Source: Pedinophyceae sp. YPF-701 (taxonomy: Eukaryota > Chlorophyta > Pedinophyceae). Taken from it: DNA of 64,000 nucleotides. The stretch lies in NCBI GenBank assembly GCA_916048055.1, contig CAJZHL010000016.1:395131-459130 (forward strand). The letters are read 5' to 3'. Of this stretch, positions 1 to 64,000 are shown piece after piece. Positions within the stretch are counted from its first letter, which is position 1; each line of letters starts with the position of its first letter. Position numbers and translations under genes: made by a program. The notes below the pieces were generated by a model. The model was not told where the DNA came from and did not search any database. It saw only the letters and a list, made by a program, of their open reading frames with translations.

Positions 1-725
1 GAAGACGTGCTCGATCGCCATCGTGGGAACCTCCGCGATCATGATCCGCCGCAGCGCGTTCGCCACGGCAGGGTCCACGCCAACCTGCAACCACCCGGGC
101 CGCTCGTCGCGTGTGTTGCAAGTGCTGGTGCGGGAGCCGCCGTAGCGTGGCGCTGGACGCGGCACGGAAGCGCGCTGACGTCCAAGGACACGTGCACCAG
201 CCCGGGTGTTTGTGGCATTGCACACTGGCAGGTTCGCACCAAGTCAAACGTCATCGACTCGTCGTCCATTTCCCGGATGTGCACCTCGAGCCCTTCCTTG
301 AATTCCTCCAGATCCCAGGAGTTGTCCACGCCGAGCGCCCGGTACTGGTGGGCGGAGGTGTGCGTGCTCGTCTGTGGGAGGGCAGTTCGCACAATGGCCG
401 CGCGGTGAGCGTGGGTGCGAGGGCGAAACCGGCCACGATCAGCTGGAATCACATGACAGATATCGCTGACCGGGGAATTACTCCATGACTGTGTGCTCAG
501 AGTGCATGCCGAGACCACGGCAGCCGCCGCAAGGCTGTCGCGTCGGGTTAGGGCGCAGGGGGGGGGCGAAGTTGCCCTTCCCGCGGTGCGGTTCGGGGCC
601 CTTACGTGCAGGTTTTGCTCCGCGCCGCAAGTCATGTGCGTCCGGTTCGTCTCGATGTGGGGCGGGAGTTCCTTGGAGCGTTTCTCCTTCTTCTCTTTCT
701 TCTCTTTCTTCTCCTTCTTCGCCAT
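1..725 (-). CDS. RPAC1: RNA polymerases I and III subunit RPAC1 (AC40), 5' part, truncated by window edge
   Basis: Shared alpha-like assembly subunit of nuclear RNA polymerases I and III. Three exons can be read: 606-725 (40 codons, Lys/Glu-rich start), 240-344 (35 codons) and 1-84, which runs off the window. Splice junctions are GTAAGG/AG and GTGCGA/CAG, both in phase 0. Joined, they give a lysine-rich N-terminus, then GVDNSWDLEEF, an EFKEGLEV...FDL strand, and VGVDPAVANALRRIMIAEVP, which is the alpha-motif signature of this family (as recalled from plant and animal RPAC1). Only the first roughly 100 residues lie in the window. The start at 725 is the first ATG ahead of the KKEKKEKKEK run; a more upstream start is not excluded. 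It is transcribed away from the FKBP gene across a 341 bp gap. Confidence 0.85.
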
Positions 726-1066
726 CGCGTCTAGTCAACGATGAAGTCGATGCCTGTTCGGCGGAGCGCGCTCGGGCCTTGCGGCTGCGCAGCGAACACA
801 GCAATCTCGGAGTGCTCTCTGCCAATGCAAGGCTGCCCGTATACACGCGAATGCGGCGTCGAACTCGCTCAGTCACGCGCCAAGTGGCTCTTCGTGGCCC
901 TGGCGGCCGGACAGCGCAGGCGTTGACGCCGCCCGGGCCGGTGGCAGACCTGCCACTTCTACCTCCTTGAGCGAGTAAGCCGCACTCGACACCTCGCTCC
1001 TGCAGGGGGGCGGGACCCTATGATGCCGCGGACGGCGAGCGGTGCGCGCCACACGGCACTCGCACG
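726..1066. promoter_or_regulatory. Divergent promoter region between RPAC1 and the nuclear FKBP
   Basis: The two start codons (725 on minus, 1067 on plus) face away from each other across 341 bp. No other coding signal was found here. The position implies that both 5' UTRs and both core promoters lie in this gap. No TATA-like box was identified. Confidence 0.45.
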
Positions 1067-3009
1067 ATGTCGTTGTTCTGGTGCCAGAAGGTCACCGCGA
1101 AGAAGGAGGCGGCGTTCGTGCCGCCTCCCGTCGCCGCACGCCTCCACCTCTCCCAGGTGCGGTCGACGCGATCTCGGCCTGTCTGCGCCGCACAGATGCC
1201 CTGAGACCATGTTCTCGATGATCGCCCTCGCGGTGACCGAGTGATTGCCCGTAACGCTGCGCACGCGGGGCTACCTAGGCAGCTCATGAGACTCGCGCGC
1301 CTGCATCGCTGCCATCGAACCGCGGCGAGATGCCGCCCCTGCAGGCTTCTGCCGTAGATGTTCCTCTCGTTCCGATTGCCGCATTGTCAGAATCGCACCG
1401 TCTGCGCTCCCAGGCGCCTGCTCGAGCAGCCGCCACTTTGTCCGCCCCCCGGCACGTCGTCACCTGACGGCCGGACGTGGCGAATCCTGTCCGGCACGAA
1501 CATCAACTATTTTCAGCATCTTTTCCGAGCACCGAGCCACCACCCTGTCTTCGTCAGCCTCAGAGGGCGCGGACATGCACCCATCCCCACACCACCTCGT
1601 CACGCGTGCACGCTTCGGCGCAGGCTGTGCTCGCGAAGGACACCAAGAGCGGCGCCACCGTCCGCCTCGCCGCGCACGTCACCCCCGACGACGACGAGGA
1701 CAGCGACGGGCCTCCGCAGACTGCCGCGGACGAGGGCGAAACGGTCGTAGTGTGCGCCCTCACCCCGCAGCAGCCGGCGGCGGCCCTCGACCTCCTCTTC
1801 GACTCGTACACGGAGTTCACCGTGATCGGGCCCGCGGACGCCGAGGTCCACCTGACGGGGTACTATTTGCCGGTAGAAGAGGAAGAGGATGAGGAGGACG
1901 CCCTGCGGCAGATGATGCAGGCGCGCGGCGCGGACCCGACGATCTTCGACGACGACAGCGACGACGAGGACTTCTTGGTGGGCAACTACGGCGGCGACGG
2001 CGACGCAGGGCCGGGGGTGCCTCGACTGGCGGATGGCACTCCCGTGCGCCACGTGTCGATCGAGGACCTGGTGAGCCGCAAACGGGGTTGCCGCGTCGAC
2101 GCATGCGTGTAGTGGTGCTGCCTGCTAGAGAGCGCGGCGTTGCTGGCTGTGGCGGCGCGTGATCGATGCTGTGTGCGTTGCAACGCTGTGTTTGCGCAGG
2201 ATAGCGACCAGGAGATGGGGAGCGAGGAGATCGACAGCGACTTGGCTGGCTCGGACGACAGTGACGACGAGGACGACGACAGCGACGACGAGGACGACGA
2301 GGACGAGGGCGGAGCCCAGCGCCCTAACGTTGTCATTCAGGAGCTCGGGCCGGACGGGAAGCCGGTCGAGGAGAGCAGCGACGAAGAGGAGGAGGGGGAG
2401 GACTCCGAGGACTCCGAGGAGGAGGACTCCGAGGAGGAGCCCGAGCCCGCGCCGCAGCCTTCGAGCAAGAAGCGGCCAGCGGCGGCACAGCCTGCGACAA
2501 CGCCCGCGAAGAAGGCGGCCCTGAGCACGCCCGCGAAGGCCGACAAGACGCCCGCGAAGGCCGACAAGACGCCCGCGAAGAAGCCCGACAAGACTCCTGC
2601 GAAGAAGGAGACGGGCGGACAGGCTGAGGAGGGCACTCCTGGGCGGCTGGGCAAGGGCATGGTTCGCGAGTTCGACAACGGGTTCAAGATGGAGGCGATG
2701 GAGGTGTCGCGCGACCCTGCGGCCAAGGTTGCGAAGCAGGGCAAGCGCGTGGTGGTCAAGTACGTGGGCAAGCTGCAGAAGACCGGCAAGGTGTTTGACC
2801 AGACGCGGGGGAAGGCGACCTTCACGTTCCGTCTCGGCGTCGGCGAGGTCATCAAGGGGTGGGACCGCGGCGTGGCGGGGATGCGCGTGGGGGACAAGCG
2901 GAGGCTGACGGTGCCCCCGCAAATGGCGTACGGCAGCAGCGGCGTGAAGGGCGCCATCCCGCCGAACTCGACGTTGATGTTCGACGTGGAGCTCGTCGAC
3001 GTGAAGTGA
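1067..3009 (+). CDS. Nucleoplasmin-type nuclear FKBP peptidyl-prolyl isomerase (FKBP53/Fpr4-like)
   Basis: Nuclear histone chaperone and prolyl isomerase. Exons 1067-1156, 1624-2070 and 2200-3009 give 448 aa, all junctions phase 0 (introns 467 and 129 bp, GTGCGG and GTGAGC donors). The small first exon encodes MSLFWCQKV...RLHLSQ, which joins AVLAKDTK and continues to VIGPADAEVHLTGYYLP, the nucleoplasmin-like fold known from FKBP53, Fpr3/4 and insect FKBP39. A long Asp/Glu-rich stretch follows (about 180-270), then Lys-rich TPAKADK repeats. The C-terminal FKBP domain (about 340-448) has VVKYVGKL, VFDQT, GEVIKGWDRGVAGM, AYGSSG and IPPNSTLMFDVEL. Length matches the plant relatives (around 450-480 aa). 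Acidic tracts are likely to bind histones (family knowledge). Confidence 0.9.
2527..2607 (+). repeat. TPAK(A/K)DK-type coding repeat in the FKBP linker
   Basis: About four near-copies of a 21-24 base unit encode TPAKADK, TPAKADK, TPAKKPDK and TPAKKE. The basic linker lies between the acidic tract and the FKBP domain. It resembles the Lys/Pro-rich tails of linker histones, consistent with chromatin binding. Confidence 0.75.
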
Positions 3010-3429
3010 GGGCCGCGCGCCAATGCGGTGCACGTCCAGCAGCAGCTGCGACGCAATAGAAGCACTCAGCGATGCGAAATGGAGCTGTGTGGCGTGGTTA
3101 CTGAGGCCCCCGAATTGCAACGTGTCACATGGCCACAGCGGCTGAACGTGTCGCTTCTGCAGCGGTAGGTGGTTGGCATTACTCGCCACTTAGTCGTATG
3201 ATATCTTTAGGTCCGAACGAAACCGCCTTGCAGCCGCCGACGCGAAACATGAAGCGATGCGGGTTGCCTCATATAGGGGGTGCCTCATACATGGCACCCC
3301 ACCACACCTCATGACATACCTGCGCTGGTCTTGGCTCCCCCAGCGCTCGGGCCGCGGGGTGGTCTGTATAATGTTTCCTCAAAAGCTGCGTGTTGTCGCC
3401 CGCGGGGGGCGCTCTCCAGTCGCCCACCG
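3010..3429. other. Convergent intergenic gap, FKBP / OTU
   Basis: 420 bp between two stop codons facing each other. Less GC-rich than the genes, with short AT-rich patches near 3180-3310 that probably hold both 3' UTRs. No gene recognised. Confidence 0.4.
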
Positions 3430-4728
3430 TCACGACATGCACAGGCACCCCGACGAATGCACCGTTTCCACGGGCTCCCGCGCTCTCGCGTGAGGCGTGC
3501 CGTTGTTGCTGTTGCTCCCTGGCGACGCCGGGTACACCGCGTCCCTGTTCCGCGCCAGCGATTTCTCGGCACCCGTCGCGATAGGTGACAGTGCGGGCGA
3601 ACCAGGCTGCGCCTCGCTCAGCCCCCCCGCAAGCGAATGAATGCCGTGTCCGGACTCCCCCGCGGGCTTGAGACTGTTGTAGTGCACCTGCGACAAGGAC
3701 AGACGCCCCCAGAGAGGTCACGCACGGCCGCGAGTGTACACTGTGGGGCCTGCGCTCTGCTCCGCCGGGCGAGCGCGCACCTCGGGATGGAAGGACAGCC
3801 ACACGAACGGCGGCGCGGGCCCAGGGCGGAGACTGCCGTCAGGGCTCTGGTGGCTCTTCGGGATGATCTCGATGCACATCGTGTCCTTGAAGGTCGTCAC
3901 GAGGACCACGACGACGCAGTACGCGTCGGCTGCGGCCTGCAGGCTCACGTGGTCGCCCCACGTGCCCGGGCGCGCCATTTCACGCAGGTAGTCGTCGTAG
4001 CTCTCAGCCATGACGAAATCGCGATACCACCGGCCGCCGTTCCGCTTCAGCTGCTTCACGACGACCTTGCGCACCTGCGCAGCGCGCGTGTCCCGCGAAG
4101 CGAGCCGGCAGTCAGCACGCGCGCGCGCGTGTTCAGGCGGGGGCGCGGGGAGCGGCGCACGCCCGCGGCGCACCTCGACGTGGAACTTCTCGGACCCGAA
4201 CAGCTGGTCTGACAGGGAGCGGAACTGGCAGGACCCGTCCCCCACGACCTCCTTCTCGCGCAGCGCGTACTTCGCCAGGCGCTCCGTCATCAGTGCCTCG
4301 CTGCTCATCGGCAGCGGCACCTCTGCGCGGGAGGGCACGGCCGCGGCCGCGTCCTCGTCCGGGCCCATCGAGTCGGGGTGGCTGCGGCCGGAGCGGCGCG
4401 AGGCCGTGCCGGTGTAGAGGTCGCGCCGGAGCGTGTTGATCTTCATGGGCCCGCGCTTGGCGTTGTCCACGAGCTGGCGGAACGTGCCCTGCCGCTGCAG
4501 GAACGTCGACGTGCGGCCGACGTCGAGGCCCATCTTTTGGCTCATCTGCGCCGTGGGGAGCTTCTTCTTCGACGCAATCTTCGACAGCTTCTTTTCCAGC
4601 TTCCGGTGACTCGGATCCCTGCGTCCATCGCACGTACCACCATCGTGGGGCCCCGTCGTGGCGCCGAGGCGGCGGCGCGGGCCGCGCAATGAGCGTTGTT
4701 GAGAAGCAACATTCGCCGCGCGCCGCAC
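3430..4728 (-). CDS. OTU-domain deubiquitinase (plant OTU9-12 type)
   Basis: Cysteine protease that removes ubiquitin. Exons 4174-4728, 3781-4074 and 3430-3687 (introns 99 and 93 bp, both GTGCGC donors, phase 0) give 368 aa. The OTU domain starts at about residue 160 with VVGDGSCQFRSLSDQLFG (catalytic Asp and Cys of the D-G-x-C motif). It continues through VRKVVVKQLKRN, YDDYLREM, WGDHVSLQAAADAY and KDTMCIEIIP. The catalytic His is only restored by splicing: LSFHPE joins VHYNSL, matching the VHYNS box of the family. The 99 bp intron has no stop, so its retention would insert 33 residues before VRKVV. The N-terminus (Arg/Gly-rich before RKLEKKL) is weakly supported and an upstream exon may exist. 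The C-terminal 80 residues are not conserved. Confidence 0.83.
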
Positions 4729-5584
4729 GCGGTTTGCGACAGAAACACGATCGGGCCGCGTGATCCGCGAGCACGAGATCCACTTCGTCCGCCCGGTGAA
4801 GTCGGGGGCGCTCTGGGACGCAGATTAAGCGCAGGAGCAGGTCGTAGATGTCCCACTTACTTCTGAACTGCCGGGCTCTCTGCTCGCGACCGCCCGGGCG
4901 AGGCGCCGGACCTGGCGTCGCTCAGCGCAGCCCCCATCGTAAACCGGCCATTGGAGTGGCTCGAGGCCTCGCTGCGCAGCCCATCTGCCGTGGCAACCAC
5001 AGGCATCTCCACCCACGTCCCTGCGCGCCGCCTCGAGGGCGCGCACGCCGCACGCCCGGCCCTGGTGCGCTCTCTGAGTGCGAGGAGCACCGCCTCGGAC
5101 GAGTGAGAAGCCGCCTCGGACTCTCTGCTGGCACACGCGGCACTCTTTCCCCGCCCTGCGACAGGGAAAGCGCTTCGCGAGGCGCGTTCAAGGTCCCTCT
5201 ACTTCCGTCGCCTGTGACGCGGCTGTCACGTGTCGCGAATCGTCGTATGCCGCGCAGCCGGCCGCCGATGTCGCGCGCGGAGACAGTGGGGGCGCCGCCC
5301 GGCGGACGCCTGGCAGAGCCCCGGCGCCACTGACGCGGGCCCGTCCGTCTGGAGCAGGCTCGCACCGCGCCGCGCCGCGGACGTTGCCGCCTGCTCGCAC
5401 CCGCGGTCCGCAACCTGCAGAGGGCGGCCGAGCGGGACGACAGCTTTGCGAGGCGCTGCGCGAGCGTGTGTGTGTCTTCGGCACTCGTGGGAGTTGGAGC
5501 GAGGGGCTGCGCACGGCGCGCCGCTCGTCCTCGCCCTCTCGGCGGCGCGGGCGCCACTGCCGTGCTGTGGGCCGGTGACAGGCG
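4729..5584. other. Divergent intergenic region, OTU / DPE2
   Basis: 856 bp between the OTU start (minus) and the DPE2 start (plus), so it should hold both promoters and 5' UTRs and possibly an unrecognised first OTU exon. Open frames exist on both strands but none resembles a known family and codon structure looks random for this GC content. Confidence 0.4.
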
Positions 5585-8500
5585 ATGACGGCCATGAACG
5601 GGCCGCGCCCGGCGCATTGGCCTGCGCCGCTGCCGGTGCGGCAGGTGTCGGACGCGACGGTCGTGTCCGTTCGGTTCAGAATCGCGTACTACACGGAGTG
5701 GGGCCAGAAAGTGAAGATCTTCGGGCGCGGTTCGACCTTGCTCGGCGACGGCGATGTCCAGCACGGCTGCACCATGACTTGCTTCCATCCGCAAGACAAG
5801 GTGCGTGCGGGACCGACCGCCGCGTGGCGGTGGCCGTGTGCTCAGATGCCGATCTCGCGAGTGCGGGGGTAACCAAGCCGGAACAAGCGCAGCGTGCGCG
5901 AAAGTGAGCGGTAGTTGGGCTGGCTCTGCCACGCCCGCACGGCGGGCTGCGAATGCCGCAGGCGGTTTCAGGGCCGCCAGCGTGCCGTCCCGCTCACTTG
6001 AAGAAGTTGCGCGTCCAAACTACGGCGCACGTTCACGCGACAGGACGCTGTAGGCCTGGCAGTTGCCCATTCCGTGCGAGGCGGGCGCCCTTCCGCTGCC
6101 TGCGGTCGGGCTGCTCCGCTTCAGCGACCCCCGCTTCAGCCCTCACCCTTACCACTGTACCGAACGCTGTGCGCACCGGCGCGAAGAAAACCCCTCCCAG
6201 CGGAGCGCGCGCTCTAGGTGCCCTGGCCCAGGCAGCACGACGCGGCGTGCAGCAGCCTCCTCGCACGCACCGGCGACGCTGCGTTTCCCGACTATCAGCA
6301 CAGTCACGACCCTGTGCGACCGGCGAGAGAGCGTTGCCCGCGCTGCCGCCACCGCGCTGCCCACTTGCAGCCAGCAGCGGTGGCTTTCCGCGCCGCTCTC
6401 CCGCACCTCGTCCGCCAGCCCCTGCGAAACGCCCTGCGCGGCGCTCTCCCCGCCCGCGTGCAGAAGGACCAGCTCGTGTGGGAGGCGCTCATTCCGTGCC
6501 GTCCGGGGCAGGACCTGACCTACAAGTACGCCGTGTTGGGGGGCGACAACCGCGTGGTGCACATGGAGCAGGAATACCGCACTGTCAACCTGCCCGACCG
6601 CCTCCGTGACGGAGACTACGTCGAACTCCACGACAGGCAAGACCCCGCGCCCCCGCGCTCGGCGCCACCCATCCCACGGGCCAAGCAAACCGCCACGCGC
6701 CGACGCTGCCGGGGCGCGCCCAAGACGCACGCCCACTCCCCACCCAGCGTCGGCGACACCTCCCTTATGTCCCTCCCGCAGATGGATGGCCCCTGGGCAG
6801 CCTGACGCAATCCTGCACCGCGCTGCGTTCGCCGAGGTCATCCACCGCGTGGACGTGACCGACGCAGCGGACGTGTCCCCGCGGCAGCACGCGGAGGCCA
6901 CCGCCCGCGCCCTGGCGTCCCTCCGAGGTGAACCGCGCGACCACCGTCACCACGCACGCACACCCCCGCCCGCGCGACGCGCAGCCCCCGCAGGACGCCC
7001 CCGGCCGCTCACAGCCGCCCCTCGTACCCCCGAACGCGCCGCGCAGAGTCCCGGCTGTCCCCGGCGTCCACCGAGGTCCTCGTGAAGCTGCGCGTGTACT
7101 CCCTGCGGCTCGAGCCCGGGCAGAAGCTGTGCGTCGTGGGCTCGATCAACGCCCTCGGGAGCTGGTCGACGAGCGACGCGCTCGACATGCGCTACACGGG
7201 GAAGCGGTACTGGGAGGCGGAGTTCCCGGTCGCCGTGTCGCTGTTCCCCTTCTCGTACCGATACGCGCTGTACAGCCCCGGCGGGCAGCGCACGATGGAG
7301 CACGGCGACGCGCGCGTGTGCGTGCTCGACCCCGCGAAGCCGCCGTCCGGGTCCGCGCAGGCCGCGCTGGCCAGCAGCCTCCCGGACGACCTGGGCGCGC
7401 GGCGCAGCAAGGACGAGGCGGCGCGCGCGGCGGCGCCGCCGCCGTCGAGCCCCGGGCGCACGATGCACGTGCGCGCCGCGAAGGCGCCGGTGCTGGTCGT
7501 GGTGAACGACGGGCACGTGCGGTACCAGGACAACTGGAAGGGCGCGGGGATCTGCGTGCCGGTGTTCTCGCTGCGGTCGGAGACGTCCGCGGGGTGCGGG
7601 GACTTCGAGGACGTGAAGAAGCTGGTCGACTTGGCGGTGCGGTGCGGGATGAAGCTCATCCAGCTGCTGCCGGTGAACGACACGCAGGTCCACAACGACT
7701 GGCGCGACTCGTACCCGTACTCGTGCACGAGCGTGTACGCGCTGCACCCGCTGTACCTGTCGATCGAGGTGCTGATGCGGAACGTGGACAGCCACGCCGG
7801 GCGCACGCAGCCGTCGCAGCTCGGCGGCCTCGGGCACCAGCTGTTCAGCGCGGCGGGGGAGCGCAGCAGCGGGAGCGTCGGGGGGCTCGCGCGGAGCAGC
7901 GCGGGCAACCCGGGGAACAGCCAGGGCGCGAGGAGCGACGGGAGCGGGGACGACGACGCGCTGAAGGACACGTGCGCGCCCGCGGGCGGCCGCCTGAGTC
8001 AGGCGGACCTGGTCCGCCTCAAGGCGCAGGTCGACAACGAGGTCAAGCGGCTGCGGCGGGACCTGGGGGAGCAGTCGTCGCCGCGCCCGGACATGGACTA
8101 CGAGCGCACGGCGCGCGAGAAGCAGCGCGTGGCGCGGCTGGTGTTCGACGCGTGCGGCAACGGGACGATGACGTCCCCGGGGTTCCGCACGTGGTTCCAG
8201 GCGAACGCGCACTGGGTGCGGCCGTACGCGGCGTTCTGCCTGCTCAAGGAGCTCTTCGGGACCGCGGAGCACTGGAAGTGGGGCGAGCTCGCGAAGCCGT
8301 CGGCGGAGGTCATCAACCGCCTGACGGCGAGCGACACCCCGCACTACCACGGCGTGGCCTTCACCTTCTGGCTGCAGTACCACCTCCACCTGCAGCTCGA
8401 AGAGACCTCGCAGTACGCCAAGCAGCACCGCGTCGCGCTCAAGGGCGACCTGCCCATCGGGATCGACAAGCGCTCGGTGGAGGCGTGGCTCGAGCCCCGG

Positions 8501-10294
8501 CTGTTCCGCATGGACGTCTCGCTCGGGGCGCCGCCGGACTACTTCAACCCGATGGGGCAGAACTGGGGCTTCCCCGTGTACGACTGGGTCGCGATGGCGC
8601 GCGACGACTTCGCGTGGTGGCGCCGCCGCCTGCACCACATGGCGCAGTACTTCCACGCGTACCGCATCGACCACATCCTCGGCTTCTTCCACATCTGGGA
8701 GCTCGACGGCGACAACGTGACGGGCATGCTCGGGCACTTCCGCCCCGCGCACACCCTCTCCCCGCGCGAGCTCGACCAGCTGGGCATCGCGTCGTCGCCC
8801 GAGGACCTCGCGCGGCTGCTGGACCCGTACATCACCGACGAGATCCTCGACGACGTCATGGACGGCGACGCCGCGCTCGTCGCGGAGGCCAAGGCCAAGT
8901 ACCTCGACGGGCCGGACCCGAAGACGCACCGGTACCGCCTGCGCCCCAACTTTTCGTCGGAGAAGGCCATCTGCACGGTGACCGACGGGCTCGAGGGGGC
9001 GCCGCCGGCGCTGGTGGACCGGCAGATGGCGCTGATGAACGGGCTGCTGCAGCTGCGGCAGAACGTGGTGCTCGTGCGCGACACGCGGCACCGCGAGCGC
9101 CTGCACCCGCGGTTCCAGCTGCGGCACTCGTCGTCGTTCGCGGAGCTCGAGGCGCCCGTGCAGCGCGCGCTCGTCGAGCTGCACGACGACTACTTCCACA
9201 ACCGCCACCTCGACCTCTGGACGCAGTCCGCGCAGGAGACCCTCCCGCACCTCCTGCAGTGCTCCGACATGCTGGTCTTCGGCGAGGACCTGGGCTTCGT
9301 GCCGACGTGCGTGACGCCCGTGATGCGCTCGCTCGGCATCATCGGGCTGCGCATCCAGCGCATGCCGCCGCCCGTCGAGCAGCCCGAGGGCACGCAGTTC
9401 TCGGACCTCTCGCGGCACCCGTACCTGTCGGTGGCGTCGCCGTCGTGCCACGACGTCGCGCCGCTGCGGCTGTGGTGGGAGAGCGACCCGCGCCGGACCG
9501 CGCGGTTCGCGTTCGAGATGCTCCGCGTCCCGGACCCGTCCGAGAAGTGCACCGCGGAGATGGCGGGGCTGGTGTTGCAGCACCACTTCAACTGCCCGTC
9601 CGTGTTCACGGTGCTGCTGCTCCAGGACCTGCTGGCGCTGTCGGACGACCTGAACACGCGGCCCGCGGCGCAGGAGACGATCAACAACCCCGCGGTGTTC
9701 CCGTGGTACTGGCGGTACCGCATGCACGTGACGCTGGAGGAGCTGATCGCGCACAAGGAGTTCCCCGCGACGGTGCGGGGCATGCTCGCGTCGTCGGGGC
9801 GCACGGGCGGCGGCGGGTTCGAGAAGCCGCGCGGCCCGAGCTACGTCGTCGGCGAGAGCATCAACATCGTGCCGTGCGGGCGGCGGTCGCACACGGGCGT
9901 GTGCCTGTTCAGCTCGACGCCGCCGCGGTTCGTGTCCCTCGCGCACGACACCCACGACACCGGGTCGGCCACGTCCAGCGCCGCGGGGTCGCACCGCATC
10001 GAGAGCCACCTCGACGGGATGCAGGCGCAGGGCGCGCAGGCGTCGACGTGGAGGAACCCGTGGCCGCGGGAGGGGGAGGCCGACGGCGGCGCGCACGGGA
10101 TCAAGTCGCCCGTGGACGACTTGCGGAAGCGGCGGTCGATCGACATGCAGAACAAGACGCGCATGGGCGCCGGGTCGCGCGCGGAGGCCGCGGGCCTGAC
10201 GCGGCTGTCGACGTACTCGGAGGGCGGGCAGACGGCGCCGGAGGGCAGGGTGCGTGCGGGGAGCGGCGGGCCGCCGGGCCGGCAGCACAAGTGA
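5585..10294 (+). CDS. DPE2: 4-alpha-glucanotransferase DPE2 (disproportionating enzyme 2, two CBM20 + GH77)
   Basis: Cytosolic enzyme that transfers a glucosyl unit from maltose to heteroglycan during starch breakdown in plants. Exons 5585-5800, 6464-6636, 6782-6927 and 7047-10294 give 1,260 aa. Intron 2 (6637-6781) appears to be GC-AG (donor GCAAGA), because only this join gives VELHDRWMAPGQPDAI in frame. CBM20-1 is residues about 13-128 (VRFRIAYYTEWGQKVKI); CBM20-2 is about 186-275 (VLVKLRVYSLRLEPGQKL). The GH77 domain follows, with the family's usual DPE2 insertion (DMDYERTAREKQRVARLVF). Catalytic Asp is near 720 in YRIDHILGFFHIWEL, acid/base Glu near 928 in VFGEDLGFVP, then SPSCHDVAPLRLWWESD. 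The conserved part ends at MHVTLEELIAHKEF...; the last 165 or so residues are a low-complexity extension absent from the roughly 955 aa Arabidopsis enzyme. Confidence 0.95.
6637..6781 (+). other. Probable GC-AG intron in DPE2
   Basis: The upstream exon ends CGACAG and the intron begins GCAAGA, the usual GC-donor context. The acceptor is CTCCCGCAG. Phase 2 joining restores a Trp-containing segment that matches the CBM20-GH77 linker of plant DPE2. No GT donor at a compatible position preserves frame and homology. Confidence 0.7.
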
Positions 10295-10578
10295 TGTTCA
10301 ATTAATCACATGAAGGGGGGGGGTATTGCCACCGCGGGTGTGCCCGTGGGGGCGTGTGAGCGATCCCGACAATGCGCGGACCGGCGGTCCGAGGCAGCGC
10401 CGTTCGAGGGCATCGGGAGCCGCTATCGTTCGTGAGCAAGGGACTGCTGCCCCCCCGTGCTACTGTTTGCCGGTCGAGGGGCTGCAGGGGGGGCGGGGAA
10501 GTGGGGGGCGAGCTAGCGTCGGTGCGTGTGTGTGTTTGGGGACGATGGCGGGGGGGCGGCTTCTCCGAGGGTGCGTCG

Positions 10579-11595
10579 TCACGACGGCACGCTGGCCATG
10601 CTCATTTTCATGTGTCGCTTGACTTTCTTCTTGTTGCGCCCGGTGCTCAGGAAGCTCGAGCTGGGCTTGTCCCACGCGGGCGGGTCGCGCCGGAGCTCCC
10701 AGTGCGTCTTGGTCACGTACCGCCCCGGGCCGATGTCGGGCAGGGTGGTGTTGTGGCTGGCGCGTGACCGCCCGGCGGTGGAGACCGTGCTCATGGCCGT
10801 GTACTTGCGCGGAGAGTCGCGCACGATCGACGCGAGGCTCTTGTTCGGGCCCACGTCGGTGTCGTACACCACGTCGGGCGCCTGCGACGCCGCCTGGCGC
10901 TGGAACCGCGGCCGGCGCGACCGCATGTTGGAGTACTGCCGCGCGGTCTGCTCGAGGGACTGCTTGACCGACTTGTAGTCCTCAACCTCGTACCACGCGT
11001 CCGGGGCTGCGGGGGCCGCCGGGCAGGGATCTCGCCGTCAGGGCGCGCTGACGAGGCCTGCGACATGTGCGTGCGCCCGAGCGAGGCGGCGCGGCGCGAG
11101 CGGTGCGTGGCGCACCTGACGAGGACCCGAAGTCGAACTTGCGCTCGGTGCCCTTGAAGGCCACGGCGTACGTCACTCGCGAGTCTTCGATCGTCTTCTC
11201 AAAACCCTTCTTGTGACCTTGGTTGATCTCGTACACGCCGGGGCCCGGGGTGGCGGTGCTCGGCGCCTCGCGGAACCGCGGCGCCGTCGAGGACATGATC
11301 TTGTACCGCCTGGGTGACTCTGCGGGCGCGCATCGAGACGCGGAAGGTGGCATTGAGAGAGGACGCGGCAGCCCGGCGGCCGTGTGGGACCGCCGGGCGG
11401 GAAAACACACTACTACGCGTCGGTGCAGGTGCATTGACACCAGACACAGAGTGCGGGGGGCAGCATGGCGCAGGGCAGGGGTCCTGTGCGCGGGGCTGGC
11501 GGAGAGCATGTTCCTGGTGGGTGTCAGGCGCTCACCTGCCACGACGCGCGCCAAGGTGGCCTTGTTCCCGAAGTCCGCGTCGTAGAACTCGGCAC
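10579..11595 (-). CDS. Sperm-tail PG-rich repeat (STPG) protein, 3' exons, 5' end unresolved
   Basis: Probable axonemal or microtubule-associated protein. Three exons are clear: 11536-11595, 11116-11319 and 10579-11006 (GTGAGC and GTGCGC donors, phase 1). Joined, they contain two copies of a unit: YDADFGNKATLARVV-AESPRRYKIMSSTAPRF and YDTDVGPNKSLASIV-RDSPRKYTAMSTV. PG-rich signatures TPGPGVYEI and LPDIGPGRYV are present, as is AVAFKGTERKF, typical of STPG/SHIPPO repeats. It ends in a basic tail (NKKKVKRHMKM). At least one exon lies upstream because exon 11536-11595 starts with a split codon; candidates between 11600 and 12020 could not be decided. The convergent neighbour is DPE2, 284 bp away. 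With the EML-PLAT gene next door it suggests the organism builds flagella. Confidence 0.68.
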
Positions 11596-13350
11596 CTGCA
11601 CGCGGTGGGGCTGCGTCCCCGCGGTCAACGGACGCCCGCGCCGAGTCCCTGTGCACAGACTGCCCTAGGCGCGCGCGCACACCCGCGGTGCATGAGCCGC
11701 GGAACGTGGACTCATGGAGGCGACGTAGGCTGCTCAGCGCCGCCAGGCCACTTCCCGTGCGCTCGGCGGGGAGCCCGCGCACACTACCTCGTGGCATGAT
11801 AGGAAGCCTCCGCCGCGGTGGCAGGTGAGTCAGCGAGCGCGCGTGAACGGGAAAACACAGGTCCCTGGAACCAAGAGGACTGGCCGAGCGCCGCGCCGTC
11901 CTGCCACGTGGCACAACCAGGCCGCGAGGCCGCCGTCCAAGGCAGGAATCGCATGGCCGGGCCGCAGCGCGCACCCAGGCGGATAGTTCGGCCCGCCGGC
12001 GATATCGGCGTCATCTCAGACATCTAAACATCCCGTCGCCTACGGGAACGCCCCGTGCGGGGCACGCAGGCGGGTGCCCGCCGGCTCGACAGCAGCACCT
12101 GTGTGGGGGGCCGGTCGCAGACGCACCTGTGCTCTCAGGAACCGAGACATGCCCCGTGTGGTAGGGGAGGGGCCCCGTGTGGGCCGCCTTGTCCTCCATC
12201 CTGACCCGACCGCCCCCCAGGTAGCTCGCGCCGACGCCCTGCTGTGCCCGGGCGATGACTGCAGCGCCGCGCTCTTTCAACAAGCAAGAGAACGCGAAAC
12301 CGAAGCAGCCTGTGCTGACTGGCCCTCGCCTCCGCGCTGCGCGCCCTGGTAGCCCCGCTGAGCCCCGCGGCTGCGCGCTGGCCACCCCGTGATGCTGCCA
12401 GCGCTGCACTCAGTCCGACGCAGCACACCGGGCCGGTGCTTGCCGCGCTGGACATGGGCGCGGCGCCCCGGCCGAGGCGAGAACACTGTCGAGCCACCGG
12501 TGCAGCGGCCGGGCGCACAGCGGCGCTCCTGGAGACGAGAGACGCGCCGGTTTAATAGTGCGCACCGCTGCGATGTTGAGCCTGCGGGCACGGAACGGAC
12601 GCCCCGGTTCGAGCGGTTTCGGATGCGCGAGGCCGCGCACATCGTAGCAGAGCACGCCTATCCGCCGCGCTCGCTGGAGCAGGCGGCGCGGAAGCGCGAC
12701 TGCACGGAGGGCGTCTCAAAACCGCTGGGTGCAGCTGGCGACGGGACCGGCGCCTCGGACGGACGCGGCGGCTGCAAGGTGCGCGCGGACGACACCACGC
12801 CCCGCCCTGACGCTCGTCGCCCGGGAGCGAGCGTTGCGTCCCGTGCATGGCCGCAGCGAGCGCTCAGGGGTGCAGCGGGCCCCTCGAGCGCCCGCGGGGT
12901 GGTCTCGCCGGGCCTCTGCGCGCGTGGCTCGCCCGGCCGCCCTGTATTCGAGTGAAGAGGTCCGGGGCGCGCGTGTCGCGCTCGCGCGGCCCCTGTTCTC
13001 GCGCGGCGAACGCACGCTAGCTCCGGCCACTGTGCGGGCCGTCCTGGCGCTCGGCGTCGCGCGGAGCCACGCGCGCTTTGAAGTATGTGCTTCCAGACGA
13101 GGCCCCGCTGGCTATCCACCTTGCGAGCGCGGCAACAGACCCCGCAGCGTCACGCGCCCGCCCTGCTATGGGCTCGCTCGATCTTCTCCTGCCGCCACCG
13201 CAGCGTCCCCGCCATCTCACGCGCGCTCCCGCGACTACAGAGCCCGGTATACTCAGAAGCACCTCGCCGACCACCGAGACGGCGCGAACCAGCCGCCACA
13301 CCCCCCTTCCCTGCAGGCACTGACCACGCACCCTCAACAACCAAGCGGCC
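11596..13350. other. Divergent region between STPG and the EML-PLAT gene
   Basis: About 1.75 kb that should contain the missing 5' exon(s) of the STPG gene at its left end and the promoter of the giant EML-PLAT gene at its right end. Several open frames on both strands are Arg/Pro/Ala-rich and look like non-coding high-GC sequence. No recognisable gene. Confidence 0.4.
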
Positions 13351-16300
13351 ATGGAGACCAACCGCTCCCGCCGCCGCGCCCCCGCCGGCGAGGCTCCGAG
13401 CGTCGGGCTCGCCACGGCCGGCCCCTCCCGCGCCCCCGCGCCACCGCCCCCCCGCGGGCCGCCCATGCAGTCTGCCGTCCCTCCCGCGCGCATCTCCACG
13501 CTGGACCTCCCGCGCACGCAGAACACCGAGCCCCTCCAGGTGCAGCCGAAGAACCTCCCCACGCCCTACTGGTCCACCAACCGCTGGGGCATGCCCGCGC
13601 CTGAGTCAGTCCCAGCGCCACAGCCGGCGCGCGCCGGCTCGAAACGCCCCGCGTCCGCGCCGCGGCGCCCCCCGGCCACGGTTTCGTCGGCGTCGTCCAC
13701 CGCGGCGCCGCGCGTGAAGTCCGCGCGGCACGCCGGCGGCGGCCCGAGCGCGCCCCCGCGCACTGCGTGGGCGGTCGGCGGCTCCGAGGCCGGGCAGCCG
13801 GCGGCGCCGCTGGGCCCGCCGGCGTCCCCCGGGCGCGTCGCGGCGCTGGAGAGGGAGATGCGGGCCACGCTGGGGTCGATGGCGTCGTTCAACGAGGACG
13901 AGAAGGCGCTGCTGCTGCGGGCGTTCCGACTGCGGGAGCGCAGCCTGCGGCAGCGGGGGATCTTCCAGCCGCCCGGGCTGGCGACGGAGCGGGACTTCCG
14001 GAAGGTGTGGGCGACGTTCTCGGTGGAGGTGTCGCGCGAGGACGTGGTGGCGCTGTTCCAGCGGTACGGGTGCGACCGCGAGGGCCGGCTGCCGTACGAC
14101 GTGTTCGCGCAGACGATGTTCGGCTCGCGGACGCGGCTGATCGGGCTCGAGCCGTCGCACAAGGGCCCGTTCAAGGCCGGCGAGGACTACTCGTTCCGCG
14201 GCCAGTTCAAGTACCGCTTCTGCCGCAAGGCGGTCTACACGCCGACGGACTGGGACGGCGCGCTCGGGGCGCGGTCCGCGGAGCTCCCGGGGCCCGGGCT
14301 GGAGCTCGAGCACGTGCACGGGTACGCCGGGATCGACGGGACGGCGAGCAACCTGTTTTACAACAAGGCGGGGCACGCCGTGTACTACTGCGCGGGCGTG
14401 GCGGTCGTGCACGACAAGGACGAGAACCGGCAGCGGTTCTTCCTGGAGCACAACGACGACATCAAGTGCCTCGCGATGCACCCCGACCGCGTCCTCGCGG
14501 CCACGGGGCAGGTCACGCCCAAGTACGGCGCACCGTGTGTGCTGGTGTGGGACACCACCGGCGCGCCGCCCGAGACGCGGCAGCGCATCGACTTCCCGAC
14601 GGAGGAGGGGTACGGCTACCGGCAGATCGTCGCGGTGCAGTTCAGCCCGTGCGGGCAGCGCCTCGTGGTAGTCACGGGCGACGACCGGCACACGGTCCAC
14701 GTCTTCGAGTGGGCCTCGGGCGCGCTGCTGTTCGAGGGGATCGGCCACAACGGCGCGCCGCCGCAGGTGTTCGGGGCGGTGTGGAACCCGTTCCCGCGCG
14801 AGTCGTTCCTCGACCCCGCGCTGCCGGCGACCGGCACGCTATCCAAGGCGCCCGCTGCGGGCCCAGATATGTTCGTCACGTATGGCGTGAAGCACTTGAA
14901 GATATGGATCCGCGGACCGGACGGAAAGGGGCGGGAGACGTACGCGAGCCAGCACGGGAAGTTCGGGAAAGCACGGGTGCGCGCCGCGCCCCGCACCGCC
15001 GCGTAGCAGCCACCACCACACCTGCGCCGGCGGCTGGCACTTCCAACCACAGCACACACCCCCCCTCCCACCGCGCGCAGGTCGGCGACGTTCTGTCCGC
15101 GTGCTTCCTCCCGCGCGGCCTCCTCGCGACGGGCACGCAGTCCGGCGCCATCCTCCTCTGGGACATGGGCGCCACCAACACCCCCCACTCCTTTGGCTGC
15201 TGTGTCCGGATCGAGGCCGCGCACTCCCCGGGGCCCAAGGCGCGCAGCCCGTTCGACGGGCAGCTCACCCTGCAGGGCGTCCGCGGCCTCGTGGTGCGCA
15301 AGGGGTGCTCGGAGCTGGTGTCGGGCGGGTCGGACGGGCAGCTCATTGTGTGGGACCTGCTCGGCGGGAGGCTGGGGCTGGGGCGGCCGATGAAGGGGAT
15401 CCGGTTGGACGACGTGGGCGACAAGATGGTGCCGTCGGTGCGCTCGCTGGACGCGCACCCGGTGTCCGGGTCGCTCCTGGTCGGGACGTCGGCGTGCGAC
15501 GTGCTGGAGGTCCCCGGCGACGGCGACGAGGCGCCGGCGCCGCTCGTGGACGGGCACCGCGCGGACCTGCACCACGTGGCGTTCCACCCGAAGCGCGGGC
15601 ACAAGTACGCGACGGCGTGCGAGTCCGGCGTGGTGTCGTTCTGGGACGCGCGCCGGCGGCAGCTGCTGGCCAAGGTGAACATCGGGCTGCCGGCGTGCGC
15701 GGTGGACTTCTCGCCCAACGGCCTGCACCTCGCGATCGGGTGCGGCGAGGGCTCGGTGCGCGTCCTCGCCACGTCGGACCTCCGCAAGACGCTCAAGGCG
15801 GCCCGGCACTGCATCGAGGCCATCCACGAGGTGCGGTACTCGCCCGACGGCGCCAAGCTGGCCGTGGGGTCGCACGACAACTTCGTGGACGTGTACGACG
15901 TCGAGCGCGGGTACGCGCGCCTCGCACGCTTCGCGGGGCACTCCTCGTACGTCACGCACATCGACTGGAGCGCGGACTCGCGCGTGGTGATGAGCAACTG
16001 CGGGGCGTACGAGCTGCTCTACTTCGACGCGGCGACGGGCCGGCAGGTCAAGGGCTCGCAGCGCGACACGCGGTGGGCGTCGTGGACGTCCGTGCTGGGG
16101 TTCCCGGTCATGGGCGTGTGGCGCACGGGCGAGGACGACACGTACGACGGAACGGACATCAACGCGCTGTGCCGGTCGGTGCTGGCGCCGCCGGGCGGGC
16201 GGGACGCGGGGGAGTCGGCGCGCGTGGTGCCGCAGCCGGACACGCTCGCCGGGCAGGGCGCGGTGGTGGTGACGGCGTCGGACGACGGCATGGTGCGCAT

Positions 16301-19300
16301 GCTCAACTACCCGTGCGTGGTCGAGAACGCGCCGGCGCGGGAGTACCGCGGGCACTCGAGCCACGTGACGTGCGCGCGGTTCTCGCCGAACAACGGCTGG
16401 GTGGTCACCACGGGCGGCCACGACCGCGCGGTGTTCCAGTGGCGCGTGCTGCCCCGCGCGGACCCCCAGGCGAAGCGGCGGTCGCTCGGGCCGAACGCGG
16501 TGTGGGAGCGGCCGGAACGGATGCTGGTGGAGCCGTCCGTGCCGATTCCGGGCGACGACGGCGCCGCGGCGAAGCGCGAGAGGAAGCTGCCGGGTCCGCG
16601 GCACAAGATGGAGCGCGGAGAGGCGGAGTACGACATCAAGGTGTACACGTCGGACATCCGCGGCGCCGGCACGGACGCGAACGTGTTCTGCATGATCTAC
16701 GGCGAGCACGGGCAGACGATGGAGCTGCGGCTGGACAACAACAAGAACAACTTCGAGCGCGGGCGCGAGGACGTGTTCACCGTCAAGGCGCGCGACGTGG
16801 GGAAGCCCGCGAAGCTGCGCATCGGGCACGACAACAGCGGGATGGGTCCCGGGTGGCACCTGGACCGCGTGGAGGTGCGCAACCGCGGCGAGGGCCCCAC
16901 GGCGCCGCTGGTGACCTTCCAGTGTGGGCGGTGGCTCGCGACGGACGAGGACGACCGGCAGATCGTGCGGGTGCTCGCGGCGGACGGGAGCGGCGTGAAG
17001 GCGTGCAAGTACCGCGTGGTGGTGCACACGTCGGACATCAAGGGCGCCGGCACGGACGCGAACGTGTTTTTGACGCTGTACGGCGAGGGCGACGACGGGT
17101 CGTTCGGGCCGGTGCGGCTCGACAACTCGAAGAACAACTTCGAGCGCAACATGGAGGACGTGTTCGAGGTGGAGTGCATGGTCCAGGACATCAAGTACAT
17201 TCGCATCGGCCACGACGGGTCCGGGCTGGGCCCCGCCTGGCACCTGAATGATGTCATCATCTCGTGCCCCGGGAAGCCGACGCTGACGTTCGACGCCGAC
17301 CAGTGGCTGCCGGAGGAGGACGGCGGGGACACGTACGTCGTGTTGTCGCCCGAGGGCCGCGACAAGCCGCCCGTGCACACATACAAGGTCGAGGTCTTCA
17401 CCACCGACATGCGGGGCGCCGGGACGGACGCCAACGTGCACCTCGTCATGTTCGGGGAGAACGGCCGGCAGATGGGGCCGACGCCGCTCGACACCAGCAA
17501 GTGCGCCCCCCGCCCCAAGTTGTCTGCCGCGCTGTCGTGCCGCGTGTTTGATGCCACGTGCAGCTTCGCGGCCGTCGTGGCCGAGCGGCAGTCCCCCGGC
17601 TGTGCTGCTACGTCGACGGCGCGGCACCTGCTCCCGCGCTCACCGTTCCGCCGTCGTCCTCGCCCGTGCAGGAACAACTTTGAGCGGGGCGCGCACGACA
17701 TCTTCCTGCTGAAGAGCCCCGACCTCGGGGCGCTGCACGAGATCGAGATCGGGCACGACAACAAGGGCCTGGGTCCCGGGTGGCACCTGAGCCAGGTGGT
17801 CATCACGAACACCACCACGCAGGCCCGGTACAACTTCCCGTGTCACCAGTGGTTCGACCGCAAGGAGGGCGACGGCCTGACGCGCCGCCGCCTCCAGGCG
17901 AGCGACGCGGACTCCGCGATGACGACGTACACGGTGACGGTGGTCACGTCGGACCTGCGCGGCGCGGGGACGGACGCGGGGGTCTACATGGAGATGCACG
18001 GCAAGGACAAGGACGGCGGCGAGGTGGTGGTGCCGCGGCAGACGCTCGACACGTCGAAGAACAACTTCGAGCGCGCGCAGGTGGACGTGTTCATCCTCCC
18101 GCAGATGCCGAACACCGCGGAGCTGACGCACGTGATCGTCGGGCACGACAACAAAGGGTTGGGGCCCGGGTGGCACCTGGACCACGTGGAGGTCGTGAAC
18201 GAGGCGACGGGGCTGCGGCAGTACTTCGACTGCCGGAAGTGGTTCGACAAGAAGGAGGACGACGGGCTGATCGAGCGCAAGCTGGACGCGAGCAAGGGGA
18301 GCGCGGGGTTCGACGACATGGTGCCGTATCGGATCGTGGTGCAGACGTCGGACGTGAAGGGCGCGGGGACGGACGCGGACGTCGAGGTGGAGCTGTTCGG
18401 GAAGATCGAGAAGGACGGGCGGCTGGTGGCGCGGTCGAGCGGGAAGCAGAAGCTGGACAACGGTGGGAAGAACAACTTCGAGCGCGGGCAGCGGGACGCG
18501 TTCACGATCGTGTGCCCGAACCTGGGGAAGCTCGACCGGATGTGGATCGGACACAACAACAAGGGGCTCGGGCCGGGGTGGCATCTCGCGTGAGTGCACT
18601 CGCCCCTCCGGCCCTGTGCGCCTGCTCGCTCGCTCCGAGCCGACGCTGGCGTGCTGCTGCACGTAGACCGTTTGAACGCACCGATGCGTGGCCCCGACGC
18701 GCTGTGCATCCCGCGTTTGCGTGTGCGCAGGAACGTGGAGGTGACGTCCGTCTCGACTGGCACGCACTATGTGTTCCCGGCGTACCGCTGGCTGGACACG
18801 AAGGAGACGCCGTACTCCACGGACGCCCTCCTGTACCCCGAGGGGTCGGACGAGGCGGCGACGCGGCCGCACAGGTACCGCATCGTGACGCACACCAGCG
18901 ACATCCGTGGCGCCGGCACGGACGCCGGCGTGTCGGCGCAGATCCACGGCACGGAGGGCGTCACGCGCTCGATGTCGCTGCACACCCGCGGCAATCCCTT
19001 CGAGCGCGGCAACCGCGACGAGTTCGTGATCGAGGCCGCCAACGTCGGCGAGATGCAGAAGCTCACCATCGGGCACGACAACCGCGGGCTGGCGTCGGCG
19101 TGGCACCTCAGCCACGTCGAGGTCGACGACCTCACGACGGGCCAGCGCTGCATGTTCTTCTACGGCGGCTGGCTCGACAAGACGAACGGGCTGCAGGTGA
19201 CACTGGAGCCCACGGGCGACGTGGGCGCGGAGCAGCCGCGGCGGTACCACGTGCGCTGCAAGACGGCGGACAAGCGCGGCGCGGGGACGGACAAGGACGT

Positions 19301-22300
19301 CACGGCCTTCCTCGTCGGCGAGGACGGCACGCGGTCCGAGGCCCTCGCGTTGGAGAAGTCCAAGAACGACTTTGAGCGCGGGCAGCTGGACGAGTTCCTG
19401 GTGGAGCTGCCGCCCGGGACGGAGCTGGGGGAGCTCAAGGAGGTCGACATCGGGTTCGCGGAGAAGCAGTCGGTGGCCGGCGCGCTGGGAGCGCTGACGG
19501 GCATGGCGTGGGGGCTGGAGTACGTCGAGGTGGTGGACATGCAGTCGAACGTGACGTACTTCTTCCCGAACCGGCACGGGTGGCTGGACAAGAAGCAGCA
19601 GCGCGTCGTGCTCCCGCGCGGCCTCCCCGGGGAGGAGGCGAAGGCCCGGTTCAAGGTCGTGGTCACGACGTCGGACATCCGGGGCGCGGGCACGGACGCG
19701 AACGTGGCGCTCAACCTGTTCGGGGAGCACGAGGACGGCACGAAGGCGGTGTCCGGTCCGCTGCCGCTGGACTCCGGGCGGCGGAACGACTTCGAGCGCG
19801 GGCACAAGGACGAGTTCAGCGTGGAGAGCGTGCCGCTGGGGGAGATCGTGCGCGCGGAGCTGAGCAAGGACGAGTCGGGGCTGGGGTCGGCGTGGCACTG
19901 CGAGAGCGTGGAGGTGACGGACCTGCAGACGTCGCAGGTGTACTTCTTCCCGTGCGGCAAGTGGCTGGATGGGAAAAAGGACCCCAACTCGCTGACTCAG
20001 GTTCTGCTGCCGGAGGGCAAGGCCGGGGAGGTGCTGTACGACTACGTGGTGACGGTGTACACGTCGGACATCCGCGGCGCGGGCACGGACAGCGACGTGA
20101 CGATGGAGCTGCGCGGGACGCAGGCCATGTTTGGGCCGCGGCGGCTCGACAGCTCCGAGAACGACTTCGAGCGCGGGCGGAAGGACGTGTTCCACGTGGA
20201 GGGTCCGGACGTGGGCGACGTCGAGGAGCTGGTGATGGCGACGAACAACAAGGGCATGGGGGCCGCGTGGCACCTGGACTCTGTGGAGGTGTTCCATCCG
20301 CTGCAGAAGAAGTCGTACTTCTTCGTGTGCAAGGACTGGCTCAAGTACGACAAGACGACGAAGATGGACGGGTGCCGGAAGGTCCTCAAGCCCGGCGAGG
20401 GCCCCAGCGGCGACAAGAAGCGCTACCGCGTGGTGACGACGACATCCGACCTGCGCGGCGCGGGGACGGACAGCGACATCTTCGTGACGGTGTACGGCGA
20501 CAAGGGCGACACGGGCGAGCGCGCGCTGGACGCCGGCAAGGAGGCCTTTGAGCGCGGCAACCAGGACACGTTCTTTGTGGACGCGCGCGACATCGGCAAG
20601 GTGCAGCGCCTCAAGGTGCGCAGCAACGGCAAGGGCATGGGCGGCGCGTGGCACCTGAGCACGGTCGAGGTCACGGACCTCGCGGAGGGCGCGGCGACGC
20701 TGTTCTCGTACCGCGACTGGATCGACAAGAAGAAGGGCCTGACGCAGGAGCTGCTGCCCGACACGGACGGCGACGGGGCCGGGGACGACGTCGGGGCGCG
20801 GGGCCGCAAGGACTACGACGTGCGCGTGTACACCTCGGACAAGCGCGGCGCCGGCACCGACGCCGACGTGCACGTCAGCCTGAAGGGCGACTGGGGGTTC
20901 ATCGGGGAGTCGATGCTGCCGGCCAAGGGCAAGGCGTTCCAGCGCAACAAGCGCGACGAGTTCACGATCTCCGGGACGGACTGCGGGACGCTGCAGGAGC
21001 TGGGCGTGCGCATCGAGGGCGGCGGGAGCTGGCACTTGCGGCAGATTGAGGTGCTGGACAAGGCGACGGGGGAGCTGTACGCGTTCCCGTGCGACGAGGA
21101 GTTCGACGACGAGACACCGCAGCGGACGCTGAAGGAGGGGCGCGTGCTCGCGGCGGAGGCGGCGGAGGCGGCGGCGGCGGACCCGCAGCAGCAGTACCGC
21201 GTGCAGGTGTGGACGGGGGCGGCGGGGGGCGCGGGGACGGACGACGACGTGCTGGTGACGGTGGTGGACGCGGAGGGCAACGTGCTGGGCGGCGAGGCGC
21301 AGAACCTGGACGACAACAAGAACAACTTCGAGAAGGGACGCGAAGACAACTTCTTCATATCCGTGCCCGAGTCCAAGGGCCTGCGCGCGCCGGTGGCCAA
21401 GCTGGTCGTGGAGAAGAAGAAGCGCGGCATGTCCCTCGGCGGCGACTGGCAGCTCGACCGCATCGCCGTCCTCGACGTCGCGCGCGGGCAGCAGCTCCTG
21501 TGGAAGGCGCAGGGTGCGTGGGAGGGCTGGTTCGGGACGAAGCACGGCGTGGTGCACGCGTGGGAGGTCGACAAGCACCTGCAGGGCGCCGACCAGGACC
21601 TCGAGCTGGTCGCCGGCGCGGAGCACGTCGGCGGCCCGCGCGGCGCGGCGCAGGCCCCAGAGAGCCAGCACGAGGGCATTGAGGACAAGTACAGGATCGC
21701 GGTGACGACGACGAAGAAGATGGGCGCCGGGACGGACGCGGAGGTGTTCGCGGAGCTCGAGGGCGAGAACGGGCAGCGCTGGGAGCCGGTCCTGGAGCAG
21801 CGCAAGGAGCACTTTGAGTCTGGGAAGACGGACGAGTTCTTCGCTGACACTGACGTGGGCCTGGGGGAGTTGAGGAACCTGCGGCTGTGGCACAGCGGCA
21901 AGGGGCTGCTCGCGGGGTGGCACTGCGACAACGTCGTGGTCGAGCGGCTCAACACGGGCGAGGCGTGGCAGTTCGACTGCAAGTCGGACGTGCCGAAAGC
22001 CAAGTCGGCCAGCCAGGCCGGCAAGGTCATACCGGCGAAGAAGATCCGCGAGGCGCGCGCGACGGAGGAGGAGCCGCCGCCGCCGGTCAAGGCCGAGAGC
22101 CCCGCGGAGAGCCCCGCGGAGAGCGAGCGGCCGCGGATCACGCGGAGGGAGAGCGTGGCCTTCGGGATGGCGGAGCCGGACCCCGACGCGGACCCCGGGG
22201 AGTACGAGATCGTGTTCAAGGTGAGCGCAGCCTCTGGGAACGAACGCCCCGTTCATGAAGGATGTCGCGCAATGATGCACGCCCCTCCCTTGCAGACAGA

Positions 22301-23444
22301 CAATCAAAAACCTAAGATAACCGCCACACCGCGGGTGTTTCCGGCCGTTGAGACCGTTGCCTGCCCGTGTGCGACCTTCCTGACGCGCCCTCGCTCCCGC
22401 TGCGCTGCAACCGCGTTCGTGCAGACGGGGACGCGCGAGGACGCGGGGACGGATGCGCACGTGGAGTGCCAGGTGTACGGCGAGCGCGGGGGCTTCCAGC
22501 CGATGCTGGACCAGATCAAGCTGTCATTCGATCAGGGCTGCGAGGACACGTTCGTCGTCAAGTCCGACTGGGGGGACCTCGGCGAGCTCGTGCAGGCCAA
22601 CCTGTGGCACGACGGGTCCAACGAGAGCCCCGACTGGTGGCTCGCGTGGCTGTCGGTGCGCCACCTGCGCTCGGGGCGCATCTGGCGGTTCCCCTGCGGC
22701 AAGTGGGTCAAGGAGGGCCCCGACGACCCCACCGTGCTGTTCCCAATGGGCGACCGGCTGGAGACGGTGCGCAGCACAGTGCGGCGGCAGTCGATGGCAC
22801 TCCGCGCCACCCAGACGGAGCAGGAGCAGGATGCGGCCGCAACGAAGATCCAAGCGGCGTTCCGGGGCCGCCGCGACCGGAAACGAGTGACCGACATGCG
22901 GCGCGACAAGGCAGAGGAGGACGCGCGGCGGGACGCCGCCGCGACGACGATCCAGGCGGGCTACCGCGGGCACCGCGACCGGAATTCGGTCGCCGCGGTG
23001 CGCGCCGACGCGGACGCCGAGCGCCAGCGGGCCGCGGAGGACGCCGAGGAGGCGCGGCGCGGGGCGGAGGAGGCCGCGGAGGTGCAGAGGCAGAACGAGG
23101 CGGCGACGAAGATCCAGGCGGTGTACCGCGGCAACCGGGACCGCAAGGTCGCGGCGGAGCGCCAGGCGGCCCCCCCGCAGGCCCCGCCGCCCCGGGAGGT
23201 GCAGGAGCAGGCAGCGGCGAAGATCCAGGCGGCGTTCCGGGGGCAGCGCGACCGGAAGCGCGCGGAGTCGCGGCGGCAGCGGCGCGCGGAGGGGCGGTAC
23301 GAGGGGTCGGACGACTCGTTTTCGCAGTTCAGTCGCGACACGTGGGAGGAGCACTTCCAGGAGGTGGAGGGGGTGCAGGTGCCCTACTACTTCAACATCA
23401 TGACGGGGGAGAGCACGTGGGAGCGGCCGCCGGGGTTCGACTAG
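13351..23444 (+). CDS. Giant EML-type WD40 / 14x PLAT / 4x IQ / WW protein (about 3,157 aa)
   Basis: Exons 13351-14976, 15081-17500, 17672-18589, 18731-22220 and 22425-23444; introns 104, 171, 141 and 204 bp, all GT-AG with matching phase. The start is GCCATGG. Residues 1-250 are Pro/Arg-rich then EF-hand-like (FQRYGCDREGRLPYDVF). The EML/HELP region (YTPTDWD, GYAGIDGTASNLFY, HNDDIKCLAMHPDRVLAATG) and tandem WD40 repeats run to about 1005, including the EML hallmark GHSSYVTHIDWSADS. Fourteen PLAT/LH2 domains occupy about 1058-2923, each with a (T)SD-x-(R/K)GAGTD motif, NNFERG and GPGWHL. Four IQ motifs (KIQAAFRGRRDRKR type) lie at about 2950-3100, and a C-terminal WW domain (PYYFNIMTGESTWERPPGF) ends the protein. 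EML binds microtubules; PLAT arrays are known from LOXHD1 of hair-cell stereocilia; IQ motifs bind calmodulin. A membrane-to-axoneme linker is a plausible inference. Introns 2 and 4 are multiples of three without stops. Confidence 0.9.
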
Positions 23445-23658
23445 CGCTGGAGCGGGAGGGGGGGTTGTGAGCCGCGAGAGATCTCGATGTGTCAGGAAGC
23501 AGAGCATGCGGCGCATGCCGTCGATGCACGGGCCGTTCGGCGGGGGGCGCTTGGACACGGGTTCACTCACTCTGAGCGGGGTTCGCTCGGGTGTCTGTTC
23601 CGGGCTCGACGTGCGCTGCGGCGCTGCCTGCCCCGCGCCCGCGCCCGGTGCGCCCGCG

Positions 23659-24967
23659 TCACTGTTTCCTCCGCAGCATCGCGAGGCAGCGGTACGCGTC
23701 GTGGTCGTTCAGTGCCGACTCCACGTTCGTCTCGCCGAACAGCGCCTCCACCTCCATCCCCGCGGCGTCCGCCAGCAGCGCCAGCTCCCCCACGGTATAA
23801 AACCGCTGCTGCACCACCTCGTCGTACGAGTCGTCCGCGACGTCGGCCCCGCTCATGCTGATCTGGACCCTCCTGTGCAGCACCTGCAGGGATGCGCGCA
23901 GGCGCACTGCGCGTTGCTCGCTCGCGGTCGGCAGGGGCGCTGTGGCGCGGCACACACACCGGGCGCTCGCGCACCTGTCTAATGTCGTCGAACCTGTCGT
24001 AGGGCGAGCCCCACTGCACTTGGACGCGCCTGCCGTGCTCTTCGCAGTCCCAGCGGTCGGCGGCGAGCGCCTCGGGCGACGTGAGCGACCCGTCGAAGAT
24101 GTCGCCGGGGTGCGACAGCTCGACGATGAACACGCCGTCGGGCGCCATCGCCGCCGCGACGCACTGGAAGAACGCCTTGGCGTCGAGCACCTCCGTGAGG
24201 TGCATCATCGTGCCCAGCATGGTGACGACGATGTCGAACGGGGCGCCCGGAGGGGGTGGAAACGACCTCATGTCGCCCTGGACCAACGCCACGTCGACGC
24301 CCGCCTCCCTCGCCTTCTCGCCAGCGTAGTCCAACATCTCCTGACAGATGTCCAGCCCCGTCACGCTCAAGCCCCGCTTCGCCACCTCCACAGCGTGTCC
24401 ACCGGGCCCACAGCCAACGTCCAACAAACTCTGCGGAGCGCACACACCGACGTGATCAGCGGACGCCCTATGGCGAAATCCACGCACCATTCCATCGTGC
24501 TGACCCGGTCCATCCGAGAAATCCCCGGACGGGTGTGAGGCGGCGTTTCACGCCTGGCAAGAGGCTGCCGGGTGCCCGGCGGAGACCCACGGAAATGCCC
24601 GGCTCACCTTTGGGGCATTCTGACCGCGACGGGAACGGTACGCCTCGACGATGAATTCTGCCTCTTGCTCGAAATCCCGGTACATAAATGCTGACTCGTA
24701 CAGTATGGGGCGGCGGTACACTTGCGCGCCACTCACGTCTGTGGCCCCCGGCGCGCTGCCCGCACTGCCGGGCCCAGGGCCGGACTTGGCGCGCACAGCA
24801 GCCTGCACGGCGCGTGGTCTTCGCGCCGGTTCGTGGAGTTCGCGGCGAGGAAGACTCCACGAGCTGCGGGCGCGCAGGCAAGGAGCGTGGCAGGAGACAC
24901 AAGGCGGCCGGTGGTGCGCCGTGGCAGACACAGCAAGCGCCCAAGGGGCGCCCACATGCGCAGCCAT
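23659..24967 (-). CDS. SAM-dependent methyltransferase (class I, YRDF family), possibly plastid-targeted
   Basis: Exons 24608-24967, 23975-24430 and 23659-23883 (donors GTGAGC and GTGCGC, phase 0) give 346 aa. The fold is read from YRDFEQEAEF, motif I SLLDVGCGPGGHAVEVAKRG, acidic loop VTGLDICQEML, VQGDMRSF, and FDIVVTMLGTMMHL. The C-terminal strands include RVQISMSGADV and FYTVGELALLADAAGMEVEALFGE, as in DUF-like methyltransferases whose N-terminus reads LYDxAFxYRDF. The first 80 residues (from ATG 24967) are Ala/Arg/Ser-rich without acidic residues for most of their length, resembling a plastid transit peptide; this is inference, and the conserved part starts at VYRRPILYESAFMY. Substrate unknown. 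Convergent with the EML-PLAT gene (214 bp between stops). Confidence 0.8.
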
Positions 24968-25328
24968 CGTGCCGCAGTGCGATTTGTCGCGCGGACGCAG
25001 CGGTGCGGGCTATCCAGCTGCGGCGAGCGTGCCCGACACTGCGTTGCGCGGCAGACAACAGGTCCCGTGCGGCCAGGCCCTACGAGGGCGAGCAGCGCTG
25101 CCTGCGCGAGCATGTAGCGCCGCCTGGTTGCATGTCGGGACGTGCTGTGGCTTGGTCGTTCGTCAAGTGGGACGTCGGGGATCCCAGGGAGCACTTGCTC
25201 TCCCTGCTCCGGTCTCCCTGCGCGTTTTGAACGCGCTCTGGAGCGCCCTGCGGGGCGAGGCAGGTTCTCCTGGGAGAGTCTCCGGCGTGAGCCGTGCTGC
25301 TTGACCTCGCAGGCGCGGAGTGGGAGAG
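24968..25328. promoter_or_regulatory. Divergent promoter region, methyltransferase / PDI
   Basis: 361 bp between two outward-facing starts. No coding signal recognised; presumably both promoters and 5' UTRs. Confidence 0.4.
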
Positions 25329-27729
25329 ATGTTGCCCGGCATCGGTGGGTACAGGCCCCCGGGGACGATGTCGGGGGTCAACGGGTTCGGCGGGGGTCGC
25401 AGCACGATGGTATCTGCGTCAGGCATACGTGGGTTCGACTTCTACCGCACGCTACCCAAAGGTGCGCCAACTGTCGCTGTAGAAATTTCATGATGCAGCC
25501 AACAGACCATAGGACTCCTGATTCCGACTCCCGTTCTGGTGCCGTGATCCTCTTCCTTCGCTCGCGCGGCATCGACCGCTCCCGCCGCGCCTCGGCCGCC
25601 ACGCAGAGCTCACGGAGTCCTCCCTCGCGGGGATCGTTACCTCGCTGCTGGCCTCGCTCTTCATCGTCATGCTCGTCGGATACGAGTTCGCGGACTACAT
25701 GACACCGGACAACGTGTCCGAGCTCGTCGTAGATCGCTCCGACTTTAACGAGGTCCGTTGAGCCACCCCTCCACCCCGCGGCCGCGCTCTCCGCACCACG
25801 CACGGCCCGCGCCCGCCTCCCGACGCGCGCGTCCCGTGCCGCAGGCGATCCACACGAGCGAGAGCTCCCTCCCGCGCAGGTCCTGCGCGTCACCTTCAAC
25901 GTGTCCTTCCCCGCCCTGTCGTGTGAACATCTGGAGGTCGACGTCAAGGACGCCGTCGGGACGCGGCGGTACAACATGACGCGCACCGTCACGCGCACGC
26001 CGATCTCCGCCGACCTCGAGGTGCGCCGCAACGCCAGCGCGCGAGGCGCACCAACAACAAGCATACGCTTACGGTCTCCCGCGCTCTGCTCCCGCCGTTC
26101 TCGCGCGGGTCCACCGCGTGCTCAGGCCGATCGACCGTCGTGCACGCACCCCTCGATCGCGTGCAGCGCGCCGGGCTGCCGCAGACGGCCCGCAGCACAG
26201 CGCAGCACAGCGCGGCGCCGGACGGCCCCAAGTACGACGACTACCCGCCGCTGTCGGAGGAGGAGATGCGCGCGGAGGAGAAGCACCTGTCGGAGGCGCT
26301 GACGTCGCGGACGTTCGACGCGTACGTGCACAAGCACCCGGTGGTGATGGTGAACTTTTTCGCGCCGTGGTGCCCCTGGTGCCAGCGCCTCGCGCCCACG
26401 TGGGAGGAGGCGACGCGCGTGCTCTTCCAGCGGCACGGCGCGGACAACGACGTGCGGTTCGCGCGCGTCGACTGCACCGCCAGCCAGGACCTCTGCAAGA
26501 AGTATCAGATTCAGGTGCGCGCACGTGGGCCGGTGACGCCACGCACGCGCCACCCGGGCGCCGCCGCAGCCCCGCCCGCAGCGACCGCGACGTGCTCCTC
26601 GCCTCGCTGAGCCGTGAGGCCGCGTGTCACTTCGCACCGCAGGCGTATCCGGCCATCCGCGTATTTACAAAGGGATCCGACGAGAGCGCGGCGTTCGTGG
26701 ACGGCAAGGGGCACCACGCGCACGTCGCGTACCAGGGGGACCGCACCGTCGACGCGCTCGTCACCTTCGCCGAGGCGGTCAGCTACCACCGCCAGAAGGC
26801 GCCTGCAGGGCCGCTTGACGTCAAGGCGGCGCTGGCGAACTCGGACGACAAGGAACTGTCGAAAGGTACGTTGGCCACGCAAGCCCGTGTGTGGCGCGTC
26901 GTGTTCGGCGTGCGAACGCGCAGAGACAGCACCTGTGGGCGACGAGGGTCCCTGTCGAAAACTCCTCCGTGGTGCAGTGTGGTCCCTTTTCTGATCCGTG
27001 CGTGCATGTCCGTCGGTCTCGGGCTGCGTGCAGTGGTAGGCGACGCCCACAAGGCTCCGGGGTGCAACATCAACGGGTTCTTGCTGGTGAAGAAGGTGCC
27101 GGGGGCCATCACGATGTCGCTGGTCGCGCCCGGGCACTCGCTGGACGCCGAGCGGATCGACACCTCGCATGTGGTGCACAAGTTCTTCTTCGGACTACCC
27201 CTGGCCACGAGAGAGTACGCGACCCGCACAACTCGTCGTCTGCCGCGCTCACGGTCGCCTCGTAGCATCCTCAGCATGCCTCGTCCCTGCGCACCGTTGC
27301 AGGGCGGCGAGGGTGCTCAAGCGGATGCATCCGCACGGGCTCACGCGCGCCTGGATGGACAAGTTCGCCGGGGCGCAGTTCGAGTCCCCGAGCGCCAACA
27401 TGACGCACGAGCATTACATGCAGGTGGTGCTGACGACGATGACGCCGCTGGGGCGCGGCGTGCGGTCGCACGACGCGTACGAGTACACGTTGCACTCGCA
27501 CAGCTACTCGGCGGAGGGCGCGGACCAGGTGCCGGAGACCCGGTTCTCATATGAGCCGAGCCCAATTCAGATCATGGTCTCTGAACGCAGGCAGCCGCTG
27601 TACCACTTCGTGACGTCGCTCTGTGCGGTGGTCGGCGGCGTGTTCACCGTGATGGGCATGCTCGGCGGGGGGATCGGCGCCGCGAGCGCAGCGCTGAAGA
27701 AGAAGCTAGACTTGGGAAAGCAGTACTGA
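25329..27729 (+). CDS. ER/Golgi PDI with ERGIC_N - thioredoxin - ERV domains (plant PDIL5-3/5-4 type)
   Basis: Membrane-anchored thiol-disulfide oxidoreductase of the early secretory pathway. Seven exons (25329-25461, 25607-25752, 25880-26020, 26206-26514, 26643-26865, 27034-27214, 27303-27729) give 519 aa with all phases matching. The short first exon encodes IRGFDFYRTLPK, which joins ELTESSLAGIVTSLLASLF, a first membrane helix at about 45-75. The lumenal ERGIC_N part has VLRVTFNVSFPALSCEHLEVDV. Thioredoxin domain: VMVNFFAPWCPWCQRLAPTW with a CPWC active site, then AYPAIRVF. ERV part: GCNINGFLLVKKVPG and DTSHVVHKFFFG. C-terminal helix: FVTSLCAVVGGVFTVMGML, then KKKLDLGKQY. Plant PDI8 is about 480 aa with the same order. 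Three in-frame ATGs (25329, 25368, 25407) compete as start. The exon 6 acceptor could also be 27040. Confidence 0.87.
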
Positions 27730-27859
27730 AGGAAAGGAAATCGGTGATCGGCAATGTAAATATGCAGGTTGTGAGGCCAGGGACCGCCACCGCGCTCACT
27801 TGGCAGCTCACAGCCGCACCGGCCATCAGCATGAGGTTCAGCGATCGACCCCTGACACC

Positions 27860-29263
27860 TCAATACACCCCCGCCGCCTCCTCCTCGAGCGCGGCCGCGA
27901 TCATACGCTTGCGCTCCCCCGCATCAGCAAACCTGTGCTGCCGCCCGTGCCCCGGCAGCAGGTTCAGGAACGGCACGTCCGCCAGCTTCGCCGCACTCTG
28001 CGCCTGCAGCTCCACGTCGAACCAGTTGTACCGCCGGAACGTGCTCAGCCGCCCCAGGCGCGCGCTGAACGCCAGGTGATCCCCCGTGAACAGCGACGCG
28101 GACGGGGCGTGCAGCAGGCACACACAGCCGCGCGTGTGCCCAGGCGTGAAGATCAACTGCACGTCCGCGTCGGTGTCCGCAGGCAGCGCGTTGCCCTCCA
28201 GGTCCCACGGCCCGTCGCCGCGGAGCTGCACCTCGACCGCCGCGGTCGACCCGCGCACGTCCGCCTCGTGCAAGATGCGCGAACAGCCGAAGTGCGCAGC
28301 CCACTTGTCGTGGTCCGCTACGTCGTCCTGCGCCGTTGCCGCGACAGACGGCGCATTGTTTGTGTGAGCACTGGGGACGGTCGTGTCGCGCAGCGCATCA
28401 AGGCGGCTGCGCGGTACGCTGTCTGTCCTGCCAGGCAACAGCTGCCTCGTGCGGCATCGGCTGTGGGCCGGACCGCCTACATTCCGAGCTTGAGTGCGTT
28501 GTTCACCTGGTGGGTCAGAAACATGTGCTTGACTCCTCCCAGACGCTCGATGCTCTTCGCAAGGATGGGATTATAGCGAGGGGAGTCGATCAGCACGTTG
28601 CCCTCGCGTCTGACCACCAGGTAGGACGCCGCCCCGTACGACTTCTCCGAGTGCCACCCGCAGTGATACACCCCCTCCGCGCCCTCGACTGGGCTCGGCA
28701 GACCCTCGTGCGCCTGCGAGAGACACACCACGGCGCACAAAGAGTCACGCTGTCGGCCGGTGGTGCAGGGGACGGCATCGTTCGCGGCCGTGATGCATTG
28801 TGTGCGAACCCGGTGCAGGACGTCCTTCGAGCTGCCCTCGAAGTGGATCGAGTGGGTCGGACAGCTCAGCACCGCCTTCATGGCCTCGATCTCCTGCGCC
28901 TGACCGTCCGGCTGTCGGTACACGACGCTCTGGCTCTCCTCGCGCCGAAACAAGTCAGGCGACATCCACCTGCACGGAAGAACACGAGTCGCGCGTGCCT
29001 CAAAGACAGGTCGCGGACAGGGCTTTCCGCGACGAACAGACAGGCCCCGAGAACGACTGACAGCACCGTCGTCCTGAGCGCCTCGGCGTGTGTCCTGTCC
29101 TGGCGAGCAGCTTGGGCATCGTGCGTCGCAGCGAGATCGACAGCGCAGTTGCGTCGCACCTACAGGTGTCGCAGTCGATGCACGTCTCGTCGACGAAAAG
29201 GGATCCTGCGACGTTTCGCGGGTGTGGCCGGCGCGAGGAGGCACTGGTGGCCACAGAGCGCAC
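27860..29263 (-). CDS. [4Fe-4S] ferredoxin fused to metallo-beta-lactamase hydrolase
   Basis: Exons: up to 29263-29160, 28969-28810, 28713-28507 and 28327-27860 (donors GTGCGA, GTTCGC and GTGAAC), with frame kept throughout. The N-terminal ferredoxin module reads SLFVDETCIDCDTCRWMSPD with a distal VLSCPTHSIH, giving CxxCxxC plus a remote Cys-Pro for one cluster. The hydrolase part follows: GVYHCGWHSEKSYGAASYLV, GNVLIDSPRY, FLTH-Q-DDVADHDKW (metal site THxDDxADH, with Gln where plants have Lys or Arg), FTPGHTRGCVCLL, LFTGDHL and LLPGHGRQHRF. The order matches a plant plastid protein family (Arabidopsis At4g33540-like, from memory). The start is uncertain: 29263 is a GTG, and the preceding RSVATSASSRR stretch looks like part of a transit peptide encoded by an unseen upstream exon. 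Substrate unknown. Confidence 0.85.
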
Positions 29264-30077
29264 CGCCGCCCGCCGAGGCGCGTGCCTGTGTCCAAGTTTG
29301 ACGGAGCATGGAATGAGATTAGGTCGTGAGCATGGGCCCTGTCATCGCGGACGCGGCCTACAAGGCGCGGCACGGCACGCAGACGAGCGGTGAGCAGCGC
29401 ACCCACGGAAGCCGGCAACGGGCGCGCTGAAACGAGTCGACGACATTTGCTTCCGTTCCCTGGTTCAGCAGCTTGAGCCTGTTCGGGGCCACGCGTCAGA
29501 GCGCGATAGAGTCGGACTGTACAGCGCGAAGAGGCAACGTGCAAAGCAACCACCAACAGCGATGCCGTCTTCCGCAGACTGAAGCACGACGACTTCACCG
29601 TGCGGGGATCCCTACAGAGCCTGTGCCGGCAGCGCTCACAGCGAACGCCGTGTAGGACGGACGCGCGCCGTCTTGCGAGGGGGAGACAGAGCAACAGCCC
29701 TGGAGGTGTGTGGCGTGAAGTGCGCCGCTGCGGGCGAGACGAGGCGGCCAACGCGACGCTGCCGTACGCGCCGTTGGTGCGCCGGAGCTCGTGCGCGTCG
29801 GCGTCGGTCTCGCTCTGCCTCGCCGCACCGGTCGATGCCCATCTGTTTCCATCGTCCATGGACAGTTGGCCAACTGAGGACGGCATCCTCGTCCTCGTCC
29901 TCCTAGACACGTCTCCGCCCCGCAGGCGTCCGCGCGGGAGCACGAGTGCGCGCCGGTCTCAGCAGGTGCCGAGCGGTGCAAGCGCTCACATCCGACGCCT
30001 GCGCGACGGCCTCAGGCCGCCCCACGGCGGCGCCGCCGAGCACGGTCCCGGGCCCCCTGTTCCCCGGCGCGCCGCCC
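29264..30077. other. Gap between ferredoxin-MBL and CWF19L1
   Basis: About 810 bp; both flanking genes are on minus, so this should hold the ferredoxin-MBL promoter, perhaps its first exon (transit peptide), and the 3' UTR of the CWF19L1 gene. Open frames on both strands have no recognisable domain. Confidence 0.4.
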
Positions 30078-32464
30078 CTATCGCATGATGTCGTAGTCCT
30101 TGAAGGCCTCCTTGAACCGGTCGGTGAACTGCTCCTCCTCCTCGCGCGTCCCCATGCACTTCTTCCACTCCGCGCGCTCGGGTTTCCCGCACAGCGTCGC
30201 CGCGATCTCGCGCGCCAGGGTCATCGGGTGCCGCGAGTGCCGCGGAATGACGTGCAGCAGCCGCATCCCGTTCGGCAACACCCACAGCAAAAACTCCTCC
30301 TCGCCTGCCACGTCCTTCACCGCGTCGCGAATGTCCGCCTCCGAGTCGATCTCCCTGCAGCGCACCCCCGCGACCACGCACCGCCATCCTCAGCCGCCCT
30401 CCGCAGCACGCGCAGCCAGTCGGTGCGAGGCGCGCGATCATCGGCGCCGTGTGCGCACCTGAACCCCACGCCGCTCGCCTCCCCCATGCGCACGATCGTC
30501 TGCGCCGCGCCCGGCACCGCGGCCGCCGCGACGGGCACGCAGTTGATGTGGCAGTGGTTGCCGCCCTTGGCCCGCAGGTTGACGAAGCGTTCAAAGTACA
30601 CCATCTCCTTGCCGCCCGCCGCCATCATCGACCGCACCGCCTTCAGGTACCGCTGCATCTCCTCGAACACCTGGTCCGGCACGTGCACGCTGCAGCGGTA
30701 GTGCTCCACGGGCAGCACCAGGCAGTGCTGGGGGTGTATTGGCGCCTTGTCGACGGCGAGGTAGGACTGCTCGCCGACGGACGCGACGAGCCAGAGAGAG
30801 GCCGCCTCGTTCGAGACGCAGAACCAGCAGCCGTCGACGGGCTTGGCGTCCAGGAGCTGCCGCGACGCGGTGGCGCTGTCGATGGTCAGCGTGCGGCCCA
30901 TCATCTGCGAGCCGTTCAGCGCCATGGCGCGCGACGCCCCTTCGAGCGTCTTGAACTGCACGTGCGCCCACGAGTTGATGCGACCGTCCTCGCGCGCCTT
31001 CCGTCGCACATCCTCGACCTGCGACGCACGCCGTGGCAATCAGTGTCGCCCCTTCAACGCGGACCGCGGGGCGGCCACACGGCGACCACCGCTGCAGATG
31101 CAGCCGCGCAAGGTCTGCGGGCGCGGCGGGATCGATGCGTCGTCCGGCGCGGGCGGTTTCGGCCTCACCTCGCCGCACTGCGAGAACCACGCGACGAGGT
31201 CCTTCTCCTCGGCGTCGAACGGGAGGTTCTTCACGAACACCGTCCGCCTCGAGTCCCGCACCACGTCGTCGCGCCCGTGCGACGGGGCCGCCACCTTCCG
31301 CTGCCGCTTCGTCCCCGGCTGTTGCCAACGCCACGACTGCCCGGTGTCGTCCGCCTCCGCGGCGCGCTTCGCGGACCCCTTGAAGAACGCCTCGTCGTAC
31401 GGCGAGCGCGTGGTGTCCGCGGGGTGCTCCGCGAGCTTCGCGGGGTCCATCTGCGCCGCTGGCACCACCGCCAGCGCGTGCATTGCCTTCTGCTTCTCCT
31501 TGTTCCCGTACACGCCCAGCGCGATCAGCCGGGTGACGTGCGACCCTGCGGAGATGCGGTGCGCGCGCTGTGAGCGGCCTGTGCGATCGCGAGGCCGCGG
31601 GAGCTGACTCAGGGTTGCTGCGTCTCGATGGGCGCGTGCCTGCTCCGAGGTCCTTGTTGGCGTATGGCGGTCGCTGGTAGAACCGCCCGAGGCCCGTGGT
31701 GATGTGGTAGCGCGGGCGCAGCTTCGCGACGAGTTCCGCGGGCGCAGTGGCCCCGGCGATGCCGGGCGCGTCCTTCAGGGCTGGATCGTCCGGGGCTCCG
31801 CGCGCGCCGTCCCGCGGCCACTCCAGCGAGAGGAAGAAGTCGACGTCAGCCTCGGTCTCCGCGAGCCCGTTCAGCGTCGCCAGCTCTGCAGCGGCCGTGA
31901 GGGCAACGAAACGAACTTGCTGAGGACAAGGGACTGCGAACTAGGGGCCACGAATGACCATCCGGCGCGTTTCTGTCCAGCACAGCATCACCCACGCAAG
32001 GTCCATGCGCACAGCGCGCGGCGCTTACCGGCAGGCCCGTAGTGCTTGCCCTCGGCGGCGCTCTCCCCTGCTGTCTCGCCGCTGGCAGGAGCCACCCCGT
32101 CAAGATACGCCACCTTGATCCCCTGGACGTCGCTGATCCCGGCGCGCCCGAGGTACGCCACGTTCCTACCCCCCTCGTTGGCCGGCGGCGCCGCAAGCGC
32201 GCGCACCGCGGCCCCCGACCCCTCTCCGTTTGCTCCCAGGAAGTACGTCGGCACTGGCGCCTGCGTCTCCCCCCGGACGTAGGGCGCCAGCTGCCCCATG
32301 TCGTCGCCCTCGCCATCCGCGAACGCTTGTCCGACGCACAGGAGCGCGGCGAAGGGCCCGGACTTGGCGTTCACGGCCCCCACGCGCGCGAACAGGGCGT
32401 CCCACTGCCCGCGGGGGCCGCCGGCGATCAACACGCGCTTCGTCTCTGTCCCCGCGGGCGGCAT
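30078..32464 (-). CDS. CWF19L1: CWF19L1/Drn1-like splicing lariat factor with an RRM (CwfJ family)
   Basis: Associates with debranching enzyme and intron lariats (family knowledge). Exons 32029-32464, 31640-31885, 31169-31545, 30459-31018 and 30078-30354 give 631 aa in frame. N-terminal metallophosphoesterase-like domain: KRVLIAGGPRGQWDALFARV, GPFAALLCVGQAF, PTYFLGANGEG, NVAYLGRAGI. Then LRPRYHITTGLGRFYQRPPY and HVTRLIALGVYGNKEKQKA, as in Drn1/CWF19L1. An RRM follows: RTVFVKNLPFDAEEKDLVAW, spliced to EDVRRKAREDGRINSWAHV. The CwfJ C-terminal HIT-like domain has CWFCVSNE, HCLVLPVEHY and GNHCHINCVPV; the second C-terminal domain ends LREIAATLCGKPERAEWKKC (reading REIAATL in the protein). Intron 31546-31639 seems to be GC-AG (GCACGC), the only phase-compatible donor seen. 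It shares a 348 bp divergent promoter with the NEK kinase. Confidence 0.9.
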
Positions 32465-32812
32465 CGCGGCGTTCGGGCGCAGCTGCGCGCCGTGCAGTGC
32501 GAACTGTGTCGCGCCGCGGCAGCAGCGGGCGCATTGGCGCCCGGCAGCGCGCAGTCGGGCCTGACGTCACGCCAACGCCCCACCCCCCCCGTGTCGCTCA
32601 CGCAGCTCGAGGTCTCGCGCCGAACGAGCACGCGGACAGATTCGCATCCGAGTTGGATCTTCGCCTGCGTGCATCTTCGAGCTCGAACTCGCTCTCTGCG
32701 CGTCTGCGGAGGCCATCGACTGTACGTCTCCCGCGGCAGGGAACGACACCTCTCCGGCGCGCACTGCCCGCCAGCGGCCCGCAGCGACGGCGAGACCCCG
32801 CGAGACGTCACC
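32465..32812. promoter_or_regulatory. Divergent promoter region, CWF19L1 / NEK-like kinase
   Basis: 348 bp between outward-facing start codons (32464 on minus, 32813 on plus). No coding exon recognised. Confidence 0.4.
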
Positions 32813-34660
32813 ATGTGCGCGTACCGGGCCCCGACAGTGAAGGAGATCGCGGCCCAGATGGGTTCGTTCGAGATCCTACAGCACGTGGGTGCGGGCAGCT
32901 GCGGCAGGGCGTACCTCGCGAAGGAGTCCGCGGGACCCTGCGCGGGAGCGAAGTGGATCCTCAAGGTGAGGCGGCGCTCGCAAGACGACGCCCGCCGACC
33001 GCGTCGCGGGGCCGTGCCGCCGGCCCGCACGTGCCTGCGCACGCCGACGGAAGACGAACCGGCCGCGCCGCGCGCGGGCGCCGGAACGCGCCGCCGGCGC
33101 CCGGCGTGAGTCGCGGCGATCGAGATCCTCGGCGCGATCGTCGGTTCGCTGTCTTGTGCCGTCGATAGCGGTGCCGACTGACGTGTCGTTTCTGCTGCCG
33201 TGGTGCGGCTGCAGGAGGTCACCCTTCCGTCAGACAGGGACGTGCGGCACAAGGTGTATCGCGAGGCGCAGGTGCAGAGCAAGCTGCACCACCCGTACAT
33301 CTGCTGGCTGCGCAACGTCCGCGTGGAGAAGATGTCGTCCTGCATGCTGCTGTGCACCAACTTCTGCAAGGGCGGGGACCTCAAGGACTTCCTCGAGAAG
33401 CTCAGGGAAGCTGGGGTGTATCTCCAGGAGCCGATCGTCCTCACCATCATGGCGCAGGTGCGGCTCAGCCACAGCGCGCGTCGCCCTGTCGTCCCGGCAG
33501 TCGCGTGCGAGCCATGGATTCCCGATCGAACGATCCCTGTCTCATCGATAGCGCCTTGGACCTTCGCGCCGATGTCTGCAGCTGCTCCTGGCCGTCGACC
33601 ACGCGCACAGCAAGGGCATCGTCCACCGCGACATCAAGACGGAGAATGTGTACATCGACGACGACGTCTCCAGGGGCGCGATCCAGCGCGTCATGCTCGG
33701 GGACTTCGGAGTGAGCCGCACCATCGAACAGACGGGGCAGCTGTCCGTTGTGGGTGCGCGCCGGCCCCTGCATGTCTCTCCCGAACCCATGCCTAGTGTT
33801 TTTCGTATATGCCGAAGACAGAGCTTCAATGACTGTGCTCGGCCCCGGACACCGCAGGTACCCCGCTCACCATGGCACCGGAGGTGATGCACGGCGAGAT
33901 CTACGGCAAGAGCTGCGACATCTGGTCGCTCGGCTGTCTGCTGGTTGAGCTGTGCAACCGCAAGCCAGCGTTTGCAGCCAACAGCATGGAGGTGCGTGCG
34001 GGGTCGCATCACGCACCATCTGCCAACACAAGTCCACGGGCATCGCGTGGACTCGCTGGTCTCGCCGCCTCCGCTGTGCGAACGTGTGCCCGTTCTTTGT
34101 CGCTACCGCAGGAGTTGTCGATGCTGGTCCAGCTGGGCGAGTTCACCCCTCTTGACAAGCGGTACTCGCGCTCGCTGGGCCTGCTCGCCAAGGCCATGCT
34201 GTCCGTGCAGCCCGAGAGGCGGCCGACGGCCAACCAGCTCCTGCAGACGCCGGTCCTGGCCGAGTACACCATCATGGCGCTGCAGAACAGCAAGCTGCCC
34301 ATCGACTCGGACTACGCAAGCATCGTCGAGGTGAGCGCGCGGCCTGCGACCTGACTCGCGCCGGATCCAAACATTGGCGCTTCCTGTTCGTCGCGGTGCC
34401 AAACGCGCGCAACACCGTGGTGGTGCGCCGCGCAGAGAGTCGCGCTCAAGGGGACGGGGCCGGCGCAGGAGCTGCACGAGCTGGACGTCGCGGTGGAGCA
34501 GTCCCTGAAGGAGCAGATGGACCGGTTCGCCCCAACGATGAAGGCCAAGCTCAGGGCCGCGGCGGACAGCAAGGCGGCCGGCGTCGAGAAGAGCAGGCTC
34601 GGGCCCACGGTCGGGTACACGAGCGTCGACGCGGCACCGAGCTCCCAGGTGCGGGCGTGA
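32813..34660 (+). CDS. NEK-like serine/threonine protein kinase
   Basis: Exons 32813-32965, 33215-33457, 33582-33753, 33858-33991, 34112-34330 and 34436-34660 give 381 aa, all phases matching (introns 104-249 bp). The kinase domain occupies about 17-275: glycine loop VGAGSCGRAYLA, a Lys in KWILKEV, CKGGDLKDFLEKL (NEK-type GGDL), HRDIKTENVYID with the catalytic Asp, GDFGVSRTIEQ, GTPLTMAPEVMHG, CDIWSLGCLLVEL and RRPTANQLLQTP. This pattern fits the NEK family, which acts in cell cycle and ciliary biology. About 100 residues follow, partly charged and helical (ELHELDVAVEQSLKEQMDRF). The final codons VRA-stop directly follow a CAG|GTG, so a further 3' exon is possible. Exon 1 is short and its start is supported only by context. 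Confidence 0.82.
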
Positions 34661-35000
34661 CGGAGCGAACGACCCGCGCGAGGTGTCGAAGGTCACCAGC
34701 CGGGCCGCGGCGACGTTGGCGCAGACGGGCGCGAGTGTGCGGCACTTGTTGTGCTGCGGCACCGGGGAGAGGAATCACCGTCGATTACACTGGCGGGACA
34801 TGCCCTGGGCATGCGCCATGGGTCGTTATACTGTGACGGAGGGGTCCCACGTCTGACGTGGCAACAGGGCGGCTCGCATGGATCCGCGACTAGGCTGGCT
34901 CGATGCAGACTGCAGTTCGCGCACCCTGCTCGCTGTCCGAGGCATGTCCCAGCGTCCTCGTCGCAGCGCTTCGCCCGCAAGCACCCACGGCGTGCTGCGC
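34661..35000. other. Convergent gap, NEK / LRR gene
   Basis: 340 bp between converging stops. May hold 3' UTRs or a last kinase exon. Nothing else recognised. Confidence 0.35.
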
Positions 35001-37400
35001 TCAGCCGCATCGTTCCGAGACCACCGTGCAGCCCGCCGGCACGCTCGCAACCACCTCGTCGATATCCAGCTGCGCGCAGCGCGTCACCACCAGGCGCTGC
35101 AAGCTGGGGCACCTCAGCAGGAGCCGCTCAAGGCGCGTGCAGCCCCAAAGCGAAAGCGTCGTCAGCGACTGCGACTCCGCGACCAGCTCGTACACCGGTG
35201 CCGTCCCCTCGGACGCCGGCTGACTCAGGTCCACGCCGTCGCCCTCCCCGAACTCCGCAGCGTCTGCCGCCGCCACGCGCGCCCGCACCACTGGCGACGC
35301 TGCCGGGCTCCCTCCGACGTGCGCGAAGTCCAACCGGCGCGTCGCGCGCGGCAGCCGCGCCGCCACCCCCACGTCCGCATCGACATCCGCACCCTGGACA
35401 ACCCCCTCCTCCGTGTCCCGCGACAACGAGTACCCCACGTCGAGCGTAGTCAGCTTCGGCAGCCGCGTCAGCAGCCGCTGGACGCCCGCGCGGCTCAGGC
35501 GCGGGCACGCGGCGGCGTGGAGCGCAGTGAGCGTTCCGGCGAGCGGCGCGCACGCGGCCTCGATCGCGCTGTCAGTCAGACTCCAGCAGCCCGACACGTC
35601 AAGCAGCGCCAGCTGCGGGCAGCGCCGCGGGATGCAGCCGATGCCGGAGCTCGTCAGCGTGGGCGCGTGGTTGAGCGCGAGCGCGCGGAGGGAGCCCGGC
35701 TGGTTGGAGAGGAGCGTGTGGACCGCCATGTCGGTGATATGCTCGCTGGCAATGTGCAGACACTCGAGGTTCGGGCACTGCTCCGCGATGGCCCGGACGA
35801 CCCCGATGAACTTCGACGACTGGCCGGAGGTCGGCAGCCGGCCCGAGGACCACGGGACCCAGCCGGGCGGGGGTGTCACGGGGGGGAGTTCCGGCCCGAG
35901 TGCGGCGATGGAGAGTCGCACCAGCGCCGGGCACCGCAGCTGGACTTTCTCGAGCGCGGAGCACCCGCCGACGCGCAGGGACTTGAGGCACGCCCCGACG
36001 ATGCTGAGTTCCTTGAGCCCGGACGCGCCCTCGACGCACAGCTCCCTCAGCACGGGGTTGGCGCTCGACAGGTGGTGCAGCCCGGCCTGACTCAGCCCGC
36101 TCAGCGCGTTCGGGCGCTCCGGGGCGGGCTGGAACGCGACGCGCTGGATCCGCGGCGGCAGCGAGAGCGCCAGGAGCGACACGTCCGCGTCGCTCATGTC
36201 CTCCGCCGCATGCACGGTGAGCTCGCGCAGTGCATGCAGCTTGGGGAGCACGTCGCGGATCGCCTCGCGCTCGGAACGCGACCACTCGACGGCCACCTGC
36301 TCGGTCCCGGCCCAGAGCCGCTGCGCCGCGCGCCGCCACGTCCGACACACCCCTGACGCGGCCACCTGGTCCGACACCCCCATCCGGGCCAGTACCTGCA
36401 TCATGCACACCTCCTCGGGGGTCGCCGGGCCCGGGGGCACGTCCGCGTGCAGCGCGTTCGAGTGGAGAGCCGCCGCGACCGCGTTCGCCGACGCGAGCGC
36501 CGCCGCGGCCTCCGCGGACGCCACCGGCGGCGCAGCGGCGCGGCCCAGCATGATGGGGTCCGTCCACGGGCCGTTCGGGGCGTAAGAGTCGGCCAGCGAC
36601 GAGTGCGCGACCAGCGAGTTGCTTCGGTGGCCCGAGGGGCTCGCGGGGAGCGCGCCGCGGGCGCCTCCGACGGCCGTCCCGCGGGGCGAGCGCCCCGCGT
36701 TCAGCGCCCACACGCCCGCACCCGCCGCCGCGCCGCCGGCCGCCACGCCCGTCGGAGGCGCCGCGGCAGCGCCCGCGGGCGCCCCAGCAGCCAGCAGCGA
36801 CGGTCCGAGGCGGTTGTTCGAGTGTCCGTCCAGCATGTGGTACACCACCGCGTCGTTGATGGCAGCGCGTGCCCGCCCCGGCCCCAGCAGCCCGCGCAGC
36901 GGCGACGGCGACGAGTTGCCGTGCTGCCCGCGCTCCCCCTGCGACGGAAACGTCCCGAGCGGCGACGCGAGGCGCAGCTGCACCGCGTCCCCGGGCACGG
37001 GCGACCCCAGGCCCATCAGCGCGCCATATGGCGACATGACGCCCAGGGAGGTCCCGGGGGCGTGGGGGGTGTCTCCGACGCCCCCGCGGGCGCGGTGGTG
37101 CATCAGCGGCGGCGGCGTGGAGTGCGTCCACGCGCTGAACATGCCCACGGCGTCTGCGGCGTCCCGCAGCGGCGACCGCAGCGCGAGAGCGACCTGCGCC
37201 TCGGCGAGCGCCGCCGTGGGGGGGGTGTCGGCGGGGAGTCCGGGGACCCCGCGCGCGAGCGACGCCGTCGCGGTCGCGGGCGTCGGGGCGAAGTCCGCCG
37301 TGCCGGTCGCGACGGCCCGCGGCGTCGACCGGAGCGGGGAGGCCGCCGAGTCCTTGGCCGTGGGCTGGGAACGGCGCCGAGCCTCCAGGGGAGGGCGCAC
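35001..37400 (-). CDS. Intronless F-box-like leucine-rich repeat protein (799 aa)
   Basis: One uninterrupted frame. Residues 1-330 are disordered and Ala/Gly/Pro-rich. An F-box-like helix pair follows (EEVCMMQVLARMGVSDQVAA, then GVCRTWRRAAQRLW), then LRRs of the cysteine-containing (AMN1/FBXL) type to the C-terminus: LHALRELTVHAAEDMSDADV, LRELCVEGASGLKELSIVG, CPNLECLHIASEHITDMAV, CPQLALLDVSGCWSLTDSAI, LPKLTTLDVGYSLSRD, and LTTLSLWGCTRLERLLLRCP. The family suggests an SCF ubiquitin-ligase substrate receptor, but the F-box is degenerate, so this is inference. Start 37400 is the first ATG that keeps the frame; the low-complexity N-terminus makes it uncertain. It is the only long housekeeping-type gene here without introns. 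Confidence 0.72.
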   Translation of the reverse strand: MRPPLEARRRSQPTAKDSAASPLRSTPRAVATGTADFAPTPATATASLARGVPGLPADTPPTAALAEAQVALALRSPLRDAADAVGMFSAWTHSTPPPLMHHRARGGVGDTPHAPGTSLGVMSPYGALMGLGSPVPGDAVQLRLASPLGTFPSQGERGQHGNSSPSPLRGLLGPGRARAAINDAVVYHMLDGHSNNRLGPSLLAAGAPAGAAAAPPTGVAAGGAAAGAGVWALNAGRSPRGTAVGGARGALPASPSGHRSNSLVAHSSLADSYAPNGPWTDPIMLGRAAAPPVASAEAAAALASANAVAAALHSNALHADVPPGPATPEEVCMMQVLARMGVSDQVAASGVCRTWRRAAQRLWAGTEQVAVEWSRSEREAIRDVLPKLHALRELTVHAAEDMSDADVSLLALSLPPRIQRVAFQPAPERPNALSGLSQAGLHHLSSANPVLRELCVEGASGLKELSIVGACLKSLRVGGCSALEKVQLRCPALVRLSIAALGPELPPVTPPPGWVPWSSGRLPTSGQSSKFIGVVRAIAEQCPNLECLHIASEHITDMAVHTLLSNQPGSLRALALNHAPTLTSSGIGCIPRRCPQLALLDVSGCWSLTDSAIEAACAPLAGTLTALHAAACPRLSRAGVQRLLTRLPKLTTLDVGYSLSRDTEEGVVQGADVDADVGVAARLPRATRRLDFAHVGGSPAASPVVRARVAAADAAEFGEGDGVDLSQPASEGTAPVYELVAESQSLTTLSLWGCTRLERLLLRCPSLQRLVVTRCAQLDIDEVVASVPAGCTVVSERCG

Positions 37401-39519
37401 GCGCTGCGGGGAGCCGTCCGACGCGAGGGGCTTCCCGGGGTGGCGCGGCGCGGTCTGTTGGGGGCGCGTGGGGGCCGGGGCCGGGGCTTTGGCGTCCGCA
37501 GCGGGCGCCCTGTGCGCGGTGCGGGCCCGCTTGGCTGCCTGCGTGGAGGGAGGGTGCTACGTGCGCGAATGAGGGGGTGGAGAGGCCGCGCGTGGGACTC
37601 AGCGGTGCGAGGTGGTGACGTGAGCGATGTGCGCCGCAGATGGCGCGGGTGGCCCGTCGGTGCTGGGCGGCAGAGCGGCTGGAAGGGGCCAGAGCGGTGG
37701 CGGGAAGCGCGCAGGGCTCCGCGACGGCGTGCGCTGCGGTCCGCGTAGTGCCCGAGCGACGCAGTGATATCAGAGACGCGACGAAATGGGGACGCATGGC
37801 CGGCCGGAGCCTCCCACGCCATCGCGCGCGCTCTGGCGCTCAGCAGCATAGAGGCGCCCCGCACGCGCGTTGTGGGGGCTTACCCGGGGCGCATCTACCA
37901 TGTTGGCACCGGCAGAAGCATCGCCATTCTTGAACGGACACTGCGGTGGGCGCGGGACGTCGCGGGGGCTGGTGTTTCGCGGTTACTCTCAGCAGGGCGG
38001 GGAGGTGCCCGCTGGGGGGCAGGCCGTGCGCGGAGGCCGACGACGACAGCATGCGCCGCACACACATAATCGGAAACGGCCGTTCAGGGCGGAATGGCGC
38101 GACGCGGGCGCCCACGGCGGACGCCGCAACGCTGTGAAGGTGCTGGCGCGGGGAGCGGCGGATGCGCACCTCGTGGCCCTTCTTCGGCTGACCGCACTTC
38201 CCGCACCTGCGCGTTGGGTAGCGTAGAGTGCCACGCAGTCAGTTTCGCGGCATGCGACGCCCGCATGGCCGCCGCCGAGCGCGCATGGCCAACAGTCACT
38301 GGGCGGGTTCACGAGCGCGCCACGACGCGGCGCATAGAGGCCCTTACTTATAGTTCCCTCGATTGGCCTTTTTCTTAGCTTCTATTTCGGCGGGCACCGC
38401 CTCGTCGCGTCGCTCGCTCACACGAGCCCTCATCCTCCTCTGCCCGAGGCCCTGCGCTCGACGTGTCCAGCCCGAGCCGTTGAACGCCGACGTGTGCCGT
38501 GGCCAACACCTAGCAATCAAACATGCTTCTGGCGGCGCACCCCAGCGCTGCACCCAAATCGCGCCCGCGCATGCGGCCCAGCTGCCCGACCTCGTGCACC
38601 GACACAGAGTGCGTCAGGCCCGTCCAGCCCACAAAACCCGCGCGGCCTTCTCGTCGCGGCGCCTTCGAAAAACGACGCATCACGTGTCTCCGGCCACCAC
38701 GGTTCCTCAGTTGCCTGGCGCTGCGGGGCACCAAGCCCCCGCCTGCCTGTGGCCTCTGGAGGACGCCCGCGGGTCGTCGGGGACGGATCGACAGTGCGAC
38801 GCAGCAGGTGCGACTTCCGCGTGCACGCCCGGAGACAGCGGGTCCCGGGCGAAAGCTCCCCGCGGACGCAGGCACGTCTCTCTCCCTCTTCCCTCACCGC
38901 CAGCGCCTGCGTATATACCGCGGCGAGCTTTCGGGCTGCGGAGGGCCGAGCGCGGCGTCCTGCGACCGCCCTGATGGCGGACACCGCTCCCGCTGCGTCG
39001 CACGCGGCCGGGATCGTTCCGCAACGGGGTTGCGTAGCTGTTGAACATGCACGCGTCAGTCGTGGCTGCGCGCCCCTGTTCGAGGCTGCCCCGTCGCGCG
39101 CTCCGCACCTGAACGTGCGCTGCGTTGCACGGGCCGCGTCCTGCTCGGCACCGACGCGACGTCCGCGGCGTCCCGTGTCGATGTGGACGTCAGGGGCCGG
39201 GGGTGTTGGACCCAGGCTGACTCACCGCGCAGCATGGGCTCCGGGGCACATGTCCCGCGCGCGCGACGCTGCTCCTGCACGTGGCATTCTCGCTGCAATT
39301 TTGCACGGGCCTCGAAGGTTGTTCCCCACCGCTGTTAGACCGATTGCAGACAGGGGGTGCAACCTGGCACGGAGCGCGCCTGCGAAGTAGCCCAGCCTCG
39401 CTCGCGGGTTCGCCTGCGTTGGGTCAACTTCGTGATTGTCCGGGCGGTGAGATTCGAGCCCGATCCACGTGGCCCGCGCCGGGGAGGCACTAGTAGACTA
39501 GCAGGGCGTCGTGGTCGCC
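37401..39519. other. 2.1 kb gene-poor divergent region
   Basis: Between the LRR gene (minus) and the ABCG gene (plus). No domain recognised on either strand. It should contain both promoters. The ABCG ectodomain lacks a visible signal peptide, so an upstream signal-peptide exon may hide here; a CAG acceptor (CTAGCAG) lies just before its first ATG. AT-richer patches occur near 38330-38400. Confidence 0.4.
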
Positions 39520-42500
39520 ATGGCTCCGCTGAAGGCGTTTCAGGCCCCGTATCCGGACACTAGGCACTCACCTGGTATCCCAGATGCCGGCCCGGGCAAC
39601 GGAACGACGCCTCCGGCCACAACCACGGCCCCGCCGCCCCCAGCAACGGACCCGGTGGCGGTGGCACGGATTTGCGCCAACGCGGTCGCGACAGCCGACC
39701 TGGACTGCGAGAACTCGATATTGTGGGCCGTCAACACGACCGCGACCGCGTCCTGCCACAAGTGCGTCGCGCCAGGCACCGAGGCGTGCCCCGCGGGCCA
39801 CGGAGGCACCGACTGCTCCCAGTGCAGGAACGCCAACGCCTGTCCGCCGCTGCACCTCGAGAACGGCACGACGCTGGCCGCGGTGGGGTGCTCCTCCCAC
39901 ACGATCGCGCCGTCCCAGGAGGAGCTGTGGGGCATACCAGGCGCGATTCTCCCAGGCACGAGCCCCCCAACGACCCCCGCGGTCGCGCGCAGCGCACGCG
40001 CTCTCGCGACGCCGCTCCTTCCCCGCCGTCTCGTGCGGCTGGTCGGCGATCAGGTTCTGCCGGTTTCCCGCACATCACGCGCCCCGGACGGGGCCGCCAG
40101 CGCACGTCCACCTCTGCACGAAACTCGCCCGCGTCGGCGCGTCAGCGACGTTTTGACGCCACCGGCGCTCTGGCCCGACTCCGTGCTGACAGGTGTGCAC
40201 GCACGTGCAGGGCGCGGCCTCGCGAGCGGTCCTCGGAGGCCGTACAAGGACCTGACGTGCAGGTGCGGCGGCGTGCCAAGCGACGAGTCCACCGCGTACG
40301 TCTGCGGCATGTCTACGGGCGACCTGGGCGAGGAGTTCAACTGGCAGTTCAAGGTCCACCCGCGCGGCGAGCAGGACCCCGGCGAGGTCGACATCTGGGT
40401 CCGTGCGCGCGCGCCCATGCCGTCGCAGGACGCCGAGCCCGACTGCACGGACGAGGAGCGGGAGCAGGGGACGTGCCCGACGCGCGAGAGGTATCGCTTT
40501 GCGTACCCGCAGTGGTGGGAGGGCAACCTGACGCGCTGCGCGTGGGGCGCGGCTGCTTGTACAGGCAAGGCACTCCCGGCATGACACTCGCTGTTGATTT
40601 GTGGGCACATCGAGGACTAGAACCGCCTTCTGACCGAACGCAGCGCTCGATCTGGTCGCTGACGCGACACGCTTCGCCACGCGAGGCCCGTGCCGCCCGG
40701 TGCCAGAACAAGCGGAGCGCTGACCGTCGTTGTTCGCTGGTGATTGCTGCGACCCGCAGGGCAGCTCGAGCACGCGGACGCGTCCGGGGCCGGGTGCATC
40801 CTCTACCAGTGCGCGGAGAGCTCGATCCAGTGTCCCGCGGGCGGCGTCGAGCGCTGCCCCGGCTTCCGCACCGTCCCGCCATACTGCGACAACCCCGCGG
40901 GCGAGGCGGACAAGTACTGGCAGCGCAACTGCAACCCCATCCTGCTGCCGCAGTCGGGCCTGCCCGCCAACCTGCAGTGCCTGGCCACGCCCGCCCCGGG
41001 GGGGCGTTTCCAGTGCTACTTCGACCAGGAGGGGGGGTATTTGGCGTCGCTGGGGCTGCAGTGCAGCACGGGCGCGTGCCTGTACGACGGGGGCGGGCCG
41101 ACGCCGACGCCCGGCCCCGGGGGTGCGGGCAGGGCCAGTTTCGGCGAGGGCGCGTGTCTGGCGGTGCTGGGAGGGCTCATGTTGGCCCTGCTGGTCGTCG
41201 CGCACGGCCTGGTGCGCCGGGACGCTGCGCGGTCGCGGGCGCTGTGCCGCGCCGCTCTCGGGGACGACGTCGACGACGACGGGCCGGCGCAGCCGCAGCG
41301 GGTGTCGCAGGACGAGCATGGCGCGTCGGCAAGCGAGGAGGCCGCTCGCAGGGCGGGGTACGCGCCCGTGACGTCGGACGGGCTGGGCCGGGTACGGCCC
41401 GGGCGCCAAGCAGGACGCAGCTCCGCGCACGTGCGCTGGGGCGCGGTGCTCACCTGGACGGACGTGACCTACCACGTGTTTGACGCAGCGGGCCGGGCGC
41501 GCGCAGTCCTGCGTGGCGTTACGGGCGTCGCGGGCCCCGAGGCACTGACCGCCCCGCTCGCCGACGGCAGGGCGGGCCCCACCGCGGTCGAAGCCGCCGG
41601 CCGCCGCGGCTGCCTGCTCGCCGTAATGGGCCCGTCGGGCGCAGGCAAGACCTCCCTACTCGACGTGCTCGCTGGGCGGCGGCCCGAGTGCTGCGTGGGG
41701 GGCGAGATCACCGTCAACGGGCGGGTGGCGTCGCCGTCGGCGCTGCGGCGCGTCACCGGGTACGTCCTGCAGGACGACGTCCTGCACGGGACGTCGACGG
41801 CGTTCGAGTTTCTTATGTTCCACGCGGAGCTGCGGCTGCCGGGGAAGAGCCGCGAGGAGCGCGTCGGGCGCGTGCTCGGCGTGCTGTCGGAGCTGGGGCT
41901 GACTCGCGTGGCGCACAGCGTCGTCGGCGACGAGCTCGTCCGCGGCCTCTCTGGCGGCGAGCGCCGCAGGCTCTCCATCGCCGCCGAGCTGCTGGCGTCG
42001 CCGGGGCTGCTCCTGCTGGACGAGCCCACGTCGGGGCTGGACTCCACGAACGCCGCGCGCGTGGTGCGGCTCGCGGCGTGGCTCGCGCGGCGGGGGACGA
42101 CGATCGTGATGTCGATCCACCAGCCGCGGCCGGACCTGCTGCGGCTGATGGACCGGCTGGTGCTGCTGTCGTCGCGCGGGCAGTGCGTGTACTCGGGCTC
42201 GATGGACCGCGCGTCCGCCATCCTCGAAGCCGCGGGGCGCCCCGCGCCCGACGCAGGCGTCAACATTGCCGACCACCTGCTGGACCTGATGATCGAGCTC
42301 CCGGAGGCGGAGGTGGACGCAATGGTGGCGACCTTCGAGCAGTCGGACGCGCACGCGGAGAACATGCGCGTGGCGCTGGCGCTAGAGCACGAACCGCTTG
42401 GGGTGCCGCACCCACGCAAGAGAGCCCCGCTCTCCGCACAGCTGCGCGCGCTGTGCGTCCGGAACCTCCGCGCGACGTACCGGCATCCGTTCGCCGTCAA

Positions 42501-45500
42501 GGTCAACCTCGTGGCCACCGCGGCGATGGCGCTCGCGCTCGCGCTGGCCTTCTGGGGCACTGGGACAGACACCGCGGGCATCCAGAACCGGTTCGGGGTG
42601 CTGTACTTCATCCTGCTGTTCCTGTCGCTCATGTCGATGTCCGCGCTGCCCATCTGGCGCGCGTCGAAGACGCTCATGCTCAAGGAGTCCTCCGGAGGGG
42701 TGTACTCGCCGTTTGCGTGGGTGGCGGCAGCGCTGGCGTCGGACGTGCTCCCGATGCGGCTCCTGCCCCCCGTGCTCTTCGCCGTCGTGTCGTACCTCCC
42801 GATCGGCCTCCATCCGGGCTCCGCAGGCGCGCTGCTGACCTTCACCGCCTCGCTGGTGCTCTCCAGCGGCGCGGCGTCGTCGCTGGCGATGGCCGTGGGC
42901 GCGGCCGCGGACTCGGGCGCCGTGGCCAACCTCGTCGGATCCCTCATCGTCATGTCCTTCCTCCTCTTCGGCGGCTTCCTCCTCAACCGCGACCTCGTCC
43001 CAGACAGTCTGCGCTGGGTGGCAACAGCGTCCTACTTCACGTACGCCTACGAGGCCCTCGCGGCGAACGAGTTCCACGGCTCGCCGCTCGACTTCACCTT
43101 CACGACGCCGCTCAACTCCACGCGCCTCCCGCCGCTGCGCGTGTCCGGCGACGGCGTGCTGCAAGAGTTTGGGTTTGATGCGCGGCGCATCCCCACGGAC
43201 TTGGTGGCGCTGGTCGCGCTGTCCGTCGGCATGATCGCACTCGCGCTCCTGATCCTCGCCGTGCGTGCCGCGGCCGCGGGGCAGCGCGTCGCGAACTGGC
43301 TGCACCCGGAGCAGGCTGCGCTGGCGCTGGGGCGCGACGTGCATGGGCTGACGTGGACGGCGGCGGGCGCGGCGCAGGGCGAGCCGCCGGGCGCGGAGGA
43401 GGTCGTGGAGTCTGCGGACGACGTGCGGCACGCGGCGGGCGACGTCGCGCGGGGCACACATCCGTGGTCGCATCACATCCGCCGTCACGCTTCGGAGCAC
43501 GGCGCGGCATCCGCGCTGCGGCTCGTCGCGTCGTACCTGCATCGCGGCGTCGCGGCGATCATCAAGTCGCCCTCGGCGCTGGTGCGCGCGGTGGCGATGT
43601 CGGCGCAGGACCGCGACCCCACACGCCCCGCGGGAGTCCCCCCCCATGACGCGGGGCTGTACCAGCAGCTCATCGCGCCCGACGAGCGCGACAGCGACCC
43701 CACGGAGGACGGCGACGTCGACACGGACGGCGAGGAGCCCGCGGCACCGCCGCGCCGGCGCACCTCGGACGTCGAGGAGAGCCACTCGGAGGTGTCGCTG
43801 CAGCACGGCATCAACGGGGCGCGGGCCGCGCCGGCCCGGCCGCAGGACGACGAGGGCGGGGCGGGGGCCTCGGGCGCCGACGTGGCGATCGACTTGGAGC
43901 CCGGGCGGGCGGCGGCGCAGCGTGAGATCGTGCCGGCGACGCGGGAGGAGTTGGCAGCGCGGGAGCGGGGCGCAGCGGCGGAGCGAGCGAGCGAGGGCGG
44001 CGACAGCGCTGCGCGGCTGTCTTGGGAGGGCATCGAGTACCGCGTGCCGCTGCCTGGCGGGGGAGGGACGCGGCTGGTGCTGCGTGGGCTCACGGGGTGG
44101 GCCGGCCCGCCTGTGGGAGGGGGCTGCGGGAAGCGGGGGTGCCTGGCGGCGATCCTGGGGCCGTCCGGCGCGGGAAAGACGTCGCTGCTCGACATCCTGG
44201 CCGGACGCAAGGATCCTGCGCGCGTGCGGGGCGTGGTGCGGCTGGGCGGCTACGTGGCACCGCCCGCAGCCCTGGCGCGGCGCATGGGCTACGTGCCGCA
44301 GAGCGACGTGCTGCCGGCGACCGCGACGGTGCTGGAGCACCTCGTCTTCCACGCGGAGCTGCGGCTGCCGGCGTCGCTCGGGCGCAGGGAGAAGGTCGAC
44401 AGGGCGTGGCGGTTGATCACCGAGCTAGGTCTCAGCAAAGTGGCACACAGCGTCGTCGGTGACGAGCTCGTCCGCGGCCTCTCCGGCGGCGAGCGGCGCC
44501 GGCTCTCCATCGCAGCCGAGCTGCTGGCGTCGCCGGGGCTGCTCCTGCTCGACGAGCCCACGTCGGGGCTGGACTCTACAAACGCCGCGCGCGTGGTGAA
44601 GCTGGCCGACGCCCTGGCGCGGCGCGGGACGACGATCGTGATGTCGATCCACCAGCCGCGGCCGGACCTGCTGCGGCTGATGGACCGGCTGGTGCTGCTG
44701 TCGTCGCGCGGGCAGTGCGTGTACTCGGGCGCCGTCGACGACGCGCAGGACTTCCTGTCCGCCTGCGGACGCCCACCGCCGCCGCCGGGCATCGCGATCG
44801 CCGACCACCTGCTCGACCTCGCGGTCAACCTTCCGCAGCAGGAAATGGATGACATCGTCACGTTCCGCGCCGCCACTGCCGCGGCCGCCAAGGAGCGCGA
44901 GGTGGCGACGGCCCCGCCCGTGCCGGGGTCGGTGCCGTCGAGGAAGGGCCGCGCCCCGCTGCGCACGCAGCTGCGCGAGCTGTCCCTGCGCACCGTGCGG
45001 GCGTGGATGCGCCACCCGCTGTACGTGGGCGTCCACGTGGCGTCCGCGCTGTTCGTGGCCGGGGCGCTGGCGGCGGTGTACGCCGACACCGGGTACGACA
45101 CGGGGGGCATTCAGAACCGCCTCGGGCTGCTGTTCTTCATGTTGCTCTACATGGCGCTCGTCTCGCTCTCGTCGCTCCCGCTCTGGTCGGACGCCCGCGC
45201 GCTGTTCCGCCGCGAGCGCGCCGCCGGCGCGTACGGCACGGCCGCGTACTTCGCGTCGGTCGCCGTCCTGGACCTCCTGAGCGTCCGCGTGGCGCCCGCG
45301 CTCTTCCTGGCGTGGATCACGGGCCCGACCGCTGCCCTGCGCCCCGGCGCGAGCCACCGCAACGGCATGTTCCTGGTGCTGGCCCTCGCCAACGCGGCCG
45401 CGTCGGGCCTCAACATGGCGATCGGGGCGGCGATCGAAGACACCGCGGTCGCCAACATGGCCGGCTGCATCGCCGCGCTGCTCGGCGTGCTCCTGGGCGG

Positions 45501-45819
45501 GTTCCTGCTCTCGCTGCGGGACGCCAGCCTCCTGCTCCGCCTGCCGTCGGTGCTGTCGTACGCGCGGCCGGCGTTCGAGGCGCTGCTGTCGAACGAGTTC
45601 CACGGAGCCGACGGGTTCAGGTTCACCGCGCACGTGCGCCCGGGCGTGCCGGCGGATGACGTGCCGCACGTGGACGTGACGGGCGACGAGGTGCTCGAGA
45701 CGCTGGGGTTCCGGCCGGGCTTCTTCGCGAGAGGGCTGGTGGCGCTGGTGATGCAGATTGGCGGCGTGATGGCCGCGTCGTACGTGCTCCTGCGCGCACG
45801 CGGGCGCACGCAGGGGTGA
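39520..45819 (+). CDS. Double-length ABCG (white/WBC-type) transporter with Cys-rich ectodomain
   Basis: ATP-driven exporter, probably of lipids or hydrophobic metabolites at the plasma membrane (family knowledge). Exons 39520-39955, 40211-40564 and 40760-45819 give 1,949 aa; both introns seem to start with GC (GCACGA, GCAAGG), all phase 1. Residues 1-400 form a Cys-rich region (CHKCVAPGTEACPAG, CPAGGVERCPGF) ending in a helix (ACLAVLGGLMLALLVVAHGL), like the N-terminus of plant ABCG24/28. NBD1 then NBD2 each have GPSGAGKTSLLD, LSGGERRRLSIA, LLLLDEPTSGLDS and SIHQPRPD. Each is followed by a six-helix TMD with NRFGVLYFILLF or NRLGLLFFMLLY and NEFHG. Both ATP sites are canonical, unlike PDR-type full transporters. 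A charged linker of about 250 aa joins the halves. No signal peptide is visible at this start. Confidence 0.9.
41914..42198 (+). repeat. NBD1 segment duplicated in NBD2 (copy 1 of 285 bp)
   Basis: Aligns without gaps to 44446-44730. It covers the signature, Walker B and H-loop coding region. The last 105 bp (42094-42198 against 44626-44730) appear identical, while the membrane domains of the two halves have diverged strongly. Confidence 0.88.
44446..44730 (+). repeat. NBD2 segment duplicated in NBD1 (copy 2 of 285 bp)
   Basis: Gap-free partner of 41914-42198 (offset 2532). Mismatches are scattered in the first 180 bp and absent in the last 105 bp, suggesting gene conversion between the halves. 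Confidence 0.88.
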
Positions 45820-46058
45820 GCGGCGCAGTGGTGTCGCGGTGCGCCCGGAGGCGGGGCTGTGAGGCCGAGCGGAGCGGCGGGCCGGGTGGTCACGGTGCAA
45901 GCTCGCGACGAAGTCCGCGTTGGGGCGCTGGGGAAGGTCGGACCACGCGGGATGTATGTGCGCCTGGGATGTGTGGGGTCCTGAGGCAGCACGACTGGTT
46001 CGACGCGTTGGAGGGCGTCGCGGCGGGAATCAATGCCGCGGCGAGCTGTCGGCCGGTG

Positions 46059-46121
46059 CTACTTCACGTTCGGTCCATTCCAAGGGTGGGTCGAACCTCG
46101 AATGTTCCCCGGGACGGCACC
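46059..46121 (+). promoter_or_regulatory. Conserved upstream block of surface-protein gene, copy 1
   Basis: About 60 bp matching 60179-60241 ahead of the paralogue, with shared words GTTCGGTCC, GGGTGGGTCGAAC and CGGCACC. It lies 90-150 bp before the start codon. It may be promoter or 5' UTR, or simply residual similarity of the duplicated unit. Confidence 0.4.
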
Positions 46122-46211
46122 TGCTCTGTCGTTATCGGCCGACGCTTGACCGTCCGTCCTTGCGACGACCGAGCCAGTTCGCTCGGTTGCCGCCGCGGTT
46201 CTTGACTAAAA

Positions 46212-49200
46212 ATGATATCTACTATCCGGTGCGCCGCAATGCGGTCTGTGCGGGCGTCGTTCCACGCCGGAATTCTGGTCGTCTTGCTGCTCGGCCTGAG
46301 GGTCGCGGCTTCAGGTGCGCACCCGGGCCTGGAAGCCGGTGTCGACCTCTTTGAGATGCACTTCCATCTTTGACGGCGGAATTCTGCTCTGATGCGACAT
46401 TGTTGCGCGACGTTCGCGCGGATCCGCCAGGGACCCCAACGAACTGCTAGAAGCACGTCTCCACGGCGGCACAGTGGGTTCCGCCCCGCTTCTTGCACGC
46501 GACAGCACGTGTATTGACAGTAATTGCCCGTCCAGCGCGCGCACTTGTCGTGTTGAGCGACATCTACCCGTCGATGGTGTGGTCAAAGCTACGCACCGTC
46601 TCTGCTCACCTACCCGACATCCACGACATCTCCGACACGTTGCGCGGTCGCGATCGCGTGCAACATCTCGGTCGAGCCCCGCGATTGCGTTTTGGACTAA
46701 TGCGAGGGTTCACCCGCGGCGTTCCGCGCAGGTTCACTGCAGTCAACAAACGATAACATCTTCGCGCGCCGCCGCGCCCTCGCGACGCGCGCCGCCGAGC
46801 AGCAGTCCGACCGGCTGCGCCGCCTCGGCTTTGCTGGCGAGGACGCCGTCACCCTCATGGCGGGCATGCACCCGCACCTCAGCCCCACGCGCCGCTACGC
46901 TGGCGTGCTGGAGCCGGTGGGCGGCGACAGCGAGGCGGTGTACGACTTCCGGACGACGGTGGCGGCGACGGGCCGCACGGCGCACCTCAAGCGGACGTAC
47001 CGCGCGCAGCCGGGCGCGCACATTCTGGAGGCGTGGCCGGAGGGGAGCGTGAGCGTGGTGCGGTGCTCGCTGTCGCCGGTGGAGGGCGGGGCGGGGACGC
47101 TGGCGCTGGCGATGGACGACCTGGGGCGCGCGAACGAGTGGGGCGTGGGCACTGGGCTGGTGTCCGTGAGGTGGGTGTTGGCTACACGTCATGTGGCTCG
47201 CTTTCTCCGCGTTCAGCGACGCACATGGTCTGACCATACTCCCCTGTCGACCTGCGTGCGCTGCAGTGGTCTGGGCTGCCCCGACGCCGAGGGCGACGAC
47301 GAGCACCAGCCGGGCTTTGCACAGCGCATCACGTCGCTGCGCGTGTCGGGCGGCGTGCTGGAGGTCGCCACCGAGACCATGAACCCCGATGCGCTGATGG
47401 CTGGCGTGACGGAGAGCTTCGAGACGGCGCCCGGGGCGCCGGAGGTCGTGATGCGCGCGCACTACGCGGGCCCCGAGTACGGCGTGCTGGACGGCAGCAA
47501 GTGCGACATCGAGCCCGTCGGCACGGCCGCGATGGACGCCGACGCGGCGGTGACGCTGGAGGACGACCTGGCCGCTCGCGTGTACCTGTACGCGACGGAG
47601 ATGAACCTGGACGCGCTCGAGGCTGCTACCGGCGGGCAGTACGGCGTGGCGCTGGAGACGCGCGTGCACGGCGGCGCGCTGGAGCAGCACTCGCTGGCGT
47701 GTGCGGGCGTGGGCGGCGGCTCGCGCGTGTACCGTCAGATGCCGCTGGGCGACCTGCGTGAGGCCGACGCGAGCATGTGGGTGAACCTGGGGCGCGAGGG
47801 GGAGGAGTTTTTCTTCGAGGGCGTGGTGGCGCGGGCGATCGTGTCGGCGTCGCAGTTTGACGAGGCGGGCTTCTACACGCTGACGATGGGGAGCGAGCAG
47901 CACCCGGGGCTCGGCGAGGTGGTACTGTACTGTCCGCGGTGCGGGGAGCTGGCGACGAGGACGCTGGTGCGGGGCAGGCGCGCGCAGAGGATCCAGGAGT
48001 GTGCCTCGAATGATTATTTCTGCACCACAGACGCTCTGCGCCTCGGCTCCGCGGAGTACAGGCGCACGATCTACTTGCTGGGCGACGCAAACTCTGCTGT
48101 GGGCATCTCGCTGGACAACGTGCACGTGGGCGTCAGCGACGTGGTGCTGCGCTACAGGCTTAACTACGACGCGCCAACCTTGACCAGATGGTCGTCCTAT
48201 ATCGAGGCCCTGGCTGAGGTGTCGGGGTCGTACGAGTGGGGCTGGGGCATCAAGTACTGGGCTCGGGCTGGGGGGCGGCTTCAGCGCGGCCCCTGGGAAG
48301 TGACGATCGGCGATGTCGGCATCGACGCTCGCTTCGGGTTTGCTGGCTACGGCATGGGGGTATTCATTGGTGTCAAGCTGTCGTTAGCCACCCTTTTCGA
48401 CATGAGCATTGGAGGCGCCAGCATCCAGGGCGGTACGGGCTCGGACTCGACGCAGCCGTTCACGTACTTCGTCAAGTGGGACTCAGACAACGGGCTCGGC
48501 TACGCCCGGGAGATCGGCAGCACCACGACTACGGACCGGGAGTACAGCGACTACAAGTACACCGACCGCGCGACCATCGACGCGGCCCTCACGTTCCGGC
48601 CAACCATGCGCGCCGGTCTCTTCTTCAACGACGCTCTCAAGGTCACCAGCACCTCGTGGGGCGCCGCGTACCTCGAGGCGTTTATCGACGTGGTGTTCCG
48701 CGCCTTCATCACGCTGGATTTCAACGGACTGCCGGCCTCGAACACGCCGCCAAGGGGCATCCTGACGGGGACTCCCAAGTTCACGCTCGGGGACTGCGGC
48801 GTCCCTCACCACATCGACGTGCAGGCGACGATCACGGTGTACCCGCTGCGGTTTTTCGTGTTCTACGAGTTCGACTTTCCCCTTTTCTCTTTGTTCGGGG
48901 GGCGGCGACCGTCTTCGGGATACTACGCGGCGTTCGAGCGTGGTACCGACGCTGACGGCAGAGCCACGATGTTCGGACCCTTCAACGTCCTGCGGGCCTG
49001 CCTGATTCCGGTGTCTGCCAGGAACCCCCCGCTGTTCTTCCCCACGACACTCCTGAAGTTGGACGTGTGGCAAAAATCTCGAAGTTCGTACAGCAACTGC
49101 CTGACTACCACCGCAAAGGACGCGCTCACGGCTCGGCTGGCGACAATAGCACGTGTCGATGAGGCGGACATCATGGTCACGGTCGACACCTGCAGCAGGA

Positions 49201-52200
49201 GGTCGGAACTGCTGTCAACACAAAGGGGCCTGCTGCAGACTGGGGTGGTCGCGCAGCCGCCGGCGGGCAACAAGCTGACAGCCACCGTCGAGCTGCTGGC
49301 GGCAACTGACAGTGGTGCACGTGCACTGAAAAACCCAGTTGTGTCGGGGCTGGCGACCCTGACGGACTCGCAGGCGTACCAGGACGGCAGCTCGGGGCTG
49401 GTGATCGGGGGCACGACGAGCGCTGTGGTGCTGCAGTCGACGCGCCAGTCGACATTCGACACGCCTGCCGCGGGACCGACCGCCACGACGGCGGCACCGA
49501 CCACGGCAGCGGCGGAAACATTCACACCGATGCCGGGCTTGTCATATACGGTGGGCCCGGTGGGTTTCGGTTCGGGACAAGGCCCGGTTGCGGCACCGAC
49601 CACGACAGCGGCCGAGACCACTCCGGCTGCGCCCACCACTCCGGGTGACCCCACGACGACAGAACCGCCCGTCACCACGGGACCGCATATCACCGCGCCA
49701 TCTCGGACCTTTCCAATGTATTATTGGGTTACGGAACCGCCCGCCACGACGGAGCCGCCCCTCCCCACGTTGGCACCCGCCACGACAGGACCGACCACGC
49801 CAGCGGGGCCGACCACGCCAGCGGCGCCCCCGTTGTCGACGCCCTCGTACAATGCAGGGTTCGGTTCGGGGTTCGGTTCGGGACAAGGCCCGGCGGCGGC
49901 ACCGACCGCGCCAGCGGCTGCGCCCACGATGGAGGCTGATGCGACATTCCATCCGGGCTACTTGGAGCTGTATATGTCGACCCCCACAGCGGCTGCACCT
50001 GTGACGACGGCAGCGCCCGAGACGGCGGCGCCCACGACGACGGCAGCGCTCACGACGGAGGCGGCGCCCACGCCCACGGCGGCGCCGACCGCGACAGCGG
50101 CACCGACCACGACAGCGGCGCCCACGACCACATCAGCGCCGACCACGACGGCGGCACCCACGACCACAGCAGCGCCGACCACGACGGCGGCGCCCACGAC
50201 CACATCAGCGCCGACCACGACGGCGGCACCCACGACCACAGCAGCGCCGACCACGACGGCGGCGCCCACGACCACGGCGGCACCCACGACCACAGCAGCG
50301 CCGACCACGACGGCGGCACCCGGCACGACAAGACCGACCACGCCGGCGGCGCCCACGACGACAGCCGCATCAACGACCCAGGCACCTATCATCACGGCGG
50401 CGTCGGCCACAACGGAGGTTGCCACAACTCAACCTGCTGTCTCGCGGATCGTCTCTTTCGTGAACCTTGATTCCGACTGGTCGCCTTGCAGTGCGTCTTG
50501 TGGCGGTGGCACCCAGACGAATGAGGCCAGGTGCATGGAATACACTTACTTCTCGGCGAACGGCACGTACACGGCCGGTGCACGCGTACCCGACGCAGAG
50601 TGCATCAGTCAAGGTCTCGAGAAGCCGCCTCCTTCGCAGAGACTGTGCATCGAAGCAGCCTGCCCACGGCCACGGCTGCTCTTCGGGCCCTTTGGCGAGT
50701 GCAACGCCCAGTGCGGCGGCGGCGTGCGCTTCAGGACGGCCACCTGCGTGGACGAGGTCTCTCGGGCTCCGCTGCCCGCGTCGAGCTGCGGGTTCTCCCT
50801 CTCCCGGAACCTGTCTCTAGTGACCGAGGCCTGCAACACACAAGCCTGCGCTGACTTTGTCCTCGAGTACCCGGACACGTGGACAGCATGCCCGACGGGG
50901 TGCTGGGATCGTGCTGCAGGAGCGCCCATCCCCACGCAGACTCGATCTGCAATCTGCACCGACGGCAACAGCAACAGGCCTGTCGACATGGCCAGCTGCG
51001 TGGCCTTCGGACTCGAGCTCAACGCCGCGTTGCTGGAGCGGCCCTGCAAAGTGCAGCCGTGCGTCACTTACGAGTGGTCAACGGACAAATGGAGCGGCTG
51101 CGTGGACAGCGGCGGGCAGCTGGCGACGTGCGACGCCGGCAGCGGCGAACCGTACACGCAGACCCGCGCCGTGGTGTGCACGGGCAGCGACGGAAGCGTC
51201 GTGTCCGGCTCTGCTGCAACGGAAACGTGCGGGCCTTCACCGCCCACGTCGCGGCCGTGCACCAATTCTGCACCAGCCGCGAGCACACAGCACCTACCGC
51301 TGTGTCCGGGCATCGACGGGTGCAGCTCTCAGCCCTGCGCGTACTCCGCGGAGAGCGTACCCCTCGAGATGCGCAACAGATGCGTTCCGAACGGGGCGTC
51401 GTTCACGTGCGAGTGTGCCAGCGACAGTGCCGGCAACCCCCTGTACACCGGCACGCGGTGCGAGTCGGTCGTGCGGCCAGAGTGTCCCGCGCCGGGCAAG
51501 ATGGTCGTGGTTGACGGCGCGGACACCTGCTGCGAGTCCGGAGTGTACACGTCGACCCTGGAGTGCTGTCCGTTCTCCGACATGGTCGAGGACGCCAACG
51601 GAGCCTGCTGCTTCCGGGACGCGCAGACCGCTGCGGGCCGCGGGCCTGCCCTGGACGGATGCAACGTCTGCGGGGGCCGCGGGCTGGCACGGATCGGCGG
51701 CGAGTGCTGCGAGGGCTACGCCGACAAGCATGGCAAGTGCTGTCCGCCGATCAACCCGTTCACGGGGCTGGCGCAGGAGGTCGACGACTGCGGGAATTGC
51801 GGCGGCAACAACGCCGAGTGCGGCTACGATGCAACCATCACCTTTGACGTCCCGCTGGCCAGCCGCGGCCACCCAGAACTCAACAGCAGCATTGAGACGT
51901 GGGCGGCACAGTCTACTGGCGTTGGAGCGCACAGAGCTCACTTGCGCAGGCGCAACAGCGGCGCATCGGGCGGCCTGGACGTCACGGTGTCCTTGAAGGG
52001 TGTCGAGCGCGACGGGGACAGGGTGCTGACTCAGGGGCAGATTGCCAGCGACATTGCAAGCGCTATCGCCAACGGCAAGGAGTTGCGGACACCAGGGAAC
52101 GGACGCAAGGCGCGGGCGTCGCGCCGCCTCCTGCAGGCCCTCCTGGGAACAGGCAGTGGGTTTGAATCTGTGGGTACAAGCTCCGAGTGCGGGAACGGCG

Positions 52201-53507
52201 TGTGCGAAAGTGCATCGGAGACGGTAGTGATAGGACCTGATGGGCCTCAGTCGGGCTGCACGACGGTGGGACCCACGGGCGCGACGGACTGCGACAGCGC
52301 GATGTACTCGTGCAAGGCGCCCGACTGGCTTCCGACGCTTGCGTGCGGTGGCGTTGGCGCGTGCGTCGCGGATGATGCTGGCGCGCCGCTGCTACAGCAG
52401 GTGGCCATTTGCCAGTGCGACACGGGGTACGCAGGCGAGGCGTGTCAGCAGTGCGCGGCGGACTACGCCGAAGTCGAGGGCAGCCGTGCAGCGGGGGCAC
52501 TGCAGTGCCTGCGAGTGACCGTCAGCGCCGCGCGCGCCATCCCCACTGACACCCCTGCGCCCACACCGACAGCTGCATCAGGCACTACACCGGCCCCCGC
52601 TTCAACGGACGCACCAGCAGCTTCCCCTGTCCCTGTCGTGACCAACGCACCTGCTGCAACCGCTGCCCCTGCGGCGACGCAGGCTCCTGCGGTCGCTCCT
52701 GTGCAAACACAAGCCGCTGCACAGGCGACGCCCTCGCCACCCAACCCGACCGCATCGCCGACCATCGGCCCCCCTGCCGTCGTGACCACGTCTGTCGATG
52801 TCGACGCGGATGCTCTCACCCCCACCGACCTCGACATCATCGCGGCGACGTTCTTCGAGGAGCTCTCCGCGACTGTGCCGGGGCTACAGCAGTCGGACGT
52901 GACGGCCCGCGTCGTGGGCACGGTGCGGCGGCGGCTGCTGGCGGTGCGCGTGGAGGTGATGGTGAGCTGCGCGGCGGGCGAGGCGGCGGCGCGGGAGGCG
53001 GCGTCGAGCATCGAGACGAAGCGGGCGAGCGGGCAGCTGCAGCAGGCGGTGGTAGCGAAGGGGCTGGCGGCTCCCGTGACGATCAGCGCGCCGACGATGA
53101 GGATGACCACTGGGAGGGTTTCCTCCGACGATGGGGGCACTGCGAGCGCGGGCGGTGGCTCGTTCAGCATTCCCATCGTGCCGGTCGCCGCGGCGGCGGG
53201 TGGCGGCGGGATCGCCATCGTTGCAGGCATCGTCGCGGCGGTGGTGATTCGTCACCGGCGGCGCCAGTCTCAGAGCAGTGATTCGTCGCCGAACCGGGCC
53301 GATGCGGGCGCGGAGGAGGCCGATGCGGGCGCGGAGGAGGCTGGCGAGGGCGCGGAGGAGGCTGGCGAGGGCGCGGAGGAGGCTGATGCTGGCGCAGCTG
53401 GACAGTTGAGGTCGCCTGCGGAGTCCCTGGCGTCCCGACGGTCGTCGATCGAACGGTATGAGATCGGATCACAAGACGGCAGTGGCCCGCGGGCGAGTTA
53501 CGCGTGA
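46212..53507 (+). CDS. Large type I surface protein with mucin-like, thrombospondin-1 and EGF-like modules (copy 1)
   Basis: Exons 46212-46314 (signal peptide MISTIRCAAM...ILVVLLLGLRVAAS), 46732-47170 and 47267-53507 give 2,260 aa, phases 1 and 2 matching. Residues 35-780 are an unrecognised globular region. About 787-905, 1719-1809 and 2024-2126 are three versions of a domain carrying an RRLL or RGLL motif. Thr/Pro/Ala repeats run about 914-1232, with GFGSGQGP boxes. Four thrombospondin-1-like repeats lie at about 1250-1515 (DWSPCSASCGGG, FGECNAQCGGGVRF). EGF-like and Cys-rich modules follow (SFTCECASD, CNVCGGRG, CGNCGGNN, CQCDTGYAGEACQQC). One membrane helix is near 2145-2175 (GGIAIVAGIVAAVVI), followed by RHRRRQ and an acidic tail. 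Probably an adhesion or cell-wall protein; its function is unknown. Intron 2 (96 bp) is stop-free and could be translated. Confidence 0.85.
50030..50325 (+). repeat. Minisatellite encoding (A-A-P-T-T-T)n in surface protein copy 1
   Basis: Tandem units of 18 bp (GCGCCCACGACCACGGCG-like), alternating GCA/GCG/TCA and ACC/ACG codons, encode APTTTA blocks typical of O-glycosylated spacers. A second-order period (three units, TSAPTTTAAPTTT) recurs at least twice. Confidence 0.85.
53303..53398 (+). repeat. Acidic GAEEA repeat in the cytoplasmic tail
   Basis: Five near-copies of an 18-21 bp unit (GGCGCGGAGGAGGCTG-like) encode ADAGAEEA, ADAGAEEA, GEGAEEA, GEGAEEA, DAGA. Lies just inside the membrane after the basic stop-transfer segment. 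Confidence 0.75.
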
Positions 53508-53685
53508 CCTCTGCGTGCCGACAGCACGCGTGGAAGCACACACGCGCGTTCACGCACACGTGTCCCGGACGACGTGGCCCGCAAGGGCGTGCGTGGGCGA
53601 GCACACACTGCACTGTAAATACATGCGATGCACCGTCGTCGCACGAGCCAGGCCTCAGCCGCGCAAGTGCCAGCGTCTGCCGGTG

Positions 53686-54092
53686 ATGATCCCTTTTCGC
53701 ATGACAGGCCACGCGCGGGGGACGGCGATGACGAGGAGAGCTGAGTAGCCGTCGGCGCGTCGCCACACAACGCGGACAATGCCGCAGACTCAGTCACCGC
53801 TGTCACCCAGCCGGCTGCCGACACCCCCTGGTACAAGCAGCCTAGGACGTGGACCAGCACTTCGGCGCGTCGGCTGGCGGGCGTCGTCCAGTACTCGCGC
53901 GGCTCGCCGCGTTGTTGCTGACGACGCCCGCCACTCACTCTAACTGATTGCAGGTCAGAGCCTTCCCTTGGCACATGATGGCACGCTCACATGGCATTTC
54001 GCGCGAGTACTCCTAGCACGCTGCCGCCTTGATCAGGACGATAGCACACCCGCATTTCGTTTCGTGCGCGGGTGGTCAATTACTACTCTGTG
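53686..54092 (+). repeat. 5' pseudo-LTR of the Penelope-like element
   Basis: 407 bp; starts ATGATCCCTTTTCGC and ends TACTACTCTGTG. Identical to 58247-58652 except for one extra G at about 53711. Both copies are in the same orientation. Confidence 0.95.
53876..53932 (+). other. Nested hairpin in 5' pseudo-LTR
   Basis: Perfect 13 bp inverted repeat: GGCGGGCGTCGTC (53876-53888) and GACGACGCCCGCC (53920-53932). The 31-nt loop itself contains GCGGC-TC-GCCGC. It could be an RNA structure needed for processing or priming. A canonical hammerhead core (CUGANGA followed by GAAA) was not found around it. Confidence 0.7.
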
Positions 54093-54373
54093 TGTCGTGT
54101 TGTGCTGCGCCGGGCCTCGAACATGGGGCTTTGGCGCAGTGCCAGCTGAGAGCTACCTCCCTACTCCGGCCTTCAACCGTCGGCGTAGACGAGCCTGCCT
54201 CCGGCTAACTGACTCCGCCGTCTCACGTCCGTGGCTCACCGCCCGGCGTGCTAGGAACGCGCAACTTAGGTAGAGCTCTCCCCGTCATCGTCGCCCTCCC
54301 GTCGTGGCTTGATTACTGCATCCTCGGTCTAGTTCCGCACACCACCCTCTTTTCACCCCCAAAACCTCTCACC

Positions 54374-57300
54374 ATGCGCACTCCAATCGGTCGCCGACGG
54401 AGGAAACGGCTCCAAGCAGCGTTGCGTCTCAGCGACCAGGCCGGCACCGCCGAGGCGCGCACGCTGCGTGGCCACCTTTCGAATGGCACCCTGTTCCACC
54501 ATGTCGCAAATCTAAATGACCACGACCCGAACTTTCGACCCAGCATCACGCACGCACGCCGCATCGCGGCCGCTATTGCTCCGCAGGCATCTCCCCGTGC
54601 CTGGCCCCCTCCTAGCCCCCACCACACACCCTCCCACCCCGCCTCCGCACTAGCCCCTCGACCCTACTGGGACTACGTGCCCCGCGACGAACGGGCGCCC
54701 GCATACCCGCACCCGTGCCCCCCACCGAGCGCTCCTTTCCCACCGCCCCCGCCGGCGCTCTCGGACCTCGCCGCGCTACCATCGGTCACGGCAAACCCCC
54801 CGCTTGCGGCGCGCGGGGTTGTCTATGTCCTCTTGTGCCGGAAATACCCCTTCTTTTACTATGTCGGGGAGACATACCGCACAGCGATCGAACGACTGCA
54901 GGAGCACTTTGATGCAGCATTCACGCACCATCCGAACGCCGTGCACACCCCGCTTTACGAGTTTATGCGACGAGTGTGGGCGCAGTCGCCGAACGGCCAT
55001 GTCCCGTGGCGCGACTTCACCATCGTGCCCCTCTTTCGCATCAATTTCGCACGCCAGGTGCCCATCCCGCCGGCGACTAGCCCGGACGCTTTGAAGGCCT
55101 GGTTCCACAAGTTCCGCACCTACTCCCTGGCCTGGGAGCAGACCATGATACGCTGTCTGGGCTCCACATACCCCGGCGGCCTCAATTACTGCAAGGGCAT
55201 GTGGAATTTCGGCTACGGAGCTGGCCACTCTGATGCTGCCCCATGGCCTCTATCCCCCCTGGCGTTCCAAATCGCCGCTGACCCCCACCCCGTAGCGATC
55301 CCCCACAACGACTTCCCCGTCCCGCCCGGCCCGAGTGGGCTCCCAGCGCTGGCGACCCTCTTCCAGCCAACGTTTGCCATCTCCTCCACGCATCAACGTA
55401 CCATCCACCTCGACGCTGACAACTGCCTCACAACTACGGCACCAGCGTTGTCCCTGCCCCCCGCTATCGCAGGCATGTCTCCGCGCCTCGGTACACGCGA
55501 GTATATCTACCAGACTCGCCTCCTTCTTGACGTTGTTTTGTTCCGCCGCGCCGGCGACACAGAGCACGATCATTGGAGACGCGCGGTGAACCATTGCACG
55601 GCAGCGAACATCGGAAAATACCTCTTCTCCCTCCATCACTGCGTGTCGCACATGCATCCCGATGCGCTTAACCTGGGTCTCGACGAGCCCTTTTACACAC
55701 AGCAGATGTTGGACAGTGCCCGCACCGTTTTGCAGGCCGCCATCAACCACCACTACCCTCCCGTCGCAGACATCGACCTCGGGAGCCGTACCCTCATGAT
55801 CCACGACTTCCCTACCCCCCTGGCTAGCCTCGCCCCCCTCGAAACCCTCGTCAATAATGATGACTTTCTCAACCTCTTACCTGAGCGTATCCGCGAAGGT
55901 ATGGATGGCTTGTTTCTGGTGGCCCCGCGCTATTCGGTCAGGTTTCCACCGCTGTCGCGCTCGGTGTGCACGCACAGCGGAGTTGCCAAGTTTGCACGCA
56001 GTCGCCTGTACGACATCATGGCGACGCAGTGCGACTGTGCGCAACACCAAGGACCGGACCTACGACGCCACTTCACGCTCGAGGACCCCTACTGGCAGAT
56101 CGACGGCGAGCCTGTGCGGCACCTCTGCACGCTGGACCCTGCTGCGGCGGGCATCCAGAGCACCGCGTACCGCCGTTTGTTCGCCGTCGGCGGTGCCAAG
56201 CACCGACACGTCCCGGAGCTGCACCAAGCCACGAGCGCGACCGTAGCTAGCATCGTTGAAGCCTACCAGAAGCCGCTGCTCGGGTGGACGAAACGCGTCA
56301 GCAAGGCCGCCGACATGGACGCGGCAGCGTGCATGCCGTACATTGATGCTATACTTGCTGCTACGCAAACGGCACTCCAACCCGCTCTTCAACCCGGGTT
56401 CCGCCTTCCATGGCCCCCGCCGCTGGCGGACATTCAGCCCGACGATCGCGTGGCTCTGCGGCGAGACGCGACACGCCTCACCATCACGACCATGGACAAG
56501 AACGCCGGGAATTTGGTTTTCGTGTGTCGGCGCGCCTACATCGAGGTCCTCCTGCACGACCTGCACAGCAACGACGCTTTCGCTGTCAACGAGCCGGCAA
56601 ATGCCAACATCACGCATGCCAGGCACGTGGTGAACGTCGCTAACACGACGGAGGCTATGTTGGACAACCTGCAGCTACCAGGAATACGCACCGAACGCGA
56701 GTGCGGTGGTCTACCGCACTACTACGGGACGATGAAGCTTCACAAGGCCAAGGTGGACGTGCGGTACATCTCGGACTGCTCGAGCGACATCACGCGCCCC
56801 GCAGCGCAGCTGCTGACGAAGGCCCTCGGCGCGCTCATGTGCCACGCCACCCTCGTGGAGGTCTGGAGCTCCATCTTCGACGGCGTCCCGGAGGACCTCT
56901 GCAGCAGCTTCGCGCCCTTCTTGGTGGACTCCAGCCGCGGCATGCGTGACATGGTGACCGCGTATCTACATGACAACCCACCACGCTCAGCGATACATGC
57001 TCAACAACCACCTCTGCTGCTGGGCGCCGACATCAAGCGGCTCTACACGCACATCCGGCACGAGACGAGCGCGGACCACGGGACCGGCCTCATCGACTGC
57101 GTCATCGAACACATCGACGCTGTTTTTGCACTGCATCCAGGGCAACACCTCCTGATCGACTTGCAACCCGCGTTTGACGCGAGGGAGACGTGGTGGTGGG
57201 TGGCGCAGCTGCCGGACGCGGACGGCATGGTTGGGAAATGGGCACCGAGCATCGAGCAACTTCATGGTCTCGTGCACATCCTCGTCAAACGCGCCTACGT

Positions 57301-58177
57301 GGTGTTCGGGGGCGTCGTATATCACCAGACCTGCGGTGTGCCCATGGGGCTCTCGGCCTCCCCCCACCTCGCGAACTGCTACATGTTCCGGCATGAGCTC
57401 GCGTTCCTCTGCCAGTTTCGCGACCGCTGGTTGAGCACTGGCGACGTCGCTTGGCTGAAGGTCTTGGGGTCTTTCCGTTATTCCAGGCGCTACATCGACG
57501 ACAATTTCTCTCTCGCGAACGCACTGTACCGCTACTTCAACACCCACCCCCGCCCCCCCACCCCGCCCCCCGAAACCCCGTCGTCGATCGTAGATCTCAT
57601 CTCTGGTATACATAACATGTACCCCCCCTGTCTTGAGGTCGAATTTGACGCCCCAGCGAACCCGCTCGACGGTGTCTCCTTCCTAGACCTCCGCGTGCGT
57701 CCGCATCCCGAATATCAGGGCTTCCTCCTGATCTCGCACTATGACAAACGCGGTCTGTTTCCTGAGAACATTCACCTCATACAGTACCCCCACGCTTCGT
57801 GTGCGCTGCTGCGACGACACCTTTACAACATCGTCCGCACCGAACACATCCGCGTGTCCAGCGAGGTGACTGACCGCGACAGCTACGTAGCCAAGATGTC
57901 GGCCATGATGCGCTACATGCGTACGCATCGAGGTTACTGCATGCGACAGGTCCTGGCGATCCACCGCGCCGCCTGCCGGACGCACCCGAGCCCGCATTTT
58001 GGCCCTGCCACGCCGGCGGGCCTGGCTGACCTCGTGCGTCGCCACGTGCAGTTTGCAGACCATACTGGCCAACCTGCTGACAGGGCGTGCCCGGCGCCCT
58101 GCAACTCGTCACCCTCATACATGATCCCGGCGCTGCGAAGCTGGCTCGGAACTATCCAGCCATGCCCGCACACATGA
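54374..58177 (+). CDS. GIY-YIG endonuclease - reverse transcriptase polyprotein
   Basis: 1,267 aa from ATG 54374 (CTCACCATGC); the frame is open further upstream to 54248. GIY-YIG nuclease at about 145-275: VVYVLLCRKYPFFYYVGETY, catalytic Arg in RTAIERLQEH, Glu in LAWEQTMIRCLG, Asn in GLNYCKG. Middle region with a Cys/His cluster (QCDCAQHQ ... RHLC, about 550-590). RT at about 700-1150: MDKNAGNLVFVCRRAYI (DKN where many Penelope RTs have DKG), LHKAKVDVRYISDCSS, GADIKRLYTHI, GVPMGLSASPHLANC, catalytic RYIDDNFSL (Asp-Asp near 1042) and FLDLRVRPHP. No frameshift or stop, so it may be active. The classic CCHH finger between the GIY and YIG motifs is not evident (only one Cys there). Confidence 0.9.
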   Translation: MRTPIGRRRRKRLQAALRLSDQAGTAEARTLRGHLSNGTLFHHVANLNDHDPNFRPSITHARRIAAAIAPQASPRAWPPPSPHHTPSHPASALAPRPYWDYVPRDERAPAYPHPCPPPSAPFPPPPPALSDLAALPSVTANPPLAARGVVYVLLCRKYPFFYYVGETYRTAIERLQEHFDAAFTHHPNAVHTPLYEFMRRVWAQSPNGHVPWRDFTIVPLFRINFARQVPIPPATSPDALKAWFHKFRTYSLAWEQTMIRCLGSTYPGGLNYCKGMWNFGYGAGHSDAAPWPLSPLAFQIAADPHPVAIPHNDFPVPPGPSGLPALATLFQPTFAISSTHQRTIHLDADNCLTTTAPALSLPPAIAGMSPRLGTREYIYQTRLLLDVVLFRRAGDTEHDHWRRAVNHCTAANIGKYLFSLHHCVSHMHPDALNLGLDEPFYTQQMLDSARTVLQAAINHHYPPVADIDLGSRTLMIHDFPTPLASLAPLETLVNNDDFLNLLPERIREGMDGLFLVAPRYSVRFPPLSRSVCTHSGVAKFARSRLYDIMATQCDCAQHQGPDLRRHFTLEDPYWQIDGEPVRHLCTLDPAAAGIQSTAYRRLFAVGGAKHRHVPELHQATSATVASIVEAYQKPLLGWTKRVSKAADMDAAACMPYIDAILAATQTALQPALQPGFRLPWPPPLADIQPDDRVALRRDATRLTITTMDKNAGNLVFVCRRAYIEVLLHDLHSNDAFAVNEPANANITHARHVVNVANTTEAMLDNLQLPGIRTERECGGLPHYYGTMKLHKAKVDVRYISDCSSDITRPAAQLLTKALGALMCHATLVEVWSSIFDGVPEDLCSSFAPFLVDSSRGMRDMVTAYLHDNPPRSAIHAQQPPLLLGADIKRLYTHIRHETSADHGTGLIDCVIEHIDAVFALHPGQHLLIDLQPAFDARETWWWVAQLPDADGMVGKWAPSIEQLHGLVHILVKRAYVVFGGVVYHQTCGVPMGLSASPHLANCYMFRHELAFLCQFRDRWLSTGDVAWLKVLGSFRYSRRYIDDNFSLANALYRYFNTHPRPPTPPPETPSSIVDLISGIHNMYPPCLEVEFDAPANPLDGVSFLDLRVRPHPEYQGFLLISHYDKRGLFPENIHLIQYPHASCALLRRHLYNIVRTEHIRVSSEVTDRDSYVAKMSAMMRYMRTHRGYCMRQVLAIHRAACRTHPSPHFGPATPAGLADLVRRHVQFADHTGQPADRACPAPCNSSPSYMIPALRSWLGTIQPCPHT

Positions 58178-58246
58178 CGCACTCTGTTACCCCCCCGATG
58201 TTGACATGTTGGCCATGCGCGTATTCCGTGGCCGCTAGACCGAGGT

Positions 58247-58652
58247 ATGATCCCTTTTCGCATGACAGGCCACGCGCGGGGACGGCGATGACGAGGAGAG
58301 CTGAGTAGCCGTCGGCGCGTCGCCACACAACGCGGACAATGCCGCAGACTCAGTCACCGCTGTCACCCAGCCGGCTGCCGACACCCCCTGGTACAAGCAG
58401 CCTAGGACGTGGACCAGCACTTCGGCGCGTCGGCTGGCGGGCGTCGTCCAGTACTCGCGCGGCTCGCCGCGTTGTTGCTGACGACGCCCGCCACTCACTC
58501 TAACTGATTGCAGGTCAGAGCCTTCCCTTGGCACATGATGGCACGCTCACATGGCATTTCGCGCGAGTACTCCTAGCACGCTGCCGCCTTGATCAGGACG
58601 ATAGCACACCCGCATTTCGTTTCGTGCGCGGGTGGTCAATTACTACTCTGTG
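58247..58652 (+). repeat. 3' pseudo-LTR of the Penelope-like element
   Basis: 406 bp copy of 53686-54092, one base shorter in a G-run. The same nested hairpin lies at 58436-58492. Followed directly by unique sequence AACTTGCGATCC. Confidence 0.95.
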
Positions 58653-59173
58653 AACTTGCGATCCCCGAGTTCCTCGCACTTCGCACGTCTGCGCAACCCA
58701 GCGACGGCTAAGGGCCCGGGGGGGTGATGTGTCCGCGTTGTGCACGTCGGCGCAGCTCCGCGAGCACTCGGATGACCTGCTCCGGCGGTCCTTTCTCAGC
58801 CCCGGTAGCTGGCGTCCTCGCCAAGCGTGTCCGGTGCTGTAACTGACTGCCTCTGTTCATGTCGCTGCGTCAGGGGGGTGTGACGAGCCTGACACGTGTC
58901 GCCAGCCGACGAGGTCCTCGAGGCCCGCGGCTGGTCTGGCACCCGGATAGTAGCTGCGGTGCCTACCGTGCACGCCCTCCTCTCGCTTCTGAGCGACACA
59001 TGCTCGCACGCAAGCAGCTTGTCGTGCTGTGACAGGCTCCCAGAAGCACGTTGCGAGGAATCCATCACCGCGAGGCCGTGCGGCTTGATACATAGGCCTG
59101 ACCTCAAGGGGGCAGCTTCGCCAGCGGCGCGTCTCGAGCCCGGTGCGCGGGGGTCGCTCTGCTGCTGTCCTTT
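58653..59173. other. Unassigned sequence between the PLE and the ENY2-like exon
   Basis: About 520 bp with no domain, repeat or clear open frame of interest. May hold a first exon and promoter for the ENY2-like fragment. Confidence 0.35.
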
Positions 59174-59290
59174 TTGGCACGCTCGCGGGCGAAGATCTGC
59201 AGGGACGCGCCCGCCCCGCGCAACAGGGACCCGAACAAGCTGCAGCGCTCGGGCGAGCGCGAGAAGATCAAGGAGCTGCTCGTGGTGCGT
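59174..59290 (+). pseudogene. ENY2/Sus1-like exon, probably truncated
   Basis: The frame encodes DPNKLQRSGEREKIKELL, close to the first helix of ENY2/Sus1 (human INQKLIETGERERLKELL, recalled), a small subunit of the SAGA deubiquitinase module and TREX-2. A CTGCAG acceptor precedes it (59205-59210) and a GTGGTGCG donor follows. A possible next exon near 59339 reads GWMFGSATVEIIRM, only loosely like the CGW...EVI part. The C-terminal half (ITPKGRALVPDSVK) is not found before the ABCG relic begins. Either a fragment at a duplication breakpoint or a poorly conserved gene. Confidence 0.38.
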
Positions 59291-59544
59291 CCCCGGGACC
59301 GACGAGGCCCGCGCGAGCTGTTGCAGCCGCGCTGGCGCAGCAGGGGCGGGCGGGATGGATGTTTGGGAGCGCGACGGTCGAAATCATTAGAATGACGAGC
59401 AGGCGGCGCCGCCATGCAGCGGCAGGCACGCGCCGGCGGGCGCGCAACGGCCACTTTGAGGTCCTGGGTGCACTCGTTGCACGCATGCGCGCCCACGCGT
59501 GCCTGCTGGTACCTGTCTCATGCAGGGGCGACGGACTGGCTCGT

Positions 59545-59920
59545 CGCGACCACGGCCCGCCGCCTCCAGCAACACGCCCTGCGGCAGTGGCAAGGATGCA
59601 CACCAGTGCGGCCGCCACAGCCAGCCTCGACTGCGAGGGGTCCACGGTGCGGGGCGTCGACGCAGCCCGTCGGGTGGGACGGCAGTGCGTGGCGGCGGCA
59701 CGGACGGGTGCCCGCTCACCGGGCTCGTGCGCCCGGGCGCGCCGGCGGATGCCGCGCTGCATTATTCACGCAGTCTCCTCTGAATTAAAAGACGCGACGG
59801 GCGACGAGATGCTAGGGCTTCGGACGGTCAAAACGTCGCGAGGGGACTGGCGGCACTGAGGATGCAGGCTGGCGGCGTGACGGCGTCGTACGTGCTCCTC
59901 TGCGCACGAGGGAGCACATG
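59545..59920 (+). pseudogene. Collapsed ABCG relic joined from its first and last exon parts
   Basis: The left part (59549-59637) matches the start of the ABCG gene (39621-39711: ACCACGGCCC, CCAGCAAC, GTGGCA, ACAGCC, CGACTGCGAG). The right part (about 59720-59920) matches its last 190 bp (45630-45819: GTGCGCCCGGGCG, CCGGCGGATG, CGGGCGACGAG, ATGCAG, GGCGGCGTGA, TCGTACGTGCTCCT). Roughly 5.9 kb in between is missing and the reading frame is broken. It occupies the position, relative to the second surface-protein gene, that the intact ABCG has relative to the first. Confidence 0.72.
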
Positions 59921-60178
59921 GCGGCGGGGGCTGCGTGCGGTGTCGTCGTGATGCGTCTGAAGAGGCGTTTGGAGGTCGGGGACATCGGCGGGCCGGGTGG
60001 TGACGGCGCAAGTATGCGAAAAGGTCCACGTCGGGGCGTTGGAGAAGGTCGGGCCACGCGGGATGTGCGCCGAGGCTGGAGATCCTCCTGAGCTGGCTTG
60101 GGGGTGGGGAATGGACCTCGAGGGACGCACTGCGGCGCGTCGCAGCGGGGGTCAACACGCGACGGGGCCGCGGACTAA

Positions 60179-60241
60179 TACTACTTGGCGTTCGGTCCGT
60201 CTCGGGGTGGGTCGAACTTCGAAGGCCCGCGGGGCGGCACC
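60179..60241 (+). promoter_or_regulatory. Conserved upstream block of surface-protein gene, copy 2
   Basis: Partner of 46059-46121; lies 85-145 bp before the start at 60325. Sequence between the block and the ATG is less conserved than the block itself. Confidence 0.4.
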
Positions 60242-60324
60242 TTCCGACCGTGCTGGGAGTGCGTCCTCTGTCCGTCAGCGACCGAGGCGACTTTGCGCGA
60301 TTTACACCAACGCCTCCGTCGGAC

Positions 60325-63300
60325 ATGGTTTTCGCCATCCGGTCCGCCGCGATGCGGGCTGTGCGGGCGCTGCACCACGTCGGGGCGCTGGCCGTCTTTC
60401 TCGGCCTGCTGAGCGTCGTGGCCGCAGGTGTGTGCCTGGGTTCAAGAGCCCGCGTCGATCGCGGCGACGTGCAATCGTCGCAGACCGCGATGTTCCGCTC
60501 GGAGGCGGCGCCGCCGCGGCGTCAGTCGTGCGCACCCGCGACAGAACCTAAAGCCCTAGATGTCCCGTCTCCCCGCCGGTGCTGGCCGTTCTGCGACGAA
60601 CCTCGCATCGCTGGCTCGCGTCAGCATGCGTACTGTTCACACGCGTCTGTGCGGGTGAAGACGTTCTGCACCGGGAAAGGCCTCGCTGCGTTCGCGTAGC
60701 AGGCCCAGCACCTGGTGTGGGCAAGCTGCACGTCCTCCTGCCCGCACGCTCTCAACTCGACCCCACGCACGCACCATGCAGCTGCAATGATCTCGTGATG
60801 TGTCCGGGTCAAGCGCAACGATGTCTATTCCGGCTCACTCGACGCTTGCTTCATGGCGCTTCCGTGCAGGGTCCCCGGCTGCCACAAACGACGTGTTCGC
60901 GCGCCGCCGCGCCCTCGCGACGCGCGCCGCCGAGCAGCAGTCCGACCGGCTGCGCCGGCTCGGCTTTGCTGGCGAGGACGCCGTCACCCTCATGGCCGGC
61001 ATGCACCCACACCTCAGCCCCACGCGCCGCTACGCTGGCGTGCTGGAGCCGGTGGGCGGCGACAGCGAGGCGGTGTACGACTTCCGGACGACGGTGGCGG
61101 CGACGGGCCGCACGGCGCACCTCAAGCGGACGTACCGCGCGCAGCCGGGCGCGCACATTCTGGAGGCGTGGCCGGAGGGGAGCGTGAGCGTGGTGCGGTG
61201 CTCGCTGTCGCCGGTGGAGGGCGGGGCGGGGACGCTGGCGCTGGCGATGGACGACCTGGGGCGCGCGGACGAGTGGGGCGTGGGCACTGGGCTGGTGTCC
61301 GTGAGGTGGGTGTTGACTACACATCATGTGGCTCGCTTTCTCCGCGTTCAGCGACGCTCATGGTCTGACCCCTCTCTCCTTGTCTACCTGCGTGCGCTGC
61401 AGTGGTCTGGGCTGCCCCGACGCCGAGGGCGACGACGAGCACCAGCCGGGCTTCGCGCAGCGCATCACGTCGCTGCGCGTGTCGGGCGGCGTGCTGGAGG
61501 TCGCCACCGAGACTGTCGCGCCTGAGACGCTGATGGTGGGCGTGACGGAGAGCTTCGAGACGGCGCCCGGGGCGCCGGAGGTCGTGATGCGCGCGCACTA
61601 TGCGGGCCCCGAGTACGGCGTGCTGGACGGCAACAAGTGCGACATCGAGCCCGTCGGCACGGCCGCGGTGGACGCCGACGCGGCGGCGACGCTGGAGGAC
61701 GACCTGGCCGCTCGCGTGTACCTGTACGCGACGGAGATGAACCTGGACGCGCTAGAGGCTGCCATGGGTGGGCAGTACGGCATGGCGCTGGAGACGCGCG
61801 TGCACGGCGGCGCGCTGGAGCAGCACTCGCTGGCGTGCGCGGGCGTGGGCGGCGGCTCGCGCGTGTACCGTCAGATGCCGCTGGGCGACCTGCGTGAGGC
61901 CGACGCGAGCATGTGGGTGAACCTGGGGCGCGAGGGGGAGGAGTTTTTCTTCGAGGGCGTGGTGGCGCGGGCGATCGTGTCGGCGTCGCAGTTTGACGAG
62001 GCGGGCTTCTACACGCTGACGATGGGGAGCGAGCAGCACCCGGGGCTGGGCGAGGTGGTGCTGTACTGTCCGCGGTGCGGGGAGCTGGCGACGAGGACGC
62101 TGGTGCGGGGCAGGCGCGCGCAGACCAGCAGGATTGAGGAGTGTGGTGGTCTCTTCGATGCTGCCTGCATTGTCAGCGACCAGAACCTCGGCTCCGTGGA
62201 GTACCGCGACACGATCTACCTGGTGGGCAACAGATTCTCCGCTGTGGGCATCTCGCTGGACAACGTGCACGTGGGCGTCAGCGACGTGGTGCTGCGCTAC
62301 AAGATGAACTACGACGCGCCCTTGACCTTGTTCAGTTCGTCCTATATCGAGGCCCTGGCTGAGGTGTCGGGGTCGTATGAGTGGGGCTGGGGCATCAAGT
62401 ACTGGGCTCGGGCTGGGGGGCGGCTTCAGCGCGACAGACCCTGGGAACTGGGGATCGGCGATGTCGGCATCGACGCTTTCTTCGGCTTCGCTGGCTACGG
62501 CATGGGGGTATTCATTGGTGTCAAGCTGTCGTTCGCCACCCTCTTCGACATGAGCATTGGAGGCGCCAGCATCCAGGGCGGTACGGGCTCGGACTCGACG
62601 CAGCCGTTCACGTACTTCGTCAGGTGGGACTCAGACAACGGGCTCGACTACGCGCGCGAGATCGGCAGCACCACGACTACGGACCGCGAGTACAGCGACA
62701 ACAAGTACACCGACCGCGCGACCATCGACGCGGCCCTCACGTTCCGGCCGATCGTGCGCGCCGGTCTCTTCTTCAACGACGCTCTCGAGGTCACCAGTAC
62801 CTCGTGGGGCGCCGCGTACCTCGAGGCGTTTATCGACGTGGTGTTCCGCGCCTTCATCACGCTGGATTTCAACGGACTGCCGGCCTCGAACACGCCGCCA
62901 GCAGGAATCCTGACGGGGACTCCCAAGTTCACGCTCGGGAACTGCGGCGTTCCGTACCACATCGACGTGCAAGCGACCATCACGGTGTACCCGCTGCGGT
63001 TTTTCGTGTTCTACGAGTTCGACTTTCCCCTTTTCTCTTTGTTCGGGGGGCGGCTGCCGTCTTCGGGATACTACGAGGCGTTCACGCGCGGTTTCGATGC
63101 TGACGGCAGAGCCACGATGTTCGGGCCCTTCAACGTCCTGCGGGCCTGCCTGATTCCGGTGTCTTCCAGTAATCCCCCGCTGTTCTTCCCCACGACACTC
63201 CTGGAGTTGGACGTGTGGCAAAATACGGGATTTTCGTACGGCAGCTGCCTGACTTCCTCCGCGAAGGACGCGCTCACGGCCCGGCTGGCGTCGATTGCCG

Positions 63301-64000
63301 GTGTCGATGCGGCAGATGTCGTGGTCACGGTCAATACGTGCAGCAGGAGGTCAGCGGCACGGTCCGCACGGAGGGGCCTGCTGCAGTCTGGGGTTGTCGC
63401 GCAGCCGCCGGCGGGCAACAAGCTAACTGCCACCGTCGAGCTGCTGGCGGCAACTGACAGTGATGCAAGTGCACTGAAGGACCCAGTTGTGTCGGGGCTG
63501 TCGAGCCTGACGAGGTCGCAGGCGTACCAGGACGGCAGCTCGGGGCTGGTGATCGGGCGCACATCGAACGCGCAGGTGCTGCAGTCGCAGCGCTCGTCCG
63601 CGCTGCCTGCGCCGACGGCAGCACCGACCACGACGGCGGCACCGACCACCACGGCGGCGCCCACGACGACGGCGGCACCGACCACCACAGCGGCGCCCAC
63701 GACGACAGCGGCGCCCACGACCACGGCGGCGCCCACCACGACGGCGGCACCCACCACGACGGCGGCGCCCACGACGACGGCGGCGCCCACGACGACGGCG
63801 GCGCCGACAACCACGGCGGCGCCCACCACAACGGCGGCGCCCACGACGACAGCGGCGCCCACGACGACGGCGGCGCCGACAACCACGGCGGCGCCCACCA
63901 CGACGGCGGCACCCACCACGACGGCGGCACCCACCACGACGGCGGCGCCGACCACCACAGCGGCGCCCACAACAACGGCGGCGCCCACCACGACGGCGGC
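60325..64000 (+). CDS. Large surface protein, paralogue copy 2 (3' end beyond window)
   Basis: Exons 60325-60427 (signal peptide MVFAIRSAAM...LAVFLGLLSVVAA), 60870-61305 and 61403-64000 (open to the edge). Exon 1 is exactly as long as in copy 1 (103 bp) and intron phases are the same. From GRRRA-type sequence after exon 2 onward the two proteins are nearly identical, apart from a diverged block at 62125-62235 (here ECGGLFDAACIVSDQNLGS). The first RRLL-type domain reads CSRRSAARSARRGLLQ. The Thr/Pro/Ala repeat starts directly after it, without the GFGSGQGP boxes of copy 1. Thrombospondin, EGF and membrane parts are presumably beyond 64000. No in-frame stop was found. Confidence 0.85.
63610..64000 (+). 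repeat. Minisatellite encoding (A-A-P-T-T-T)n in surface protein copy 2
   Basis: At least 21 tandem 18 bp units (GCACCGACCACGACGGCG-like) of (A/G)CC-ACG codon mix, running off the window. More uniform and longer than in copy 1, and with almost no interruption by other residues. Confidence 0.88.

Follow-up and report, generated by a model that had tools for sequence, protein, structure and literature searches.

A green-algal EML–PLAT fusion protein with an IQ/WW tail in Pedinophyceae sp. YPF-701, a candidate scaffold of the flagellar base

Introduction

In the pedinophyte alga YPF-701, a single gene encodes a protein in which an EML-type head is followed by a long PLAT array, a stretch of four IQ motifs and, at the C-terminus, a WW domain. 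Judged by its sequence, this protein is a member of a conserved green-algal EML–PLAT family, many of whose members also end in a WW domain; relative to that family it is the IQ tail that looks new, the EML–PLAT join and the WW end being already present in relatives. As to function, we give about even odds (a probability of roughly 0.5) to the reading that the protein is a structural scaffold anchored on microtubules at the flagellar base, with predicted location and binding.

The family has been labelled LOXHD1-like or PLAT-like in databases, and its members bear a predicted microtubule-binding head on the array. They offer a specific candidate protein, testable in Chlamydomonas, for a long scaffold anchored on microtubules, as well as a route to asking what role LOXHD1-type PLAT arrays play outside animals. 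The alga itself, named Akinorimonas japonica, is described in the available text of its account as wall-less, with a single flagellum able to coil on the cell surface (PMC12574857). The window, by which we mean the whole 64,000-nucleotide stretch that was analysed, covers positions 395131-459130 of contig C16 in a genome assembly of 27.9 Mb and 32 contigs.

Gene structure and domain architecture

An earlier note on this DNA had proposed that five exons splice into one frame, and this was borne out. The joined exons measure 9474 nt and encode a 3157-aa frame with one stop, which is terminal, and the introns run from GT to AG in 4/4 cases. Third-position GC content (GC3) is uniformly high in exons 1 to 5 (0.952, 0.979, 0.974, 0.972 and 0.953, or 95–98%), unlike that of the introns, where it is at most 0.825 in every frame. 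The features, in window coordinates, are as follows.

13351..14976, + strand: exon 1, with the N-terminus, HELP and the start of the first EML propeller (aa 1-542)
13567..13590, + strand: YWSTNRWG motif (aa 73-80), G80 invariant in 16 sequences
13846..14130, + strand: conserved N-terminal module (~aa 166-260), resembling an EF-hand by eye, its ligand positions lost
14287..14406, + strand: HELP motif (aa 313-352), Pfam PF03451
14977..15080, + strand: intron 1, GT..AG, 104 nt
15081..17500, + strand: exon 2, with the remaining EML propeller sequence, PLAT 1, PLAT 2 and part of PLAT 3 in a single uninterrupted frame
15576..16448, + strand: second EML beta-propeller (aa 708-998)
16620..22733, + strand: 14 PLAT domains (aa 1056-2921), split by introns 2-4
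17501..17671, + strand: intron 2, 171 nt, without stop, in phase
17672..18589, + strand: exon 3, with the rest of PLAT 3, PLAT 4 and part of PLAT 5
18590..18730, + strand: intron 3, 141 nt, with a single in-frame TGA
18731..22220, + strand: exon 4, from the rest of PLAT 5 through the start of PLAT 14
22221..22424, + strand: intron 4, 204 nt, without stop, in phase
22425..23444, + strand: exon 5, with the rest of PLAT 14, the IQ tail, the WW domain and the stop
22848..23255, + strand: four IQ motifs (Pfam IQ), starting at aa 2960, 2994, 3048 and 3085
23343..23435, + strand: C-terminal WW domain (aa 3125-3155), Pfam WW

The deposited YPF-701 protein P0121 (3109 aa) is the product of the same locus, and by eye it agrees with the five-exon model at all four junctions (KARVGDV, TSKNNFERG, HLANVEV and VFKTGTR). 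Its N-terminus differs: the model starts elsewhere, and an additional intron excises YWSTNRWG. By a strict pattern this motif lies near the N-terminus in 10 of the 24 other fusion proteins described below, as well as in P0021 and P0052, which are EML proteins without PLAT. Because it recurs in the fusion relatives, we prefer a single exon 1 to the deposited N-terminal model, and the comparison favours an uninterrupted exon 1 as more likely than the extra intron. Since introns 2 and 4 contain no stop and have lengths divisible by three, their retention would leave the frame intact, and retained-intron isoforms are possible. The link between the WD40 and PLAT parts is independent of splicing, because exon 2 alone spans the second propeller to PLAT 3. 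The EML head, the PLAT array, the IQ motifs and the WW domain are one gene.

The domain content claimed earlier (EML/HELP-WD40, 14 PLATs, four IQ motifs and a terminal WW) held in both counts and order under Pfam and a repeat profile, and in the search of the joined protein HELP, both EML propellers, PLAT, IQ and WW were all above the Pfam cut-offs or found. HELP (PF03451) scored 41.9 bits (cut-off 27), Beta-prop_EML (PF23409) 127.7 bits (cut-off 88.2) and Beta-prop_EML_2 (PF23414) 303.6 bits (cut-off 90), PLAT was found by Pfam in exons 2-5, and the best solved match of the EML part was the EML1 tandem propeller 4ci8 (E 3.1e-72). The head is predicted to bind tubulin. The EF-hand-like module at ~aa 166-260 gave no Pfam match.

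Other features of the window are recorded in their own right. A 4-alpha-glucanotransferase (GH77) with a starch-binding CBM20 lies at 7082-10291 (+). Upstream of the fusion gene, the frame at 10982-11974 (−) contains a STATPGPGVYE stretch, which is SHIPPO-repeat-like by eye, and had no Pfam match; a methyltransferase at 23567-24490 (−) adjoins the 3′ end on the opposite strand. Further along are an ABC transporter frame (40744-45816, +) with ABC and ABC-2 membrane domains in two stretches each, an 18/36-bp tandem repeat (50004-50363) within a frame of 2216 aa that encodes thrombospondin type 1 domains, and a similar 18-bp array at the window end (63613-64000). An Rfam scan of the 64-kb window returned no match. 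Elsewhere in the assembly, EML/WD40 matches with identical scores occur in two pairs, C5:1097202-1097753 with C7:3292-3843 and C1:1684485-1684976 with C30:10831-11322; one member of each pair lies less than about 11 kb from the contig start, and duplicated or redundant contig ends are possible.

A family of EML–PLAT fusions in green algae

The earlier note knew of no described protein that combines EML and PLAT with IQ motifs and a WW domain, a claim that survives in part. The first two protein searches listed 240 proteins, with the best ~8000 candidates scored in each, so that a wider spread is possible; among those listed, our own profiles found both EML and PLAT in at least 25, namely P0121 and 24 others. 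Uniqueness of the EML–PLAT fusion is thereby ruled out, and the novelty of the WW domain falls likewise (11/24), leaving that of the IQ tail (0/24). Named organisms account for 12 of the 24 (Astrephomene, Pleodorina, Edaphochlamys, two from Chlamydomonas, two from Dunaliella, Tetrabaena, Gonium, Myrmecia, Tetradesmus and Scenedesmus), and all 12 are green algae; the other 12 are metagenomic or uninformatively named. The database label is “Lipoxygenase homology domain-containing” or “PLAT domain-containing” for 9 of the 12 named fusions. The suggested search for the same architecture in algae thus yielded at least 12 EML–PLAT fusion proteins from named green algae, none with the IQ tail. A literature search, of shallow coverage and with subscription journals mostly outside it, surfaced no description of an EML–PLAT fusion.

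A quick tree was built from 92 EML heads, comprising 22 fusion rows (the window and P0121 being entered separately) and 70 non-fusion heads taken from the top of a list of 97, with the fusions P0011, P0129, P0132 and P0179 left outside by a length filter. It placed 21 of the 22 fusion rows in one clade (SH-aLRT 97). The remaining one, P0145, fell in a neighbouring clade together with P0025 (544 aa, no PLAT found) and with P0041 and P0044, which are EML proteins without PLAT. Explaining the fusion label takes two changes on this topology, as many as its starred branches force. Either a single fusion with one loss or two separate fusions would fit, and P0025 may simply be cut short.

Inheritance of the PLAT array

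The repeat profile built from the window counts 14 PLAT domains, and the Pfam PLAT model likewise finds 14 places at the locus. Both GTD and N[ND]FE, whose positions we take to be Ca2+ ligands in lipoxygenases, are kept in 9 of the 14 (PLATs 1-5, 7-9 and 12), and part of the putative Ca2+ motif is lost in PLATs 6, 10, 11, 13 and 14. In PLAT 3, the one repeat so compared, both motifs align with those of the 11R-lipoxygenase 3vf1.

For proteins with at least 9 PLATs, the order of the repeats was compared by pairing their PLATs with those of the window as reciprocal best matches and counting the longest same-order run. Fusion arrays kept 5-12 in-order pairs in 19 of 21 cases (median of all 21, 8), the misses being P0145 (2) and P0179 (1). 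Non-fusion arrays, mostly LOXHD1-type and with green-algal stand-alone arrays included, kept 1-3 pairs, and 0 of 101 were colinear; the in-order score falls with distance anyway, so that these 101 arrays serve as a control for order and not for distance. Because 19/21 fusion arrays and 0/101 non-fusion arrays keep the PLAT order, the array has been inherited as a unit within the fusion family and is not colinear with LOXHD1. LOXHD1-type proteins form the majority of the other matches listed in the second relative search, and membership of the window protein among LOXHD1 orthologues is ruled out, the array order not being common to both.

A second, divergent PLAT array is present in YPF-701 at C31:1592761-1598302 (L009 3262-8803), with 14 PLAT pieces in three open frames. 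By eye it was colinear with none of the nine arrays with which it was compared; the last of its open frames is nearest to arrays that stand alone in Edaphochlamys and Chlamydomonas, and the other two frames are not.

The IQ/WW tail

Pfam recognises the IQ motifs in four stretches (64.5 bits, cut-off 20.3) and the WW domain at 27.0 bits (cut-off 26.9), or at 32.8 bits when given as a 36-aa piece. A WW-like end, often degenerate, is recognisable in 11 of the 24 relatives (P0122-P0126, P0128-P0132 and P0137), and a lineage-specific WW is thereby ruled out; in most of these the second Trp is Tyr or Phe. The Pfam WW model gave E ≤0.0015 on the tails of all five relatives tried and exceeded its cut-off in one of the five. 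A profile made from ten relatives’ tails found the WW of the window (E 6.8e-5) and that of P0131 (7.1e-6), with its top match in P0260 (4.1e-14), an ankyrin/IQ/WW protein; since this strongest match lies outside the EML–PLAT family, the profile detects WW domains generally. The 13 relatives without a recognisable WW end are cut short, misread or different. P0142, for instance, ends in a different sequence with a listed PF05721 domain, presumably PhyH.

Neither strict nor loose patterns found an IQ motif in the tails of the 24 fusion relatives (0/24), a count to which the 13 without a WW end add little because their tails are cut short, misread or different; among them is P0183, the sister of the window in the tree, which is cut or misread before the tail. 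The loose pattern gave one stray match outside the tail in each of P0135 and P0142. When the last PLATs and the IQ/WW tail served as the query, none of the 43 matches apart from the protein itself combined PLAT with IQ (~8000 candidates scored). PLAT and IQ share one other YPF-701 frame, a polycystin-1-like one on contig C10 (C10:1155627-1159898, − strand; L010 5628-9899), where REJ, PLAT and IQ form part of a 6499-aa open frame; since this frame carries both, the pairing is not in itself unique. The IQ motifs seem to have been added locally, in the linker ahead of an older WW, and the IQ tail looks lineage-specific, so far found only in YPF-701.

A possible scaffold at the flagellar base

The mechanism that we consider plausible is one in which the EML double propeller would fix the protein to microtubules, the PLAT array would protrude as a rod binding partner proteins and/or membrane, and the WW domain would dock a proline-rich partner. 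In YPF-701, the four IQ motifs before the WW would allow calmodulin to load the tail, and Ca2+ may also act directly via those PLATs that keep their ligand motifs. We infer the location and the Ca2+/calmodulin control, and membrane binding by the array is likewise conjectural; the protein may link membrane to microtubules with a Ca2+ response, as the earlier note had suggested.

The distribution of the family bears on this reading in two ways. Among the proteins listed, the fusion is present in Chlamydomonas and Dunaliella, which are flagellates, and this was counted in favour, as was the single flagellum of YPF-701 (PMC12574857). It is also carried by Tetradesmus, Scenedesmus and Myrmecia, which are mostly without flagella in vegetative life, and this was counted against, as were the partial loss of the Ca2+ motif (PLATs 6, 10, 11, 13 and 14), the degenerate second WW Trp and the 13/24 relatives lacking a WW end.

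A hint as to location comes from POC2 and MOT51, lipoxygenase-homology proteins that the available text of the Chlamydomonas transition-zone proteome includes (PMC4888484), in a list repeated in an excerpt of a later paper (PMC6970386). POC2 at the transition zone is restated elsewhere together with POC2 antibody staining there (PMC6215392, in part), and a table identifies it as Cre10.g436000, “polycystin-related” (PMC5430608, in part). In these excerpts, the experimental hint that comes closest places such proteins in the transition zone, at the base of the flagellum, and not in its shaft (PMC4888484, PMC6215392). C. schloesseri has the fusion P0125 and C. incerta a stand-alone PLAT array, P0192; because a Chlamydomonas relative thus also has an array without EML, P0192 counts against equating POC2/MOT51 with the fusion, as does the “polycystin-related” entry for POC2 (PMC5430608). 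YPF-701 has both the fusion and a stand-alone array (C31), as in the fusion/stand-alone pair of Chlamydomonas species, and by analogy it is tempting to see in this pair the POC2/MOT51 pair. A bolder version, which we regard as doubtful, would make the EML–PLAT–WW family a transition-zone tether between doublet microtubules and ciliary membrane, with POC2 or MOT51 as its Chlamydomonas member and with the pedinophyte gain of IQ motifs producing a calmodulin-gated link that controls the single coiling flagellum.

Instead of a scaffold at the flagellar base, the protein might be a general cytoplasmic microtubule scaffold, on cortical or root microtubules or the spindle, with no special flagellar tie and with PLATs that bind proteins and not lipid. 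This is rather unlikely but has some appeal, in that the EML proteins of animals work on microtubules of the cytoplasm and that the fusion occurs in mainly non-flagellate algae (Tetradesmus P0137, Scenedesmus P0142 and Myrmecia P0131); however, none of the 12 named fusions among the matches listed comes from a lineage that, like Ostreococcus and Chlorella, has lost flagella outright. The original proposal, in which the protein would connect the flagellar membrane to axonemal microtubules along the flagellum and respond to Ca2+, seems to us unlikely. It would suit the EML head, the PLATs with partial Ca2+ motifs and the IQ motifs, and LOXHD1 is described, in the available text, as spread along the length of stereocilia (PMC8051682); the only ciliary hint for green-algal lipoxygenase-homology proteins in the excerpts is nevertheless the transition zone (PMC4888484), and, as a weak further point, no mention in flagellar proteomes surfaced in a literature search at the level of its listings. 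That the locus is not one gene, whether because the EML, PLAT and IQ/WW parts belong to separate genes or because the assembly is chimeric, is highly improbable and was rejected, even with retained-intron forms possible, given that EML and PLAT share exon 2 and that PLAT 14, IQ and WW share exon 5, each in one open frame, that EML and PLAT are joined in 24 other listed proteins (e.g., P0135, with 2605 aa and a contig of 8533 bp), that exon GC3 is uniform and that the deposited model agrees.

Comparison with known systems

The YPF-701 protein resembles EML proteins in having HELP and both tandem EML propellers above the Pfam cut-offs. We know of no PLAT, IQ or WW in EML1-6, and the N-terminus of EML1-4 is a coiled-coil trimerisation domain, in contrast to the conserved EF-hand-like module of the YPF-701 protein, whose EML head falls in the clade of fusion heads. 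LOXHD1, with 15 PLAT repeats in hair-cell stereocilia according to the available text (PMC8051682), shares the long head-to-tail PLAT array and the same repeat motif, but the PLAT order differs (at most 3 in-order pairs across the 101 non-fusion arrays). LOXHD1-type arrays have no EML, IQ or WW among their listed Pfam domains; the YPF-701 protein has all three and thus departs from the PLAT-only composition of LOXHD1. The likeness of POC2 and MOT51 is one of description, in their lipoxygenase homology domains.

The 21 longer members of the fusion family itself have 9-22 PLATs, compared with 14 in YPF-701, the second WW Trp in the family is often Tyr or Phe, and the four tail IQ motifs of YPF-701 set it apart from all of its relatives (0/24). 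P0125 (Chlamydomonas schloesseri), P0131 (Myrmecia bisecta) and P0128 (Tetrabaena) have the N-terminal module in common with the YPF-701 protein and follow the same order of EML, PLAT array and WW-like end.
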